A DNA stretch of 64,000 nt from Phytobacter palmae. Its GTDB lineage: Bacteria; Pseudomonadota; Gammaproteobacteria; Enterobacterales; Enterobacteriaceae. The stretch is from positions 124,001-188,000 of the forward strand of contig FONB01000006.1 of the NCBI GenBank assembly GCA_900112785.1, read 5' to 3'. The stretch's first letter is position 1; every line of letters starts with the position of its first letter. Made by a program: the position numbers and the translations under genes. Shown in pieces: positions 1 through 64,000 of the stretch. Below the pieces are notes generated by a model. That model was not told the DNA's origin. It ran no database searches and saw only the letters and a program-made list of their open reading frames with translations.

Positions 1-16
1 ATAAAGGAGCAAGATC

Positions 17-406
17 ATGACCACTCGTGCAACAAGAGATGAGATTCAGCCTTTCTCCAGCGAACGTCATCTGCATATTGTGGCGGTGACCGCGTGCGCG
101 ACCGGCGTGGCGCATACGTACATGGCCGCAGAGCAGCTGGAAAAACTGGCGAAGCAGTATCACTTTGCGATCAAAATTGAGACTCAGGGCGTACTGGGGC
201 TTAAGAATCCAATTACCGATAAAGATATTTTCGAGTCTGAGCTCACCATCATCGCATCCGATATTACTATCGATAATCCTTCACGCTTTGAGGGTTGCCG
301 TATTCTGAATGTTTGTATTAATTCGCTGTTACTCAAACCAACTGAGGTTATCGCCGCCATTCGTAAGTCTTTAAATCTGCCGCGAGGCAACGTTATTGAC
401 CTGTAG
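17..406 (+). CDS. Fructose-type PTS EIIB component (FrwD/FrwB-like)
   Basis: This 129-residue protein is a fructose-family PTS EIIB domain, a cytoplasmic phosphocarrier that passes phosphate from EIIA to the sugar bound by EIIC. The active-site loop is TACATGVAHTYMAAE, with the phosphorylated Cys at residue 27. The first 17 residues are a non-conserved extension compared with the usual ~105-residue domain. The ATG at 17 is preceded by AAAGGAGC at 3-10, a good ribosome binding site. No EIIC is next to it, so its partners lie to the left of the window or in the operon at 4.3-8.5 kb. It is convergent with the PHP phosphatase gene. Family assignment is firm; the sugar is unknown. Confidence 0.88.
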   Translation: MTTRATRDEIQPFSSERHLHIVAVTACATGVAHTYMAAEQLEKLAKQYHFAIKIETQGVLGLKNPITDKDIFESELTIIASDITIDNPSRFEGCRILNVCINSLLLKPTEVIAAIRKSLNLPRGNVIDL

Positions 407-463
407 GTGGTTTTCCCTAGCTCTAACAGTCCAGTCTCAAAACCGCACAGACACGCCGAACTT

Positions 464-485
464 CCTCTCCCATTATTGGGAGAGG
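464..485. terminator. Hairpin between convergent EIIB and ycdX-like genes
   Basis: CCTCTCCC (464-471) pairs with GGGAGAGG (478-485) around a 6-base loop, between the 3' ends of two convergent genes. Only a short T stretch follows on the + strand, so it is a modest factor-independent terminator at best. It may simply stabilise both 3' ends. Confidence 0.45.
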
Positions 486-503
486 GTTTAACCCACAAGA
501 TTT

Positions 504-1244
504 TTAGCCAGGAAGCGCATAAAGCTCGGCTATCCGCCCCCCGCCGTGCTGTTCCAGAAACGTCAGCACTCGTCGCACAGAGGTATTCAGCACTCTTGAT
601 GCTGGAAAATCAGCCTCCACCAGCAGATGCTGACAGGCGCTAAAGTCCCCCAGAGAAAACGCGCTGTGTGAATCGCTACCCAATGAGAGAAGTCCGCCGC
701 TGTCGCGCACGGCTGCTACAATTTTGCGACAGTTCCCCTCACTGCCCTTACGTGAATGGACGAAAGAGGCGTTATTGACCTCCAACGCCACATGACACTC
801 CTTAGCCGCGGCCACCACCGCCGGGATATCAATTGGATACTCCGGGTTACCGGGGTGGCTGATAATATGGACCTTGCCGCTCGCTATTACTGCAATCAGC
901 GCATCGGTATTGGTGGTAATGTCCGCAGGCGCAAACACCTGCTTATGGAATCCGGCAATCACTAAATCCAGCGACGCACGCATTTTGTCGCTGCAGTCGG
1001 TCTCACCACCAGGTTTGATATTGGCCTCAATACCGCGCAGGATCCCCACACCATCGACAACGCGCGGCAGCACACGCAAATTATTAAAGTGAAACGGATG
1101 CGGCGCATCAACCATTTCCGGGCCATGGTCGGTAATGGCGATCAGGCGAATATGTTTACGCACCGCGGCGGCGATATAGTCATGAACCGTACTATAGGCG
1201 TGGGTGCTGGCCAGGGTATGCATATGAAGGTCGACGGGATACAT
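504..1244 (-). CDS. ycdX: PHP-domain metal-dependent phosphatase, YcdX family
   Basis: The protein has 246 residues, the usual length for YcdX. PHP metal ligands are visible: H7 and H9 in DLHMHT, H15, D39/H40 in ITDHG, E73 in GIEAN, H100, and the C-terminal SDSH. YcdX-family proteins bind a trinuclear zinc site and act as phosphatases; the natural substrate is not settled. It is the last gene of the leftward HAD-transketolase-PHP unit, separated from transketolase by 56 bp that contain a strong terminator. The start has GGGGAGAG seven bases upstream. In this setting it may dephosphorylate a sugar phosphate (inference). It could be a diverged paralog of the core ycdX rather than its ortholog. 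Confidence 0.85.
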
Positions 1245-1261
1245 GTTATCTCTCCCCTTAA

Positions 1262-1295
1262 TGAAAAACGGCCCCTTAGCATGTAAGAGGCCGTT
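1262..1295 (-). terminator. Intrinsic terminator/attenuator after transketolase
   Basis: On the minus strand an 11-bp stem (1285-1295 with 1267-1277, one G-U pair) with a 7-base loop is followed by GTTTTTC. It lies inside the 56-bp gap between transketolase and the ycdX-like gene, overlapping the leader just before the ycdX ribosome binding site. It should lower or uncouple ycdX expression. Confidence 0.75.
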
Positions 1296-1300
1296 AAAGG

Positions 1301-3295
1301 TTAAGCCAGAAGCGCTTTTGCCTGCTGCAACACCACCTCAACGGTAATGCCAAACTCCTGATAAAGCTGTTCCGCCGGGGCGGACTCGCCGTAGGTCTGC
1401 ATACCGATAATCGCGCCGTTCAGCCCGACATATTTAAACCAGTAATCCGCGATCCCCGCTTCCACGGCAATACGCGCAGAAACCGCTTGCGGCAACACCA
1501 CTTCACGATACGCCGCATCCTGCTTGTCGAAGACATCGGTGGACGGCATGGAGACCACCCGCGCCTTCACACCTTCAGCCGTCAGTTGCTGCCATGCGGC
1601 TACCGCCAGCTCCACCTCCGAGCCGGTCGCGATAAGGATCAGCTGCGGTTGCCCCTCGCAATTCTTCAGTACATAGCCGCCGCGCGCGATATCCTGCACC
1701 TGCTGCCAGGTCCGTTCCTGCTGGGTCAGGTTTTGCCGGGAAAAAATCAGCGCCGTAGGACCAACCTGGCGCTCAACACCATATTTCCACGCCACCGACG
1801 ACTCCACCTGATCGCAGGGACGCCAGGTGCTGAGGTTCGGCGTCATGCGCAGTGAGGCAATTTGCTCGACAGGCTGATGGGTCGGGCCATCTTCGCCCAG
1901 GCCAATAGAGTCGTGGGTGTAAACCATCACCTGACGCTGCTTCATCAGCGCCGCCATGCGCACCGCGTTGCGTGCGTATTCGACAAACATCAGGAACGTC
2001 GAGGTGTACGGCAGGAAGCCACCGTGCAGCGCAATACCGTTGGCGATAGCAGTCATACCGAACTCACGCACGCCGTAGTGAATGTAGTTCCCGGCGCTGT
2101 CTTCGTTAATCGCTTTAGAGCCGGACCACAAGGTCAGGTTCGATGGAGCCAGATCCGCAGAGCCGCCGAGGAATTCCGGCAACAGTGGACCGAAGGCTTC
2201 AATCGCATTCTGCGAGGCTTTACGGCTGGCGATTTTCGCCGGTTTGGCCTGCAATTTTTCAATAAACGCCTGCGCCTTGCTGGCAAAATCTGCAGGCAGT
2301 TGCCCATTCACCCGACGGGTAAATTCATCTGCCAGCTCGGGGAACGCTTTCGCGTATGTGGCAAACTGCTGGTTCCACGCAGCCTCCTTAGCCTGCCCTG
2401 ATTTGCGGGCGTCCCACTGCGAAGCTATCTCAATGGGGATAACAAACGGTGGATACGGCCAGTCCAGCGCTTCACGCGTTGCCGCCACTTCAGCCTCGCC
2501 CAGCGGCGCGCCGTGGACATCATGAGTACCCGCTTTATGCGGAGAGCCAAAACCAATCACCGTTTTGCAGATAATTAACGTCGGCATGGTGGTAATCGAC
2601 TTTGCAACATCAATCGCGGCACGGATGGATTCAGGATCATGCCCATCGACTCCGCGTACCACATGCCAGCCGTAAGCCTCAAAGCGTTTGGCGGTGTCGT
2701 CGGTGAACCATCCCTCGACGTGACCATCGATAGAGATGCCGTTATCGTCGTAGAACGCCACCAGCTTACCGAGCCTCAGCGTCCCGGCCAGGGAGCAAAC
2801 TTCATGAGAAATGCCCTCCATCATGCAACCGTCGCCCATAAAGGTATATGTGAAGTGATCGACAATGTCGTGGCCCGGGCGGTTAAATTGCGCCGCGAGA
2901 GTTTTCTCGGCGATAGCCATGCCGACCGCATTGGCTATCCCCTGCCCCAGCGGCCCGGTGGTGGTTTCGATGCCCGCGGTGTAACCCACTTCCGGGTGCC
3001 CCGGCGTTTTCGAATGCAGCTGACGGAAGTTTTTCAGCTCATCAATCGGCAAATCGTAGCCGGTAAGGTGCAGCAGGCTGTAGAGCAGCATTGAGCCGTG
3101 ACCGTTGGAGAGTACAAAACGGTCGCGGTTGGCCCACGCGGGGTTATTCGGGTTATGGTTGAGAAAATCCCGCCACAGGACTTCGGCAATATCCGCCATT
3201 CCCATCGGTGCGCCCGGATGACCGGAATTTGCCCGCTGAACGGCATCGACACTCAGCATACGGATGGCATTGGCCAGGGTTTTTCGTGATGACAT
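1301..3295 (-). CDS. tkt: Transketolase (TktA/TktB type)
   Basis: This 664-residue thiamine-diphosphate enzyme moves two-carbon ketol units between sugar phosphates in the non-oxidative pentose phosphate pathway. The length matches TktA/TktB. The ThDP motif GDGCMMEG is at residues 154-161 and continues to DDNGISIDG; the pyrimidine-domain stretch [13 protein letters not shown] and the transketolase signature [13 protein letters not shown] are present. The ATG follows the HAD stop codon directly (TAA-ATG), with the ribosome binding site GAGGGAG inside the HAD 3' end, so translation is probably coupled. A pathway-dedicated transketolase paired with a transaldolase on the opposite strand suggests local supply and removal of sugar-phosphate intermediates. 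It is likely a paralog of the housekeeping enzyme. Confidence 0.93.
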
Positions 3296-3961
3296 TTAAA
3301 ACTCCCTCTGAATCTTAAGTAAAAAATCTGCCTCGCCCTTGCGCGTTACGCGCAGGTCGAGGTAGTTATCAATGGTTTTCCAGGTATCGATATCGTGAAC
3401 TACAGACTGGCGGGTCAGGACTTCAACCACCACGCACCCTGCCTGGGTGGCAGAAAGCAGACCGGCAGTGGAGTCTTCAAAAGCGAGGCAATTAGCGGGA
3501 GAAAGACCGAGTCGGGCTGCACCCGTCAGGAACGGCTCCGGATGCGGCTTGCCATGATGAATATCTTCGCTGGTCACCAGCACCGGCGGAACGGGGAAAC
3601 CGACTTGTCGGATCCGTGCTGAGGCAACCTTCAGCGACCCGGAAGTCACAATGGCCCAGGGGACCTGCAACTGCTCAAGCTGGCGGAGAAAATCAACAGC
3701 CCCGTTAACCGCAGTGATGCCGTCAGTATTGCTCGCTTCAAACTCTTCCAGCGCGAGAAATTCGTCGATGATGATCTGTTCGCTGGCATCAGGCATAAAG
3801 TGGCGCAGCGTACTCAAAGCGGGTTTACCGTGGAGATAATGGCATACCGCCCTCGGATCCAGCTCTTTTGTAGTGGCCCATAAACGCCAGGAGGCCTCAA
3901 CGAAATCCAGCGAGTTCACCAGCGTCCCGTCTAAATCCAGTAATATTCCACGAAAATGCAT
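3296..3961 (-). CDS. HAD-superfamily sugar-phosphatase (HxpA/YfbT-like)
   Basis: A 221-residue HAD hydrolase. Motif I is LLDLDGTLVNS, with nucleophile D9 and general acid D11. Motif II is IVTSGS, the motif III lysine is in GKPHPEPF, and motif IV is FEDSTAGLLSA. Family members are small-molecule, mostly sugar, phosphatases with a helical cap. The reading frame stays open to 4024, but the start at 3961 puts the HAD motif at residue 9 as in relatives, and no ribosome binding site is seen before the upstream ATG. It is the first gene of the leftward operon and abuts transketolase without a gap. It could remove dead-end sugar phosphates formed by the PTS (inference). Confidence 0.85.
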   Translation of the reverse strand: MHFRGILLDLDGTLVNSLDFVEASWRLWATTKELDPRAVCHYLHGKPALSTLRHFMPDASEQIIIDEFLALEEFEASNTDGITAVNGAVDFLRQLEQLQVPWAIVTSGSLKVASARIRQVGFPVPPVLVTSEDIHHGKPHPEPFLTGAARLGLSPANCLAFEDSTAGLLSATQAGCVVVEVLTRQSVVHDIDTWKTIDNYLDLRVTRKGEADFLLKIQREF

Positions 3962-4323
3962 CGTAATTACCACAACGAAATAAATAGAGTGTGTATTATT
4001 TTGTACTCCATTACCCATGACCATTGAATAGAAAGAAAGTCACTTTAATAGCAATTACGTGACCACTGCTCACCCGTTAATAATAGTGCGGCTGCCATCA
4101 CAATTACTTAAATCATCTCGCAATACACACATCACAGTAATTCTATATAATTTCATGACCTCGATCACAAAATAATAATCAGGCTTTTTTATTCAAGCAA
4201 AGGTCACTTTTTTTCTATTCAAAGCTAGCTGAGAACGATGAAGGATATAAAACATGAAAGGCAGGCACTCAAACCTGCAGAAAAAATTAATTAGCCAGGG
4301 CTAAAAGATTATCGGGAGCAATG
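3962..4323. promoter_or_regulatory. Divergent control region of the PTS/transketolase locus
   Basis: These 362 gene-free, AT-rich bases separate the leftward HAD-tkt-ycdX unit from the rightward PTS unit and must hold both promoters. A CRP-like site at 4151-4172 is listed separately. GATATAAA near 4243-4250 is a possible -10 for the rightward unit. A second weaker dyad, GTGA-N7-TCAC, lies near 4060-4074 but has one base too many for CRP. No local regulator gene adjoins this region. Confidence 0.6.
4151..4172. promoter_or_regulatory. Candidate CRP site
   Basis: CATGA-CCTCGA-TCACA (4154-4169) matches the TGTGA-N6-TCACA consensus at 8 of 10 core positions with correct spacing, flanked by T- and A-rich ends. 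It sits about 155 bp before the PTS start codon and 190 bp before the HAD gene. Catabolite control is normal for sugar PTS operons, but binding here is inferred. Confidence 0.45.
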
Positions 4324-6834
4324 ATGTCACAGATAATTACGTATCAATGTGAGCTGAAGGATGGTATTCACGCCAGACCGGCGGGACATATCGAACGATT
4401 GTGTAATACCTTTCAATCTGAGGTGTGCTGGAATAATATTCGCAGCGGCATTCAGGGTAATGGTAAAAGCGCTCTCTCGATTGTCGCCACCGATACCTTA
4501 CTCAACGACGCCTGTGAAATTACCATCAGCGGTAAAGATGCTGCAAACGCGGCTCAGCAGCTGAGTGCGCTGCTTAAAAAACTGCCCTCCTTCGAGGTTA
4601 GCCATGCAGATGAAGCCGCAGTGCCTGCGGGCTATCTCCCGCGTTCGCTGCGGGAGACTCAGCTCAGTTTTATTCAGGGTTCACGCATCAGCGGCGGTGT
4701 TGCCATTGCCAAACCCGTTCGTATTCAGAGCCTGTCTCTGGACGAAATGCTGGCGCGTAACCCGGGCGGTGAGTATTCCACGGAGCATCAGCAGCGTATT
4801 TTTCTGGCGGGTTTAGAGGCGCTTAAGCAAGAGAAGCAGGCTGCGCTGGAAATTAAAAAAGGCGTTGAACACGATATTTTACAGGCGCATTTTTCCATTA
4901 TCACCGATGCGATCTTTCAAAGCCATATCTCCTCGGCGATTTCCGGTGGTGACAATACCTGGGATGCGGTGATTAAAGCTGCAATGGAATTCTGTGAAAT
5001 TCTTACTCGCTCATCAAGCAAATACATTAAAGAGCGGACCCTGGATGTTCTCGATATTACCGGGCAATTACTTTCTGCGATCTATGGCCCGGGTATATTA
5101 CCGCAGAACAGTCTTGAATTAACGCAACCATCGATTATTCTGGCCAACAGTCTGACACCAAGCCAGTTTCTCGGGATCAATAAAGAGTTTCTTGCCGGGA
5201 TGGTATTATCCGCCACAGGTAAAACGTCGCACACCGCTATCCTTGCACGTTCGCTCGGTATCCCGACTCTGACAGATATTGATTTTTCGACCCTGCAGCT
5301 GAATGCAGACATGGACATTATTATCGATGGCAATCCGGGTATTTTAATTATCGCACCGGATGAGAAAGTTCTGCGCTATTACCAGAATGAAATTGCCGTT
5401 CAGCAGAGTATGCAGCAGCAAATGCTGGCTAACGTCTATCAGGCAGCAACCACCAGCGATCATCATAGCGTTGAGATAGCCGCCAATATTGCCAGCCTGG
5501 CGGAAGCCGAGGCAGCCTTCAGTAACGGCGCTGAAGGCATCGGACTATTTCGTACCGAAATGTCATTCATGGACCGCGAATCCGCACCGGACTACCACGA
5601 ACTGGCTGAGCTCTACAGCCAGGTGATACAGGTTGCACAAGGGAAGCCGGTTATCTTCCGCACCTTCGACATTGGCGGTGATAAGCCTGTCGACTATATG
5701 AGCATCGGCGAAGAAGAAAACCCGTTTCTCGGCTTCCGGGCGGTGCGAACTTATCCGCGTTATCGCGACCTTTTCGCCATGCAGCTCAAGGCTATCCTCA
5801 GCGCCTCGGCTTTTGGCGATGCCAAAATCATGATCCCGATGATCGCCAACGTTGATGAAGTTATCTGGTGCCGTGAAGTCCTCGAAGAGGTCAAAAGTAC
5901 GATGCGTGATGAAGGGCTGGCATTCAACGACAGCATCTCGCTCGGCGTGATGCTGGAGATCCCCTCCGTTATCTTCGCGATTAGTGAAATAGCGGAATAC
6001 GCGGATTTCTTCAGCGTGGGCAGCAACGACCTGACGCAGTACTTTTTTGCCGCCGACCGTGGAAATACGCAGGTTGAGGCGGTATACGATAACTATGCTC
6101 CGGCATTCCTGCGCGCCATGCAGTATGCCGCCGACGAAGTCCACCGCGCGGGCAAGTGGATAGGTATCTGCGGAGAGCTGGGTGCCAGCAAAGATTTTCT
6201 GCCGCTGTTCGTTGGCATGGGCTTTGACGAACTCAGCATGAGTGGCACCTCTATTCCGGGTGTAAAACATGCGCTGCGGGAGCTGAGTTTTGCCAAATGC
6301 CAGGGGCTGGTACAGGATATTGTGGCGTTAAAACGTTCCGCTGATGTCAAAGTCGCGCTGAGTTCACCGGACGTAAAAGCGGTCAGCAAAATGCCGATCC
6401 TCGCTCCAGAGTTTATTCTCTGCGGACTACAGGCCAGCGATAAAAACGAAGTTATCAAAAAGATGACCGACAATCTGTGGCTGCACCATCGCACCGATAA
6501 TCGGGATCAATTAACCGATGATATCTGGGCCCGCGAAGACTCATTCTCCACCGCCGTGGGCTATGGCTTCGCCATTCCGCACACCAAGTCAGACCATATT
6601 CACTACTCCACCATCAGTATGGCAACCCTTGCGTCGCCCATTATGTGGGGCGATCAGGAAGTCGAAACCGTATTCATGCTGACGGTGAGTAAATCCGCCG
6701 ACCCTAATGAGCATATGAAATATTTCTCCACGCTTGCCCGAAAGCTAATGAAAGAGGATTTCCGCAATGAAATAAAACAGGCCGAAAACGTCAACGTACT
6801 CTACAACCTGATGGCCAATACTTTGGCCGCATGA
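4324..6834 (+). CDS. Multiphosphoryl transfer protein HPr-EI-EIIA(Fru), FryA/FrwA type
   Basis: An 836-residue fusion of PTS domains that carries phosphate from phosphoenolpyruvate to the cognate EIIB. HPr is residues ~1-90, with H16 in DGIHARPAG. Enzyme I is ~120-670, with phospho-His H303 in GKTSHTAILARSLG, the PEP-binding segments RTFDIGGDKP and VGSNDLTQY, and catalytic C616 in GICGELGA. EIIA(Fru) is ~690-836, with H753 in GFAIPHTKS. Two ATGs stand in tandem; GGGAG at 4314-4318 is only 2 bases from the first and 5 from the second, so 4324 is preferred. It has its own EI and HPr and could work apart from PtsHI. It is followed after 60 bp by EIIB. Confidence 0.93.
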   Translation: MSQIITYQCELKDGIHARPAGHIERLCNTFQSEVCWNNIRSGIQGNGKSALSIVATDTLLNDACEITISGKDAANAAQQLSALLKKLPSFEVSHADEAAVPAGYLPRSLRETQLSFIQGSRISGGVAIAKPVRIQSLSLDEMLARNPGGEYSTEHQQRIFLAGLEALKQEKQAALEIKKGVEHDILQAHFSIITDAIFQSHISSAISGGDNTWDAVIKAAMEFCEILTRSSSKYIKERTLDVLDITGQLLSAIYGPGILPQNSLELTQPSIILANSLTPSQFLGINKEFLAGMVLSATGKTSHTAILARSLGIPTLTDIDFSTLQLNADMDIIIDGNPGILIIAPDEKVLRYYQNEIAVQQSMQQQMLANVYQAATTSDHHSVEIAANIASLAEAEAAFSNGAEGIGLFRTEMSFMDRESAPDYHELAELYSQVIQVAQGKPVIFRTFDIGGDKPVDYMSIGEEENPFLGFRAVRTYPRYRDLFAMQLKAILSASAFGDAKIMIPMIANVDEVIWCREVLEEVKSTMRDEGLAFNDSISLGVMLEIPSVIFAISEIAEYADFFSVGSNDLTQYFFAADRGNTQVEAVYDNYAPAFLRAMQYAADEVHRAGKWIGICGELGASKDFLPLFVGMGFDELSMSGTSIPGVKHALRELSFAKCQGLVQDIVALKRSADVKVALSSPDVKAVSKMPILAPEFILCGLQASDKNEVIKKMTDNLWLHHRTDNRDQLTDDIWAREDSFSTAVGYGFAIPHTKSDHIHYSTISMATLASPIMWGDQEVETVFMLTVSKSADPNEHMKYFSTLARKLMKEDFRNEIKQAENVNVLYNLMANTLAA

Positions 6835-6894
6835 AATCAGGATTTATTAAGCAATGTTTAAAACCACAGCCAAATAAAAAATCAGGAGTCACTC

Positions 6895-7215
6895 ATGAAG
6901 ATTGTCGGAGTCGCAGCATGCATTACCGGTGTCGCCCACACCTATATGGCACAGGAAGCTATCGAGCAGGAGTGCAAAAAAAGAGGTTATGACGTCAAGG
7001 TCGAAACTCAGGGCGGCATGGGAATTGAAAATGAATTAAGCGAAGATGAGATTGCCGAAGCGGACGTGGTTATTCTGGCGATTGCTATTGGTATAGAAGG
7101 CGTCGAGCGTTTTGAAGAAAAAGAAGACGCCGGACTGGTTATTTCGCTGAACCCGGCAGAAGTGGTTCGCGATCCAGCAGCGATTATTGACCGGGCTGAA
7201 AAACTGGTGCAATAA
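6895..7215 (+). CDS. Fructose-type PTS EIIB component
   Basis: A 106-residue EIIB of the fructose family, with the active-site loop AACITGVAHTYMAQE and phospho-Cys C9. It has the normal minimal domain length and an exact N-terminus, unlike the longer EIIB at the left edge of the window. CAGGAG lies 6 bases before the ATG. It sits between the HPr-EI-EIIA fusion and EIIC and is the obvious phosphate donor for that permease. The 167-bp gap to the EIIC start is longer than other gaps in this operon and could hold a processing site. Confidence 0.92.
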   Translation: MKIVGVAACITGVAHTYMAQEAIEQECKKRGYDVKVETQGGMGIENELSEDEIAEADVVILAIAIGIEGVERFEEKEDAGLVISLNPAEVVRDPAAIIDRAEKLVQ

Positions 7216-7382
7216 AACAACCCGCCGGTCCTTATTTACTTTCGACATTCGGTACCGGTGAATAATAACGTTAATTAAATTTCTGCGAACTCTTTATTTA
7301 AATTACGACGCAAACGCGTCCGGGGATGATTGTGCCTGAATATCGCAGTCATCATAAAAATAAAGGGTCCTGGAGGATGAAA

Positions 7383-8486
7383 ATGTCGGAAAAAATGAAA
7401 GTCATCAAGGATGATTTAGTTAAAGCATTCAGTACCGGGGTGTCATATATGATGCCGGTGGTGGTGGTCGGCGGTATCTGCCTGGCACTATCCCTGATTG
7501 GTGGTGAGCCGGTCGCGGGTAAAGGCATGGTGGTGACCAACCCATTCTTATTAAACCTCGGCGCTATCGGCAGCGCGGGCCTCGGAATGATGATCCCGGT
7601 GCTGGCGGCTTATATCTCCTACTCTATCGCCGGTAAACCGGGGCTGACTCCGGGTTTAATCACCGGTTTTATGGCCAGCACGCCGCTGGGCGCAGACCAC
7701 GTGGTAACCGGTTTTCTGGGGGCGATGCTGCTCGGTATTCTCAGCGGCTACGTGGCTAAATGGGTAAAAGGCTGGAAAGTCGGTAAGGTGCTGATGCCGG
7801 TTATGCCGATCATGATTATTCCTATCGTCTCAAGCGTCATCGTCGGCATGCTCTATCTGTATGTACTGATTGGACCCATCGGTTTTGCCATGAAATGGCT
7901 GGTTTCCATGCTCTCCCATATGCAGGGAAGCAGTGGACTGGTACTTGGTCTGATTGTCGGGGCCATGGCGGCCTTTGATATGGGTGGCCCGGTAAATAAA
8001 ACCGCAACGGCATTTACTCTCGCATTAATGGCTGAAGGTATTTATGGTCCGAACGGCGCTTACCGTGTTGCCTGCGCTATTCCGCCACTGGGCATTGCCC
8101 TCTCTACTTTTATTTCACCACGTAAATGGGCTGAAGATGAAAGACGAATGGGAACCTCTGCTGCCTTTATGGGGTTAATTGGCATTACCGAGGGCGCCAT
8201 TCCTTTCGCCGTTAAAAACCTGAAGACCGTTCTGCCATCAATAATTATCGGCAGCGCTGTCGGTGCTGGCCTGGCAATGGTTCACGGCGTTGAATCAATG
8301 GTTCCACACGGCGGGTTAATTGCTATCGCAGGCGTCAATAAAGCACCTGTATGGTATGCCATCGATATGGTTATCGGCGTTATTGTCACCGCAATATGCC
8401 TATATATTCTGCGCCCCAACATAAGCGAGCCGGTAAAAAAAGAGTCGGCTAAAAAAACAATCACTTCTGATATGAATAAAGTCTAA
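7383..8486 (+). CDS. Fructose-type PTS EIIC permease component
   Basis: A 367-residue integral membrane protein that binds and translocates the sugar during phosphorylation. Hydrophobic segments begin at SYMMPVVVVGGICLALSL. The family hallmark GITEGAIPFAVKN is near residue 285 and a GGPVNKTA motif lies upstream of it. The frame is open from 7326, but GGAGG at 7372-7376 is 6 bases from the ATG at 7383 and abuts the ATG at 7377, so 7383 is chosen. The tail ends in a short lysine-rich segment. EIIC(Fru) proteins usually deliver sugar 1-phosphates, but the substrate cannot be read from sequence. The GatZ-like gene follows after 9 bp. Confidence 0.9.
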   Translation: MSEKMKVIKDDLVKAFSTGVSYMMPVVVVGGICLALSLIGGEPVAGKGMVVTNPFLLNLGAIGSAGLGMMIPVLAAYISYSIAGKPGLTPGLITGFMASTPLGADHVVTGFLGAMLLGILSGYVAKWVKGWKVGKVLMPVMPIMIIPIVSSVIVGMLYLYVLIGPIGFAMKWLVSMLSHMQGSSGLVLGLIVGAMAAFDMGGPVNKTATAFTLALMAEGIYGPNGAYRVACAIPPLGIALSTFISPRKWAEDERRMGTSAAFMGLIGITEGAIPFAVKNLKTVLPSIIIGSAVGAGLAMVHGVESMVPHGGLIAIAGVNKAPVWYAIDMVIGVIVTAICLYILRPNISEPVKKESAKKTITSDMNKV

Positions 8487-8495
8487 GGAGTCATC

Positions 8496-9749
8496 ATGAA
8501 AAACACAATGAAACAGTACGTCGATTATATTGTTAACGGTGGAAAATCAACAATGCTGGGAATTGGCCCCATGTCTCCGGCATTAATTCAGGCCTGTTTT
8601 GAGCTGGGTAAAGAAAAAGACCTGCCGCTGATGTTTATTGCCAGCCGCAACCAGGTTGATGCAGATGAGTTTGGCGCGGGTTACGTTAACAACTGGGATC
8701 AATTTCGCTTTGCCGCCGACCTGAAAGCGATGGCGGAAAAAGTCGGCTTCGACGGTGATTACTTCCTCTGTCGTGACCATGGTGGCCCATGGCAGCGTGA
8801 TAAAGAACGTAAAGACCATATTCCGGAAGCCGAAGCGATGGCGCTAGCGCGCCGCTCTTATCAGGTAGATATGGACGCCGGTTTCGACCTGTTGCATATC
8901 GACCCGACAAAAGACCCGTATGTCGTCGGTAAAGTCATTGATATCGAACTGGTGCTGAGTCGTACCGTTGAGCTGATCCGCTTCTGCGAAGAGTACCGTA
9001 AGGCAAATAACCTGAAGGAGTTCTTCTATGAAGTCGGAACTGAAGAGACCAATGGCGGCCTGACCGACGTCAGCGCCTATGAAGGGTTTATTATTGAGCT
9101 GAATAAGCGTCTTGCTGCCGAATCGCTACCGCAGCCGCTGTTTATCGTTGGTCAGACCGGTACCCTGACCCGCCTGACCAAAAACGTTGGCCATTTTAAC
9201 GATAAGCAGTCCGCAGAGCTTTCGGCTATCAGCACCCGTCACGGCGTCGGTCTGAAAGAGCATAATGGTGACTATCTTCCGGATGAGATCCTGTTGAAAC
9301 ATCCAGGTCTGGGCATCACGGCAATGAACGTCGCCCCAGCCTACGGTACCATTGAAACTCGCGCTTATCTGAAGCTGGCGGAAGTCGAGAAAGATCTGGC
9401 AGCGAAAGGCTTTATCAAGTCAGCATCTGATTTAAAAACCGTCCTGACCCGCGAGTGCGTGCTGAGCCACAAATGGGAAAAATGGATGACCGATGAGCAC
9501 AAAAATAAGTCCGAGGAACAGATCTTTAACGAGCCGGAATTGTTGAAAGAGATTCTCGAACTCAGCGGCCACTACAACTACGAAAAACCAGCGGTAGTCA
9601 AAGAGATGCAGACCATGTTTGCTAATCTGAAGTCGTTTGGTGTCGAACCCGAGCGTTATGTGGTTAATAAAATTAAAGATATGATCCAGAACGAAGCAGA
9701 GTGCTTCAATATGCCAGGCCTGACCACCCGCGTCGCGCAGGCAAAATAA
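8496..9749 (+). CDS. GatZ/KbaZ-like protein (tagatose-bisphosphate aldolase, non-catalytic subunit family)
   Basis: This 417-residue protein belongs to the GatZ/KbaZ family, known as the non-catalytic partner that stabilises the class II tagatose-1,6-bisphosphate aldolases GatY/KbaY. Length and layout (GIGPMSPALIQACFELGK, RDHGGPW, LLHIDPTKDP, FYEVGTEETNGG, VGQTGTLT) fit the family. AAGGAG lies 5 bases before the ATG. No GatY/KbaY aldolase and no tagatose-6-phosphate kinase is encoded nearby. It may therefore act alone; I recall reports of 4-epimerase activity on ketohexose phosphates for relatives, not checked here. An epimerase yielding fructose 6-phosphate would fit the adjacent transaldolase and transketolase. 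Family is firm, function is inference. Confidence 0.8.
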   Translation: MKNTMKQYVDYIVNGGKSTMLGIGPMSPALIQACFELGKEKDLPLMFIASRNQVDADEFGAGYVNNWDQFRFAADLKAMAEKVGFDGDYFLCRDHGGPWQRDKERKDHIPEAEAMALARRSYQVDMDAGFDLLHIDPTKDPYVVGKVIDIELVLSRTVELIRFCEEYRKANNLKEFFYEVGTEETNGGLTDVSAYEGFIIELNKRLAAESLPQPLFIVGQTGTLTRLTKNVGHFNDKQSAELSAISTRHGVGLKEHNGDYLPDEILLKHPGLGITAMNVAPAYGTIETRAYLKLAEVEKDLAAKGFIKSASDLKTVLTRECVLSHKWEKWMTDEHKNKSEEQIFNEPELLKEILELSGHYNYEKPAVVKEMQTMFANLKSFGVEPERYVVNKIKDMIQNEAECFNMPGLTTRVAQAK

Positions 9750-9763
9750 CCACCTATCCAGCT

Positions 9764-9800
9764 TAGCAATAAGGAGCGGGCTCTGGCCCCTCCTTGCTAT
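9764..9800 (+). terminator. Hairpin between GatZ-like and transaldolase genes
   Basis: TAGCAA(TA)AGGAG pairs with CTCCTTGCTA across a GC-rich 13-base loop, inside the 84-bp gap. No T-run follows. It looks like a stability or partial-termination element that could set a lower level of transaldolase, rather than a full terminator. Confidence 0.4.
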
Positions 9801-9833
9801 TTGCTGCCCAATTATGAAATACAGGTTTATGCC

Positions 9834-10784
9834 ATGAATCAGCTTGAACAACTAAAGCAGCGAACCACAATTGTTGCCGACAGCGGGGATATTGACAGCA
9901 TTATGGCTTACCAGCCTGAAGATGCGACCACCAACCCATCGCTTATTTATAAAGCGGCGCAGCTTCCGCAATACCAGAAACTGGTGAAAGATGCCGTCGC
10001 GGCGGTGAAGTCCCGCCAGAATGGAAAGCCGGTACAGCCTGCGGATATTGCCGATTACCTGGCGGTGAGTATCGGGGTGCTGATCCTGAAAAACGTTCCG
10101 GGTCGTATTTCAACTGAAGTGGATGCTCGCCTCTCGTTTGATACCCAGGCCAGTATTGCTAAAGCGCGGGAAATTATTGCACTGTATGAAGAGAAAGGTA
10201 TTGGTAAAGATCGGGTTTTGATTAAGCTTGCTGCCACCTGGCAAGGGATCCGTGCCGCAGAAACGCTGGAAAAAGAGGGTATCCAGTGTAACCTCACGCT
10301 ACTGTTCTCCTTTGCCCAGGCCAGAGCCTGTGCCGATGCCAATGTTTTCCTGATTTCCCCGTTTGTGGGCCGTATCTACGACTGGTACAAGAAAAACAAC
10401 CCTGATACCACCTTCACCGTCGAGAACGATCCGGGTGTCGAATCAGTGCAGAAGATCTATCGCTTTTATAAAATGCACGGCTACCGCACCGTGGTGATGG
10501 GGGCCAGTTTCCGTACGCCGGAACAGGTGCTGGCGCTTAACGGATGCGATCGTCTGACCGTTTCCCCGGCGTTGCTGGCGCAGTTGCAGCAAACTCAGGG
10601 GGCGGTACCAATGCCGCTGACGTATGAAGGTGAAATCCAGGCGAAGCCCACAGCGATGACCGAGGCTGAGTTCTACTGGGCTCATAATCAGGATGCGATG
10701 GCAGTGGAAAAGCTAGCCGAAGGTATTCGCCTGTTTGCCGTGGACCAGAACAGTCTTGAGGCACTGCTGAGTCAATATCTGTAA
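9834..10784 (+). CDS. tal: Transaldolase (TalA/TalB type)
   Basis: A 316-residue class I aldolase-fold enzyme that moves dihydroxyacetone units between fructose 6-phosphate and erythrose 4-phosphate. The Schiff-base lysine is K131 in [12 protein letters not shown]. The family signatures ATTNPSLI (31-38) and [12 protein letters not shown] are intact, and the length equals TalA. The frame opens at 9801, but the TalA-like N-terminus MNQLEQLKQ begins at 9834 with CAGG 8 bases upstream. It is the last gene of the rightward PTS operon. Together with transketolase on the other strand it forms a local non-oxidative pentose phosphate module. It is a full-size transaldolase, not a small FSA/TalC enzyme like those near some frw loci. 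Confidence 0.92.
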
Positions 10785-10827
10785 GCTCCCCTTGCAAATA
10801 TCCTATGCAGGTAGTTGATTCTTAGAC

Positions 10828-10851
10828 GGGTCCGCAGTAAATATCGGACCC
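10828..10851. terminator. Hairpin between convergent tal and LysR genes
   Basis: GGGTCCG (10828-10834) pairs perfectly with CGGACCC (10845-10851) around a 10-base loop. It lies 44 bp after the transaldolase stop and directly next to the LysR stop codon. It is followed by ATTATT rather than a clean T-run, so termination is probable but not certain. Confidence 0.45.
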
Positions 10852-10852
10852 A

Positions 10853-11795
<943 letters not shown>

Positions 11796-11894
11796 TGTTC
11801 ATAGACACAATCATTTTAGCCCCATTACTGACATTAATGATAATTGATATTCTGACCGTATCGAAAATAAGTCTGAATTATCAGCAGGTTTATC

Positions 11895-12686
11895 ATGAAA
11901 ATACTCGTTGCAGGGGCGACAGGAAGTATTGGCCTTCAGGTCGTGAATACCGCTATCAAAATGGGCCATCAGCCTGTAGCACTGGTCAGAAATAAGCGCA
12001 AAGTGAAATCGCTTCCTCGGGGAACAGATGTTTTTTACGGCGATGTTTCATTGCGTGAAACCCTCAGCGATTTGCCGAAAGATATTGATGCCATCATCTT
12101 TACGCTCGGTTCCGATGGCCAGGAGCGTATTGGTGCCAGAGTGATAGATTACGGTGGAGTGCGCAATATTTTAAGAATATTCAAGGATGTATCTGTTCGT
12201 ATCAGCCTGATGACCACAATTGGCGTGACTGAACGGCTCAGCACCTGGAATCAACGCACTGAGGTTCATGACTGGAAAAGGCGTGCCGAGCGTCTGGTCA
12301 GGGCCAGTGGTCACCCCTATACCATCGTCAGGCCCGGCTGGTTTGATTATAACAATGATGATGAGCACAGAATCGTTATGCTTCAGGGAGATCGTCGCCA
12401 TGCGGGAACGCCGGAAGATGGTGTGATATCCCGGGGGCAAATCGCCCAGGTTCTGGTCAGTGCCCTGACCAACGACGAGGCAAAAAATAAAACGTTCGAG
12501 CTGGTGGCTGAACGAGGTGAAGCACAGCAGGATCTTACACCACTGTTTGCAGACCTGCAGGCTGATGATCCACAAAAAAATGATGGGGTTCTGGACATAG
12601 ACAATATGCCTCTGCGTGAAGAACCTGACTGCATTATTAACGAGCTGAACCTGTATTCAAAAAAATTAACCAATCTACAACCTTGA
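11895..12686 (+). CDS. NmrA-like/atypical SDR NAD(P)-binding oxidoreductase
   Basis: A 263-residue atypical short-chain dehydrogenase-fold protein. The dinucleotide motif GATGSIG is at residues 7-13, followed by VALVRNKRKVKSLP, whose basic residues after strand 2 suggest NADPH. There is a YTIVRPGWFD segment typical of NmrA-like proteins and no classical YxxxK pair in the expected place. Such proteins are quinone reductases, flavin reductases or redox sensors. It is controlled in all likelihood by the divergent LysR gene. It is the last gene before the tRNA-derived attachment site and probably marks the edge of the older chromosome. Substrate unknown. Confidence 0.82.
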   Translation: MKILVAGATGSIGLQVVNTAIKMGHQPVALVRNKRKVKSLPRGTDVFYGDVSLRETLSDLPKDIDAIIFTLGSDGQERIGARVIDYGGVRNILRIFKDVSVRISLMTTIGVTERLSTWNQRTEVHDWKRRAERLVRASGHPYTIVRPGWFDYNNDDEHRIVMLQGDRRHAGTPEDGVISRGQIAQVLVSALTNDEAKNKTFELVAERGEAQQDLTPLFADLQADDPQKNDGVLDIDNMPLREEPDCIINELNLYSKKLTNLQP

Positions 12687-12757
12687 CAATTTTTTCATAT
12701 AGCGGTCAGCCTCATGACAGCTTATGTCTGTATATTTGAATACACAGATGGAGGATT

Positions 12758-12800
12758 CGATAATAGGAGTCGAACCTACGACCTTCGCATTACGAATGCG
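12758..12800 (-). repeat. 3' fragment of tRNA-Thr(CGU) (thrW type): attachment-site core
   Basis: Read on the minus strand, these 43 bases equal the anticodon arm, variable loop and T arm of the thrW-type tRNA-Thr: CGCATTCGTAATGCGAAGG, then the T-arm GGTTCGACTCC, then TATTATCG. The 5' half and the CCA end are missing, so it is not a working tRNA. Such fragments are made when a tyrosine integrase inserts an element into the 3' half of a tRNA gene. The tRNA 3' end points left, so the mobile DNA should lie to the right, where the integrase remnant is. Confidence 0.82.
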
Positions 12801-12812
12801 AGCCAACTTCCA

Positions 12813-13066
12813 AATGAGTACAATAATGAGTACATTAAATATATACATTAAAAAAATATATAAATATCAACTGAATGAAACATTATTTACGGTTCAACGT
12901 CTAAATAAGTTTTGTTGTCTCATGAGGTTTCATAACATCTCATAAATCTCACAAAACCCTTTAAAATCCACGCGCTTGCGTGGATTTTTTTATTCCCCAT
13001 TCTCTCATGGAAGCGCAGTCTAAAATGAGTACAATCCGTTTCCATTACCATTTCAGGTGAGTACAA
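12813..13066 (+). repeat. Four 10-bp direct repeats (AATGAGTACA), putative integrase arm sites
   Basis: AATGAGTACA occurs at 12813-12822, 12825-12834 and 13024-13033. A one-mismatch copy, GTGAGTACAA/AGGTGAGTACA, is at 13057-13066. All copies have the same orientation and lie between the tRNA fragment and the integrase start. That is where P4-type integrases have their arm-type binding sites. The repeats are seen directly; the role is inferred. Confidence 0.6.
12963..12991 (+). terminator. Strong intrinsic terminator
   Basis: A perfect 11-bp stem (AAAATCCACGC with its complement) with a GCTT loop is followed by T7. It sits in the 411-bp gene-free stretch between the NmrA-like gene and the integrase remnant, inside the putative attachment region. 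No clear gene feeds it now, so it may insulate the element from outside transcription. Confidence 0.8.
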
Positions 13067-13097
13067 CAACGGTATAAGAAATAGTCAAGGATCCGTT

Positions 13098-14278
13098 ATG
13101 CTCACTGATACGCAATGCCGCACTGCCAGGCTAAAGACAAACTCTATCGACTCAATGATTTTAATGGCCTCTACCGGAAGTGAAACCCAATGGCAAAAGG
13201 CATGGGGCTGTCGGTTTAAACTCAACGGAAAGTCAAGCATGTTTGCGTTGGGTGAGTATCCAGCGGTAAAGCTCGCGAGAAATGTGAGCAGGCACGTAAA
13301 CAAGTCGCGGATAGAGTTAGCCCAACACAGGCACGTCAGTTAGATAAGATCCGCAAGGTCAATGACGCTTCTAACACCTTTGAGCTGATCGCCAAAGAGT
13401 GGTTGCAGATGAAAGACTGGGCCGAAATTACCAAAACACGCCGACTGGATATGCTTGAACGTGTGGTTTTCCCCGCAATCGGTAAGCTCCCTGTCAGAGA
13501 GATCACCCCACACCACATTCTTAAAATTCTTCAGGAAACCGCTAAACGCGGCGCTCCGACTGTTGCTGCTGAAGCCCGACGTACCATTTCATCGGTTTTC
13601 GAGTTGGCAGTGGCAACGCTCAGAGCTGACAGCGATCCTGTCTGGCCTGTACGCAAGGCGCTTCCGGCGAATAAGACACAGCACAAACAGGCATTGAACC
13701 CACAGCAAATCGGGAAGCTATTAAGCTGTTTTGATAACAGTCGCGGCTCATATCAGGTTAATTATTGCATGTGGCTAATGTGGTGGACGCTGGCGCGGCC
13801 AGCCGAAGTCACCGAAGCTGAATGGGCAGAATTCGATCTCAATAATGCGCTGTGGACCATTCCGGCGACGCGCATGAAAGCTCGCAGAGAACATGTTATT
13901 CCCCTCCCCTCCCAGTCCGTCAACATGCTCAGAACGCTACAGGGATTAACCGGGCATCGACACCATCTCTTTCCGGGCCGTGATAACCCGCGTGGCCCGA
14001 TGACCTCACACTCGCTGCGTCAGCTACTTAAAAGCCTCGGCTGGAGTGGAACTTACAGCCCACATGCAACCCGAACCACAGGCAGCACACGGTTAAACGA
14101 GATGGGCTATCGACCTGATGCTATCGAAGCTCAGCTTGCGCACGCTGATACCAACAACGTTCGCCGCACGTACAACCATGCGACGTATCTTGATGAGCGT
14201 AAAGTGATGATACAGGAATGGGCTGATAAGCTTGATGGATGGGTGAGCAGCACCTACATCAGCGTTGATGTTTCATAA
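13098..14278 (+). pseudogene. int: P4-type tyrosine integrase, frameshifted
   Basis: The locus encodes a P4-family phage/island integrase broken by at least three small indels in its first third. Matching segments appear in different frames: MLTDTQCRTAR, then DKLYRLNDFNGLY (about 13135-13175), then FKLNGKSSMFALGEYPAV (about 13212-13265), then REKCEQARKQVADRVSP (about 13275-13325). From 13403 one frame stays open for 291 residues. It carries the catalytic domain: Arg in TLARPAEV, HATR, a second His in QLAHAD and the nucleophile Tyr in RRTYNHATY. The N-terminal arm-binding domain is therefore split. The element was probably mobile once and is now stuck, unless the 291-residue product keeps some activity. 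Confidence 0.85.
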
Positions 14279-14528
14279 ACGCTGATGCATTGGTGTTTCA
14301 TCGTTGATTCATATAATAAATTTTTGATTATTTTAAATAACCTATTGACTCCCGGAACGCGTGTTTCGACTCACTGGTATGCATTTATTTTCCTGACCAG
14401 AAATCATTACGTTGCGGGTGGATTGAATGTTTTAGCCGCCATAAGTCACTAATTTCATAGAAGTTTCTTACCTTAAAACCACTATATTTTCCTCTTGAGA
14501 ACCAATTTGCATCACTGCAATGCGATTT

Positions 14529-14882
14529 TTATCTCCTTTCTTCACCACTATCGGCAGACCTTTTCTCAACAAATGCATCTGTCCGGGGGCAACCAGAGCT
14601 TTTGCTGAATATAGTTGGGTATCGTCGAGATCGAAAAAATATCAAAGAAATAATTGTTTCCATACATGGTGTTTGTCTGTTGCCACGACTCAATTCGGGA
14701 TTTGTGAAGTATACCCGCCAGGTGGCGCGTTTGAGGAACATTCTTGCGGCACGAATCCTGGTCGAGTTACCCCTAAAAGTAAAAAAAACCCACACCAGGC
14801 ATAAGATAGGCGCTACGATCCCCAATAGTATAAATACTAATTCAAGAGTCGAGAGACTGGCCAAGAAACTTTTGAAAGACAT
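14529..14882 (-). CDS. Hypothetical small membrane protein
   Basis: A 117-residue frame whose first part looks protein-like. A hydrophobic helix at residues ~13-37 (LELVFILLGIVAPILCLVWV) follows a short polar N-terminus, and a basic stretch (RIRAARMFLKR) comes next. GAGGG lies 4 bases before the ATG. The C-terminal half has no recognisable features. It lies in AT-rich DNA downstream of the Rhs tip and its likely immunity gene and could be a second immunity protein or a leftover cassette gene. I do not recognise a family. The frame could be fortuitous. Confidence 0.4.
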   Translation of the reverse strand: MSFKSFLASLSTLELVFILLGIVAPILCLVWVFFTFRGNSTRIRAARMFLKRATWRVYFTNPELSRGNRQTPCMETIISLIFFRSRRYPTIFSKSSGCPRTDAFVEKRSADSGEERR

Positions 14883-14978
14883 ACTACCCTCACGTGATAA
14901 TAAATAATGAATTATTAGTAATATTTGTACTATTACTTATATAAATCATTAAAAGCCACTTCAATATAATCATCAGGG

Positions 14979-15326
14979 TTATTTATCATGAAATCCCCCC
15001 CCAGGAAAAAGAACATCCCAAACAATAATATAGAACTCTCTCATGCTAATTTTACCAGGTGGATCAAATACTGGGATCGCAGACTCATAAAGACGCTTGA
15101 GTTGGTTTTCATCATAAAAGCTTATTGCGTATGCAAAGCTATTTTTGCATCTATCCTTAATAAAAGGTAGCAGATTATCATATGATGGCTTTATTAAGCC
15201 TTTTAATACTAAATCCAGGCTTTCTTCATTAGACAGGTTCAAACCTATAAAAGAGCTATCCATATTGGGATCTTCAGCAAGCGACTGCCAAACCATTGAA
15301 ACGTAACTATTGCTAATTTTTTTCAT
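14979..15326 (-). CDS. Probable immunity protein of the Rhs toxin tip
   Basis: A 115-residue, AT-rich gene starting 2 bp after the Rhs stop codon (TAA-AT-ATG) on the same strand, with GGAG inside the Rhs 3' end as ribosome binding site. That tight coupling is the usual layout of a polymorphic toxin and its immunity protein. The protein is soluble, helical in look and acidic-to-neutral, with a segment (SMREFYIIVWDVLFPGGGF) at the C-terminus. There is no signal peptide, so it should act in the cytoplasm against a cytoplasmic toxin. No family is recognised; the assignment rests on position. Confidence 0.65.
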   Translation of the reverse strand: MKKISNSYVSMVWQSLAEDPNMDSSFIGLNLSNEESLDLVLKGLIKPSYDNLLPFIKDRCKNSFAYAISFYDENQLKRLYESAIPVFDPPGKISMREFYIIVWDVLFPGGGFHDK

Positions 15327-15328
15327 AT

Positions 15329-16325
15329 TTACTCCGCAATTCCAAATATACTATACACTTTCCCTGTCTTCGTATTAAAATTTGCGCGCACTCTCCTTGT
15401 GCTAAAATACTCCTCACCACCCATCTTATAACCTTCAGCTACAGTTTGTGGCATATCAAAATCTACTTTCCCATTCGTATGAATTTTAGGATCATACTCT
15501 TTTAATGCTCTCTCAATTGCTTGCTGATGGTCTTGATACGTAAGGAATCGTGTAGCATCTACAGGACGCCCAGGCACAGCATCAGGTGTATAACCCGTAG
15601 TAGCCCTATATTTTTGCTGTTCCAATGTAGTACCAGCCCCATGTCTTCGAAGACCATAAATACCAGCATCCCCATGTTCTCTCTCGAATGCCTGAATCCA
15701 TTTTTTAGAAGTTGTTTCACATATCAACCCCAACGGATCCATCCACACCAGCGGATCACCCACGTAGGAATAGGTATTTATCCCGCCCGCTAACCCTATC
15801 GGGTCCATCTGCGTGTAACGCCCGGCGACCGGGTCGTAGTAGCGGAACAGGTTGTAGTGCAAGCCACTTTCGCGGTCGAGATATTGTCCCTGGAAGCGCA
15901 GATTCTGCGGTACCTGCCACTGCGGCACGCTGAGCTCGCGCTCCGTTTTGCCCCAGGTGCTGAACTGCCCGCGCCAGACGGTCTGGCCGTCGGCGTCGGT
16001 CACCCGCTCCGGCAGGCCGTTGAGTTCGGTGTGGTACCAGTAAATTTCGCAGTCGTCGAAGACACTGTCGACGCGGGCCAACGGCTCGTAGCTGCCCTCG
16101 GTGTAGACGTACTGGACGTAGTGGTCCGGCTCCCTGTCGCTCTGTTCACCGGCCAGTTGCACTCCCTGCCAGTCGAAGCGAATGGTTTCCGGGTCTTTCT
16201 CACCGTAGCGCCACAGAATCTTATACGTGCGTCGCCCCAGCGGGTTGTACCGGTATTCCACCTTGCGGAACTCGCTGTTCCCCTCAAAGCGGATTTCTTT
16301 TACCCGCTGCTCATCGTCGACAGAT
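15329..16325 (-). pseudogene. rhs: Rhs protein 3' fragment with variable toxin tip
   Basis: This is the last ~330 codons of an Rhs polymorphic toxin. The upstream part is GC-rich Rhs core: YD-type repeats, then RFQGQYLDRESGLHYNLFRY, YYDPVAGRYTQMDPIGLAGG and the boundary motif NTYSYVGDPLVWMDPLGL. After the boundary comes an AT-richer variable domain of ~130 residues (start ICETTSKKWIQ, end TKTGKVYSIFGIAE), the toxin module. The 5' several kilobases are missing: at about 16325 the homology ends in an IS remnant that is in another frame. The open frame continues to 16408 only by chance. Toxin class is not recognised. It may act as a silent cassette for recombination into a complete rhs gene. Confidence 0.85.
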
Positions 16326-16824
16326 AGCCACGAAAGAGCGCGATGCTGTCCAGAACAGGCGTGACCTGAACGCCGGAAATACCGACAGCAGCGGTGATCG
16401 CCAGGCACTCCTTCGTGGAATCATCCACATCAGTCAGGTATTTAATCCGACGGCCGCTGGCAAGTGCATCCATGACAAAACCCATCGACCATGTCAGGTT
16501 CGGCGCATCCAGGCGAAGAAGCGGAAGCCGCTCAGCCGCCAGCCCCTTACGACGTCGTCAGCGCTTCACACTCAGGACGTTAAGGTGGTAAATGCGGTAT
16601 ACCCGCTTGTGGTCTGTCGTCAGTGTTTTCGCCCCAGAGCCACCTAAAGCGCCTCCTTATCCAGCATGGCTGCGGCAAAGCTCACGGGCAGCCCCCCGCT
16701 TCGGACTCGCGGAGAATACCGATGATCTTTTCGTCGGAAAATCGCTTCTTCATGGGGATGTCCTCATGTGACTGATGAAGACGTTACTAACATCGCGGTG
16801 TATTAATCAACGGGGAGCAGGTCA
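16326..16824 (-). mobile_element. Internally deleted IS3-family element remnant
   Basis: On the minus strand a typical IS end, TGACCTGCTCCCCGTTGATT (16805-16824), precedes an ATG at 16754. It opens the orfA-like MKKRFSDEKIIGILRESEAG, which soon loses frame. A later segment is orfB-like: SMGFVMDALASGRRIKYLTD and TKECLAITAAVGISGVQV, then LDSIALFRGY, where similarity stops at the Rhs junction. The middle (most of orfA, start of orfB), the catalytic D-D-E end and the other terminus are gone. It is not active. It replaced the 5' part of the rhs gene, so a deletion between an IS copy and rhs is likely. Confidence 0.75.
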
Positions 16825-16880
16825 GTGTTATGTAGCGGCTCATTTGAGCCGCCTTTCAAATTAAAGCCCTTTTAAGGCTT

Positions 16881-17309
16881 CTAGTGAATGTTCCAGTAAT
16901 CTACAACATCATTGCGGTTAAAGGTTATGTAAAGGCGGTTTCCGTGTATCTCAGTATTTCCACTACGTTTGTCTGAAAGCTTACCGGCTGTTGATGATGC
17001 TTCGTTGGCTGTATTGGCCATGCCCAGAGCACTGCTAACAGCACCCGCTCCCGGTATGTAGCCCGCCAGAGAAGATACACTGCTGTAGTCAGAATTTTTA
17101 CGATAAACCCATGTAGTGCCATATGAAGATTTTTCATTATCATCAGGAACGCCATAAAGTTGCTGTACCTGAGCTTTTGTCGTTTTACCCTCAACAATAT
17201 GTGACTGCACATATGAAGCACTGAATTTATCTTCTCCTCCCCCCATAGATGAGCATGCGCTCAACAAAATAGCGGAAACAACAACAAGACATTTTAGTCT
17301 GCTATTCAT
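16881..17309 (-). CDS. BamE/SmpA-like outer-membrane lipoprotein
   Basis: A 142-residue lipoprotein precursor. The signal peptide MNSRLKCLVVVSAILLSAC has the lipobox LSAC with lipidated C19, followed by SSMGGGED. The segment SYVQSHIVEGKTTKAQVQQLYGVPDD resembles the start of the BamE/SmpA fold. A small glycine/alanine-rich hydrophobic stretch (SSLAGYIPGAGAVSSALGMA) follows. The frame is open from 17381, but TGAGG is 6 bases before the ATG at 17309, so that start is used. It is single-copy here and lies beyond the IS remnant in AT-rich DNA. Similar orphan lipoproteins are common on islands and plasmids; the role is unknown. Confidence 0.78.
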   Translation of the reverse strand: MNSRLKCLVVVSAILLSACSSMGGGEDKFSASYVQSHIVEGKTTKAQVQQLYGVPDDNEKSSYGTTWVYRKNSDYSSVSSLAGYIPGAGAVSSALGMANTANEASSTAGKLSDKRSGNTEIHGNRLYITFNRNDVVDYWNIH

Positions 17310-18485
17310 TTGTAACCTCATTGTTAGCTTTGTGTGAAGTTTCCGTTTTTTATTATCATGAGTTTCAGAGTGAGGCAACAAATTCTATTGAGTAACAAAA
17401 GAAATGAAGGGGAAATAAACATTCCCCGGATACCTCTTTAACAGCTTAATCCTTTGTTTTATTTATAAACTCCTCTCATTAAATTTTATTTCATGGATCA
17501 AAAATAGTTTAAGGCGGCTAAACTATAAGATATTAGAATTGTCAGGTTTTGTTGAAAAACATTGGAACATTTGCGATTGCACCCCTCTGATATGACCTGC
17601 TGCCCATTGATTAAGGCACCGATATGTAAGCCATGTTTTTATAAAACGGCTAACTTCCCAACATTGCTCATAGCGGACATGCCACTCTACAGCCCAGCCA
17701 GGAATCAGGTGTGAACATTTATTCAGGAGCAATAGACTTTTCTTCTCTCTTTTCCCCGGAAATGCACGTTCAGAACAGGTGAACCTTCCCCGTTAACGTC
17801 GAATGTTTTAATAATCGCAAAATAACTTAGCAGTACGCGCTGCCGGAGAGGACTGAATGTCCCGCGCACAGCGGGGAAAGGGTGAACATGACGGTGGCAG
17901 CTTTCCTTGCCGGCGAGGCAGCCCGGCTACCGTGAGGGCATGGTACTTTCTGTCTGCCGATGACCGGACAGCGGAGCGCAGCGACAGCCTCACAGTGGCA
18001 ACAGTATGGATGTTCCGACCAGCCTGACAGGGATTTGCTCCACTTTGTGGCTGAGGTTTATCCTGACGGCTTAACATCGCGCTCAGCGAAGAGGGAGGCA
18101 TCGTTCTGATTCATTGCGCGGCAAGGTAAGGATGGACAATGAAGGGAAAGCGCCATGGAGCAACTTTTTCCCCGAAAATGTAAGTCAATGACATGTAACT
18201 TGTCATGATAGTGACGCCTGGAACACATCATGCCCTTTGCTGGTATACGTTTGTTATCCCTAACAAAAAGGATTGCTTTGCGGGTGGGAGTGAAGTCTGC
18301 TGGCTCGCAATTTCTGGCCCGGTTCGATAGAGAAGGATATAAACGCTTCCAGTAATTTAAAGTACTGGTGCCTAAAGTTGCTTGCCAGGATCAGTTAACC
18401 TGCTCCCTGTAGAATAATGAACCGTCCTGAATGGAGATGCGGCAAGAAATAGCCACATAAAGGGGGGTGCCCCCCCCCCTTATAT
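17310..18485. other. Gene-poor stretch between lipoprotein and ars operon
   Basis: About 1.1 kb without a convincing gene. Base composition changes sharply. It is AT-rich to about 17820, then GC-rich to about 18170 with palindromic pieces, then mixed. A minus-strand frame at 17523-17732 and another at 17808-18101 are open but show no family features. The dyad ATGACA/TGTCAT lies at 18188-18206. The mosaic look suggests overlapping insertion and deletion scars. Confidence 0.5.
18462..18481. terminator. G6/C10 hairpin after arsC
   Basis: GGGGGG (18462-18467) faces a run of ten C (18470-18479) just past the arsC stop codon. On the minus strand it reads G-run, CA, CCCCCC, TTTA. This is a very stable stem with a short T stretch and the likely end of the ars transcript. 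The homopolymer is prone to length change. Confidence 0.55.
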
Positions 18486-18911
18486 TTATTTCAGTCGTTT
18501 ACCTGCATCATCAACGACTTTCTCACCATCTTCTTTATTGAAGGCACCTTTCTGTGCATCCGGAAGGATATCCAGAACGACCTCAGAAGGACGGCAAAGT
18601 TTGGTTCCCAGCGGAGTCACAACAACAGGACGATTAATCAGAATCGGATGCTGTACCATAAAGTCGATTAACTGGTCATCAGTAAATGTATTTTCTGCGA
18701 GCCCCAGTGTTTCATAAGGCTCAACATTTTTACGCAGCAATGACTGTACCGTAATCCCCATATCCGCAATAAGTTTGATCAGTTCATCGCGAGACGGTGG
18801 ATTTTCAAGGTAATGAATGATGGTCGGTTCATTACCACTGTTGCGGATCATTTCCAGCGTATTACGCGACGTGCCGCAGGCCGGGTTATGATAAATCGTG
18901 ATATTGCTCAT
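18486..18911 (-). CDS. arsC: Arsenate reductase (glutaredoxin-dependent)
   Basis: A 141-residue ArsC of the plasmid R773/E. coli type, which reduces arsenate to arsenite with glutathione and glutaredoxin. The nucleophile is C12 in HNPACGTSRNTL, and the arginines expected around residues 60, 94 and 107 are present in LLRKN, INRPV and LCRPSE. The length equals the family norm. It is the last gene of the arsRDABC operon, 12 bp after arsB. Its product arsenite is exported by ArsAB encoded just upstream. Confidence 0.96.
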   Translation of the reverse strand: MSNITIYHNPACGTSRNTLEMIRNSGNEPTIIHYLENPPSRDELIKLIADMGITVQSLLRKNVEPYETLGLAENTFTDDQLIDFMVQHPILINRPVVVTPLGTKLCRPSEVVLDILPDAQKGAFNKEDGEKVVDDAGKRLK

Positions 18912-18923
18912 ATCAGTATCTCA

Positions 18924-20213
18924 TTACAAAGTGAAAGAGAGACGTAGCGCCAGCGCGGCCAGCGTTACAAACAGTACAGGCAGAGTCATAATGATCCCGG
19001 TGCGGAAATAATAGCCCCAGGTAATTGTCATACTCTTCTGTGAAAGTACATGTAGCCAGAGCAGCGTTGCCAGGCTACCAATAGGTGTAATTTTCGGCCC
19101 CAGATCGCAGCCAATCACATTGGCGTAGATCATCGCCTCTTTGATAACACCGGTTGCGGTGCTGCCATCAATAGAGAGTGCGCCAACCAGCACGGTCGGC
19201 ATGTTGTTCATGATGGAAGAGAGGAAAGCTGTGAGGAAGCCAGTACCAAAGGTCGCGGCCCACAGACCTTTATCTGCCAGCACGTTCAGCACACCTGAAA
19301 GGTAATCCGTTAGCCCGGCGTTGCGTAGACCATACACTACCAGATACATCCCCAGCGAGAAGATGACGATCTGCCAGGGCGCACCGCGCAGCACTTTACC
19401 GGTGTTAATGGCATGGCCTCGTTTAGCGACTGCAAACAAAATTACAGCTCCAACCGCCGCAATCGCACTAACGGGAATACCGAGCGGCTCAAGGACGAAG
19501 AAACCAACCAGCAGAAGAATTAAAACTATCCAGCCGGTACGGAACGTAGCCGGATCTTTAATGGCTTTTGCCGGTGTTTTAAGGAGAGCCAGGTCGTAAG
19601 TCGGCGGAATATCTTTGCGGAAGAAAAGATGCAGCATAACAAGAGTGGCAGCAATGGCTGCAATATCGACCGGCACCATAACAGACGCATATTCGGTGAA
19701 GCCCAGTCCGAAGAAGTCTGCAGAAACAATATTCACCAGGTTCGACACGATAAGCGGCAGACTGGCTGTATCGGCAATAAACCCGGCGGCCATAACGAAT
19801 GCCAGTGTCGTGCCTTTGCTGAACCCTAATGCCAGCAGCATGGCAATGACTATCGGCGTCAGAATAAGTGCCGCACCATCGTTGGCAAACAGTGCCGCCA
19901 CCGCTGCGCCGAGTAAGACGATCCAGGTAAAGAGCAAACGACCACGACCATTCCCCCAACGAGATACGTGCAGCGCCGCCCATTCGAAAAAACCGGACTC
20001 ATCAAGCAGCAGGCTGATAATAATCACGGCAATAAACGTTGCTGTCGCGTTCCAGACAATATTCCACACCACAGGGATATCGCCTGTATGTATAACGCCC
20101 GAAATCAATGCCAGTCCCGCGCCAAGCGTCGCACTCCAGCCAATTCCTAATCCCTTCGGTTGCCAGATAACCAAAACAATGGTCAGGACAAAAATAGCGC
20201 CTGCCAGTAACAT
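18924..20213 (-). CDS. arsB: Arsenite/antimonite efflux membrane protein
   Basis: ArsB is the inner-membrane channel for As(III) and Sb(III), working alone or with the ArsA ATPase. The protein has 429 residues, the exact size of R773 ArsB, with about 12 hydrophobic segments beginning [17 protein letters not shown]. Typical segments are [18 protein letters not shown] and [14 protein letters not shown]. The frame is open to 20339, but the ATG at 20213 follows AGGAGG by 4 bases and gives the canonical N-terminus. It lies 46 bp downstream of arsA. Confidence 0.96.
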
Positions 20214-20259
20214 ACATCCTCCTGACAGAGCGGCTCTGCCGCCCTGTATAAATAAAAAA

Positions 20260-22011
20260 TCAACTCGCCAACTCTCTGAGTTTTTCGATGCCCGTAGGCT
20301 CTGATGCCAGCACCGGTACAAGTGCGACACGACTGGCAAGCTGGTGTTTTACAGCCTCAATCTGAGGTAATTCCTGCCGCGCTCGCTGGCAAAGCAGTGG
20401 TGAGTGAGTATCCGCAATGGACAGGCTGTTATTGATAATCCAGCCCCAGGGGTGAATCCCCGCTCTTTTCAGATCGGCCTGCAGGTTTAAAGCCTCCAGC
20501 ACAGGTGTGGTTTCCGCAAGCGTAACCAGTAGTACTTTGGTTCGTTCCGGGTCCTGAAGCTGCATCATTGGCGTAGTAAAGTGGCCATTATTCCCCATCT
20601 TCTTAGCAATCTCGCGGTGGTAAGCTCCGGTCGCATCCAGTAAGAGCAGAGTGTGCCCTGTGGGAGCCGTATCCATAACAACAAATCGCTTACCCGCCTC
20701 ACGAATCACCCGGGAAAAGGCCTGGAAGACGGCAATTTCTTCGGTGCAGGGAGAGCGTAAATTCTCTTCCAGTAGCCGTCTGCCTGCTTCGTCCAGAGCT
20801 CTTCCCTTCGTCTCAAGAACATGCTGGCGATAGCGTTCAGTTTCATCATGTGGATTAATTCTGCTGACCTGCAGGTTATTCAGGCTACCGTTGAGCGTTG
20901 TGCCGAGGTGCGCGGCGGGATCTGAGGTGGTGAGATGCACATCAAAACCCATATCCGCCAGCCTGACGGCAATGGCAGCAGCCATCGTGGTTTTCCCTAC
21001 GCCACCTTTACCCATCAGCATAATCAGGCCGTGTTCACTGCGAGCGATATCATTGACCAGGCCAGAGAGCGATAAGTTTTCAGGCGTGTACTGGATGTTC
21101 GTTACCGAGTGCGGTAATGGCTCAGAACGGGTATCCAGCAGTCCCTTCAATGCAGTCACTCCAACCATATTGACTGGCTGGAGTAACAAGGTATCTGTGG
21201 GTAGCTCAGATAAACCGGCAGGAAGATTTGCCAGTACCTCCTGCTCACGTTGCCATATCGCAGCGGCCAGGGCGTCACGTTCTGCTTCGGCTTTAGGCAG
21301 CACACCATTAATAACCAGATACTGGCTTTTCAGGCCAATCGCCGCCAGTTCTTCATGGGTACGGGCGACTTCCTGCAGCGTTGATTTTTGCAATCGTGCA
21401 ACCAGAACCAGCCGGGTACATTCGGGATCAGATAACGCCTCAACCGCATGGGCATACTGCTCGCGCTGCTTTTGCAGCCCTGCCATTGGGCCGAGACAGG
21501 AAGCACCATCCGGATTACTTTCAATGAAGCTGCTCCAGGCTCCGGGAAGCTGGAGAAGCCGGATAGTGTGGCCCGTTGGGGCAGTATCAAAAATGATGTG
21601 ATCAAAGCGGCTCAGCAAAGAAATATCCGTCAGTAAGCCCGTGAACTCATCGAACGCCGCAATTTCCGTGGTACAGGCTCCTGAAAGCTGCTCGCTGATA
21701 CTGTTAACAACGTCATCAGGCAGAAGACCTTTGATAGGATCAACGATTCTGGCGCGGTATTGCCGGGCAGCTTCCTGCGGATCGATCTCCAGTGCGGAAA
21801 GGCCAGGAACTGCTGTCACAGGGCGAATCGTGTTACCGATAGCCTGATCGAACACCTGGCCGACGTTAGAAGCCGGGTCAGTACTGACAAGCAGAACACG
21901 TTTGCCCTGCTCTGCCAGGCGTATAGCCGTTGCGCAGGAAAGAGAGGTTTTTCCCACACCTCCCTTACCGGTAAAAAACAGGTAAGGCGGTATATTCTGT
22001 AAGAATTTCAT
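20260..22011 (-). CDS. arsA: Arsenite-stimulated ATPase subunit
   Basis: ArsA energises ArsB. It has 583 residues, the standard length, in two homologous halves. Each half has a P-loop, [11 protein letters not shown] near residue 15 and [11 protein letters not shown] near residue 334, and each has a DTAPTGHT signal-transduction motif. The three metal-binding cysteines are in SGACTTE, GASCLGP and RSPCTEE. The ATG at 22011 has AGGAGG 4 bases upstream; the open frame reaches 22035 without homology. It follows arsD by 17 bp. Confidence 0.96.
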
Positions 22012-22028
22012 ATGTCCTCCTGACATAC

Positions 22029-22391
22029 TCAGCAACAGGAAGTATTACCACCACAGCAGCTGGTGGGAGCTAACCCTACCTTCTCCAGCGGAATACCGAA
22101 CCAGCGAGCCAGCTCTGCGCGTTTTGGGTATCGCCCTGCCATCACCGTTTCGCCATCCAGCAACAACAGCGGAAGCCCTTCTGCTCCTGACGCTTCGAGA
22201 AATAATTTTGCTTTCTCATTCTGAACGAAGCTCATGGGTTGCTGCGCCAGATTGTACCGTTCAACCTGTACGCCACGTCCTTTCAGCCATTGCACATCAG
22301 CGGAGAAATCAACCAGAACCTGATCGACATCCGAGCCACATACGCCGGTACTGCAACACATTGCCGGGTCAAACACGGTTAACGTTTTCAT
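22029..22391 (-). CDS. arsD: ArsD arsenic metallochaperone
   Basis: ArsD hands arsenite to ArsA and is a weak repressor. It is a 120-residue protein with the vicinal cysteine pairs C12-C13 and the conserved C18 in AMCCSTGVC. The C-terminal pairs C112-C113 and C119-C120 in SCCGGNTSCC are also present. The full set of metal sites is intact. The open frame reaches 22400, but MKTLTVFDPAM is the conserved N-terminus. Its presence makes this the five-gene arsRDABC type usually seen on plasmids and islands. Confidence 0.95.
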   Translation of the reverse strand: MKTLTVFDPAMCCSTGVCGSDVDQVLVDFSADVQWLKGRGVQVERYNLAQQPMSFVQNEKAKLFLEASGAEGLPLLLLDGETVMAGRYPKRAELARWFGIPLEKVGLAPTSCCGGNTSCC

Positions 22392-22438
22392 TCTGCACAC
22401 CTCACATTCGAAAAATCATATATGTTCAGGCAAATTTT

Positions 22439-22789
22439 TTAGATGCAAATAGCTTTACCGCTACCAGAGCAGTTTGCCGATGCCAGCTTGCGGGCGATGG
22501 CCTGTACGTCGTCCTGTTGGCTTAACCAGGCTTGCTCAATGACATGAGCAGCCCAGGAAGGAATATGCGGGGACAGACGGTAGTGAACCCATTTGCCCTG
22601 TTTGCGATCCAGCAACAGCCCATTTTCCCGAAGCATCGCCAGGTGGCGTGAGATCTTCGGCTGCGACTGATTCAGCGCTGTGCAAAGATCGCAGACGCAC
22701 AGCTCTCCCATCTCCCTGAGCAGTAACACGATGCCAAGACGAGTTTCATCGGACAGGTTTTTGAAAAGCTGCAGGGTTGTTAGTGGCAT
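22439..22789 (-). CDS. arsR: ArsR-family arsenite-responsive repressor
   Basis: A 116-residue SmtB/ArsR winged-helix repressor that leaves DNA when As(III) or Sb(III) binds. The metal site ELCVCDLC and the recognition helix QSQPKISRHLAMLRENGLL are present. The ATG at 22789 follows AGGAGG by 4 bases; the frame is open to 22813. It is the first gene of the ars operon and should control it from the region just upstream. The 47-bp gap to arsD is normal for this operon type. Confidence 0.95.
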   Translation of the reverse strand: MPLTTLQLFKNLSDETRLGIVLLLREMGELCVCDLCTALNQSQPKISRHLAMLRENGLLLDRKQGKWVHYRLSPHIPSWAAHVIEQAWLSQQDDVQAIARKLASANCSGSGKAICI

Positions 22790-22900
22790 TACTCCTCCTT
22801 CTCGCTCAGGCACAGGATATCCTTCAGCGCCAGAAAATCAATAACACATATGGTAATTCGAATGTATAGTGATTTACAGTCAAAGCAAGCCTATCGCAGA
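22790..22900 (-). promoter_or_regulatory. ars promoter/operator region
   Basis: The minus strand has TTGACT (22878-22883), a good -35, about 95 bp before the arsR ATG. An AT-rich stretch with the imperfect dyad ACATTCGAATTACCATATGT follows, in the place where ArsR usually binds. No strong -10 at 17-bp spacing is evident. The assignment is by position and weak symmetry. Confidence 0.4.
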
Positions 22901-23240
22901 GTCAATGGCGATAGGCGCTCCAGATATAGGGCCTTGTACGTAAGCGTAAACATAAATATTCGCCGACGATAATAAAGATGAGAATGGAATCAAAACAATC
23001 ATTAAGCAACTGACTGGCCTGTAAGCCTGTGTGCATAAGGAGTGTTGAAAGTAAGTAAAAAATCAATGAGTGTAAATCCAGCCATAAAGACAATGGTGGC
23101 AAAGATAACCATCCCTTCTTTTCTAACGCAATCAGTGTGAATTTATGAGAAAATCCTTGTTTTCATAAAGATAAATATGAAATAACAATAATTAAATTTC
23201 TTGCTAATAATTCATTAAAAGAAAACTTCTTTGTGAATAT
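22901..23240. other. Gene-free stretch upstream of the ars promoter
   Basis: About 340 AT-rich bases between the ars promoter and the LysR remnant. Short open frames exist on both strands, but none shows a ribosome binding site with protein-like composition. The last ~80 bases are very AT-rich, and composition changes abruptly at about 23240 where the GC-rich remnant begins. That suggests a junction. Confidence 0.45.
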
Positions 23241-23666
23241 TCGGTTGTCCGCCGCGTCGGCAATACCTCCCTAATCTGTGCGGGCTCCCGCCACTATTTC
23301 GCCCAATATGGCATACCCGGTACGCCCGCCGATCTCATCGAACACAACTGCCTGGTCTATGGCGAGATGACGGAGTGGTCATTCACAGGACCAGCAGGCC
23401 GATTCAGCGTCCCCGTCAGCGGAAACCTCTCGTCGAATAGTGCCGAAACCATTCTGGCAGGTGTGCAGGCGGGTGTGGGGATTGGTATGTTTTACCGGGC
23501 ATCGCTTGTGGAAGCGTTGAAGCATGCCGATGTGATCACGGTGCTGGATGAGTTCGTCAATGAGAACCAGGACGTCAATCTTGTCTGGCCAAAGCGTCGG
23601 TTCATTTCCACCCGCGTGCGGCTCGCGACAGATTTTTTTACGCAGAAACTCCCGCTACGTATCTAG
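23241..23666 (+). pseudogene. 5'-truncated LysR-family regulator remnant
   Basis: One frame encodes the last ~140 residues of a LysR effector-binding domain: AGSRHYFAQYGIPGTPADLI, HNCLVYGEMTEW, then AGVQAGVGIGMFYRASLVEA and VNLVWPKRRFISTRVR near the end. The DNA-binding domain and half of the sensor domain are missing, and the sequence begins abruptly in GC-rich DNA after an AT-rich stretch. An ATG at 23367 could start a 99-residue piece, but it would have no regulator function. It is a deletion scar. Confidence 0.75.
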
Positions 23667-24020
23667 CCAAAAAATCGCATTACCAGCGGCAGCGATGGCA
23701 ACATCTTTGTTGATGTTGCAACAACCCATCGCTTTAGCGGTGCCAAAGCAGCACAGGCAAAACGAGATATGCGAGGTGTGACAGGAAGTTTGGACTTCCG
23801 CGCCTCGCTCAGAGCAGACATGATGGTAATGCAGTCTGTCTGCCGCGTGTCAGGAGCGGAAGTTGCAAATAATGGAATATCTTTATAAAGGAGACATTCA
23901 AACCGTTACAATACCAACTATATGTTTTAATTGATTAATGTGGTTTGTGAATAAAAATATATTCGCAGTTTAAAATATGTACTACTCTGAATATATGTTG
24001 TTAACCGTGAGTAATGACTT

Positions 24021-24560
24021 ATGGACCTTTCAGCAAAACCAGAACAACTTAAAATATCCGATTTTCAAAACATTGAGGTTAAAAAATCTGAAAGCCAACT
24101 ATTAACTTCGCAGACAATCGAAACCATGAGTACATTTCCTGTCTGGGACGTTAATAAAAATAGTAAAATTTTTATTTTTAGCCTTTCATGTGGTGATTCT
24201 GTTGATAGATATATAAACGATATACTACCCAGGGTACAAAAGAAAGAACCATTCCTTTTGGCTAATATGCTAAGACATGACCATGATCTCAATGTTTGGA
24301 CGCGAGTATTTAAACTTAATTACCATTACAGAATGGTACTGATAAACAAAATATTTCAGGACTCCTATAAGAGAGGAAAAAAATTTTCCATGCAAAGTAT
24401 TCATAAAGTAATTGATGAATATCTGTCGTCCGTGCCTCTCGCTCAGGTATATTCTGGATACGACACGAAGAAGGCCGCCTTGTCAGGTATCCTGACCAGT
24501 GTTGCCTTAAGGGAAATTTATAATGTAACTACCACCCCAGTTGTGACAGGACTTAAGTGA
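24021..24560 (+). CDS. Hypothetical protein, first gene of an AT-rich two-gene unit
   Basis: A 179-residue protein of low GC, unlike its surroundings. It has no signal peptide or membrane helix. The polar N-terminus (MDLSAKPEQLKISDFQNIEV) is followed by a mixed segment with FIFSLSCGDSVDRYINDIL and a helical, basic middle (FKLNYHYRMVLINKIFQDSY). Two cysteines at most are seen. Only a weak GTGAG ribosome binding site precedes the ATG. The next gene starts 10 bp downstream, so the two are co-transcribed. I do not recognise a family. It could be a cytoplasmic partner, maturation factor or antitoxin-like protein for the exported small protein (inference). Confidence 0.65.
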   Translation: MDLSAKPEQLKISDFQNIEVKKSESQLLTSQTIETMSTFPVWDVNKNSKIFIFSLSCGDSVDRYINDILPRVQKKEPFLLANMLRHDHDLNVWTRVFKLNYHYRMVLINKIFQDSYKRGKKFSMQSIHKVIDEYLSSVPLAQVYSGYDTKKAALSGILTSVALREIYNVTTTPVVTGLK

Positions 24561-24570
24561 GGTATTCCAA

Positions 24571-24849
24571 ATGGAAATTTCACGTAGAGAATTTGTTTTA
24601 TCAGCATTTACTTTAGCTTTCATTTCGGTTTACCCTAAACTGTCATATGCATGCGATGTTTCTTCTGCGCTTGATAATATGAATCCCAAAACTAAAGCTT
24701 TACTTGGAATGGTTACTGCGGGGCTTGTTATAGCGTTCTTCCCTGAATCAGTTCCTGTGGCTATTATTGTCGGCGCTATGGCATACAGCATAACGAAGTT
24801 TTCAGAATCAGAAAAAGTAGGAAACATTCTCTGTGGTTCTTTGAACTAA
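24571..24849 (+). CDS. Small protein with twin-arginine signal peptide
   Basis: A 92-residue protein whose N-terminus, EISRREFVLSAFTLAF, matches the Tat consensus S-R-R-x-F-L. A hydrophobic run and a possible signal peptidase I site after SYA (residue 27) follow. The mature part of ~65 residues would begin with C28 and end near a second Cys, C88, so a disulphide is possible. It holds a hydrophobic segment (MVTAGLVIAFF, VPVAIIVGAMAYSI) interrupted by PES. GAGG lies 8 bases before the ATG, overlapping the end of the upstream gene. Small, hydrophobic and exported, it resembles bacteriocin-like or membrane-acting peptides in general form only. No family recognised. Confidence 0.7.
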   Translation: MEISRREFVLSAFTLAFISVYPKLSYACDVSSALDNMNPKTKALLGMVTAGLVIAFFPESVPVAIIVGAMAYSITKFSESEKVGNILCGSLN

Positions 24850-25245
24850 TGACTTATTTGTGAACTCACTACAATAACACTACGTTAAATCTTAAGTATT
24901 ATCTCCAAAAAGAAAGACAGAGTTTACGTAGCGCTGCAAAGACACAGAACTTTAAGTCGGGAGTAAGAACAGCATTCCGCGCCGAAGAGGGATCTGGCGC
25001 TCAGTTGTACGAAAACTCACGTCAGGGGATGGTAATACGATTGTAAAGAAAGATCTGATGAGGAGCCCTTCATGTGCTGCCGTTATCAGAGACGATTCGC
25101 TTTAAGAGAGTTTCTCGTAAATGGTTAATATCCGCTTCTCGCTCTTAGCAGACCTGCTGAGTGCCGGAAGCGGACAATGATTATCTGAATGAACACGGCT
25201 GTTATGACAATTCTGGGTTACAAACAGGTAACTTCGGAAATGAGA
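24850..25245. other. Gene-free stretch
   Basis: About 400 bases after the Tat-signal gene without a supported gene, tRNA or terminator with a T-run. Composition shifts from AT-rich to mixed at about 24950, which may be the right border of the transferred two-gene unit. Confidence 0.4.
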
Positions 25246-25557
25246 TTAAAGCGGTGAGATATCCTCAACAATATGCTGGAAAACGTAAGGGTCAGAAAGC
25301 AATTCAAACTCCTCGTCATCCGGGTAAGTGACTGCCACATGATAGTTTTCTCCGGCAAATGCCTTCACCGACTGTAGATCCTGCCAGTAAGTAGCCAGAA
25401 AAAAATGTTCCCAGCCACCCTGAGTCTCCCTGCGAACGAACGCGCCTTTGTTCCCCGAAATGCTTTTTGAATGCTCTACCCCCGTTTTCTCAAGGTGCTT
25501 TGCAAAGCCTTCCGCATGTTTCAGTGGAACACAACCGTGCCAGGTTCTTACAATCAT
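25246..25557 (-). CDS. Antibiotic-biosynthesis-monooxygenase (ABM) domain protein
   Basis: A 103-residue single-domain protein of the dimeric alpha/beta-barrel ABM type: MIVRTWHGCVPL, then GWEHFFLATYWQDLQSVKAF and NYHVAVTYPDDEEF. The pattern of a first strand ending in HG, a W near the centre and a tail with VEDI is usual for these proteins. Members are small oxygenases or haem/quinol-handling proteins, and many have no assigned substrate. GAGGGA lies 6 bases before the ATG at 25557; the frame is open to 25593. It stands near oxidoreductase/regulator pairs and may share an electrophile- or quinone-stress role (inference). Confidence 0.72.
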   Translation of the reverse strand: MIVRTWHGCVPLKHAEGFAKHLEKTGVEHSKSISGNKGAFVRRETQGGWEHFFLATYWQDLQSVKAFAGENYHVAVTYPDDEEFELLSDPYVFQHIVEDISPL

Positions 25558-25915
25558 CAGATTTCCCTCTGGTATGGATAAAGATATAACCATACCACCG
25601 AAGGAATCTCATGGTGGAGTTAACGAGGAGAATTTTCTTATTATCGAACACTTCTCGCTCCGCTCCCTTATTCCGTCCAACCTTCAGGTTCGGAAGTCTC
25701 GGTTCCGGCTTATGCAGCGCAAAACCGGCCAGCACAGTCGCCCCATGATGCCAAACAATTGAATCGGGCTTCCCTCTATCCATACTCAATCACGCCAGGG
25801 CTTTCTCACTGCTTTCAGACAAACCGTGCACATCAGCACTCATTGTGCAGCCCGGAATTGCAGGTTAATTCCCCAGACGTCGCGTCAGCGTGGCGACCGC
25901 GACCACCGCTGACGA
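25558..25915. other. Gene-free stretch with hairpin next to LysR stop
   Basis: About 360 bases with no supported gene. GTCAGCG-TGG and CCA-CCGCTGAC (25884-25913) form a GC-rich hairpin that abuts the stop codon of the minus-strand LysR gene. It has no T-run and is probably a 3'-end stabiliser. Confidence 0.4.
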
Positions 25916-26815
25916 TTAACCCTCCTGCTTTCGCCACCACCTGACATGGTCGACCAGGGCGCGCAGTTTGGGCGCCATATTTCGGCGTTGAGGAAAGTAA
26001 AGATAGAAGCCCGGAAAATAAGGAAGAAACGGGTCCAGCAATGAGATAAGTTGCCCTGTTTCAACAAAAGGTCTGAACGTATCCTCCGTGGCAAAGGTAA
26101 TCCCGCCACCGGCAAGCGCGAGCCGCAACATCAGGCGAATATCGTTCGTCGTTATCTGTGGTTCAATCGCCAGGTTGAAAGGTTCGCCCCCCTCCTCAAA
26201 TTCCCAGCGATAAGGGGCAACATCTTTGGCAGGACGCCAGCCGATACAGCGATGGTGGATCAATTCCCGGGGATGTACGGGTGCCTTATTCGCCGCCAGA
26301 TACGCGGGCGAAGCAACCGCCATTTCGCGTTGCTTACCGGTAAGCGGGACGGCAATCATATCCTTTTCGATCACCTCCCCTAGCCTTACGCCAGCATCAT
26401 AACCCGCCGCCACAATATCAAACTCTTCATCCGTCACGACAATATCAACCGTCACAGCTGGATTGGCTGCCGCAAACGAGGCGATCAGCGGACCGGAAAG
26501 GAACGCTTCGGCTATCGAGGTCACTGCGATCCGAAGGCATCCTCGCGGCATCGTGTCCGATGCCACTTCTTCGAAAGCCGCTTCAATACTCGATAACGGT
26601 GATGACAGGGATTCACGTAGCCTTTCTCCCGCTTCAGTCAGCGTTACTGAGCGCGTCGTTCGCATCACCAGCATTGTGCCGAATGCGTCCTCAAGCCGTC
26701 TTATTCCCTGGCTGACCGCCGATCGGGTGACGTCCAGGCGAGCCGCGGCGGCGCTGAAATTGCGCTCTTCTGCCACCGCGAGAAAAACAGGTAAAAGGTT
26801 AAGATCAATTTTCAT
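25916..26815 (-). CDS. LysR-family transcriptional regulator
   Basis: A 299-residue LysR protein. The helix-turn-helix is near residues 9-65 (FLAVAEERNFSAAAARLDVTRSAVSQGIRR) and a complete effector domain ends in FPGFYLYFPQRRNMAPKLRAL. It is of the same sub-group as the regulator at 10853-11746. It is divergent from the short-chain dehydrogenase gene at 26914, with 98 bp between the starts. LysR genes of this layout usually control the neighbour. Effector unknown. Confidence 0.9.
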   Translation of the reverse strand: MKIDLNLLPVFLAVAEERNFSAAAARLDVTRSAVSQGIRRLEDAFGTMLVMRTTRSVTLTEAGERLRESLSSPLSSIEAAFEEVASDTMPRGCLRIAVTSIAEAFLSGPLIASFAAANPAVTVDIVVTDEEFDIVAAGYDAGVRLGEVIEKDMIAVPLTGKQREMAVASPAYLAANKAPVHPRELIHHRCIGWRPAKDVAPYRWEFEEGGEPFNLAIEPQITTNDIRLMLRLALAGGGITFATEDTFRPFVETGQLISLLDPFLPYFPGFYLYFPQRRNMAPKLRALVDHVRWWRKQEG

Positions 26816-26913
26816 TGTTTAACATTGCTAACCAGTGAGTCCAATGAATGCAGGATACTGGAACCAATCGTTAAGTTCTATGATCGTTTCGAACTCAACG
26901 AAAGGAGCATGCT

Positions 26914-27636
26914 ATGAATAAAGTGATATTAATTACCGGCGCATCCAGCGGGATTGGAGAAGGTATTGCCAGAGAGCTAGGAAATGCAGGCGCGAAGGTA
27001 TTATTGGGGGCTCGCAGACTGGAGCGTATCGAAACTATTGCCGACGAAATACGCAGTGAGGGGGGTATTGCCCTGGCGCGGGAATTAGATGTCACCAGCC
27101 GCCCATCAATGGCGGCCTTTGTGCAGGCAGCGCTTGAACAATGGGGCCGAATCGACGTGCTGATCAATAATGCGGGCGTTATGCCGCTTTCCCCGCTTGC
27201 TGCCGGCAAACAGGATGAGTGGGAACGCACTATCGACGTGAATATAAAAGGAGTGCTCTGGGGGATTGGCGCGGTTCTTCCTGTCATGGAAGCGCAGGGC
27301 TCCGGTCAGATAATCAATATAGGTTCTATTGGCGCCCTTGCTGTGGTGCCAACCGCCGCCGTCTATTGCGCTTCAAAATTCGCAGTACGCGCGATTTCAG
27401 ATGGTTTACGTCAGGAAAGTTCGAATATTCGCGTGACCTGTGTCAATCCTGGCGTGGTCGAAAGTGAACTGGCCTCAACCATTACCCATACGGAAACGAA
27501 AGCAGCGATGGACGTATACCGTTCTGTTGCACTTAAACCTGCGGATATTGCCCGTGCCGTGCGGCAGGTCATCGAGGCTCCAGAGAGTGTTGATACAACA
27601 GAAATAACCATCAGACCAACGGCATCTCCCAACTGA
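26914..27636 (+). CDS. Classical short-chain dehydrogenase/reductase
   Basis: A 240-residue classical SDR. The cofactor motif is TGASSGIG (residues 8-15), followed by GARRLERIE, whose arginines after strand 2 suggest NADPH. NNAG and the catalytic Ser (INIGSIGA), Tyr and Lys (VYCASKFAV) are intact. AAGGAG lies 7 bases before the ATG. It is divergent from the LysR gene and probably its target. Relatives include broad NADPH carbonyl reductases; the substrate cannot be told. Confidence 0.9.
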   Translation: MNKVILITGASSGIGEGIARELGNAGAKVLLGARRLERIETIADEIRSEGGIALARELDVTSRPSMAAFVQAALEQWGRIDVLINNAGVMPLSPLAAGKQDEWERTIDVNIKGVLWGIGAVLPVMEAQGSGQIINIGSIGALAVVPTAAVYCASKFAVRAISDGLRQESSNIRVTCVNPGVVESELASTITHTETKAAMDVYRSVALKPADIARAVRQVIEAPESVDTTEITIRPTASPN

Positions 27637-27926
27637 ATTACCTGACTGATGACTGCCGTTAATGTTTTTTATTTTGTACTGGATATGACCGGAGCATATT
27701 CGTCCCCCGGGTCTGCAGCCATCAAGGATAAGGAATAGCTTATCTCGCCTGTTGGTTTGCAGGCCCTGGTAATAACGCCGGTTTAGACTCCGGCTATGCG
27801 CGGAGTGCGCCGAATGTCCTGAAATATCTGGAGTAATATATGTGTTAAGGGAATAAAGAAACCCACCAGTGAGAGCTGGAAAGATGAGCCGGAAAGCAGA
27901 GTTCTGAGATATTTCCGGCTCGCAAC
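27637..27926. other. Intergenic stretch with convergent-end hairpin
   Basis: About 290 bases between convergent SDR genes. A perfect 10-bp inverted repeat, GAGCCGGAAA (27886-27895) and TTTCCGGCTC (27912-27921), lies just past the stop of the minus-strand SDR and is the likely terminator for one or both genes. No gene seen. Confidence 0.55.
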
Positions 27927-28646
27927 TTACCAGGGTGTTCTGCCGTCAGGCCCTGTAAACGTTCCTGATTCATATCCTGCCAGCGCATAGTTAACCGGCA
28001 GCTTCGCCCCCTCATCTGGCGTCATTGTTCCATAGCCCGTGAGGTCCGTTTTCACAAACCCCGGACTGATGGAGTTAACCGTTATGCCAGTACCCTTTAG
28101 TTCCTCGTTCAGTTGAACGGTAAGCATATTCAGAGCGGCCTTCGAGGCGTTGTAGCCAATGAACTGCGCGGCATAATAGGTGGAGGTCGGGTCACCGTTC
28201 AGCGCAAGGGAGCCTAAAGAACTCGACACGTTGACTATCCGGGCCGCTGGTGCAGCGCGCAGCAGCGACATCATTGCCTGGGTCACTGCCAGGGTCCCGA
28301 TAAAATTCGTTTCCATTACCTGGCGAACGGCCTCAATGGCAGCTTTGCCCGGGGGGCCATCTGCATGATCAAATACGCCGGCGTTGTTTACCAGAATGTC
28401 CAGCCTGCCAAATTCAGCGTGAATCAATGAAGCCGCAGCGACAATGCTGTCATGCCGGGTGATATCGAGCTCACAATATTGCGCGGACAGCCCCTGCGCC
28501 TTTAGCGCTTCAACAGCGGCGCGACCTCGCTCGTTATCCCGCGCCCCCATAATAACAATCACGCCCGCCTGCGCCAGTTGACGCGCAATCTCAAAACCAA
28601 TGCCTTTATTAGCTCCGGTAACCAGAGCGATGCGTTGCTCATTCAT
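27927..28646 (-). CDS. SDR-family carbonyl reductase-like oxidoreductase
   Basis: A 239-residue classical SDR. TGANKGIG (residues 10-17) precedes GARDNERG, an NADPH-type cofactor loop. NNAG, NVSSSLGSL and a catalytic Y/K pair in GYNASKAALN are present, and the C-terminal TGPDGRTPW is typical of the plant/bacterial carbonyl-reductase-like group. The GANKGIG form and the long insertion before the Tyr (STYYAAQFIGYNASK) fit that group. It is divergent from a TetR gene with 67 bp between the starts, the usual layout for a TetR-repressed detoxifying reductase. Substrate unknown. Confidence 0.9.
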   Translation of the reverse strand: MNEQRIALVTGANKGIGFEIARQLAQAGVIVIMGARDNERGRAAVEALKAQGLSAQYCELDITRHDSIVAAASLIHAEFGRLDILVNNAGVFDHADGPPGKAAIEAVRQVMETNFIGTLAVTQAMMSLLRAAPAARIVNVSSSLGSLALNGDPTSTYYAAQFIGYNASKAALNMLTVQLNEELKGTGITVNSISPGFVKTDLTGYGTMTPDEGAKLPVNYALAGYESGTFTGPDGRTPW

Positions 28647-28713
28647 CGATTATTTCCTCCGTACGCGATGAAGAGTTAATATATGAAGCATTATTCAGCT
28701 TTGGAATTCGCTT

Positions 28714-29349
28714 TTGGCCACCTCCAGCCACATCTCCTTAAAGCCCCGCAGAATGCCGCGTCAGGCTCGTGCAGCAGTGACAATGGACGCTATTTTTGAA
28801 GCGACTATTCAGCTTCTGGTTACGGACGGCATACACAGACTCACAACCACTCGCGTCGCCGAGCGGGCAGGCGTGTCCGTAGGAACGATGTATCAGTACT
28901 TTCCCCACAAAGAATCTCTGGTTTATGCCCTGAATGAACGTTATTTAGCCGCGCTTGCCGACAGGATTGAAATCACCTGTCACAACCAGCGTGGCGCGAC
29001 GGTTAGCGCCATGACTGAGTCCTTAATCACAACCTACTGGCAGGCTAAAACAGAGCGCATTGAAGTGACAAAAGCGCTCTATCGCTCGGTGGCAGAGCTT
29101 GATAACCAGCCGCTGATTGACACGTTTGCCAGCCGGGTAAACCGCGCGACGATGGCGATGTTTGAGAGCGCCAGTGACATGAAGTTTCAGGATGTCAGCA
29201 ACGTCAACCTGACGCTTATCACCGTCATATTTGGCACCGTGCGCAATCTGTTTGAGCAGGATCTGACTGCGGCACGTTCCGGCACCGTGCTCCGACAGCT
29301 CCTCATCATGTGCAATGCCTATCTTGAAACCATCAGCACGGTTGAGTAA
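28714..29349 (+). CDS. TetR-family transcriptional repressor
   Basis: A 211-residue TetR regulator. The helix-turn-helix lies in VAERAGVSVGTMYQYFPHKESLVYAL (about residues 46-72) and the ligand domain is all-helical. The start is uncertain: a TTG at 28714 has GGAA 8 bases upstream, while the first ATG (28753, MPRQARAAVTMDA) has no clear ribosome binding site; the true start lies at one of these. It is divergent from the carbonyl-reductase-like SDR gene and probably represses it and itself. Confidence 0.88.
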   Translation: MATSSHISLKPRRMPRQARAAVTMDAIFEATIQLLVTDGIHRLTTTRVAERAGVSVGTMYQYFPHKESLVYALNERYLAALADRIEITCHNQRGATVSAMTESLITTYWQAKTERIEVTKALYRSVAELDNQPLIDTFASRVNRATMAMFESASDMKFQDVSNVNLTLITVIFGTVRNLFEQDLTAARSGTVLRQLLIMCNAYLETISTVE

Positions 29350-29836
29350 TGGTGTGTGGTGAGATCAAACATATAAATAAGTCTTAATTAAAATTATCGC
29401 GAAAATCTCTCAACGCTAAATTTGTATATTCTGTATGCGCAAAGTAGCGCGTAAGGAAATCGAAATTTAAGAGAGGCGATTTTATTAAAGAGACGATGTT
29501 CAACGACCACCGCTTTTTGTCTGTTGAAAATCTCTTGCAAAGCCAGATTTTCCTCAGTGATATTAATGTTGTAATTTATTACCGCTCCTGTCTTTTACTA
29601 TTGGGCCTATATTCAATTACAGTCTTATTAACTGGTGTTATGTCATCTGACTGAATATAACCTCAATTTCGCAAAATTTCGGTTAATATAAATAGACTCC
29701 TTTTCGCTCTATTTTCAATAAGATTATTGCGGCGTTGCTTGAGGTTGCCGTAACCAAAGCTTTGTCATCAGAAGTCACACCCGTTGAGTTTAAGAACCAA
29801 AAGTACCAAAACCATACGGGTGGTCTCCTTTCAGGA
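29350..29836. other. Gene-free stretch between tetR and silA
   Basis: About 490 AT-rich bases between convergent genes. Short hairpins occur, such as ACCATACGGGTGGT near 29810-29823, but there is no clear T-run terminator. No gene, RNA or repeat is recognised. It may mark the left border of the sil locus. Confidence 0.4.
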
Positions 29837-32800
29837 TTATGAAACGCTTTTTCTGTATCTGCGCAGCCAGATTAATTTATAGGCAGCGGGAATAATGAAC
29901 AGGGAGAGCAGCGGAGCCGTAATCATCCCACCAATCATTGGCGCAGCAATACGGCTCATGACTTCTGAGCCCGCTCCGGTTCCCCAGAGAATGGGCAGCA
30001 GACCTGCAATAATCACCGCTACGGTCATGGCTTTTGGCCGGACACGGAGTACGGCGCCATGATAAAGAGCGTCATCAAGACCTTGCGGCGTAAAAGTCTC
30101 ACGGCGGGATAATTCCGGGTGAGCTTCAATGGCATGACGCAGGTACATCAGCATGACCACCCCAAACTCTGCCGCCACCCCGGCCAGCGCGATAAATCCG
30201 GTTCCGGTCGCCACTGACATATGGAAGCTCTGCCAGTACAGGAACCATATTCCACCGACAAGTGCGAACGGCAGACTCATCAGAATGAGTAAGGCTTCAT
30301 CAACCCGACGGAATGCCAGAAACAATAGAACGAAAATGATCATCACGGTCATCGGCACCATCAGTTTCAGCTTTTTATTGGCATGCTCCAGCAATTCAAA
30401 CTGTCCGGAAAATGAGACACTGGTCCCCGGTTTTAATTTAACGTTCTGGCTGATAACCGCCTTAAGATCGTTTACAACCGACACCATATCCCTGCCACGC
30501 GCATCAATATAAATCCAGCTGGCAGGTCGGGCATTTTCTGTTTTCAACATGGTTGGCCCGGAGACAACATTAATGTCAGCGACATCACCGAGGGTAATTT
30601 GTTGCTTCATCGGCGTCAGAACAGGCATCTGCTTTAGAGCCTGCGGACTGTTCCGGTAATCCTGGGGATAGCGGATATTAACCGGATACCGTGCCACGCC
30701 TTCAACCGTTTCACTTACCATCGCGCCGCCGATGGCTGAGGAGACAAAGAGCTGCACATCCCCCACCGTCATGCCGTAACGGGACGCTTTCTCCCGGTTT
30801 ATATCGACGTCTATGTAACGTCCACCTTGCAAACGTTCTGCAAGAGCAGAAACCACACCCGGCACGGTTTTGGCGACAGCTTCGATACTTTGTGCTGTCG
30901 CGTCAATATCCGACAGAACGGTTCCGGACACCTTGATACCTATCGGACTTTTGATCCCGGTTGAGAGCATATCAATACGGTTACGAATGGGCGGCACCCA
31001 GAGGTTAGCCAGGCCTGGCAAGCGAACCGTTGCATCGAGCTCTTCGATAATTTTGTCGAGCGTCATCCCGGGGCGCCACTGATCCTGTGGTTTCAGTTGA
31101 ATGGTGGTTTCTACCATCTCAAGGGGTGCTGAATCCGTTGCAGTCTGCGCTTTGCCTGTTTTGCCAAAAACAGAGGCGACTTCCGGAACGGTTTTGATCA
31201 ATTTGTCAGTGGTTTGTAAGAGTGCAGCAGCTTGTCCCGGAGAGACCCCTGGCAACGTCGACGGCATATACAGCAGGTCACCTTCATTTATCTTAGGCAG
31301 AAACTCCCCACCCATCTGACTGAGTGGCCAGATAACCGTAAAGATGGATAAAGCGGCAACCAGCAGGGTTGTCTTCGGCCAGTGGAGCACCCGAAGCAAT
31401 AAAGGATGATAGGCTTTGATCAGCAGCCGGTTCAGTGGGTTACTGGTTTCCGCAGGAATTTTTCCTCTGATCCACAATCCCATCAGGATAGGGATAACGA
31501 CGATCGCCAGCGCAGCTGCTCCCGCCATGGAATAGGTTTTCGTGAAGGCCAGTGGACCAAATAACCGCCCTTCCTGCCCTTCCAGAGTAAAAACAGGGAT
31601 GAACGATAATGTGATGATTAACAGGCTGATAAACAGTGCGGGCCCCACTTCAACAGAGGCGTTGGTGATAACTTTCCAGCGGGAGGCGTTGTCAATCTGC
31701 TCTCCCGGATGCTGATGATCCCACTCTTCCAGCCGTTTATGCGCATTTTCAATCATGACGATGGCAGCATCCACCATCGCCCCGACGGCAATGGCTATCC
31801 CCCCCAGCGACATAATATTGGCGTTCAGGCCCTGGAAGTGCATGACGATAAAGGCGATACAAAGGCCAAGCGGCAGAGAAATGATCGCAACCAGCGCAGA
31901 GCGCACATGCCAGAGAAATAATGCGCAGACAATGGCAACAACAATAAATTCTTCAAGGAGTTTTTGGCTCAGATTATCAATTGCCCGATCGATTAACTGG
32001 CTACGATCGTAGGTGGTCACAATCTCCACACCTTCTGGCAAACTGGCCTTTAGCGTCTCCAGCTTATCTTTTACGGCCGTGATAACTTCCCGCGCATTTT
32101 TTCCCGATCGCAGGATCACGACCCCACCGGCAACTTCACCCTCCCCGTTCAGGTCCGCAATTCCGCGACGCATTTCCGGCCCCGTCTGTACGCGGGCAAC
32201 GTCACGCAGATAAATGGGGACTCCGTTTTCACCGGTTTTCAGGACAATGTTATTGAAATCTTCAATGTTCCGGAGATAGCCGCTGGCCCGTACCATGTAC
32301 TCCGCTTCCGCGATTTCAACGGATGAGCCACCGGCCTCCTGGTTGGATGATTCAAGCGCCTGTTTAACATCAGACAGCGTAATACCGTACTGGGCCAGTT
32401 TCATCGGATTCACCTGAACCTGATACTGCTTCACCACGCCGCCCACAGACGCAACCTCTGCGACGTTCGGGATGGTTTTCAGTTCAAATTTCAGGAACCA
32501 GTCCTGCAGGGAGCGCAATTCCGAGAGATCGTGTTTTCCACTGTGATCGACCAGAGCATATTCAAATATCCAGCCCACCCCCGTGGCATCAGGGCCAATT
32601 TCAGAACTCACGCCGCCAGGCAGTTTCCCCTGAACCTGATTAAGGTATTCAAGTACGCGGGACCGGGCCCAGTACAGATCGGTTCCGTCTTCAAAAATGA
32701 CATACACATATGAATCACCGAACTGGGAAAAACCGCGCACAGTCTTTGCGCCCGGCACCGAGAGCATAGTGGTGGTGAGCGGATACGTAACCTGATTTTC

Positions 32801-32983
32801 AACAATCTGCGGGGCCTGGCCTGGATAGCTGGTTTTAATAATCACCTGCACATCAGATAAATCAGGTAGCGCATCCACAGGGGTGTTAATGATAGTCCAG
32901 GTTCCCCAGACGCTGAGGAAAAGCGCCCCCATCATGACCAGGAAACGGTTGGCGACTGACCGCCGGATAATCCATTCAATCAT
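29837..32983 (-). CDS. silA: Silver/copper RND efflux pump, inner-membrane subunit
   Basis: SilA/CusA is the proton-driven heavy-metal RND pump that exports Ag(I) and Cu(I) through a trans-envelope complex with SilB and SilC. The protein has 1048 residues, the SilA length (CusA 1047), starts [14 protein letters not shown] and ends KKSVS-like (RYRKSVS). The proton-relay aspartate lies in [19 protein letters not shown], and the heavy-metal signature [15 protein letters not shown] is present. Methionines needed for the metal path are frequent in the periplasmic loops. GAGGAGG is 5 bases before the ATG at 32983; the frame is open to 33112. It is last in silCFBA, 10 bp after silB. Confidence 0.96.
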
Positions 32984-32993
32984 CGTCGCCTCC

Positions 32994-34283
32994 TCAATGA
33001 CCTGAATGTGCGTTGTCAGGTTGGATCGACATATTCGGCATCGTTTCAGGATGGCGCATACGCTCCAGTGCTCCGGTAATATTGGCTTCGGAGTCAATAA
33101 GGAACAGACCACTCACTACCACCGTATCTCCTTCATTCAGGCCAGTGCCAATGCCCGTCTGCTGCTGTGACTCGTGCAGAACTTTAACCATTTTGGGGAC
33201 AAAACGGCCTGCATCATCGACAGTAATTACGCGCTGCTCTTTCCCGGTATCTATCACGGCCTGGCTCGGAATGAGCAGCATCTCCTGGCTTTGTGTATTC
33301 AGTTTCAGCCAGGCATTCATGCCAGGCTTAAGGAGTTCGTCCCTGTTAGTTACCTGAAGACGGACCTGCAACGTGCGGGTGGTTTGATCCACACTGGGAA
33401 GGATGTTCCATTTTTCGACATGGAATGTTTTGTCCGGATAGGCCGGTACCGATATTTCAAACTGTGATGTATCTTTCAGCAGATAGGCGATGGATTCGGG
33501 CACTGCCGCGCTGATCCAGACCGGGTCCATCCCCTGTATCTGCGCCACTACTTTATCTTTCGAAATATTCATTCCGCTACGCAGATCAAACGCAGTAATG
33601 ACGCCATCTATAGGCGCCTTAATGGTAAAACGGGTCTGGATACTCCGGGTTGTACGCAGCCTCTGGATATCCTCTTCCGGCATACCCGCCAGACGAAGCC
33701 GTTCCAGCACACCTTTAATTTGCGTGGACGTACCTCCGGTGCCGGATAAGAGGAGAAACTCACTTTGTGCCTCCACCCATTGCGGAATGGTGATATCGAT
33801 AAGAGGAGTGCCTTTTTTGACATGATCCCCAATCGTCAGGGGATACACTTTTTCAACGAAGCCGTCAGAACGCGCTTGCACAATGACAAACTGATATTCG
33901 TTATAACTCACGTTGGCTGGGATTGTCTGGGAATAATTCAGCGTTCCGCGGGTGACTTTTTGCGTTTTTAATCCAAGGTTCTGGACCTGGGTCGGATCAA
34001 TACGAATACCATCACTGCTTTTCTCGCCGTTTTCATCAGCATATTTGGGAATCAGATCCATATCCATAAAGGGTGATTTACCGGGTTTATCAAATTTGGT
34101 ATCTGGTTTCATTGGGTCATACCAGAAAAGAACCTTTCGCTCCGATGCCGTCTTTTCTGTTTTCTCGCTTTTCATTATTTTTTCAGATGAGCTTAGATAA
34201 TGATAAGCAGTAACAGATATCAGCCCTCCTGCTATGAGACTGCTGATAATCATTGCAGCATTTTTTATCTTTGAAGAAGCCAT
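32994..34283 (-). CDS. silB: Silver/copper efflux periplasmic adaptor (membrane fusion protein)
   Basis: SilB/CusB bridges the RND pump and the outer-membrane channel and passes metal from the chaperone SilF. The protein has 429 residues, with an N-terminal membrane anchor at ~9-27 ([20 protein letters not shown]). A heavy-metal-binding segment follows ([20 protein letters not shown], then [10 protein letters not shown]). The adaptor core has lipoyl-like, hairpin and barrel parts ([34 protein letters not shown]). It is third of four genes in the operon; a 112-bp gap separates it from silF. Confidence 0.95.
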
Positions 34284-34395
34284 ACAATTTCCCGCTAAAA
34301 AATCAAACCCCTGGCATATGCATCTGATTGTTAATGCATAGAGATGGCCTTATGAATATTCAGACACACATGATGCACTCTCTCCTGACTGTCGA

Positions 34396-34749
34396 TCAGG
34401 ATTGGGTCTCTTTAATGCTTTTGAGCAAAGAGATATTTCCTTGCTGAACAAAAGTAAAATCAACGTGGCTGCCAGTTTTCAGCGCAGTAATACTTTCGTC
34501 AGCATTAAGGAAGGTGAAGCGCATGGTCATTGCTGGCCAGCCGATGGCAGGGATAGCTTCATGGGAAATGGTGATTTTTTTACTGTTAAGGTCAATGTCT
34601 TTTATAATACCTGTCCCCTTGATAATTTGTTGTGGCACAGCGTCCCCGGCAGTATTCATTTCGCCGTGCTGATGTTCCTCAGCATGAATGCCTGCGGAAA
34701 AGAGTACGGAGAGAGCACCAAATAAAATTGCTTTAAGTGAGTTACGCAT
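34396..34749 (-). CDS. silF: Periplasmic Cu(I)/Ag(I) chaperone
   Basis: A 117-residue precursor with a signal peptide (MRNSLKAILFGALSVLFSAG, cleaved near IHA) and an OB-fold CusF domain. The metal site is visible in ITISHEAIPAIGWPAMTM: one His, the capping Trp and two Met, as in CusF. It delivers metal to SilB. The frame is open to 34791, but the signal peptide begins at 34749 with AGGAAA upstream. It lies 29 bp after silC. Confidence 0.94.
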   Translation of the reverse strand: MRNSLKAILFGALSVLFSAGIHAEEHQHGEMNTAGDAVPQQIIKGTGIIKDIDLNSKKITISHEAIPAIGWPAMTMRFTFLNADESITALKTGSHVDFTFVQQGNISLLKSIKETQS

Positions 34750-34778
34750 TTTTAAATTTCCTGTTTGATTGAATAAAT

Positions 34779-36164
34779 TTACTCTACCCACCCGCCACCC
34801 AGTGCGGTGAAGAGATTAATTTCATTGACCTGTCGGGAATAGATAAGGTCGAGAATGGCTTGCTGCGTTGCGAACAGTGAGCGTTCTGCATCAAGCACTT
34901 CTATGTAACTAACGGCACCACTGGAATATAATCCTCTGGCACGCTGGAGGGTTATTTGTAACGAGTCAAGATAACGCTGCTGAGAGGCAAGTTGCTGGCT
35001 GATGCTGTCTCGCAGCGCGAGCGTATCGGCAACGTCCTTAAAGGCTGCCTGAATTTTTTGTTCGTAATTGACAACTGCCTGTTGCTGGCGAATTTCAGCC
35101 AGCTTCAGATTGGCTTTGTTCCTGCCAGCATTAAATATGGGGATTTCAATTTTAGGGATAAAATTCCACATCCCGCCGGCAGATGTGAAGAGACTGGACA
35201 ACTCCGTACTGCTTGCAGAAAGACCACTTGTCAGGCTAATGGACGGGAAAAAGGCCGCACGTGCAGCGCCAATATTGGCATCAGCCGCTTTCAGTTGATA
35301 TTCCGCCTCCATAATATCAGGGCGCTGAAGCAGGATTTGTGATGAAAGGTTCGCGGGCAGTTTTACTGGCTTGATAGCATTGTCTTTCATCCCTTTTTCT
35401 GACGCAAGCGCCCGATAAGTTCCCAGAACAAGTTGCAGTGCATTATTTGCCTTTGCCAGATCGCCTTCTCTTTTTGCAATCTCTGCGCGGGTGCTTTCAA
35501 TTTGCCCCCGCGCCTGTTCAAGCGCCAGAACATTCGTACTCCCGGTTACCAGTTGTTGCTCAACGAAAGCCCAGGACTGTTCATAATTTTTCAGCGTTTC
35601 CCGTGCGATACGAAGTTGCTCATAAGCAAGTTGCTGGCTGAAATAACTCTGTGAAACGTTAGACACAAGCAGAATATGTACGGCACGACGAGCTTCTTCG
35701 CTGGCAAAATAGTTCTGTCTGTCAGACTCGCTCATATTCCTGAGTTTGCCGAAAAAATCGAGTTCATAGTTGAGATCCACGCCAGCGTCGTACTGCTGAG
35801 TTGTCGGTTTGTCACTTTTCAAACCACCGTTATAAGTGATACCTGACGATGCATTCAGTTGTGGATAACGGTCCGCATTCGTCACGTTATATTGCGCCCG
35901 AGCCTCTTCAACCTTCAGAGTGGCCATTTTCAAATCACGATTATTATTCAGTGCCTCCGCGATCAAGCGGGTAACCTGGGGGTCGACAAAAAAGTTACGC
36001 CATCCGGCGTCCTGATAGCCGTTCATCGCGGGCGTCAGGTTGTTGCGGGAAAGGGAAAATTGTTGTGGTACCGGCGCTGCCGGGCGCTGATACTCAGGTG
36101 CCAGTGAGACGCAACCTGCCAGAATCAATATTGTGCTGATGCTAAGTAGTTTTAATTTGAGCAT
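34779..36164 (-). CDS. silC: Outer-membrane channel of the Sil/Cus efflux system
   Basis: A 461-residue TolC-like outer-membrane factor of the NodT/CusC lipoprotein class. The signal peptide MLKLKLLSISTILILAGC has the lipobox LAGC with C18. Two OEP repeats follow, with long helical stretches such as ARAQYNVTNADRYPQLNASS and RPDIMEAEYQLKAADANIGA. The length equals SilC/CusC. It is the first gene of silCFBA and is divergent from silRS. The upstream region contains the SilR box that should activate it. Confidence 0.95.
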   Translation of the reverse strand: MLKLKLLSISTILILAGCVSLAPEYQRPAAPVPQQFSLSRNNLTPAMNGYQDAGWRNFFVDPQVTRLIAEALNNNRDLKMATLKVEEARAQYNVTNADRYPQLNASSGITYNGGLKSDKPTTQQYDAGVDLNYELDFFGKLRNMSESDRQNYFASEEARRAVHILLVSNVSQSYFSQQLAYEQLRIARETLKNYEQSWAFVEQQLVTGSTNVLALEQARGQIESTRAEIAKREGDLAKANNALQLVLGTYRALASEKGMKDNAIKPVKLPANLSSQILLQRPDIMEAEYQLKAADANIGAARAAFFPSISLTSGLSASSTELSSLFTSAGGMWNFIPKIEIPIFNAGRNKANLKLAEIRQQQAVVNYEQKIQAAFKDVADTLALRDSISQQLASQQRYLDSLQITLQRARGLYSSGAVSYIEVLDAERSLFATQQAILDLIYSRQVNEINLFTALGGGWVE

Positions 36165-36266
36165 GTCGTTTCTCGCCCAGGCACCCCTGGTAAATGGTTC
36201 AAGCGATATACGCAAAAAGAATGAAGCTACTGTAACGACAGCACTCTGTTTGACGGGTGACAGGAT

Positions 36267-36284
36267 AATGACAATGTTGTCATT
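36267..36284. promoter_or_regulatory. SilR/CusR box in silC-silR intergenic region
   Basis: AATGACAA-TG-TTGTCATT is a perfect palindrome matching the published CusR copper box pattern of E. coli. It lies between divergent silC and silR. TAGAAT at 36321-36326 is a fitting -10 for silR, about 45 bp from the box centre, so one site can serve both directions. Confidence 0.85.
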
Positions 36285-36353
36285 TTTACTTTAAGCCGTT
36301 GATAACAGACTTACGCTCACTAGAATGGCAGGGAAAGGCTTACAGGGGATAAG

Positions 36354-37034
36354 ATGAAAATACTGATCGTTGAAGATGAAATCAAAACAGGTGAGTACCT
36401 CAGCAAAGGACTTACCGAGGCCGGATTCGTGGTCGATCACGCCGACAATGGTCTGACCGGATATCATCTCGCCATGACGGCAGAATATGATTTACTGATA
36501 CTGGATATCATGCTCCCCGATGTGAATGGCTGGGATATCATACGCATGCTTCGTACTGCGGGTAAGGGAATGCCGGTGTTATTACTCTCGGCCCTCGGTA
36601 CTATCGAGCATCGGGTCAAAGGACTTGAGCTTGGTGCAGATGATTATCTGGTTAAACCCTTTGCGTTCGCCGAACTTCTGGCGCGTGTCAGAACTCTCCT
36701 GCGACGAGGTAATACGGTGATATCTGCAAGCCAGTTTACGGTTGCCGATCTGACGCTTGATCTTGTGTCAAGGAAGGTCAACAGGGCAGGAAACCGTATT
36801 CTGTTAACCAGTAAAGAGTTCAGCCTGCTCGAGTTTTTCATTCGTCACCAGGGAGAAGTGTTGCCCCGCTCCCTGATAGCATCCCAGGTCTGGGACATGA
36901 ATTTTGATAGTGACACTAACGCAATTGACGTCGCGGTAAAGCGGCTTCGGGCGAAGATAGACAATGATTACGAACTGAAACTGATCCAGACGGTCCGCGG
37001 CGTTGGATACATGCTGGAGGTCCCGGATGCCTGA
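36354..37034 (+). CDS. silR: OmpR-family response regulator of silver/copper efflux
   Basis: A 226-residue response regulator. The receiver domain is residues 1-~115, with phospho-acceptor D51 in [10 protein letters not shown], acidic VEDE at 7-9 and K in LVKPF. The OmpR-type winged helix is ~125-222 ([20 protein letters not shown] near the end). It senses through SilS and activates silCFBA and, by the second box, the DUF305 gene. AGGGG lies 7 bases before the ATG. Its end overlaps silS by 8 bp. Confidence 0.95.
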
Positions 37035-38502
37035 CAAACCCTCCAGACGTCCATTCTCTCTTGCCCTGAGGCTGACTTTTTTTATCAGCCTCTCCACGAT
37101 AATGGCTTTTATCGCATTTACCTGGTTCATGCTGCATTCCGTTGAAAATCATTTTGCCGAACAGGATGTCAGCGATCTGCAGCAAATTAGCGCCACGATG
37201 CACCGTTTATTGCAATCTCCTGCTGAAACTGATGAGAAAAAGATCAATAAAATTAAGGAATCGATAGCCAGTTACCGCAACGTTGCCGTTTTGCTTCTTA
37301 ATTCCCAGGGCGAGGTATTGTTCAGTTCGGCGCAAGGGGCAGCATTACGCCCGGCCGTGAATACGACAGATTTCAGCGAGCATAGCCGCGCGCGGGATGT
37401 TTTTCTCTGGACAGTGGAAGATCCTGCCCGACCGATGAACTCCTCCTCTGAGATGAAAATGGAAACCTACAGGATAATTGCCTCCTCCGGGGTGACGGCA
37501 TTTCAAGGGAAGAACCAGAACTACGTCATGCTTATCGGGCTCTCCATCAATTTCCATCTTCACTATCTCGATGCGCTGAAAAAGAATCTGGTTGCCATTG
37601 CCGCTGTCATCAGCCTGCTGATCATTCTCATTATACGGATTGCCGTTCGCCAGGGTCACCTGCCCCTGCGTAACGTCAGCAATGCGATCAAAAATATCAC
37701 CTCTGAAAATCTTGATGCCAGGCTTGAACCGTCACGCGTTCCCATTGAGCTGGAACAACTGGTCATCTCATTCAATCATATGATTGAAAAGATTGAGGAT
37801 GTCTTTACCCGCCAGGCCAATTTCTCTGCGGATATCGCCCACGAAATCAGAACCCCTGTCACCAATCTGGTGACGCAAACCGAAATTGCACTGAGTCAGG
37901 AGCGGACACAGAAGGAGCTTGAGGATGTGCTTTACTCGAGCCTTGAAGAGTATAACCGGATGACAAAGATGGTCAGCGATATGCTTTTCCTGGCACAGGC
38001 TGACAATAATCAGTTGATTCCTGACAGGGTAATCTTTGATTTGAGTACGGAGGTCATTAAAGTTTTTGATTTCTTCGAAGCCTGGGCGGAAGAGCGCAAC
38101 ATAACGCTGAGGTTCAATGGTATACCCTGCCTGATAGAAGGGGATCCGCAGATGTTCAGAAGAGCAATCAACAATCTGCTATCCAATGCATTGCGCTATA
38201 CACCGGAGGGTGAGGCAGTAACCGTTTCGATCAGAAAAGAGGAAAGCCATTTTGACCTCATCATCGAAAATCCGGGAAAACCCATTCCTGAGGAACATTT
38301 GCCAAGACTGTTTGACCGCTTTTATCGGGTGGACCCCTCAAGGCAAAGAAAAGGAGAAGGCAGCGGTATTGGTCTTGCCATTGTGAAATCAATCGTGACC
38401 GCACACCACGGAAAAGTCCACGTGGAATCGGATGTTCATTCAACACGTTTCATATTATCAGTACCAGGACTCGACAGCGTAAACTCAGCTAGCCCGCACT
38501 GA
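37027..38502 (+). CDS. silS: Membrane sensor histidine kinase for silver/copper
   Basis: A 491-residue kinase, the SilS length. A membrane helix at ~14-36 is followed by a periplasmic sensor domain (~37-185) and a second helix at ~190-210 ([20 protein letters not shown]). Then come HAMP, the H box with H272 in [10 protein letters not shown], the N box [15 protein letters not shown] and the G boxes including [12 protein letters not shown]. It phosphorylates SilR on Ag(I)/Cu(I) exposure. The ATG at 37027 overlaps the silR stop and gives the known N-terminus; the longer frame from 37003 is not used. Confidence 0.95.
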
Positions 38503-38516
38503 TTTTATGTAATAAA

Positions 38517-38572
38517 AATGACAAAGATGTCATCAGCTCGTCACGCGGTTAACAGACGTTGTTCGCTATAAT
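38517..38572 (+). promoter_or_regulatory. Second SilR box and promoter upstream of the DUF305 gene
   Basis: AATGACAA-AG-ATGTCATC (38517-38534) matches the SilR box at 36267 in its left half and in 6 of 8 bases of the right half. A perfect -10, TATAAT, lies at 38567-38572, about 44 bp from the box centre, the same spacing as at silR. A poor -35 is usual for activator-dependent promoters. The arrangement implies metal-induced expression of the DUF305 gene. Confidence 0.72.
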
Positions 38573-38696
38573 CCATACAACTTATCAGATGTAATTTTCC
38601 TTAACCGAATATGTGACTATCTTTTCCCCGTAAGGGGGTCTTTTTATCTCTCTTAGCAACAATTACCGGGTCTCCATCTCATAAAGGATGTAGTTT

Positions 38697-39047
38697 ATGA
38701 AAATCAAAAACGCCTTTTTTGTCATAGCCATGTTATCTCTGCCAGCAATATCGGCCGAACACTCAGGCATGAAAATGTCTGATATGGGATCATCGGCATC
38801 GTCACAGGAATATATGGCTGGCATGCAAGGTATGCATGAAAAAATGATGGCTGCCGTTAAAGAACCCGATCCTGATAAAGCGTTTGCTAAAGGAATGATC
38901 GCGCATCATGAAGGTGCGATAGAAATGGCTGAAACCGAGCTTAAATACGGAAAAGACCCCGAAATGAGAAAGCTTGCGCAGGACATCATAAAAGCGCAGA
39001 AAGCTGAAATCGAGCAGATGAACAGATGGGTCCGCGATCATAAATAA
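38697..39047 (+). CDS. Periplasmic DUF305 metal-binding-type protein in silE position
   Basis: A 116-residue precursor with a signal peptide (MKIKNAFFVIAMLSLPAISA). The mature part is rich in Met and His: MKMSDMG, YMAGMQGMHEKMM, and the DUF305 hallmark MIAHHEGAIEMAE with H70, H71 and M77. DUF305 proteins such as CopM bind copper or silver in the periplasm. In plasmid sil loci this place after silRS is held by silE, a different His/Met-rich silver binder; no SilE-like sequence is found here. A SilR box and promoter lie upstream and a terminator downstream, so it is a single-gene unit. Confidence 0.85.
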   Translation: MKIKNAFFVIAMLSLPAISAEHSGMKMSDMGSSASSQEYMAGMQGMHEKMMAAVKEPDPDKAFAKGMIAHHEGAIEMAETELKYGKDPEMRKLAQDIIKAQKAEIEQMNRWVRDHK

Positions 39048-39120
39048 AGTTTACTGATGGCCAGAGTGCAAAATAACCGAAATATGTTTCCGTGCAGTGG
39101 AAGTTGTTAATCATAAAATA

Positions 39121-39148
39121 AAAACCCCGATTTATTTCGGGTTTTTTA
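39121..39148. terminator. Bidirectional intrinsic terminator
   Basis: CCCGA (39126-39130) pairs with TCGGG (39137-39141), flanked by an A-run on one side and T6 on the other. It lies between the convergent DUF305 and AraC genes and can stop both. Confidence 0.75.
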
Positions 39149-39174
39149 TTTAATGGCTCTGCTCTGCGAGTGAT

Positions 39175-39972
39175 TTAATACCGTGTCGGCGGCACGCCGA
39201 ACATAGCGCGAAAAGCAAAGGTGAATGCGGCCGGGCTTGAATAGCCCAGATCAAGCGCAACCTGAGTGACACTACGCTTGTTTTTTAGCATCACGACGGA
39301 TTCCAGCAGGCGCACGCGTTTTTTCCATTCGCTAAAGGCCACCCCGGTCTCCTTTTTGAAGCGACGTGAAAAAGTGCGCACCGACATACCGCTATCAGAG
39401 GCCCATTTCTCAATACTATGCGTTTCGCCCGGCGTTTTTTGGATCTGGCTGCAGACTCTCATCAGTAAAGGTGAGCCCGGCCATGATATTGAGAGACCGG
39501 CATCCGGCAACCGCCTGAGTAACGAAATCAACACCTGCACAAGTTGCCCATCTTCACCTTCATCGTCATACCGTTCCGGCACATTCCGGGTCGCGTAATG
39601 AATAAACTCCCGCACGAAATCACTGACCACCACCACTTTGCTGCCACTGAAAGCTATGGTGGCGAAATCCGCTTCAACATAGAGGCTTTCCAGCAGCACG
39701 TCGCTGGTGGCAAGAATACGGTGCGGCACATGCGCCGGGATCCATACCCCATAAAGAACAGGCACCACCAGCGTCTTGCCTTCAATTTCCACTCGCATAC
39801 TGCCCTTGCGCGCATAGAGAAATTCAGCGAAGGGATGCTCATGCCTGTCCACGCCCGTATCGTCCAGCAAAGGGTAGCTGCGAAAGTAAACCGCGCGAGG
39901 TAATTCCATTAACACGGGTGCAGGCTGGCCGCACTCAGGCTGACGCGGCGGTAATACTAACTTTGAGCACAT
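39175..39972 (-). CDS. AraC-family transcriptional regulator
   Basis: A 265-residue AraC regulator with an N-terminal cupin-like domain (RHEHPFAEFLYARKG, PAHVPHRILAT) and a C-terminal double helix-turn-helix (DSGMSVRTFSRRFKKETGVA, then VALDLGYSSPAAFTFAFRAM). A GTG at 40014 in frame would add 14 residues, but the ATG at 39972 with AGG upstream fits better. It is divergent from the cfa-lut genes across 210 bp and could regulate them; it may also act elsewhere. Confidence 0.87.
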   Translation of the reverse strand: MCSKLVLPPRQPECGQPAPVLMELPRAVYFRSYPLLDDTGVDRHEHPFAEFLYARKGSMRVEIEGKTLVVPVLYGVWIPAHVPHRILATSDVLLESLYVEADFATIAFSGSKVVVVSDFVREFIHYATRNVPERYDDEGEDGQLVQVLISLLRRLPDAGLSISWPGSPLLMRVCSQIQKTPGETHSIEKWASDSGMSVRTFSRRFKKETGVAFSEWKKRVRLLESVVMLKNKRSVTQVALDLGYSSPAAFTFAFRAMFGVPPTRY

Positions 39973-40182
39973 AAGCACCTGGCCTCTATTCGATGAAGTT
40001 TGTCTTGATAGCACAGCGCAGACAAGGCGGGTTTACTGAATAATGAAGCGGTCATAAATCGGTTTCACCCGTCATGAATAATTTACCAGCCATCTGCCTG
40101 AGGGATAAGCCTTTTCGCTCGGATTGACTGGCGTGACAGGGATTTTTTCTGACTGGCAACACGCCACGTTAAAGGAGAGATG

Positions 40183-41331
40183 ATGGCTAATGAATGTACT
40201 GTCGATGTGATAAGCAAACCAGACCACTGGCTGCGGATTGTGCAAGATCTGCTATCACAGGCGGGAGTTGTTATTAATGGGCCTGAACCCTGGGATATTC
40301 GGGTGCACGATAATCGTTTTTTTAAACGGGTATTACAACAAGGTTCGCTCGGTCTGGGTGAAAGTTATATGGACGGCTGGTGGGACTGCAAACGGCTCGA
40401 CCTCTTTTTTGATAAATTGCTCCGAGCCCGGCTGGATGAACAGCGCCCCGCCAGATTTACCGATCTTCTGCGCATCGCGTATGCCCGTCTTATCAATCCG
40501 CAGTCACGCAAACGCGCCTGGCAAGTCGGCGAAGTACATTACGATCTCGGTAATGACCTCTTTAGCCGTATGCTCGATCCCCATATGCAATACTCCTGCG
40601 GCTACTGGAAAGAGGCCGATGAGTTATTTGCCGCCCAGGAAAACAAGCTGGCCCTGATTTGCGAGAAACTACAGCTTAAGCCAGGCATGACATTGCTGGA
40701 TATTGGCTGCGGCTGGGGTGGTTTAGCAGAATACGCGGCGCACCATTATGGGGTGCGTGTGGAAGGCATTACGATTTCAGCAGAGCAAAAAGCTTACGCC
40801 GAGCGCCTCAGTGCCGGAAAGGATGTTCATATCCTGCTCCAGGATTACCGCGATCTGAATAAACAATATGATCGTATCGTTTCTGTCGGTATGTTCGAGC
40901 ATGTCGGGCCAAAAAATTACGCGACATATTTCAAGGCGGTAGATCGTTGTCTGAAACCTGATGGTCTTTTTCTGTTGCATTCCATCGGTTCAAATAAAAC
41001 CCAACATAATGTTGATGCCTGGATCAATAAATATATATTTCCTAACGGTTGCCTGCCCTCTGTAAAACAAATCGCTGAGGCCAGCGAACCCTATTTCGTC
41101 ATAGAAGATTTGCATAACTTCGGCGCTGATTATGATAGGACTCTGATGGCATGGCACAGTCGCTTCAATAAGGCCTGGCCGGAATTGTCCGGGAATTACA
41201 CCCTGAAATTTTATCGTATGTTCAACTATTACCTCACCGCCTGCGCGGGCGCATTTCGCGCCAGAAATATTCAACTCTGGCAACTGGTACTAAGCCGTGG
41301 TGTCACCGGTGGGCTGCGCGTGGCTCGCTAG
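40183..41331 (+). CDS. cfa: Cyclopropane-fatty-acyl-phospholipid synthase
   Basis: A 382-residue enzyme, the same length as E. coli Cfa. It adds a methylene from S-adenosylmethionine across double bonds of membrane phospholipid chains. The SAM motif is LLDIGCGWGGLAEYAA, and family stretches LGLGESYMDGWWDC, HYDLGNDLF, VGMFEHVGPKNY and WINKYIFPNGCLPS are intact. Two ATGs occur in tandem; GGAG at 40174-40177 is 5 bases from the second, so 40183 is used. Its neighbours (AraC, lutABC) are not those of core cfa, which suggests a second, separately regulated copy. It is 92 bp before lutA on the same strand. Confidence 0.93.
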   Translation: MANECTVDVISKPDHWLRIVQDLLSQAGVVINGPEPWDIRVHDNRFFKRVLQQGSLGLGESYMDGWWDCKRLDLFFDKLLRARLDEQRPARFTDLLRIAYARLINPQSRKRAWQVGEVHYDLGNDLFSRMLDPHMQYSCGYWKEADELFAAQENKLALICEKLQLKPGMTLLDIGCGWGGLAEYAAHHYGVRVEGITISAEQKAYAERLSAGKDVHILLQDYRDLNKQYDRIVSVGMFEHVGPKNYATYFKAVDRCLKPDGLFLLHSIGSNKTQHNVDAWINKYIFPNGCLPSVKQIAEASEPYFVIEDLHNFGADYDRTLMAWHSRFNKAWPELSGNYTLKFYRMFNYYLTACAGAFRARNIQLWQLVLSRGVTGGLRVAR

Positions 41332-41423
41332 ATACATCATTTAATAAGGTGATTAAAAACACCATCATGGTCAGTCTGATTTAAAAAGAGGCGGGCCATT
41401 ACATTTTCCGGAAGCAAAATAAT

Positions 41424-42143
41424 ATGAACGTTAATTTCTTTGTGACCTGCATTGGAGACGCGTTTAAATCACGAATGGCGCGAAATAGTGTCCTGCTACT
41501 TGAGCAACTGGGGTGTTATGTCCAGTTTCCTGAACATCAGGGTTGTTGTGGTCAACCGGCAATCAATAGCGGCTACATTACCGATGCGTTGCCAGGCATG
41601 AAAGCGCAGATTACCGCTCTTGAGATCAATGACGATCCGATTATCTCTCCCGCCGGGTCGTGTATGAACGCAATTCGCCACTATCAGGACTGGCTAAGCG
41701 ATGAACCAGAATGGGCAATGCGCGCGGCAAGAATCGCCAGTCGAATGGTTGATCTGACCTCTTTTATCGTTAACCAGCTTGGCGTGACGGACGTCGGGGC
41801 ACGCCTGCCGGGGCGGGCTGTTTATCACCCTTCGTGCAGTCTGTTTCGCAAACTTGGTGTTCGCGATGAACCTCTGGCCCTGTTACGTGAAGTTCGTGAA
41901 CTGGAAATCATCCCGTTTAGCGCCCAGGAGACCTGTTGCGGTTTTGGCGGCACTTTCTCGGTCAAAATGGCCGGGATTTCCGGAGAGATGGTGAAGGAAA
42001 AGGTTGCGCATCTTATGGAGGCCAGACCGGATTATCTGATTGGCGCAGATGCCAGTTGCCTTATTAATATTGGCGGTCGCTTACAGCGCGAAGGCCACCA
42101 CGTCCGTGTGCTCCACATCGCCGATGTGCTGATGAGCCGCTAA
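41424..42143 (+). CDS. lutA: L-lactate utilisation protein LutA/YkgE
   Basis: A 239-residue protein with two CCG domains (EHQGCCGQPAINSG and QETCCGFGGTFSVK) that hold Fe-S clusters or interact with them. It is part of the LutABC complex, which oxidises L-lactate to pyruvate without the flavin LldD. The E. coli equivalent is ykgE. It is the first gene of a tight lutABC set with 9 bp to lutB. No lactate permease or LutR gene is adjacent, so uptake relies on a carrier elsewhere. Confidence 0.92.
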   Translation: MNVNFFVTCIGDAFKSRMARNSVLLLEQLGCYVQFPEHQGCCGQPAINSGYITDALPGMKAQITALEINDDPIISPAGSCMNAIRHYQDWLSDEPEWAMRAARIASRMVDLTSFIVNQLGVTDVGARLPGRAVYHPSCSLFRKLGVRDEPLALLREVRELEIIPFSAQETCCGFGGTFSVKMAGISGEMVKEKVAHLMEARPDYLIGADASCLINIGGRLQREGHHVRVLHIADVLMSR

Positions 42144-42152
42144 GGAAGCGAT

Positions 42153-43586
42153 ATGTTTCTTAAAACCAGTAACCTTCCGTTTTACGATCGGGTACAGCAG
42201 CAAATCGACGATCCGGTGATGCGCCGTGCTGTCGCGAACGCGCAGGATCGCATTGGCATTAATCGCCAGAAAATGATCGACGAACTTGAAAACTGGCCAG
42301 AGTGGCGTTCCCGCGCCGCAGATATTCGCGCCCATGTTCTTGAGAATCTGGATGCTTATCTCTATCAGCTAAGTGAAAAAGTCACCGCGAATGGCGGCAA
42401 GGTATTCTTCGCCAACACGCGGGAAGATGCCACCCGCTACATTTTGCAGATTGCGCAGCAGAAACATGCCCGCAAAATCGTTAAATCGAAATCGATGGTA
42501 ACCGAAGAGATCGGAATGAATGCCGCGCTGGAGACGGCAGGGATTGAGGTCGTTGAAACCGATCTGGGCGAGTATATTCTGCAACTGGCCAAAGACGCCC
42601 CATCGCATGTGGTTGTCCCTGCCATCCATAAAGATCGCCATCAAATTCAGCGTATCTTGCGGGAGAAACTGGGCTACGACGGCGCCGAAACCCCGGAAGC
42701 GATGACGCGCTTTATTCGACAAAAGATCCGCGAAGATTTCCTCACTGCCGATATCGGCATTACCGGATGTAATTTTGCGGTAGCGGAAACCGGGACGCTC
42801 AGCCTGGTGAGCAACGAGGGTAATGCCCGCCTCTGTACCACCGTGCCGCGAACACATATTGCCGTGATGGGCATGGAGCGCGTGGTTCCCTCATTTGCAG
42901 AGCTGGACATCATCCTGACCATGCTGGCTCGCAGCGCCGTGGGTGCCCGCCTGACCGGATACAATACCTGGCTTACGGGTCCCGGTGGCTCGTCGGAAAG
43001 CGACGGGCCTGAGGAACTCCATCTGGTGATTGTCGATAATGGCCGTTCGCGCGTGCTGGGGTCTCCTTTTCAGGATATCTTGCGCTGTATACGTTGCGGT
43101 GCCTGTATGAATACCTGCCCTGCCTACCGTCATATCGGCGGGCACGGCTACGGTTCAATTTATCCTGGCCCTGTTGGCGCGGTGCTCTCACCGCTGCTCG
43201 GCGGCTATGAGGATTTCAAAAACCTGCCCTATGCCTGTTCATTATGCACTGCCTGTGATGACGTCTGTCCGGTTCGTATCCCCCTGTCTTCATTAATTCT
43301 TGAGCACCGCCGAACGCTTGCTGAAAGTGGCATGACGCCCGCGATGGAACGTCACACAGTGCATCTGTTCAATTACGCTAACCGCCACCACGCCTTATGG
43401 AAGGTTGGCATGGTGGCGGGCGCACGCGCGGCACAGTTGATGATTCGTAACGGGAAGATGCCCTTTAGCATCGCCGCTATCCGCAAGTGGACGCAAACAC
43501 GGGATCTGCCACAGGCGGATGGGGAGAGTTTTCGCAGTTGGTTCAAAGCGCATCAAAAGCAGCGTAAAAACGGGGAGGATTCCTGA
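42153..43586 (+). CDS. lutB: L-lactate utilisation iron-sulphur protein LutB/YkgF
   Basis: A 477-residue Fe-S protein. Two 4Fe-4S motifs are clear near residues 310-370: CIRCGACMNTCPAYRHIGG and CSLCTACDDVCPVRIPL. The N-terminal LUD domain contains GITGCNFAVAETGTLSLVSN. It passes electrons from lactate oxidation to the membrane chain within LutABC. AAGGAAG precedes the ATG. Its stop codon overlaps the lutC start (TGATG). Confidence 0.94.
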   Translation: MFLKTSNLPFYDRVQQQIDDPVMRRAVANAQDRIGINRQKMIDELENWPEWRSRAADIRAHVLENLDAYLYQLSEKVTANGGKVFFANTREDATRYILQIAQQKHARKIVKSKSMVTEEIGMNAALETAGIEVVETDLGEYILQLAKDAPSHVVVPAIHKDRHQIQRILREKLGYDGAETPEAMTRFIRQKIREDFLTADIGITGCNFAVAETGTLSLVSNEGNARLCTTVPRTHIAVMGMERVVPSFAELDIILTMLARSAVGARLTGYNTWLTGPGGSSESDGPEELHLVIVDNGRSRVLGSPFQDILRCIRCGACMNTCPAYRHIGGHGYGSIYPGPVGAVLSPLLGGYEDFKNLPYACSLCTACDDVCPVRIPLSSLILEHRRTLAESGMTPAMERHTVHLFNYANRHHALWKVGMVAGARAAQLMIRNGKMPFSIAAIRKWTQTRDLPQADGESFRSWFKAHQKQRKNGEDS

Positions 43587-44281
43587 TGGAAAACCGCGAT
43601 GCCTTCTTGCAACAGATTGCCCGCCAGCTCGGCCGCGAGCCACGGCAAATCCCTCATCCATTACCCGTTACCCACTCTGCGCCGCTGAGGAGCCGCTATG
43701 CCGAAAAAACAGAAGAGCGGCCTTGCGACAGTTTCATGGAATTTGCCTCACAGATGATGCAGGTCCACTGCGAACGGGCCCCTCTTGCCACCCTCTCGCA
43801 GGTCGCCGAAGGTCTCTGTAAGCAGTATGGCGGCGGCCCGTTACTGATTAGCGGCGACGCCCGACTGGCGAAAACGGGCATCACAGCGCACCTGCAGAAG
43901 TCATTCCCGATGAATTGCTGGGCCTCGCCGGGAAGAGAAGACAACCTGCGCAAAGCCGCTGAGGCCAACATTGGCGTGGTCTTCGCCGAATACGGTCTGT
44001 GTGAAACAGGTGGCGTGGTCCTGTTTTCTTCGCCCTGGCAAGGACGTGCCATCAGCCTGCTTCCCCCGACGACGCTGTTTGTTATCTACAAAAGCCGGTT
44101 ACTGCCTGGCGTTACGCAACTGGCTGAGATCCTTCGCCAGCGGGTACAGTCAGGAGAAAGGCTGCCCTCATGTATCAATCTCATCGCCGGGCCAAGCTCG
44201 ACGGCAGATATTGAACTTATTAAGGTCGTTGGGGTTCATGGGCCATTGAACGCAGTCTATTTGATTATTGAAGACTGTTGA
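43586..44281 (+). CDS. lutC: L-lactate utilisation protein LutC/YkgG
   Basis: A 231-residue LUD-domain protein (AEANIGVVFAEYGLCETGGV, LLPPTTLFVIYKSRLLPGV, GPSSTADIELIKVVGVHGP), the third LutABC subunit. The ATG overlaps the lutB stop by one base, and GGGGAGG lies 6 bases upstream, so synthesis is coupled. It ends the lut set; the next gene, a small AraC regulator, begins 123 bp on. Confidence 0.93.
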   Translation: MENRDAFLQQIARQLGREPRQIPHPLPVTHSAPLRSRYAEKTEERPCDSFMEFASQMMQVHCERAPLATLSQVAEGLCKQYGGGPLLISGDARLAKTGITAHLQKSFPMNCWASPGREDNLRKAAEANIGVVFAEYGLCETGGVVLFSSPWQGRAISLLPPTTLFVIYKSRLLPGVTQLAEILRQRVQSGERLPSCINLIAGPSSTADIELIKVVGVHGPLNAVYLIIEDC

Positions 44282-44404
44282 TGCAGTAAACAGGGACGCG
44301 GTGATTGGGTCTCAGCGAGCCGGGTTAAACCATGATGATTTCAGTCGGGGGAAGCTGTTATATGACGACGGTTCCCCTGACGCTGCCAGTAAAAAGGTAT
44401 TGAA

Positions 44405-44803
44405 ATGACAAAGGAAAGCGCATTATGTCTGATGAGATTAACGATAAAGGATATTCTCGACTGGATAGAATGCAATATTGCAACGCCTCTGCCACTGAGC
44501 GTCCTTGCACAAAAATCCGGTTATTCGGTCTGGCATTTCCAGCGGGGATTTAAAAAAGTAACCGGCATGTCGCCAGGTGTATATATAAGATACCGGAAAA
44601 TGGTTATCGCCCGCGATTTACTTCATGATACCAGTCGTTCAATCACGGATATTGCAATGCACCTTGGTTACCGGGAGCAGTCAACATTCTGCCGTGCGTT
44701 TCGGGAACATTATCATCGCACACCAGGACAGTATCGTCTGTGGGCGAAGGAAAAGCGTTATAACAAGCCTGAGGTCAATCGCATCCTGTCCACGAATCGT
44801 TAA
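44405..44803 (+). CDS. Small AraC/XylS-type (MarA-like) regulator
   Basis: A 132-residue single-domain regulator with only the DNA-binding part, like MarA, SoxS and RamA. Helix-turn-helix 1 is LSVLAQKSGYSVWHFQRGFK and helix-turn-helix 2 is ITDIAMHLGYREQSTFCRAF, with PGQYRLW closing the domain. AAGG lies 7 bases before the ATG. It lacks a ligand domain, so it should be controlled by its own expression level. It could affect efflux or stress genes as MarA-type proteins do, or the adjacent lut genes; not resolvable from sequence. Confidence 0.85.
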   Translation: MTKESALCLMRLTIKDILDWIECNIATPLPLSVLAQKSGYSVWHFQRGFKKVTGMSPGVYIRYRKMVIARDLLHDTSRSITDIAMHLGYREQSTFCRAFREHYHRTPGQYRLWAKEKRYNKPEVNRILSTNR

Positions 44804-44816
44804 GTTATTTACGCAA

Positions 44817-44849
44817 CGGGTGTTCGCCATAGCATTGCACAAACACCCG
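44817..44849. terminator. Hairpin between convergent AraC-type and diguanylate cyclase genes
   Basis: CGGGTGTT (44817-44824) pairs perfectly with AACACCCG (44842-44849). It fills most of the 62-bp gap between two convergent genes. There is no T-run, so it may act as a weak terminator or 3'-end guard. Confidence 0.4.
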
Positions 44850-44865
44850 CCTCAGTAAGAAACCA

Positions 44866-46368
44866 TCAAATGGTGTTAACCTGATTGCGGCCGGAATATT
44901 TTGCACGATAAAGTGCCGTATCCGCACTTTCAATAAGCGAGGTCCCGTCATCATCAATGTCTGTCGCAGCGGCACTGGAAACACCTGTACTGACACTTAC
45001 TACCCCAAAAGGGCTGGCCTCATGGATTAATTTTTCGCTGATGATATTATGAGTAATGGATTCAGCAATGTTTTTTGCTAATTCTGGCTCTGCTTCTGGC
45101 AAGATAACGACAAACTCTTCTCCGCCGTATCGGGCTGCTACTGCATTAAGGTCTGTTAAACTCTCTTTAATTATCCCGGCCACTTTTCTTAAACATTCAT
45201 CACCAGAAAGATGTCCATATTTATCATTATAATTTTTGAAAAAATCGATATCAATAAGCAGCAGCGATATCGATTTTTTATTTATCGCACAATCCTGAAT
45301 TATTTTCGGGAAAGCATGATCAAATTCCCTGCGGTTAGCCAGACCTGTTAAACTATCAACAGAGGCCATCTCTTTTAATTGCGCGTTGGCAGACAGCAGT
45401 GACTCTTTGGCATTGGCGAGTTCTTTATTAAGCTGCATACGCTTGCTGATTTCTTTAAAAACATAACCTCCTGAAAAAAAGGCACATCCGATAAGAAATA
45501 TAATCGTCGCACCCAAAATTTCAGCATGATGCCTCCATGAATTTAAGGCTTCATCTGTACTGACAGCAACCGTCGTGACTAACCCATAGCGTTTATTTTT
45601 CTGAAAGGCGAAAATGCGCTCAATATGGTCAACGCGAGAAATAACAGTTGCCGTTCCTGAGTCACTTTTTTTGAGATAAGAGGTAAACAGGAGCGAATCA
45701 GAAAAAATCTTACCTGTAAACTTTTCATTAAATGGAAAGCGAATCATGAGTGTTCCTGAATCGCTAATCAGCGAGATAGATCCATTCTTCCCGATATCTA
45801 ATTTACCATATGTTTCGAGAAAGTTTTCAATGTTCAGCGTTAAAACAACCACACCTCTGAACATCCTGTTCTCATCTTCCAGCCTTTTGCTGATTGTGAT
45901 CACCCATTTCCCCGTAGTACGACTAATAACCGGAGGGCCAATATAAATATCTTTCGATAAATTATTACGGTGATAGATAAAGAAAGATCTGTCTGCGCCA
46001 TTTCTCCCCCATCTGGGAATATTGCGCATGGCAAGAATTTCATTGCCTTTATCATCATAGATGACGATATTATTGAGTTGTTCAATAAAAGTTGTTTGAT
46101 CCGACAGGAGTGTTCTGATGCGCTCAATCTCTGGTTGTTTTATACCATATATTTCCGTCATACTGGATATGGTTTTTATTATCATCTCACCCTGACGAAT
46201 AACGCCTTCCGAATAAGTATCAAGAGTGCGGCTTAAGTTTATGACATTTATATTAAGCTCATTGATAGTCTGAGTGCGTGCTGAAAAAATCTGGAAGGTC
46301 AATAACACAGAAACAATGAGGAAAGCAACAGTTATAATCAGTGATAAATAAAATTTCTTTTTCTTCAT
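44866..46368 (-). CDS. Membrane diguanylate cyclase with periplasmic Cache-type sensor
   Basis: A 500-residue protein predicted to make cyclic di-GMP. A helix at ~7-28 (YLSLIITVAFLIVSVLLTF) precedes a periplasmic double-Cache-like domain (~30-280) with IVIYDDKGNEIL and SLISDSGTLMI. A second helix at ~285-305 and a short linker follow. The GGDEF domain (~335-500) has the active motif RYGGEEF and SLTGLANRRE. The usual inhibitory RxxD site 5 residues upstream is absent (DLNA instead), so product inhibition may be weak. The frame opens at 46389; 46368 (MKKKKFYLS) gives a standard membrane N-terminus. Confidence 0.9.
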   Translation of the reverse strand: MKKKKFYLSLIITVAFLIVSVLLTFQIFSARTQTINELNINVINLSRTLDTYSEGVIRQGEMIIKTISSMTEIYGIKQPEIERIRTLLSDQTTFIEQLNNIVIYDDKGNEILAMRNIPRWGRNGADRSFFIYHRNNLSKDIYIGPPVISRTTGKWVITISKRLEDENRMFRGVVVLTLNIENFLETYGKLDIGKNGSISLISDSGTLMIRFPFNEKFTGKIFSDSLLFTSYLKKSDSGTATVISRVDHIERIFAFQKNKRYGLVTTVAVSTDEALNSWRHHAEILGATIIFLIGCAFFSGGYVFKEISKRMQLNKELANAKESLLSANAQLKEMASVDSLTGLANRREFDHAFPKIIQDCAINKKSISLLLIDIDFFKNYNDKYGHLSGDECLRKVAGIIKESLTDLNAVAARYGGEEFVVILPEAEPELAKNIAESITHNIISEKLIHEASPFGVVSVSTGVSSAAATDIDDDGTSLIESADTALYRAKYSGRNQVNTI

Positions 46369-46953
46369 GTTGCTTACCCATACATGCAACTAAAAAAAAC
46401 ACCAGCGCATTCAGAAATCTGTCCAGTCACATACGCGCATAGTATGTCACCAGAAAAGGCAAAACAAAACAGGAACGTGTATCTTAACAATATCGGCGAT
46501 AGTGAAACTGACATCTGCTCGCGCTCTGTTAAGCACCACACACTTCGGAGGATTCACCACGTTTTCAGAAAATCATTGAGTTCATCGAATCTGTTTGTTG
46601 CGCAACAGACCATGCGCACGCCGTAATTAGTCAGTCAGGGATAATATGACTGCGATAAGCGAACTGACAAGATTAAGTTACCGCGCAGAAATCCAGTAGC
46701 ACATCTGTTTATATTTAAATTGATATAGTCACCCTATTTAAAAAGTAAATAAATCATAATAAAAAGCTGTTTTGCCATCCTCAATCTTAACCATGGTGAT
46801 AACTGCACAAACGAGCCAGCGCGCGCGACGACAAAATAAGAAACCACCATGGCAAAGCAGAATTCTGTATGTTCTGGCTAAATAAATTTGCAAGGTTATA
46901 TTCACCAGAGAAAATTAATGTGAAGATACCCTTTTACTCCCTGGAGCGCAGGA
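46369..46953. other. Intergenic stretch between diguanylate cyclase and MFS genes
   Basis: About 585 AT-rich bases between divergent starts. It must contain the promoters of both. The open frame at 46384-46626 shows no protein features. No dyad long enough to name as an operator was found. ACTCCCTGGAGCGCAGGA just before 46954 supplies the ribosome binding site for the MFS gene. Confidence 0.4.
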
Positions 46954-48204
46954 ATGAGTCTGACGTCCGGTTCACCCGATAACACACATCCGGCTGGCGT
47001 TGAAAAGAGGCAAAGCCGCAAAGTCCTGGGGGCAACCAGTCTTGCTCACCTTTTCCATGATGGCGCCACCGACCTGCACTATGTCCTTTTTGCTATCTGG
47101 CAGCAGCAGTTTGGGCTTTCCATGGCGCAGATAGGTTTACTTAAGATGTTGTTTTCCGGCGCGATGTCAGCCTTTCAGATCCCCGCAGGAGAATTAGGCC
47201 GAAAGTATGGTGAACGCCGGATATTAATGGCTGGCACCCTGCTTTTGACCGTCGCGCTACTGCTGTACGGAACCTCAACAACACTTATGCAACTCATGAT
47301 ACTGATTGTCATCGGGGGTCTGGGGGCCAGCGTTCAGCATCCGCTCTCCTCCAGTTTTATTACGCGCAATTATTCCGCCAGGCACGCCCGCATTGCCCTT
47401 AGCACCTACAATTTCTTTGGCGATGTTGGCAAAGGGATTATTCCCAGTGTGCTTTCAGCCTGCCTGCTCATTGTCTCCTGGGGAAGCGCCCTGCAGTGGA
47501 TTGCCCTCTTTGGCTTCCTCGTCACCCTCGGCCTGTACCTGTTACTGCCTGTTGATAGTAAAGCCGCGCAGGTGAAGCCGCTGACTGCCAAAGAAGCGCA
47601 CCGCAGTTCGTCTCAGCAACCGGAGATAAAACTCCCTGAGCCGCTGCGCCAGAGGGCTTTCACCGCCTTATGTGTGATAGGGAGTATTGATAATGCAACG
47701 CGCACGGGCACGCTCACTTTCCTTCCTTTTTTGATGGCCGCACGTGGCGCTTCGGCGACGCAAATTGGCTTTGCCTTGACATTAATTTTTATTGGCGGGG
47801 CATTCGGTAAACTGGTCTGCGGCATACTGTCGACCCGGCTCGGCGTGATCAAAACCGTCGCGGCCAGTGAGATAATCACCTCCGCTATTGTGCTGGGGAT
47901 GGCATTTGCCCCACTGCATGTCACCTGGTTACTGTTGATTCCTTTAGGCGTGGCGCTCAACGGAACGTCCTCAATTCTGTATGGTAGCGTTGCCGAGTTA
48001 TCCCGCCCGCAACAGCAAACCCGCGCCTTTGCGATTTTTTATACCGCATCACTCGGTTGTGGTGCCTTAATGCCCCTGATCTACGGTATGGCAGGTGATG
48101 TGATGGGGGTGCAGCAGACCTTAATTCTTGTCGCACTGCTGGTGCTTTGCATCCTGCCTTTGCTTATCCCTGTCAGAAGCGCAGCAACGTATAGCGAACA
48201 GTAA
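46954..48204 (+). CDS. MFS transporter
   Basis: A 416-residue major facilitator protein with about 12 membrane segments in two halves split by a polar loop near residues 205-230. The loop motif GRKYGERR after helix 2 is the MFS A-motif, and GKLVCGILSTRLG is its counterpart in the second half. The N-terminal SLAHLFHDGATDLHYVLFAIW resembles the fosmidomycin-resistance-like branch. GGAG lies upstream of the ATG. It starts the operon leading to RidA, DUF1028 and ArgE genes and may import or expel the pathway compound (inference). Confidence 0.85.
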   Translation: MSLTSGSPDNTHPAGVEKRQSRKVLGATSLAHLFHDGATDLHYVLFAIWQQQFGLSMAQIGLLKMLFSGAMSAFQIPAGELGRKYGERRILMAGTLLLTVALLLYGTSTTLMQLMILIVIGGLGASVQHPLSSSFITRNYSARHARIALSTYNFFGDVGKGIIPSVLSACLLIVSWGSALQWIALFGFLVTLGLYLLLPVDSKAAQVKPLTAKEAHRSSSQQPEIKLPEPLRQRAFTALCVIGSIDNATRTGTLTFLPFLMAARGASATQIGFALTLIFIGGAFGKLVCGILSTRLGVIKTVAASEIITSAIVLGMAFAPLHVTWLLLIPLGVALNGTSSILYGSVAELSRPQQQTRAFAIFYTASLGCGALMPLIYGMAGDVMGVQQTLILVALLVLCILPLLIPVRSAATYSEQ

Positions 48205-48341
48205 TGCGATCCCTGACGCCAGCCGCCCCAGGCATGGATGGGTGTTCGCATTTTCTAAACTAAAGCCTCGGATTATGCTGTTTTGTTTGTTTTGTCTGAG
48301 AAGATATACCTTGCGGGGAACCCATTTACTGGCAGGCAACG

Positions 48342-48776
48342 ATGAGCACACATACCCGCATTCGCAAATTCAATACCAAAGACACCTACCCGAATCAGTC
48401 ACTGGACAACGATCTTTGCCAGGCAGTTCGTGCCGGCAATACCGTGTACGTTCGTGGCCAGATTGGGACCGATTTTGACGGTAACCTGGTCGGGCTTGGC
48501 GACCCGGCAGCACAAGCTGAACAAGCGATGAAGAACGTAAAACAGCTTCTGGAAGAGGCTGGCAGCGATCTGTCACACATCGTGAAAACAACCACCTATA
48601 TCATCGATCCCCGCTATCGCGAGCCGGTTTATCAGGTCGTCGGCAAATGGCTAAAAGGGGTGTTTCCCATCTCAACCGGACTGGTCATTTCCGCACTGGG
48701 TCAACCGCAGTGGTTGATGGAAATTGATGTTATCGCGGTGATTCCGGACGACTGGCATTCACCAACGGGAGACTAA
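48342..48776 (+). CDS. RidA-family (YjgF/YER057c/UK114) deaminase-like protein
   Basis: A 144-residue RidA-superfamily protein. RidA hydrolyses reactive imines and enamines such as 2-aminoacrylate; other subgroups act in specific catabolic routes. Family segments are VRAGNTVYVRGQIGTD, AEQAMKNVKQLLEEAG, VKTTTYIID and ISTGLVISALGQPQWLMEID. The RidA catalytic Arg region differs (STGLVIS), which suits a pathway-specific Rid subfamily rather than core RidA. It is 4 bp from the DUF1028 gene. An imine-hydrolysing step after oxidation of an amine would fit the monooxygenase in this locus (inference). Confidence 0.85.
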   Translation: MSTHTRIRKFNTKDTYPNQSLDNDLCQAVRAGNTVYVRGQIGTDFDGNLVGLGDPAAQAEQAMKNVKQLLEEAGSDLSHIVKTTTYIIDPRYREPVYQVVGKWLKGVFPISTGLVISALGQPQWLMEIDVIAVIPDDWHSPTGD

Positions 48777-48780
48777 GACC

Positions 48781-49455
48781 ATGACATTATCGATTATTGG
48801 TCGCTGCGCACAAACCGGCCAGATAGGCATTGCCATCAGCTCGTCGAGTATTGCGGTGGGGGCGCGCTGCCCGTGGCTGCGCAGCAAGGTCGGCGCGGTA
48901 TCGACCCAAAACATAACCTTACCGGCGCTGGGGCCGCGTATTCTTGAAAGGTTGCAACAGGGCGATAGTGCCGAAACCGCGCTAAAGACCGGGCTGGCCA
49001 CGGATGACTATTTTATCTACCGACAGGTCACCGTAATGACGGCAGATGGGGAAATCGCCTTCTACAGTGGCGAAAAAACGCTCGGCGTTAATAACGCCCT
49101 GAGCGGCGAGAACTGTGTGGCGGCGGGTAATCTGCTCGCGGATCCGAATGTCATTGTCGCGATGATAAACGCGTTCGAACAGCAAACCGGGCATCTTGCC
49201 GACAGGCTCATTGCCGCAATGCAGGCGGGTGTTGGCGCAGGCGGAGAAGCAGGTCCGCTACATTCGTCCGCGCTGTCAATTGTCGATTCTCACATCTGGC
49301 CGATAGTAGATTTGCGCGTCGACTGGACTGATGCCGATCCGGTGGATGAACTCAGTAAACTTTGGCACGCCTGGCAACCCCAGATGCAGGACTATTTAAC
49401 GCGCGCGCTCGATCCCCGTAGCGCACCTGGTTACGGCGTGCCCGGCGACGAGTAA
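48781..49455 (+). CDS. DUF1028 family protein
   Basis: A 224-residue DUF1028 protein, thought to have an Ntn-hydrolase-like fold. Hallmarks are TLSIIGRCAQTGQIGIAISS, VGARCPWLRSKVGAVSTQN, AFYSGEKTLG and CVAAGNLLADPNVI, then GGEAGPLHSSALSIV. The family has no settled activity, but its genes occur repeatedly next to RidA, amidohydrolase and amino-group-releasing genes. It sits between RidA (4 bp) and ArgE-like (15 bp) genes, so the three should act together, perhaps hydrolysing an amide (inference). Confidence 0.85.
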   Translation: MTLSIIGRCAQTGQIGIAISSSSIAVGARCPWLRSKVGAVSTQNITLPALGPRILERLQQGDSAETALKTGLATDDYFIYRQVTVMTADGEIAFYSGEKTLGVNNALSGENCVAAGNLLADPNVIVAMINAFEQQTGHLADRLIAAMQAGVGAGGEAGPLHSSALSIVDSHIWPIVDLRVDWTDADPVDELSKLWHAWQPQMQDYLTRALDPRSAPGYGVPGDE

Positions 49456-49470
49456 GCGCAAGGAGATCTG

Positions 49471-50637
49471 ATGATGACCAGCCGCGAAATGCTCGAAAAA
49501 CTGGTGGCGTTTGACACCACCAGCCGCGAATCTAATCTGGCGCTGATTGACTTTATCGGCGGTTACTTAACCGGGCTCGGCGTTAACTACGAACTGATTC
49601 ACAACGCCGAGCGCAGCAAAGCCAATCTTTATGCGCGGCTTGGCCCGTCGGGAAAGGGGGGCGTTATGCTCTCTGGTCATAGCGATGTGGTCCCCGTTGA
49701 CGGGCAGAACTGGAGCGTTCCCCCTTTTACCCTGACTGAGCGCGAAGGCAAACTGTATGGTCGGGGCACGGCAGACATGAAAGGCTTTATTGCCTGTATC
49801 CTCGGAGCGCTCCCCCACTTTCTTGCGCAGCCACTGGCGCAACCGCTGCATCTGGCGATTTCTTATGATGAGGAGGTCGGATGCCTCGGCGTGCGTACGC
49901 TGCTCGATGTGCTCTCCCGCCGGGCGGAAAAGCCCGCTATCTGCCTGATTGGCGAACCCACTGAGCTGCAACCGGTTCTTGGTCACAAAGGCAAACTCGG
50001 CATGCGCTGTGAAGTTCAGGGCGCTGCCTGTCATTCGGCTTATGCGCCGCAGGGTGTCAATACCATTGAGTATGCTGCAAAGCTCATCCACCGCCTTACG
50101 CTCACAGGCCAGCGGCTGGCCGCGCCGGAACATCATGATGCGCGGTTTGATCCGCCCTTTACCACGGTACAAACGGGTCTGATTCAGGGCGGCCGGGCGC
50201 TGAATATCGTGCCAGCCGAGTGTACATTTGACTTTGAAGTGCGTACGTTGCCGCAGGATGATGCCCTGGAGATAACCCGGGACCTGGAAAGTTACGCACA
50301 GCGCGAGCTTCTGCCCGATATGCACGCCGTCAGTCGCGATGCGGCGATCCGCTTTTACCCCATCAGCAGTTATCCCGGCCTGTACACCTGCGCGCAAAGC
50401 GCCGCCGCACGGCTGATTGCTCATCTCACCGGCTCCGAAAGGTTCAGCACCGTCGCATTTGGTACGGAAGGTGGGTTATTTCATCAGACAGGCATCCCCT
50501 GCGTGATATGCGGTCCTGGCAGTATGGCGCAGGGCCATAAAGCGGATGAGTTCATTACTGTCGAACAGTTGAACGCCTGCGACGCCCTGCTGCGCCGTCT
50601 TGCGACGTGGATGTGTCAAAACAGGCCAGATCTCTGA
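49471..50637 (+). CDS. ArgE-like M20 metallopeptidase/N-acyl-amino-acid deacylase
   Basis: A 388-residue di-zinc M20 enzyme of the acetylornithine-deacetylase group. Zinc ligands are visible: SGHSDVVPVDG, LYGRGTADMKGFI, SYDEEVGCLG and the C-terminal GPGSMAQGHKADEF. The dimerisation lid is present in the middle (HSAYAPQGVNTIEYAAKLIH). AGGAG lies 5 bases before the ATG at 49471. In a catabolic operon it is more likely to remove an acyl group from an N-acyl amine or amino acid than to make ornithine for arginine synthesis. It ends the first part of the locus; 168 bp separate it from the ABC ATPase gene. Confidence 0.87.
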   Translation: MMTSREMLEKLVAFDTTSRESNLALIDFIGGYLTGLGVNYELIHNAERSKANLYARLGPSGKGGVMLSGHSDVVPVDGQNWSVPPFTLTEREGKLYGRGTADMKGFIACILGALPHFLAQPLAQPLHLAISYDEEVGCLGVRTLLDVLSRRAEKPAICLIGEPTELQPVLGHKGKLGMRCEVQGAACHSAYAPQGVNTIEYAAKLIHRLTLTGQRLAAPEHHDARFDPPFTTVQTGLIQGGRALNIVPAECTFDFEVRTLPQDDALEITRDLESYAQRELLPDMHAVSRDAAIRFYPISSYPGLYTCAQSAAARLIAHLTGSERFSTVAFGTEGGLFHQTGIPCVICGPGSMAQGHKADEFITVEQLNACDALLRRLATWMCQNRPDL

Positions 50638-50805
50638 CATTCCTTTTAATACAGGGCGCGCGCCGGCCCGCTCTTCGTTCATCCACATTGCTATCTCTCT
50701 GCTTTAACTTTTCCAAACGCCAGCTTCGGGAAGCACTAACCGCGTGAACTGCGTTTAAGCCGTATGCTGGGTTCTGGCATTTGATAGCCCTTTTCCGGAG
50801 ATTCC

Positions 50806-51963
50806 ATGGTCAGTGCAGAAGTCACCCAATTTCCGCAGCCCGCAACGCTGCAACCTGACGTGAACCACACTCGCGTTGCCGTACGACTCGATGGCGTACT
50901 CAAACGCTTTGGCGACGCCATCGCCTTACACAAAATTTCCCTGATGATTGAAGAAGGTGAATTTATTACCCTGCTCGGCCCGTCAGGCTGCGGCAAAACC
51001 ACGTTGCTGAATCTGATGGCGGGTTTCGCCGAAGCGGATGGCGGCGAAATCTTTATTGATGGCGAGCTGGTGACAGATACCCCACCCTGGCAGCGTGAAA
51101 TCGGCATTGTGTTTCAGAACTACGCGCTCTTCCCGCACATGACGGTCGAGAAAAATGTGGGGTACGGTCTGCGCATGCGCAGTGTTCCCAAAGCCGAAAT
51201 CGCTGAGCGCGTTGAACAGGCACTGGCGCTGGTGAAGCTTGCCGGTTACGGCCATCGCAAACCCCGTGAGCTTTCGGGTGGTCAGCAGCAGCGTGTGGCG
51301 CTGGCGCGTGCGCTGGTCATTCGCCCCAAAGTCCTGCTGCTTGATGAACCTTTCTCCGCGCTGGATAAAAATCTGCGCCTGTCGATGCAGGTTGAGTTGA
51401 AAGCGATTCAGCGCAAGCTTGGCGTCACCACTGTCTTCGTGACGCACGATCAAGGTGAGGCGTTGAGCATGAGCGATCGCGTGGTGGTGATGTCTGCGGG
51501 GCATGTTCGCCAGACAGGCACGCCGGATGAGATTTATCGGCGTCCGCAGGATCCCTTTGTCGCCGGGTTTGTAGGTGATGTGAACATTCTGCCGGGTCGC
51601 TACGTCGGCCGCGATGGCGTAGCGATGCTGGAGCTTGGCGGTAATGTGCTTCGCCTGCCAGCAGAACGTGTCCATGCCACGATTGGCGAGCGTCTTGATC
51701 TCTTTGTGCGCCCGGAAAATATTCAACTGGCAGCCCTCGGCCCGCATTCGCTGCTCAGCGCCACGGTGATTGCCCATGTCTTTCAGGGCGAGCATGTTGA
51801 TGTGCATCTCGATGTGCCCGCACTGGGCAACGCCACGTTATTTGCGCGCCAGTCCGGGCTTAATGCGCTGACACGCTGGCCCGTCGGTAGCCTGGTGGGC
51901 GTGAATGTCGATGATGAAGGTGTATGCGCGTTTAGCGCGGCAAGCCAGGATAAACGCGGATGA
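50806..51963 (+). CDS. ABC transporter ATP-binding subunit, PotA-like
   Basis: A 385-residue ATPase of the spermidine/putrescine-iron importer class. Walker A is GPSGCGKTT, Q-loop VFQNYALFPHMTVEKNVGYG, signature LSGGQQQR, Walker B VLLLDEPFSALD and switch His FVTHDQ. A TOBE regulatory domain follows (~250-380). Its matching binding protein and two permeases lie at 56.3-59.0 kb beyond the LysR gene, so the transporter is split over two operons. The stop codon overlaps the next start (ATGA). The 168-bp upstream gap may hold a promoter. Confidence 0.92.
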   Translation: MVSAEVTQFPQPATLQPDVNHTRVAVRLDGVLKRFGDAIALHKISLMIEEGEFITLLGPSGCGKTTLLNLMAGFAEADGGEIFIDGELVTDTPPWQREIGIVFQNYALFPHMTVEKNVGYGLRMRSVPKAEIAERVEQALALVKLAGYGHRKPRELSGGQQQRVALARALVIRPKVLLLDEPFSALDKNLRLSMQVELKAIQRKLGVTTVFVTHDQGEALSMSDRVVVMSAGHVRQTGTPDEIYRRPQDPFVAGFVGDVNILPGRYVGRDGVAMLELGGNVLRLPAERVHATIGERLDLFVRPENIQLAALGPHSLLSATVIAHVFQGEHVDVHLDVPALGNATLFARQSGLNALTRWPVGSLVGVNVDDEGVCAFSAASQDKRG

Positions 51964-52955
51964 TGCCTGAAATGATGAACGCCATAATTGCGGGCCGGCC
52001 AGGGGGGCCAGAGGTACTGGAACAGGTGCAGCGTCCACTCCCCCTGCCGGGAGCGGGTGAAGTACTTATCCGCGTTGCCAGCGCGGGCGTCAATCGCCCC
52101 GACATCCTGCAACGCAACGGCATGCCTTTGCCGCCGGGTGTCACCGATGTGCTGGGGCTTGAGGTCTCAGGCACCGTTATAGCGCTGGGTCAAGGCGTTG
52201 AATTCCCCGCGCCAGGTTCGCCGGTCATGGCACTGCTCAATGGCGGGGGGTATGCAGATTACTGTGTGGCGCGAGCCGAACTCTGTTTATCTGTTCCGGA
52301 AAATCTGCCTCTTAGCCTGGCGGCAGGCGTGCCGGAAGCGGCCTTTACCGTGTGGCATAACCTGTTTGAACTGGGGCGTTTGCAGCCCGGCGAAACCGTA
52401 CTGATCCACGGAGCAGCCAGCGGCGTAGGCACATTTGCTATTCAGTGCGCACAGGCGTGCGGGGCGCGCGTGATAGCCACCGCTGGCGGCGCTGAAAAAA
52501 TTGCGGCGCTGCAACAACTCGGGGTATGGCGTGCCATCAACCGCCACGACGAAGATTTCGTCGAGGTCATTCTGACTGCAACCGGGGGGCATGGTGTGGA
52601 TGTGGTACTGGATAACGTGGGTGGCGATTACGTGGCGCGTAATCTGAGCGTGCTGGCACCACGCGGACGCCACGTCAGCCTCTCGTTTATGCAGGGCGCA
52701 AAGATTGAACTGGATCTGCAAATGGTGATGCGTAAAGAACTGATCCTGACCTCTTCCACCCTGCGCCCTAAAAGCCTCGCCGAGAAAATGCGCCTGGCGC
52801 AGTGCATCAGTAAACATCTGCTGCCGCTGATAGCCGCAGGTAAAATCACGCCACTCCTTTATCAAACCCTGCCCCTGGCACAGGCCGCCCGGGCCCATCG
52901 CATTCTGGAAGCCAATGCCAATATCGGCAAAGTGCTGCTGCAGGTGGCGTCATGA
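51960..52955 (+). CDS. NAD(P)H:quinone oxidoreductase, zinc-free MDR (QOR/PIG3-like)
   Basis: A 331-residue medium-chain dehydrogenase/reductase of the zeta-crystallin/PIG3 branch. Segments are VASAGVNRPDILQRNG, VLGLEVSGTVIALG, LIHGAASGVGTFAIQ (NADPH-binding) and LDNVGGDYVARNLSVL. No zinc-binding Cys cluster of alcohol dehydrogenases is present. It reduces quinones or activated double bonds. The ATG overlaps the ABC ATPase stop by 4 bases, and the stop overlaps the next start, so it is in the middle of a fully coupled operon. Confidence 0.88.
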   Translation: MMPEMMNAIIAGRPGGPEVLEQVQRPLPLPGAGEVLIRVASAGVNRPDILQRNGMPLPPGVTDVLGLEVSGTVIALGQGVEFPAPGSPVMALLNGGGYADYCVARAELCLSVPENLPLSLAAGVPEAAFTVWHNLFELGRLQPGETVLIHGAASGVGTFAIQCAQACGARVIATAGGAEKIAALQQLGVWRAINRHDEDFVEVILTATGGHGVDVVLDNVGGDYVARNLSVLAPRGRHVSLSFMQGAKIELDLQMVMRKELILTSSTLRPKSLAEKMRLAQCISKHLLPLIAAGKITPLLYQTLPLAQAARAHRILEANANIGKVLLQVAS

Positions 52956-53566
52956 TGCAACTCTTTTTTGCCAGCACGTCCGCCTATGTTCGCAAAGTGA
53001 TGGTGTGCGCAACCGTACTGGGTCTCGCTGATGAGATAGAAAAGCTGGACTCTGCCGCGCATCCTGTCGTGCGCGACGAGCGTATTGCCCGGTTTAATCC
53101 CCTGGCAAAAGTCCCGGCGCTACGTACCGAAGAGGGGCTCTGCCTCTATGATAGCCGGGTCATTTGTGAATACCTCAATGCGCGCGCACAGGGCCATTTA
53201 TACCCGGTGAACGCAGAGACGCGCTGGCGAAGTCTGACACGACAGGCACTGGGTGACGGCATTATTGATGCCGCATTACTGGCGCGCTACGAGTTCACTG
53301 CCCGCCCCGCCGGGAAACAGTGGCAAGGCTGGGCTGACGCGCAACTGAAAAAAGTCGCCGCCGCACTGTCGCAGATTGAAAGCCAGGTCAGCCATTTTAG
53401 CGACCAACCCGACGATATCGGGCTTATTGCCATCGGCTGCGCGCTCGGTTATCTCGACTTTCGCTTTGCCGAACTCAACTGGCGCGCCAGCCACCCGCTT
53501 ACCGCCGCATGGTTCGCCCTCTTCGATGCGCATCCGGCGATGACCGCTACCCATCCGCACGTTTAA
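52952..53566 (+). CDS. Glutathione S-transferase family protein
   Basis: A 204-residue GST. The thioredoxin-like N-terminal domain has the cis-Pro site KVPAL and the glutathione-binding YDSRVICEYL, and a helical C-terminal domain follows. The N-terminus FFASTSAYVRKVMV has the Ser expected as catalytic residue in beta/theta-like and YfcF/YibF-like enzymes. It overlaps the quinone reductase gene by 4 bp. With that neighbour it suggests a reactive, electrophilic intermediate in the pathway. Confidence 0.88.
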   Translation: MMQLFFASTSAYVRKVMVCATVLGLADEIEKLDSAAHPVVRDERIARFNPLAKVPALRTEEGLCLYDSRVICEYLNARAQGHLYPVNAETRWRSLTRQALGDGIIDAALLARYEFTARPAGKQWQGWADAQLKKVAAALSQIESQVSHFSDQPDDIGLIAIGCALGYLDFRFAELNWRASHPLTAAWFALFDAHPAMTATHPHV

Positions 53567-53578
53567 TCAGGAGTGTGC

Positions 53579-54028
53579 ATGTCACAGCAGATCTATTTTC
53601 TTAATGGGCCGAATGCCAATTTATATGGGCTTGATAAAAGCGGCACCTACGGCAGCGAAAGTTTTGTCAGTCTTGGCGAACGCTGCCAGCGCCGCGCCGC
53701 GACACACGGCGTGGTTTTGCATTTTCGCCAGAGCAATCACGAGGGCGTGCTGGTTGACTGGATCCAGGAGGCGCGTCAGCACGCCGCAGGGTTAATTATC
53801 AACGCCGCGGGGTTGACCTACAGTTCCGTCCCCATACTGGATGCATTGCTGATGTTTGATGGCCCTGTCATTGAAACGCATATGAGCAACATCTGGAAAC
53901 GCGAGCCGTTTCGCCATCACTCGCTGGTATCAAAAGCGGCAACCGGTGTGGTTGCCGGACTCGGTGCGCTGGGTTATGAGCTGGCAATTGATGCGGTAGT
54001 CAAGCTAATGGAGAGACACAGCGCATGA
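53579..54028 (+). CDS. Type II 3-dehydroquinate dehydratase-like protein with altered active site
   Basis: A 149-residue protein of the AroQ fold, numbered as in the Mycobacterium tuberculosis enzyme. Conserved residues are N12 (NGPN), the lid Tyr Y24, N75, E99, H101 and R112 (REPFRHHS). The catalytic lid Arg expected at 19 is Asp (GLDKSGTYG where TREPxxYG is normal). The substrate-binding His expected at 81 is Tyr (GLTYSS for AYTHTS). The enzyme thus seems unfit for dehydroquinate and may act on another cyclic or hydroxy-acid compound (inference). AGGAG is 5 bases before the ATG at 53579. It overlaps the next gene. Confidence 0.82.
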   Translation: MSQQIYFLNGPNANLYGLDKSGTYGSESFVSLGERCQRRAATHGVVLHFRQSNHEGVLVDWIQEARQHAAGLIINAAGLTYSSVPILDALLMFDGPVIETHMSNIWKREPFRHHSLVSKAATGVVAGLGALGYELAIDAVVKLMERHSA

Positions 54029-54954
54029 GCACCCTGGTGTTTTACAGCGAATTCGATAGTTTCGAAGAGTGGTCGGCCTTACTTGCGCCACATTTACCCG
54101 GCGTGACAATTTGCCGCGCCGAAACAGTGCAAAACCCCGACGAAGTGCACTATGCGCTGGCATGGAAACCGCCACATGGATTCTTTGCGCCGTACCGCAA
54201 TCTTAAGCTGCTGGTTAATCTCGGCGCGGGTGTCGATTCACTGGTGGGGCGCGACGATCTGCCGGCTATTCCGATTGTTCGTCTGTCCGACCCGGACATG
54301 TCGCGTATGATGGCAGGCTACGTGCTTTTTGCCGTTTTGCGCTACGCGCGCGATATCCCGGCATTCGAGCGCGCGCAGCGTGAGCAGCGCTGGCATTACC
54401 TGCATCCACGTACGCCTTCCGGCATCCGCGTCGGGGTGCTGGGACTGGGGGAGCTGGGTGCGTATACGGCGCAGGAGCTGGCGCGTCAGGGGTTCGACGT
54501 GCACGGCTGGTCGCGTACACCCAAAACGATCGACAATATTCGCTGCAGCAGCGGACTGGGATCGCTGAACGATTTTCTTAGCCAGAGCGACATTCTGGTG
54601 GTCATGCTGCCTCTCACTTTGCACACGGCAGGTCTGCTCAGCGCTGAACGACTGGCCTGCCTCCCCAGCGGGGCGGCGTTTATCAATGTTTCGCGCGGTG
54701 CAATTGTCGATCAGGCGGCACTGACAAAAGCCTTGCGCTCAGGGCAGATTGCGCAGGCCACGCTGGATGTGTTTGACCGTGAGCCGCTGCCGCCAGACGA
54801 TCCGTTATGGGGCATGGACAATGTCCTTATCACACCGCATCTGGCGTCCGTCGCCATTCCGGCCAGCGCCGCACAACAGGTCGCAGAAAACATTCAGCGT
54901 GCTGCACGCGGCGAGCCGGTTAGCGGACAGGTATTCCCGGCGCGTGGCTACTAA
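54025..54954 (+). CDS. D-2-hydroxyacid dehydrogenase, GhrA-like
   Basis: A 309-residue NAD(P)-dependent 2-hydroxyacid dehydrogenase close to glyoxylate/hydroxypyruvate reductase A. Features are the substrate-binding VNLGAGVDSLVG, the Rossmann motif VGVLGLGELGAYTAQEL, WSRTPKT (Arg for NADPH), INVSRGAIVD with catalytic Arg, and the acid-base His in ITPHLASV. It is the last gene of the coupled operon from the ABC ATPase onward and is convergent with LysR after only 7 bp. It probably reduces a 2-keto acid product such as glyoxylate (inference). Confidence 0.9.
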   Translation: MSTLVFYSEFDSFEEWSALLAPHLPGVTICRAETVQNPDEVHYALAWKPPHGFFAPYRNLKLLVNLGAGVDSLVGRDDLPAIPIVRLSDPDMSRMMAGYVLFAVLRYARDIPAFERAQREQRWHYLHPRTPSGIRVGVLGLGELGAYTAQELARQGFDVHGWSRTPKTIDNIRCSSGLGSLNDFLSQSDILVVMLPLTLHTAGLLSAERLACLPSGAAFINVSRGAIVDQAALTKALRSGQIAQATLDVFDREPLPPDDPLWGMDNVLITPHLASVAIPASAAQQVAENIQRAARGEPVSGQVFPARGY

Positions 54955-54961
54955 GTTGTCG

Positions 54962-55924
54962 TCACGCCACCCGCACGACCTGGGGATCGAAATAGCTCGG
55001 CGCCGCCATGCCGGGAATATACTGATCGGAGATAAAAACACGGCAGCGCTCAGCAAAGGCGTTAACCACCATTGAGTGCTGGGTGTGGGCCGCAATCGCG
55101 TAACCCAGTTGCATCGGTCTGTTCGACCCCGCCAGCCGTACGCGAATCAGACGCTTACCGTCCTGGGAAAGATGCGCTTTTGGCCGCACGTTGGCGATGC
55201 CAAATCCCACGCCATTTGCCACCATCGAGCGCACCACTTCCATATTACTGGAGCGCATCACCACATTGGGCGTAACGCCCGCTTCGCTGAAAAGCCCGAG
55301 GAAATATTCACGGCTCCATGGCATATCCAGCAACACCATCGGCATTGTCGCCAGATCCTCAATGGTCACCGCCGACTGCGTCGCAAACGGATGATGTTCC
55401 CCCACCATCACATAGGGCGGCAATTGCGCCAGCGATGTGAAGACAATATCGCTGGCGGGGACTAAATCGTAAGTCAGCGCGATGTCGATATCGGCAGTGC
55501 GTAACTGTTTGAGCAACTGTTCATGGTTGCCTTCGACAAGGGTAATGCGCACGCCAGGAAAGGCGCGTCCAAAGCCGAAGACCAGTTCGGGCGTCAGCAT
55601 CGGGGCCAGCGTATCCAGACAGCCTACACGCAGGGGGCCACGCACATTGTTCATGGATTCCGAGGCGATAGTATAAAGATTCAACATCTGCTCCAGAATG
55701 AGTTTTGCCTCTTTCAGAACCTGATGGCCGATGGCGGTAAGCGAAACGCCCTGCGCGTGATGGCGTACAAAGAGCTGTACGCCGAGTTCAGATTCGATAT
55801 GGGTGATGGCGGCAGAGATCGACGGCGATGAAACGTGGATACGTTCTGAGGCGCCAATGATACTGCCGGCCTCCCCGGAGGCGACAAAATATTCCAGCTG
55901 ACGCTGGGTAATGCGACTGAGCAT
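54962..55924 (-). CDS. LysR-family regulator of the catabolic locus
   Basis: A 320-residue LysR regulator. The helix-turn-helix is at residues ~8-66 (YFVASGEAGSIIGASERIHVSSPSIS) and the effector domain runs to the end. It lies between the two operons of the locus: convergent with the first (7-bp gap) and divergent from the binding-protein operon (342 bp between starts). A perfect 7-bp inverted repeat 22 bp upstream of its start is a likely autoregulatory site. It probably activates the locus on binding the substrate or an early intermediate. Confidence 0.92.
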   Translation of the reverse strand: MLSRITQRQLEYFVASGEAGSIIGASERIHVSSPSISAAITHIESELGVQLFVRHHAQGVSLTAIGHQVLKEAKLILEQMLNLYTIASESMNNVRGPLRVGCLDTLAPMLTPELVFGFGRAFPGVRITLVEGNHEQLLKQLRTADIDIALTYDLVPASDIVFTSLAQLPPYVMVGEHHPFATQSAVTIEDLATMPMVLLDMPWSREYFLGLFSEAGVTPNVVMRSSNMEVVRSMVANGVGFGIANVRPKAHLSQDGKRLIRVRLAGSNRPMQLGYAIAAHTQHSMVVNAFAERCRVFISDQYIPGMAAPSYFDPQVVRVA

Positions 55925-55945
55925 GCAGGTTCTCCTGAGATCGCC

Positions 55946-55964
55946 GACGCGATCATGTCGCGTC
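55946..55964. promoter_or_regulatory. Inverted repeat upstream of the LysR gene
   Basis: GACGCGA-TCATG-TCGCGTC is a perfect 7-bp dyad with a 5-base spacer. It lies 22 bp before the LysR start and 303 bp before the binding-protein start. It is close enough to the LysR gene to act in autorepression. The rest of the 55925-56266 gap is AT-rich and should contain both promoters. Confidence 0.5.
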
Positions 55965-56266
55965 AGTCATTCTAATAGTGCTAATTTTTATGCATTTATC
56001 ATGCCAAATCACAAATAACAGCATAATCCCCTGCTTTTGCAGAGCCCTCCTTTCCTTCTGCCTTATCACTGGTTAAGAAAATCCGTTGCAAAGCAGCGCT
56101 TTTTTTAGCCTCGGAAATTCTGATGCAGAGACGAGGAAAAGGCTGTTTTACGCAATCCATACGCCACGTCATTATCGCTTTCACACCAGGGAACACCGTT
56201 TGCACCGTTCTGGCGCGCCGGGTTTCAGATTGCCACAACAGCCATTTCATGTATGGGGATGAGAAT

Positions 56267-57298
56267 ATGTTGCGTAAGATTCGTGCCTTAACGTTGTTGA
56301 CCACATGTGTGCTAAGCGCAGGAAATGCGATGGCAGCGGACAAACTGATTGTCAGCACCTGGGGCGGCGGCTTTAAAGATTTGATCGACGAGACCATCGC
56401 GAAAGCGTTTACCAAAGAAACCGGCGTGGAAGTGCAGTTTGTTACAGGCGGCACCATTGATCGTCTCAACAAAGCCAAACTGGCCGGCGACTCACCGGAA
56501 ACTGACGTGACCTTTACCACTGCGCACGTGGGCTATCTGTATGCCAATTCCGGGCTGTTTGAAAAGCTCGATATGAGCAAAATCCCGAATGCGGCAAATC
56601 TTGTGCAACAGGCGAAAGTCAGCCCTTATCACCTCGGCGTCTGGGGCTACGTTTACACCATCGGCTACCGGGCGGATTTAGTACCCAAAGGCGAAACCTT
56701 CACGAGCTGGAACGACCTGTGGAAACCGGAACTCAAGGGCACTCTGGCGCTGCCTGACTGGGACCCGAGCCACATTATTGCAGTGGCCGCCAGACTCTCC
56801 GGCACCGACGCAGCCCACTGGCAGCAAGGCCAGGCGAAGCTCAAGGCGCTGATCCCGAACATCAAATCCTTCTATACCGATGACGCTAATAGTCAGCAAC
56901 TGATCTCCACCGGGGAAACGCCGGTTCAGGTCATGCTGTCGATGAACGCTTACAACATGATGGCCGAAGGGGTGGACGTCAAACTGGCGATACCGAAAGA
57001 GGGGGCGATTCTGGGCGTGGATACCATAGGGATCAACAAAGGCACCCGCCATAGCGAACTCGCCTATAAGTTTATCAATATTGCCCTTAAGCCCGAGATC
57101 CAGCAGCAGGTGGCGAAGATTTATCACGGCAGCCCAACGGTAACTAACGCCCATATCGATCCTGAGCTGGCGAAACTGCCGGGCATGCTGACCACACCTG
57201 AGCAGTGGAACGCCACCATCAATACCGATCCGCAACTGCGTGCCGAGAAAACCGCCGAATGGCGTCAGTGGTTCTCTGAAAACATCATGTCTCATTGA
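56267..57298 (+). CDS. ABC transporter periplasmic binding protein, PotD/PotF-like
   Basis: A 343-residue binding protein with signal peptide MLRKIRALTLLTTCVLSAG, cleaved near AMA-A (residue 23). It belongs to the polyamine/iron binding cluster: LIVSTWGGGFKDLIDETI, ETDVTFTTAHVGYLYANSGL, VPKGETFTSWNDLWKPELKG and GINKGTRHSELAYKFINIAL. The frame is open from 56123, but the signal peptide starts at 56267. Ligand is uncertain; relatives bind putrescine, spermidine, opine-like or aromatic amine compounds. It is the first gene of the second operon. Confidence 0.9.
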   Translation: MLRKIRALTLLTTCVLSAGNAMAADKLIVSTWGGGFKDLIDETIAKAFTKETGVEVQFVTGGTIDRLNKAKLAGDSPETDVTFTTAHVGYLYANSGLFEKLDMSKIPNAANLVQQAKVSPYHLGVWGYVYTIGYRADLVPKGETFTSWNDLWKPELKGTLALPDWDPSHIIAVAARLSGTDAAHWQQGQAKLKALIPNIKSFYTDDANSQQLISTGETPVQVMLSMNAYNMMAEGVDVKLAIPKEGAILGVDTIGINKGTRHSELAYKFINIALKPEIQQQVAKIYHGSPTVTNAHIDPELAKLPGMLTTPEQWNATINTDPQLRAEKTAEWRQWFSENIMSH

Positions 57299-57361
57299 TT
57301 TAGTGGGCGGCTTACCGGTCGCCCTGGTTCTACCGGCAGCACATTACTCAGGCAGCATGTT

Positions 57362-58216
57362 ATGACGAGAAAACCGACATTTTTACCCTGGTTCATTATT
57401 CCCGCCACGTTAACCGCATTCGGGCTGGTCATCGCGATGCTCGCAGTGATGCAATTCAGCGTGCGGGCGTATATACCCGGTTCGCTCGACGTGGGCGGAT
57501 TTACACTGGCCAACTTCAACAGCCTGTTTAAAAGCATCTATGCCGATGCGTTTATTAATACTGTCATGCTGAGTGCCAAAACCGCTCTTTTTGGCCTGCT
57601 GATGAGTTATCCGCTGGCCTATGCGCTGGTGCGCACCCGCACCTTATGGATCAAATCCGCTATTTTGATTATTGCGATTACGCCGTTGTTTCTCGGCGAA
57701 GTGGTGCGTACCTACTCCTGGATTATCGTGCTCGGCAACAGCGGTTTCCTTAATAGCCTGTTGCTGGCGTCTGGCATCATCTCAAAGCCCATTCAGTTTA
57801 TGTTTACACAGACTGGCGTAGTCCTGGCGTTGGTGCATGTCACCATGCCAGTCATGGTGTTGATGCTGGCGACCGCGTTATCACACATCAATCCCGATTA
57901 CGAGAAAGCTGCCAGGAGCCTCGGCGCAGGGCCTATCCGCACCCTGCTGACTGTGACGATCCCCCTCTCCTTCCCCGGCATCGTCGCCAGCCTTACTACC
58001 GCTTTTGCCTGGACGTTTAGCGCCTTTGCCACACCGCAGCTCATTGGCGGCGGACGCGTCAGCACCGTCGCCACGATGGTCTATCAACTGGGTTTCTCAT
58101 CGATGAATTTTCCGTTTGCTGCCGCACTCAGTATCGCCGGGTTAATTCTGACCATCCTGTTGCTGATGGCGCTAAAACGCATGACCCGATTCCTGCACGC
58201 GATGGGAGAACACTGA
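57362..58216 (+). CDS. ABC transporter permease, PotB-like
   Basis: A 284-residue inner-membrane permease with about six helices, starting at FIIPATLTAFGLVIAMLAV. The EAA motif that docks to the ATPase is EKAARSLGAGPIRTLLTVTI near residue 180. Type I import permease of the polyamine class. It is one base pair from the next permease gene, so the pair forms the heterodimeric channel. Its ATPase is encoded in the other operon at 50806. Confidence 0.92.
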   Translation: MTRKPTFLPWFIIPATLTAFGLVIAMLAVMQFSVRAYIPGSLDVGGFTLANFNSLFKSIYADAFINTVMLSAKTALFGLLMSYPLAYALVRTRTLWIKSAILIIAITPLFLGEVVRTYSWIIVLGNSGFLNSLLLASGIISKPIQFMFTQTGVVLALVHVTMPVMVLMLATALSHINPDYEKAARSLGAGPIRTLLTVTIPLSFPGIVASLTTAFAWTFSAFATPQLIGGGRVSTVATMVYQLGFSSMNFPFAAALSIAGLILTILLLMALKRMTRFLHAMGEH

Positions 58217-58217
58217 T

Positions 58218-59036
58218 ATGACCCGTTCACTTAACGACAAACTGATAACGCTGGCAGGTCGCCTGCTGGTTGTCGCAATTCTGCTCTTTGTCATGCTGCC
58301 GACCATCGTGGTGTTTATCTCTTCGTTTAGCAGCACTGCCGTACTGTTTTTCCCGCCAAAAGGCTGGTCGCTGCGCTGGTTCGAGCGGGCGGTAAATTAT
58401 GACGATTTCCGTCATGGTTTCTACTCCGGGCTGATTGTCACCGCATGGGCATCATCGCTGGCGGTCATCATTGGCGCCACGCTGGCGATTGCCATTGAAC
58501 GCTATTCGTTTGCGTGTAAACAGGTGCTGGAAGGGGTTCTGCTGTCACCGCTGTTTATTCCCCACTTCACTATTGGTCTGGGACTGTTGATGCTGGTGTC
58601 GCAACTCAATCTCGGGCGCGGTTACCCGCTGGTAATTTTCTGCCATATCGTGCTGGTACTGCCGTTTGTGTTGCGTAGTGTCTATGTGTCGTTAAAAAAC
58701 CTTGAACAGCGCATTGAGCTCGCGGCGGCAAGTCTGGGGGCATCGCCGCTACGCGTGATATGGACCATCACCGTGCCCCTGATTTTACCGGGGCTGTTTG
58801 GCGGCTGGCTGTTTGCCGCAATCCTCTCCTTTAACGAATTTACCGCATCGTTGTTTATTACTACCCAGGCCACGCAGACTTTACCGGTGGCAATGTACAA
58901 CTATGTCCGTGAATTTGCTGATCCGACACTCGCTGCCCTGTCGGTCATTTATATTGCCGTCACCGCCATGATGTTAATTATCGCCAATAAGTTTTTAGGT
59001 CTGGGGAAAATATTAAACATTGAAACCAGACAGTAA
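58218..59036 (+). CDS. ABC transporter permease, PotC-like
   Basis: A 272-residue permease with about six helices (LLVVAILLFVMLPTIVVFIS near the start). The EAA motif is ELAAASLGASPLRVIWTITV near residue 175. It is the second half of the import channel. Gene spacing of 1 bp to the PotB-like gene gives coupled synthesis. A 126-bp gap follows before the monooxygenase gene. Confidence 0.92.
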   Translation: MTRSLNDKLITLAGRLLVVAILLFVMLPTIVVFISSFSSTAVLFFPPKGWSLRWFERAVNYDDFRHGFYSGLIVTAWASSLAVIIGATLAIAIERYSFACKQVLEGVLLSPLFIPHFTIGLGLLMLVSQLNLGRGYPLVIFCHIVLVLPFVLRSVYVSLKNLEQRIELAAASLGASPLRVIWTITVPLILPGLFGGWLFAAILSFNEFTASLFITTQATQTLPVAMYNYVREFADPTLAALSVIYIAVTAMMLIIANKFLGLGKILNIETRQ

Positions 59037-59162
59037 TAACCATGAATACGTGTGCGCCGGATATTCCCACGCACTGCATTAAAAAACTGATTGCCATTAA
59101 TACCGCCCCGATGACGCGTAGCGATAAAACTATCGAGGGTCGCTTATATTTAGGGATTCACT

Positions 59163-60413
59163 ATGTCAACAGAAAAAATTAATACTGTGATTGTCGGCGC
59201 CGGTCAGGCCGGTATCGCCATGAGCGAGCATCTGTCCTTAATGGGTGTGCCTCACATTGTCCTGGAGCGTAGTCGTATTGCTGAACGCTGGCGCTCTGAA
59301 CGCTGGGATTCACTGGTAGCGAACGGGCCTGCGTGGCACGACCGCTTTCCGTCGCTAAAATTCGACAATATCGCCCAGGAGGCTTTCCCGCCGAAAGAGC
59401 GCATGGCGCAGTATTTCGAAGACTATGCGAAGATGATTAACGCCCCTGTGCGCACAGGTGTTGCGGTGCATCAGGTTACTCGCCTGGCAGGGCGCAGCGG
59501 GTTCAAAGTTATAACCTCAGCCGGTGATTTTGAAGCCGACAATGTGGTCGCCGCCACCGGTCCGTTTCAGAAACCGTCATTCCCGCAGATTGTCCCGGAA
59601 AGCGCCGGGCTGCACCAGATCCACTCTTCGGTCTATAAAAATCCGCAGCAACTGCCGCAAGGCGGCGTGCTGGTTGTGGGCGCAGGTGCTTCCGGTACGC
59701 AAATCGCCGAAGAACTGCGTCAATCGGGGCGTGAGGTTTATCTGTCGGTCGGTGAACATTATCGTCCACCGCGCTCTTACCGAGACCGTGATTACTGCTG
59801 GTGGCTGGGGGCGCTGGGTCTGTGGGATGAAGTGAAAATAAAGCCCAAAAAAGAGCATGTTGCCTTTGCCGTGAGCGGTTATGAAGGGGGGAAAACGGTC
59901 GATTTCCGTCGTCTGGCGCATACGGGCATTACACTTGTGGGTATCACCAAAAGCTGGGATAACGGTGTGCTGAGCTTTGCCGAAGGGCTGGCAGAGAATA
60001 TCGCTGCGGGCGATAACGCCTATTTTGACGTATTGCGCGATGCGGATGCTTATATTGAACGCAACGGGTTGGATCTGCCGCCGGAGCCGCAGGCGTGGGA
60101 GTTACTGCCGGACCCGGAGTGCCTGCTCAATCCGCTGGCGCAATTAGATATTGCCGCCGCTGGTATTAGCACGATTATCTGGGCAACGGGTTTTACATTT
60201 GATTTTGGCTGGCTGCAGGTTGATGCATTTGATGAAAAAGGCCTGCCCTTCCATAAGCGCGGTATTTCAGCAGAGCGTGGCATCTATTTTCTTGGCCTGC
60301 CAAATCTGGTGAACCGTGCATCTTCGTTTATTTACGGTGTCTGGCATGACGCAAAATATATTGCCGATCATATTGTTTTGCAAAACGCCTATACCGATTA
60401 CGTTAAATCATAA
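59163..60413 (+). CDS. Flavin-dependent monooxygenase (FMO/YUCCA-like)
   Basis: A 416-residue two-dinucleotide-binding flavoprotein. The FAD motif is VIVGAGQAGIAMSEHL near residue 10 and the NADPH motif is VLVVGAGASGTQIAEEL near 170. Between them lies HSSVYKNP, matching the end of the FMO fingerprint, and an ATG motif (IIWATGFTFDFGW) is near the C-terminus. Such enzymes oxygenate nitrogen or sulphur atoms or carry out Baeyer-Villiger or decarboxylating oxygenation. It is next to the importer genes and is the probable first oxidative step. AGGGA precedes the ATG. Substrate unknown. Confidence 0.87.
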   Translation: MSTEKINTVIVGAGQAGIAMSEHLSLMGVPHIVLERSRIAERWRSERWDSLVANGPAWHDRFPSLKFDNIAQEAFPPKERMAQYFEDYAKMINAPVRTGVAVHQVTRLAGRSGFKVITSAGDFEADNVVAATGPFQKPSFPQIVPESAGLHQIHSSVYKNPQQLPQGGVLVVGAGASGTQIAEELRQSGREVYLSVGEHYRPPRSYRDRDYCWWLGALGLWDEVKIKPKKEHVAFAVSGYEGGKTVDFRRLAHTGITLVGITKSWDNGVLSFAEGLAENIAAGDNAYFDVLRDADAYIERNGLDLPPEPQAWELLPDPECLLNPLAQLDIAAAGISTIIWATGFTFDFGWLQVDAFDEKGLPFHKRGISAERGIYFLGLPNLVNRASSFIYGVWHDAKYIADHIVLQNAYTDYVKS

Positions 60414-60485
60414 TGTTCAGGTTATCACCGCTATTTATCAGCCGTGAGGACATGTTCGTTTTTTGTCATCGTATTCTGCAAAGAT

Positions 60486-60556
60486 AAAAAGGGTTACCGC
60501 ATCACGCTTATCCTCCCGCTATTTTACGGGTGGTTTGGCATATGCGGCCCCTTTTT
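60486..60556. terminator. Bidirectional branched terminator
   Basis: AAAAAGGG (60486-60493) and CCGCAT (60497-60502) pair with ATGCGG (60542-60547) and CCCTTTTT (60549-60556). Inside is a second hairpin, CCCG (60515-60518) with CGGG (60527-60530). The long stem has a T-run in both directions and lies between the convergent monooxygenase and PAS-GGDEF-EAL genes, so it can end both transcripts. Confidence 0.65.
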
Positions 60557-60568
60557 GCAACAGAAGAG

Positions 60569-62620
60569 TTATCGGATATAAGATGACACCAGTAGTTTCT
60601 CGATCTCATCGGCGGGCAATGGTTTCGAACACAGATACCCCTGCATGTAATCGCACCCCAGCCCCATCAGCAACGCTTTCTGTTCCTCTGTTTCCACCCC
60701 TTCCGCAATCACGCCGAGTCCCAGGCTGTGCGCCATTGCAATAATCGCCGTACAGAGTTCAAAGCCCACACCTTTTAAATCCTCAACGAACGAGCGGTCA
60801 ATTTTGAGAAAATCAACATTAAATTTTCTCAGATACGCCAGTGATGAATAGCCTGTGCCAAAATCATCAATGGCAATCTGGATTCCAGTCTCATGCATCA
60901 TTTTGAGATTATGATTCACCCGTGTTTCCGAGTTAAGCAGCAGCCCTTCGGTAATTTCAATGGTGATGGCATCACCATTGAGTTTGTTGTTCTGTAGATC
61001 CCGAATCCAGGGAATATCTTCAAATTCCTGGCTGCGTAACTGCACCGGCGACAGATTAATGGTCATTTTAAGTTGAGGATCATATTTTTGCCGCCAGTAA
61101 GCTAATTGTGTAATGGCCTGGTTTGCGATCCAGTTTCCCAGTGGAACGATAAGCCCCGTGTCTTCAGCCAGCGGAATGAAGGTATCCGGGCTAATAATCC
61201 CCTGAACCGGATGAAGCCAGCGAACCAGGGCTTCCATGCGGGTGATACGCCCCGTTCTCAACGAGACAATAGGCTGGTAATAGACCGCAAACTGGCTCTC
61301 TTCGAGCGCCTTTCTTAAATTTCTGATCATCCGTAAACGTGCATGAATCGCATCATGCAGCGCGCGGGAGTAGTAACGAAAATTTTTACGCCCCGCATTT
61401 TTAACCGCATACATCGCCTGATCGGCGTTCTTAAATAAATCTTCGAGGTTTTCCGTATCGGCAGGATAAAGGGAGATGCCAATACTGGCTGAGACAAACA
61501 TGGTCTCGCCGTTTATGGTAAAAGGCGCTTCCAGCTTCCTGAGGATGTTGTGGGCAATATTCGTGCATTCGGATGGATCGTTAATATCGGAGATAATAAT
61601 GGCAAACTCATCGCCACCGAGGCGCGCGATACATTCGGCATTACTTGCGCATTCGAGTAACCGCATGGCCACGCGACCTAATAATTCATCGCCTGCCCTG
61701 TGCCCCATACTGTCATTAACCGATTTAAATTGATCGAGGTCGATAAGCATCAATGCCATGATATGACGGGTACGCGAGGCATGGCGGGCAGCCTGTTCCA
61801 GTTTACTTTGAAATAAATGACGGTTGGGCAGACCGGTGACAGCGTCATAATTAGCCTGTTGCCAGATGAGTTCTTCCTGCTTTTTGCGTAAGGTAATATC
61901 GGAAAACATGCCAACGTAATTCATCACATTGCCAGCAGGATCCTTTATTACCGAAATACTCAGCTCTTTGAGAAATTCAGTGCCGTCTTTATGTCGATCC
62001 CAGACCTCCCCCATCCATTGCCCGGTGTCGTTTAATGCCCGCCACATCTCAGTATAAAAAAAACGGGAATGGCGGCCTGATTTAAATTCCCGAGGGTTAA
62101 CTCCCTTAACCTCTTCCAGTGACCACCCCGTCAGGAGAGTGAAAGCCGGATTAATGCTAATAATATTATTTTCACCGTCGGTTACGACAATGGCTTCCTG
62201 GCTGGCCTCAAACACGGCCGCCGCAATTTTCATTTGCTCCTGCGCCTTTTTGCGCTCGGTAATGTTCTGAACATAGACCAGCCTCGCCGGTAGTCCCTGA
62301 TCAGGATAAAACGTCACGGACTCTGAAAAGACCGTCATCTGCGATCCATCATGATGCAGAACAGGCCATTCTCCACCAAGGCGGGTGCCTTCTTTCAAAA
62401 ATTGATAATGGCGCTCCAGCACAGCCTGTTTATCTGCGGCAGGAAAAATCATGGTGAAGGAGTGATGCAACATCTCATGTTGTGCGTAGCCATAGATATC
62501 GCAATAAGCCGGATTAACAGTGAGATAATGCCCATCGTAATCAATTACCGCTATTCCAACGGGACATTTGTCGAGGATTGCCTGAAATAAGCCACTTTCA
62601 TCCCAGTGAGTTTTATTCAT
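60569..62620 (-). CDS. PAS-PAS-GGDEF-EAL cyclic di-GMP turnover protein
   Basis: A 683-residue cytoplasmic protein with four domains. PAS 1 (~10-125) and PAS 2 (~135-250, VFEASQEAIVVTDGENNIIS) are followed by GGDEF (~260-425), with the intact motif RLGGDEF. EAL (~440-683) has MEALVRW, INLSPVQL, EITEG, DDFGTGYSS, DFLKIDRSFV and AEGVET, all catalytic positions of an active phosphodiesterase. The inhibitory RxxD site before GGDEF is not seen. No membrane helix. It may both make and break cyclic di-GMP depending on the PAS signal. The frame opens at 62644; MNKTHWDESG at 62620 with GGGGG upstream is preferred. Confidence 0.92.
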   Translation of the reverse strand: MNKTHWDESGLFQAILDKCPVGIAVIDYDGHYLTVNPAYCDIYGYAQHEMLHHSFTMIFPAADKQAVLERHYQFLKEGTRLGGEWPVLHHDGSQMTVFSESVTFYPDQGLPARLVYVQNITERKKAQEQMKIAAAVFEASQEAIVVTDGENNIISINPAFTLLTGWSLEEVKGVNPREFKSGRHSRFFYTEMWRALNDTGQWMGEVWDRHKDGTEFLKELSISVIKDPAGNVMNYVGMFSDITLRKKQEELIWQQANYDAVTGLPNRHLFQSKLEQAARHASRTRHIMALMLIDLDQFKSVNDSMGHRAGDELLGRVAMRLLECASNAECIARLGGDEFAIIISDINDPSECTNIAHNILRKLEAPFTINGETMFVSASIGISLYPADTENLEDLFKNADQAMYAVKNAGRKNFRYYSRALHDAIHARLRMIRNLRKALEESQFAVYYQPIVSLRTGRITRMEALVRWLHPVQGIISPDTFIPLAEDTGLIVPLGNWIANQAITQLAYWRQKYDPQLKMTINLSPVQLRSQEFEDIPWIRDLQNNKLNGDAITIEITEGLLLNSETRVNHNLKMMHETGIQIAIDDFGTGYSSLAYLRKFNVDFLKIDRSFVEDLKGVGFELCTAIIAMAHSLGLGVIAEGVETEEQKALLMGLGCDYMQGYLCSKPLPADEIEKLLVSSYIR

Positions 62621-63432
62621 ATTGCCCCCGCCACGATAAAACACGGTGATTTTCCCTCAGTGCGTATTCACTGTTGCAACCCCACTCCATAATAATCAAA
62701 CTCAATATGGGCACCGGCAGTTAACAGGCTTATGACGCGGAAAATTACAGAACCTAATTATCTTATTCAATGTATATATCATGTATTTTTTCGCGTTGTC
62801 TGGAAATATTTTCTCTGGAAAATCACCCCCATTAGCGTTAATGAGTGTCTTTCACTACACGGTGATTAAAAGAGACGTATCCATCCTGGCTTAAACATAA
62901 CGGACCGGACTTTCTCCCTGACCGGATGATATCGCTCAACAGACGAGAGCACAGAGATAAGCCTACAGGTCAATCATAGCATCCTCCCGCCAACAGCTCA
63001 GATCTCCGCCTGTGTATTACCCACACAGTATTTAACTGAACCAGTCGTTGCAGATTTCGCCTTCTGACACACAAAGAGATAACACTTTAAATACAGGTGG
63101 TTACAACTAAAGAACCACATCAATCACAAACCGGACATGCTTTCTCATTGGCCATTTTCGCATGCTCCTTTACAACAATTTAATAACATAAAGTGATGAT
63201 TAGAAACCCCATCTGTAAATAAAACTGATGCTTTTTGTTAAAAAACCCTTTGTTTTGTGAGGTTGTTCACTGTTCCCTGTCAGCTTTTCCTTAACATTGC
63301 CTGCGCATGTTCAGTCAGCGCTTTTATTCGCATCATCAGAGTATCGTTATTCTGGGGTACTCATATTTTGCCAGGAGTTTAAACGCAGTCATGGACACTC
63401 TCACAATCACATTTATGAACAGGGGATGATCA
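62621..63432. promoter_or_regulatory. Long intergenic region upstream of the alcohol dehydrogenase
   Basis: About 810 bases between divergent starts, AT-rich, with no supported gene. A good CRP-like site at 63253-63274 is listed separately. Several short dyads are present, none with a T-run. The length allows a long untranslated leader or a small RNA, but no such RNA is recognised. Confidence 0.45.
63253..63274. promoter_or_regulatory. Candidate CRP site upstream of iron-type alcohol dehydrogenase
   Basis: TGTGA-GGTTGT-TCACT (63256-63271) matches the CRP consensus in 9 of 10 core bases with exact spacing, with T-rich flanks. It is about 170 bp before the dehydrogenase start. This suggests catabolite control; binding is inferred. 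Confidence 0.55.
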
Positions 63433-64000
63433 ATGTCGACATATTATTTTCTACCAACACGAAATGTATTTGGTGAAGGTAGTGTTCAGGAAGCCGGTAC
63501 GTTGGCAAAAACGTTAAATGTGAAAAAAATCCTTATCGTCACGGATGCATTTCTGGCAAAAAACGGCATGGCGGATAATGTCGCGAAAATTTATCAGGAA
63601 GCCGGTATCGATGTGCATATATTCGGCGGCGCGGAACCAAACCCCACGGATAAAAACGTCGCTGCAGGTATCGAATGCTATCGCGAACATGGCTGTAACG
63701 GGATTGTCTCACTCGGCGGCGGTTCGTCTCATGACTGCGCAAAGGGTATTGGTCTGGTTGCGGCAAATGGCGGGAATATTCGCGATTACGAAGGGGTTGA
63801 TAAATCCAGCAATGATATGATCCCATTGATGGCGATTAATACCACTGCGGGTACCGCTTCTGAAATTACCCGCTTCTGTATTATTACCGATACAGAGCGC
63901 AAGGTGAAAATGGCGATTGTGGACTGGCGCGTCACACCGCAAATCTCCATCAACGATCCGGTACTGATGGTCGGTATGCCCCCTTCGCTTACCGCTGCGA
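63433..64000 (+). CDS. Iron-containing (group III) alcohol dehydrogenase, YiaY/DhaT-like, partial
   Basis: The first ~189 codons of a group III iron-dependent alcohol dehydrogenase that runs off the window (family length ~380). Visible motifs are MSTYYFLPTRNVFGEG, VSLGGGSSHDCAKGIGL (NAD-binding), INTTAGTASEITRFCIITD and ISINDPVLMVGMP. The Asp and His iron ligands lie beyond the visible part except perhaps the first. GGGGA precedes the ATG at 63433 by 7 bases. Sequence style is nearer YiaY-type than DhaT 1,3-propanediol dehydrogenase. Substrate open. Regulation by CRP is suggested by the upstream site. Confidence 0.88.
   Translation, partial: MSTYYFLPTRNVFGEGSVQEAGTLAKTLNVKKILIVTDAFLAKNGMADNVAKIYQEAGIDVHIFGGAEPNPTDKNVAAGIECYREHGCNGIVSLGGGSSHDCAKGIGLVAANGGNIRDYEGVDKSSNDMIPLMAINTTAGTASEITRFCIITDTERKVKMAIVDWRVTPQISINDPVLMVGMPPSLTAA

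Follow-up and report, generated by a model that had tools for sequence, protein, structure and literature searches.

A Hin-Type Gene Core Joined to a PotABCD-Type Importer in Phytobacter palmae: a Probable Locus for Uptake and Ring Opening of an Imidazole-Type Compound Other than Histamine

Introduction

For histamine and the Hin genes, de la Torre 2018 and Wang 2021 are cited here through PMC8231116 and PMC6467879. In the parts of these two papers drawn on here, the hinFLHG products are described as converting imidazole-4-acetate to aspartate, with HinF a FAD-monooxygenase (EC 1.14.13.5), HinL an enamine deaminase, HinH an amidase, and HinG an amidase of EC 3.5.1.8, while the hin genes of Pseudomonas putida are spread over four genomic places. 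The window analyzed here, a 64,000-nucleotide stretch of Phytobacter palmae DNA (contig FONB01000006.1), contains a locus that shares with the Hin pathway of P. putida U and P. aeruginosa the flavin monooxygenase (FMO), RidA, third hydrolase, and M20 families, as well as a HinK-like LysR regulator. It differs from that pathway in that its FMO belongs to a separate clade and a second operon, and in the addition of a PotABCD-type importer, an AroQ-like protein, a quinone/enone reductase (QOR), a glutathione S-transferase (GST)-like protein, and a GhrA-like dehydrogenase. An earlier statement that no named pathway has this set is half right, as four of the enzymes and the regulator match hinFLHG and hinK. 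Given this match, ring opening of an imidazole-type compound is the likely chemistry, and the probable function of the locus is to take up such a compound, one different from histamine, and open the ring.

Materials and Methods

Relatives of the window FMO were reduced from 590 to 80, and 11 annotated plasmid stretches and 8 loci from further genomes brought the total to 99. Four loci with no FMO of at least 60% identity (L098, at 59.8%, L100, L103, and L104) were left out of the counts, so that 95 remain. An initial grouping by presence of the AroQ-like gene (33 A, 62 B) was revised according to the FMO tree by reassigning L028, L030, and L040, giving 36 branch A and 59 branch B loci, which are mutually related, so that p-values on the A/B counts mean little; L030 and L040 lie on short or truncated stretches, and L028 is also without the other branch A genes. 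Because gene calling misses genes, these counts were made by tblastn. The FMO tree was built from 97 rows thinned to 73. The literature basis consists of parts of PMC8231116, PMC6467879, PMC9610630, PMC10912698, and PMC6449761, and within the open-licence literature searched, no paper on the branch A gene set was found.

Results

All 14 genes of the original prediction are present where it placed them in the list of open reading frames, and their names are backed by Pfam and NCBIfam (Table 1). The genes for RidA, DUF1028, and M20 are grouped, with gaps of 4 and 15 nt, and the FMO gene is found in a separate operon about 9-10 kb away. The tight packing noticed earlier for five genes from position 50806 onward is borne out by 4-nt overlaps of the QOR gene with the ATPase gene, of the GST gene with the QOR gene, and of the GhrA-like gene with the AroQ-like gene, and by a 6-nt gap between the GST and AroQ-like genes. 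The LysR gene is divergent from the binding-protein gene, whose open reading frame at its longest begins at 56123; the ATG at 56267, chosen earlier as its start, precedes a signal-peptide-like stretch. LysR-box palindromes (T-N11-A, 6 of 7 half-site matches) were absent from the five intergenic regions searched, and the window contains no tRNA and no Rfam match at gathering scores.

Table 1. Genes of the locus, with positions in the window and supporting matches
Gene product	Position	Strand	Support
MFS transporter, peripheral	46954..48204	+	PF07690
HinL-type RidA-family protein	48342..48776	+	PF01042
DUF1028 protein, HinH-type by position, predicted Ntn hydrolase, Thr2 nucleophile	48781..49455	+	
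ArgE-like M20 deacylase of HinG type, predicted to deformylate N-formyl amino acids	49471..50637	+	NF005710, 562.8 bits (cut-off 412)
ABC importer ATPase (PotA-like)	50806..51963	+	TIGR01187, 366.2 bits (cut-off 355.6)
PIG3-type quinone/enone reductase	51960..52955	+	TIGR02824, 407.7 bits (cut-off 296.8)
Glutathione S-transferase-like protein	52952..53566	+	PF13409, PF13417
AroQ-like protein of type II dehydroquinase fold, predicted to be neofunctionalised	53573..54028	+	PF01220
GhrA-like 2-hydroxyacid dehydrogenase	54025..54954	+	PF02826; NF012013, 213 bits (below cut-off 403)
HinK-like LysR regulator	54962..55924	-	PDB matches 3fzv, 6m5f
Periplasmic solute-binding protein (PotD superfamily)	56267..57298	+	PF13416
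ABC importer permease (PotB-like)	57362..58216	+	PF00528
ABC importer permease (PotC-like)	58218..59036	+	PF00528
HinF-paralogous flavin monooxygenase, branch A	59163..60413	+	Pyr_redox_3/FMO-like

The locus is one conserved catabolic unit, and its genes are much too consistently associated for a chance grouping. Of 60 related genomes, counting that of the window, the same 9 have both DUF1028 and a close FMO (>570 bits), and in the eight other than the window's genome the two lie within one stretch of at most 19 kb. The four core genes (FMO, RidA, DUF1028, and M20) are all present in 86 of the 95 loci (57/59 in branch B and 29/36 in branch A); a core gene is missing from the DNA examined in 7 of the 36 A loci, some of them at contig or flank ends, and in the actinobacterial L096 and L101, an annotated M20 gene follows DUF1028 yet is not recovered with the window's M20 under the tblastn limits used. 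The gene set is matched by 104 Klebsiella plasmid records. In Aminobacter, an A-like cluster lacks an FMO of 60% identity but includes a monooxygenase of HpaB type.

From families, gene order, and context, we infer that the FMO, RidA, DUF1028, and M20 proteins correspond to HinF, HinL, HinH, and HinG, respectively, the one direct sequence comparison with Hin proteins being that with P. aeruginosa HinK through the PDB. The best PDB sequence matches of the LysR protein are 3fzv and 6m5f, at about 206 bits, with the next at 100 bits, and 6m5f, which is titled HinK, is its closest PDB relative by both sequence and fold (34-35% identity). The compact FMO-RidA-DUF1028-M20 order, on one strand within at most 5 kb, corresponds to the Hin order F-L-H-G and is found in 44 of 59 branch B loci but in none of the 36 branch A loci, the window among them. 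Neither a HinC aminotransferase nor a HinD aldehyde dehydrogenase was found among the locus genes of the window.

The FMO tree divides the loci into branch A, with the window, and branch B, and places the FMO of every AroQ-bearing locus in one clade (support 100, stem 0.76, in a tree whose outgroup branch is very long), so that the window FMO falls outside the clade associated with histamine-type genes. The FMOs of A and B share 157 positions, and 16 positions differ between the branches while being conserved within each, among them two arginines lost in branch A (Arg312, replaced by Trp, and Arg384, replaced by Asn). A B-type FMO is also kept in 4 of 28 branch A genomes, a count covering all A loci of the FMO relative set other than L014, L030, and L040 (28 of 31). 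The window FMO is homologous over its full length to the MSMEG_0569-family flavin oxidoreductases (TIGR04046, 342.2 bits) but scores under the curated cut-off of 498.35, and the nitrilase-cluster context that we take to be usual for this family is not seen at the window locus. The gene content of the two branches also differs: QOR (29/36), GST (27/36), and the GhrA-like protein (28/36) are branch A features absent from all 59 B loci, as are the PotABCD-type importer and the AroQ-like protein, within the range of 27-33 of 36, although AroQ counts are not independent of a grouping first defined through AroQ. An FMN alpha-hydroxy-acid oxidase is likewise confined to branch A (14/36 versus 0/59), and an arylmalonate-decarboxylase-type protein is found in 8 of 36 A loci, whereas class III aminotransferase (0/36 versus 12/59), aldehyde dehydrogenase (2/36 versus 18/59), and NCS1 permease (0/36 versus 41/59) are mostly or wholly branch B genes.

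The AroQ-like protein shares the fold family of type II 3-dehydroquinase and passes the subfamily models NF003806 (178.9 versus 171), NF003807, and NF003805, but not the AroQ equivalog TIGR01088 (147.8 bits, cut-off 169.85). The positions of Tyr26, His103, Asn14, Asn77, and Arg114 are kept, whereas one His is replaced by Tyr, another by Trp, and the loop Arg by Asp. At this last position, which we take to be the catalytic-loop arginine of type II 3-dehydroquinases, 32 of 33 distinct operon-type copies have Asp and 14 of 15 other copies have Arg. The host genome carries a separate type I 3-dehydroquinase, and the AroQ-like protein is predicted to be a neofunctionalised protein of the dehydroquinase fold.

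The proposal of a split polyamine-type ABC transporter is supported for its architecture but not for polyamine specificity. The ATPase passes the cut-off of the polyamine ATPase subfamily and the two permeases and the binding protein are of the same superfamily, but the genes are split over two operons, unlike PotABCD, and the binding protein reaches only 90 bits against a PotD cut-off of 582 and 54.8 against 636 for PotF. In the alignment with PotD, with ligand-site numbering and roles as we presume them to be, Asp168 and Asp257 are kept, while Trp229 is replaced by Leu, Trp255 by Gly, and Glu171 by His. Since the binding protein misses both cut-offs and its ligand site matches that of PotD only in part, "polyamine" is here a superfamily label, and polyamine or opine catabolism was dropped as a reading.

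The RidA-family protein is 91% identical to its counterpart at the P. putida locus L069. At the position of Arg105, presumably the anchoring residue of archetypal RidA imine deaminases, Ser is found in 86, Cys in 5, and Phe in 1 of 92 aligned rows, with Arg in none; the window protein thus lacks this mark of the archetypal enzymes, and the imine removal assigned earlier is to that extent unsupported. A 2-aminomuconate-type role was dropped (6izh match only at E 1.6e-5), as was a uracil pathway of the Rut kind (37 bits with the RutC model, cut-off 169). DUF1028 has the predicted fold of the Ntn hydrolases taspase-1, HslV, and proteasome beta with a Thr at the nucleophile end, but is small and stand-alone; its Thr2, directly after Met, is invariant, and DUF1028 is predicted to be an Ntn hydrolase or amidohydrolase with Thr2 as nucleophile. 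In the trees of RidA, DUF1028, and M20, the A and B labels change 6 times, with at least 3, 2, and 4 changes, respectively, forced by well-supported branches. Such mixed trees, together with a single clade of AroQ-bearing FMOs, are what a new entry substrate channelled into common ring-opening steps would be expected to produce.

Discussion

From the observed gene content, conservation, family membership, predicted folds, and residue changes, we infer the following reactions and the kind of substrate. The importer would take up an azole acid or related compound, whose side chain could be adjusted by the AroQ-like protein acting as a lyase, the PIG3-type enone/quinone reductase, GST, and the GhrA-like dehydrogenase, joined in 14 of 36 A loci by the alpha-hydroxy-acid oxidase. 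The branch A FMO would then oxygenate the ring, and hydrolysis of the resulting enamine or imine may be aided by the RidA-family protein. DUF1028, the putative HinH counterpart by gene position, would cleave the ring-opened product at a C-N bond, and M20 would strip an acyl group, probably formyl, leaving an amino acid that is probably aspartate or one of its homologues, with the HinK-like protein sensing a pathway acid. The substrate is probably neither histamine nor a polyamine, although the ring could instead be another azole, another N-heterocycle, or that of imidazole-4-acetate itself. The locus may well represent a second azole-catabolic pathway parallel to that for histamine, in which the Hin core is combined with a PotABCD-type importer and a repurposed dehydroquinase-fold enzyme for an imidazole-type substrate other than histamine, and which has spread through Proteobacteria and on conjugative Klebsiella plasmids.

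Among the alternatives, it is possible, if unlikely, that the locus serves use of imidazole-4-acetate, or of imidazole-lactate or -pyruvate, the importer taking up imidazole-4-acetate or its hydroxy or keto derivative, the extra oxidoreductases converting the derivative, and the branch A FMO being isofunctional with HinF. Such a role would agree with the HinK-like regulator and with RidA, DUF1028, and M20 trees that are not separated by branch; the alpha-hydroxy-acid oxidase and GhrA-like enzymes fit entry from imidazole-lactate or -pyruvate, and the aspartate ammonia-lyase adjoining the Aminobacter cluster suggests an aspartate product. However, the long separate stem, 16 differing positions, and lost arginines of the branch A FMO, as well as the retention of both FMO types in some genomes, argue against isofunctionality, and the AroQ-like protein, QOR, and GST would have no obvious role. 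It is quite unlikely that the branch A core opens another N-heterocycle, such as a pyrrole or pyridine, with the extra enzymes handling the ring product: the AroQ-like protein, enone reductase, and GST would make a plausible set for dehydration, reduction, and isomerisation, and both the replacement of the FMO by an HpaB-type enzyme in Aminobacter and the arylmalonate-decarboxylase-type protein speak for this, but M20, DUF1028, and RidA of branch A are not distinct from the B set. The original prediction, in which a polyamine-type transporter brings in an N-substituted amine or an N-acyl amino compound for catabolism, is very improbable: it follows from generic roles of the FMO, RidA, M20, and PotABCD families, and the kinds of step that it named (FMO oxygenation, an enamine or imine step, and M20 deacylation) stand, with its reduction of a 2-keto acid a putative step, but the core enzymes and regulator match the imidazole-4-acetate pathway and the binding protein lies far under the polyamine cut-offs with its PotD site partly kept. 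Catabolism of vitamin B6, pyridine, or thiamine, prompted by NCS1 permeases and thi genes near one Salipiger locus, was dropped in favor of the published Hin genes, which account better for the core.

Azole ring opening by a Hin-type core, if correct, would bring loose annotations found in many Proteobacteria ("acetylornithine deacetylase," "3-dehydroquinate dehydratase," "polyamine transporter," and DUF1028) into one testable pathway and would link DUF1028 both with HinH and with a definite mechanism, that of an Ntn hydrolase using Thr2. It also draws attention to a dehydroquinase-fold paralogue with conserved loss of the family's catalytic-loop arginine, and suggests azoles as the substrate search space for the set on Klebsiella plasmids, on which it could represent a nutritional trait. 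At the edge of the locus, the gene next upstream of RidA in the Klebsiella plasmid is not an MFS gene, and MFS copies of at least 40% identity occur in 2 of 36 A loci (both in genomes of the same genus) and 1 of the 59 in branch B. The GC contrast of the locus is not clean, as the region at 42-44 kb equals it in GC (55-58%). Other MFS genes lie near the Streptomyces and Shinella clusters.

Relationship of the locus to the Hin pathway of histamine catabolism

On the strength of its sequence, we regard the locus as a paralogous azole-catabolic variant of the Hin pathway, one that would function like, and derive from, Hin ring opening, and its FMO, RidA, DUF1028, and M20 genes very likely form a core of the HinFLHG type. 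As described in excerpts of the Pseudomonas histamine work (PMC8231116, PMC6467879), hinF encodes an FAD-monooxygenase (EC 1.14.13.5), hinL an enamine deaminase, and hinH and hinG amidases (EC 3.5.1.8 for hinG); the hinFLHG cluster is PA5393-PA5390 in P. aeruginosa, and its products convert imidazole-4-acetate to aspartate. The same excerpts assign an aminotransferase to hinC, an aldehyde dehydrogenase to hinD, an aspartate ammonia-lyase to hinI, a permease to hinA, and a LysR regulator that responds to imidazole-4-acetate to hinK (PMC8231116, PMC6467879). HinH, HinG, HinF, and HinL are listed under accessions AWA45227-AWA45230 in PMC6467879. Judging by its gene position, third of four, HinH would be the DUF1028 protein. 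Support for the Hin link that is separate from the core gene families comes from the LysR regulator of the window, for which the best PDB match was HinK (6m5f, about 206 bits, with the next protein at 100 bits); 3fzv gave the same aligned letters as 6m5f, and Foldseek likewise ranked HinK first, at 34-35% identity.

The original prediction knew of no named pathway with this gene set, which is only partly correct: the core matches the Hin families. Identity with the histamine pathway itself was considered and rejected because the window lacks the contiguous hinFLHG order and a local front end, and its FMO falls outside the clade of branch B.

Divergence of the two FMO branches

Nine of 60 related genomes (the window's own counted) had DUF1028, and the same nine had a close FMO, scoring over 570 bits; in seven others of the 60, FMO matches reached only 21-253 bits. 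FMO, RidA, DUF1028, and M20 lay together in 16-19-kb stretches of the eight genomes besides the window's own, with the whole set in three (two same-genus, one same-family) and the core alone in five. In one same-genus genome (L106), the PotA match was in two pieces with starts about 1.6 kb apart, as if the gene carried an insertion. A scan of named genomes yielded 590 FMO relatives. The best 80 of these, combined with 11 annotated plasmid stretches and the eight related genomes, gave 99 loci, in 95 of which an FMO reached 60% identity or more.

In an FMO tree of 73 rows built by a quick method, all AroQ-bearing loci and three more formed one clade (support 100, stem 0.76), referred to here as branch A (36 loci, including the window), as distinct from branch B (59 loci). 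AroQ, which helped define the branch, was present in 33/36 branch A loci, quinone reductase in 29, GST in 27, GhrA-like in 28, and each of the four importer genes in 27-29; the complete set of 12 enzyme and importer genes was present in 18. None of the eight accessory genes (AroQ, quinone reductase, GST, GhrA-like, and the four importer genes) was found in any of the 59 branch B loci, and class III aminotransferase and NCS1 permease were each found in 0/36 branch A loci, although such absences are weak evidence because the loci were chosen by FMO similarity (some plasmids by DUF1028), are non-independent, and in several cases end inside the cluster. Genes often present in the DNA covered for branch B loci were those for NCS1 permease (41/59), aldehyde dehydrogenase (18), and class III aminotransferase (12), and 44 of the 59 loci had the order FMO-RidA-DUF1028-M20 on one strand within 5 kb; aldehyde dehydrogenase occurred in two branch A loci. 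Exclusive to branch A were alpha-hydroxy-acid oxidase (14/36), an arylmalonate-decarboxylase-type protein (8), class II aldolase (6), and a TRAP binding protein (5).

Trees of RidA, DUF1028, and M20 (quick method, LG+G4, long-branched rows flagged) each needed six changes of branch label, of which well-supported branches forced at least three, two, and four, respectively, and one fully supported RidA set united the window with 16 branch B rows and 10 further branch A rows. Set against the split in FMO clade and gene content, this mixing suggests that the two branches have downstream steps in common and differ in the entry step.

The FMO alignment held 157 nearly invariant positions and 16 conserved differently (90% or more) between the branches; in branch A, these include Trp in place of Arg at 312 and Asn in place of Arg at 384. 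Losing these two arginines would be compatible with a substrate that is not a small carboxylate. It is unlikely that imidazole-4-acetate itself or a direct precursor is the substrate; the whole locus probably has as its target an azole that is not histamine. In 4/28 branch A genomes searched, there was also an FMO of the B type, with 76-86% identity to the P. putida protein.

An Arthrobacter plasmid locus (L101) is annotated as FMO-RidA-DUF1028-M20-aspartate ammonia-lyase with a primary-amine oxidase, resembling the route via histamine oxidase that has been discussed in Brevibacterium. Compared with a P. putida locus, its RidA (65% identity) and DUF1028 (48%) come near the values given between Brevibacterium and P. 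putida for HinL (61-65) and HinH (48-50) in excerpts of the same histamine literature, whereas its FMO (71%) is above HinF (60-63).

Layout and surroundings of the locus

All 14 predicted genes were recovered where they had been placed, with their named families supported, and the packed genes from 50806 to 54954 showed 4-nt overlaps at three junctions and a 6-nt gap at the fourth. GC content was 53-60% at 47 to 60 kb of the window, falling to 39-49% between 44 and 47 kb and to 45-48% between 60 and 64 kb. Since it was again 55-58% at 42-44 kb, outside the locus, composition can at best hint at a genomic island. Genes for c-di-GMP proteins lie on either side of the locus, in the lower-GC DNA. 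Blocks conserved in relatives precede RidA, PotA, and SBP/LysR, and AGCCTCGGA, a possible operator, occurs in the window 5' of both RidA and SBP, with one base different before SBP in some relatives.

Positions of flanking genes, conserved blocks, and side features
Feature	Sequence	Position	Strand
Cache-GGDEF protein	window	44866-46389	minus
PAS-GGDEF-EAL protein	window	60569-62644	minus
Region with block 5' of RidA	window	48208-48341	
Region with block 5' of PotA	window	50638-50805	
Region with block 5' of SBP/LysR	window	55925-56266	
Full unit with oxidase	pUUH239.2 (L094)	9180-22487	
A-like cluster	pAM01 (L100)	890-17742	
Thiamine cluster region	pPABY5 (L098)	6646-13284	
Divided PotA match	same-genus genome (L106)	6078-8522	

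Distribution on plasmids

A 12-kb unit matched 141 of 72,556 plasmid records, with at least 80% covered in 108; 104 of the 141 were from Klebsiella and 97 were predicted to be conjugative, as is pUUH239.2. On this Klebsiella IncFIB/IncFII plasmid, the full unit, together with an alpha-hydroxy-acid oxidase, adjoins a vapBC-type toxin-antitoxin pair; the oxidase, which comes after the FMO there, is absent from the window. Some match was found in 67/5,426 E. coli genomes, and among 20 such matches listed, one, on a plasmid, held a large part (46%) in one place, the other 19 being 98-base cysA pieces. In Aminobacter sp. MSH1 pAM01, an HpaB-type monooxygenase and flavin reductase occupy the place of the FMO in an A-like cluster; genes for aspartate ammonia-lyase and a HutD-family protein are close by. 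The FMO gene of Salipiger abyssi pPABY5 is immediately preceded on its 5' side by a cluster for thiamine biosynthesis, running from thiC to a ThiF-like gene. A more distant flavin oxidoreductase of the MSMEG_0569 family, with about 40% identity to the FMO of the window, is found on many Klebsiella plasmids (hits H83-H118).
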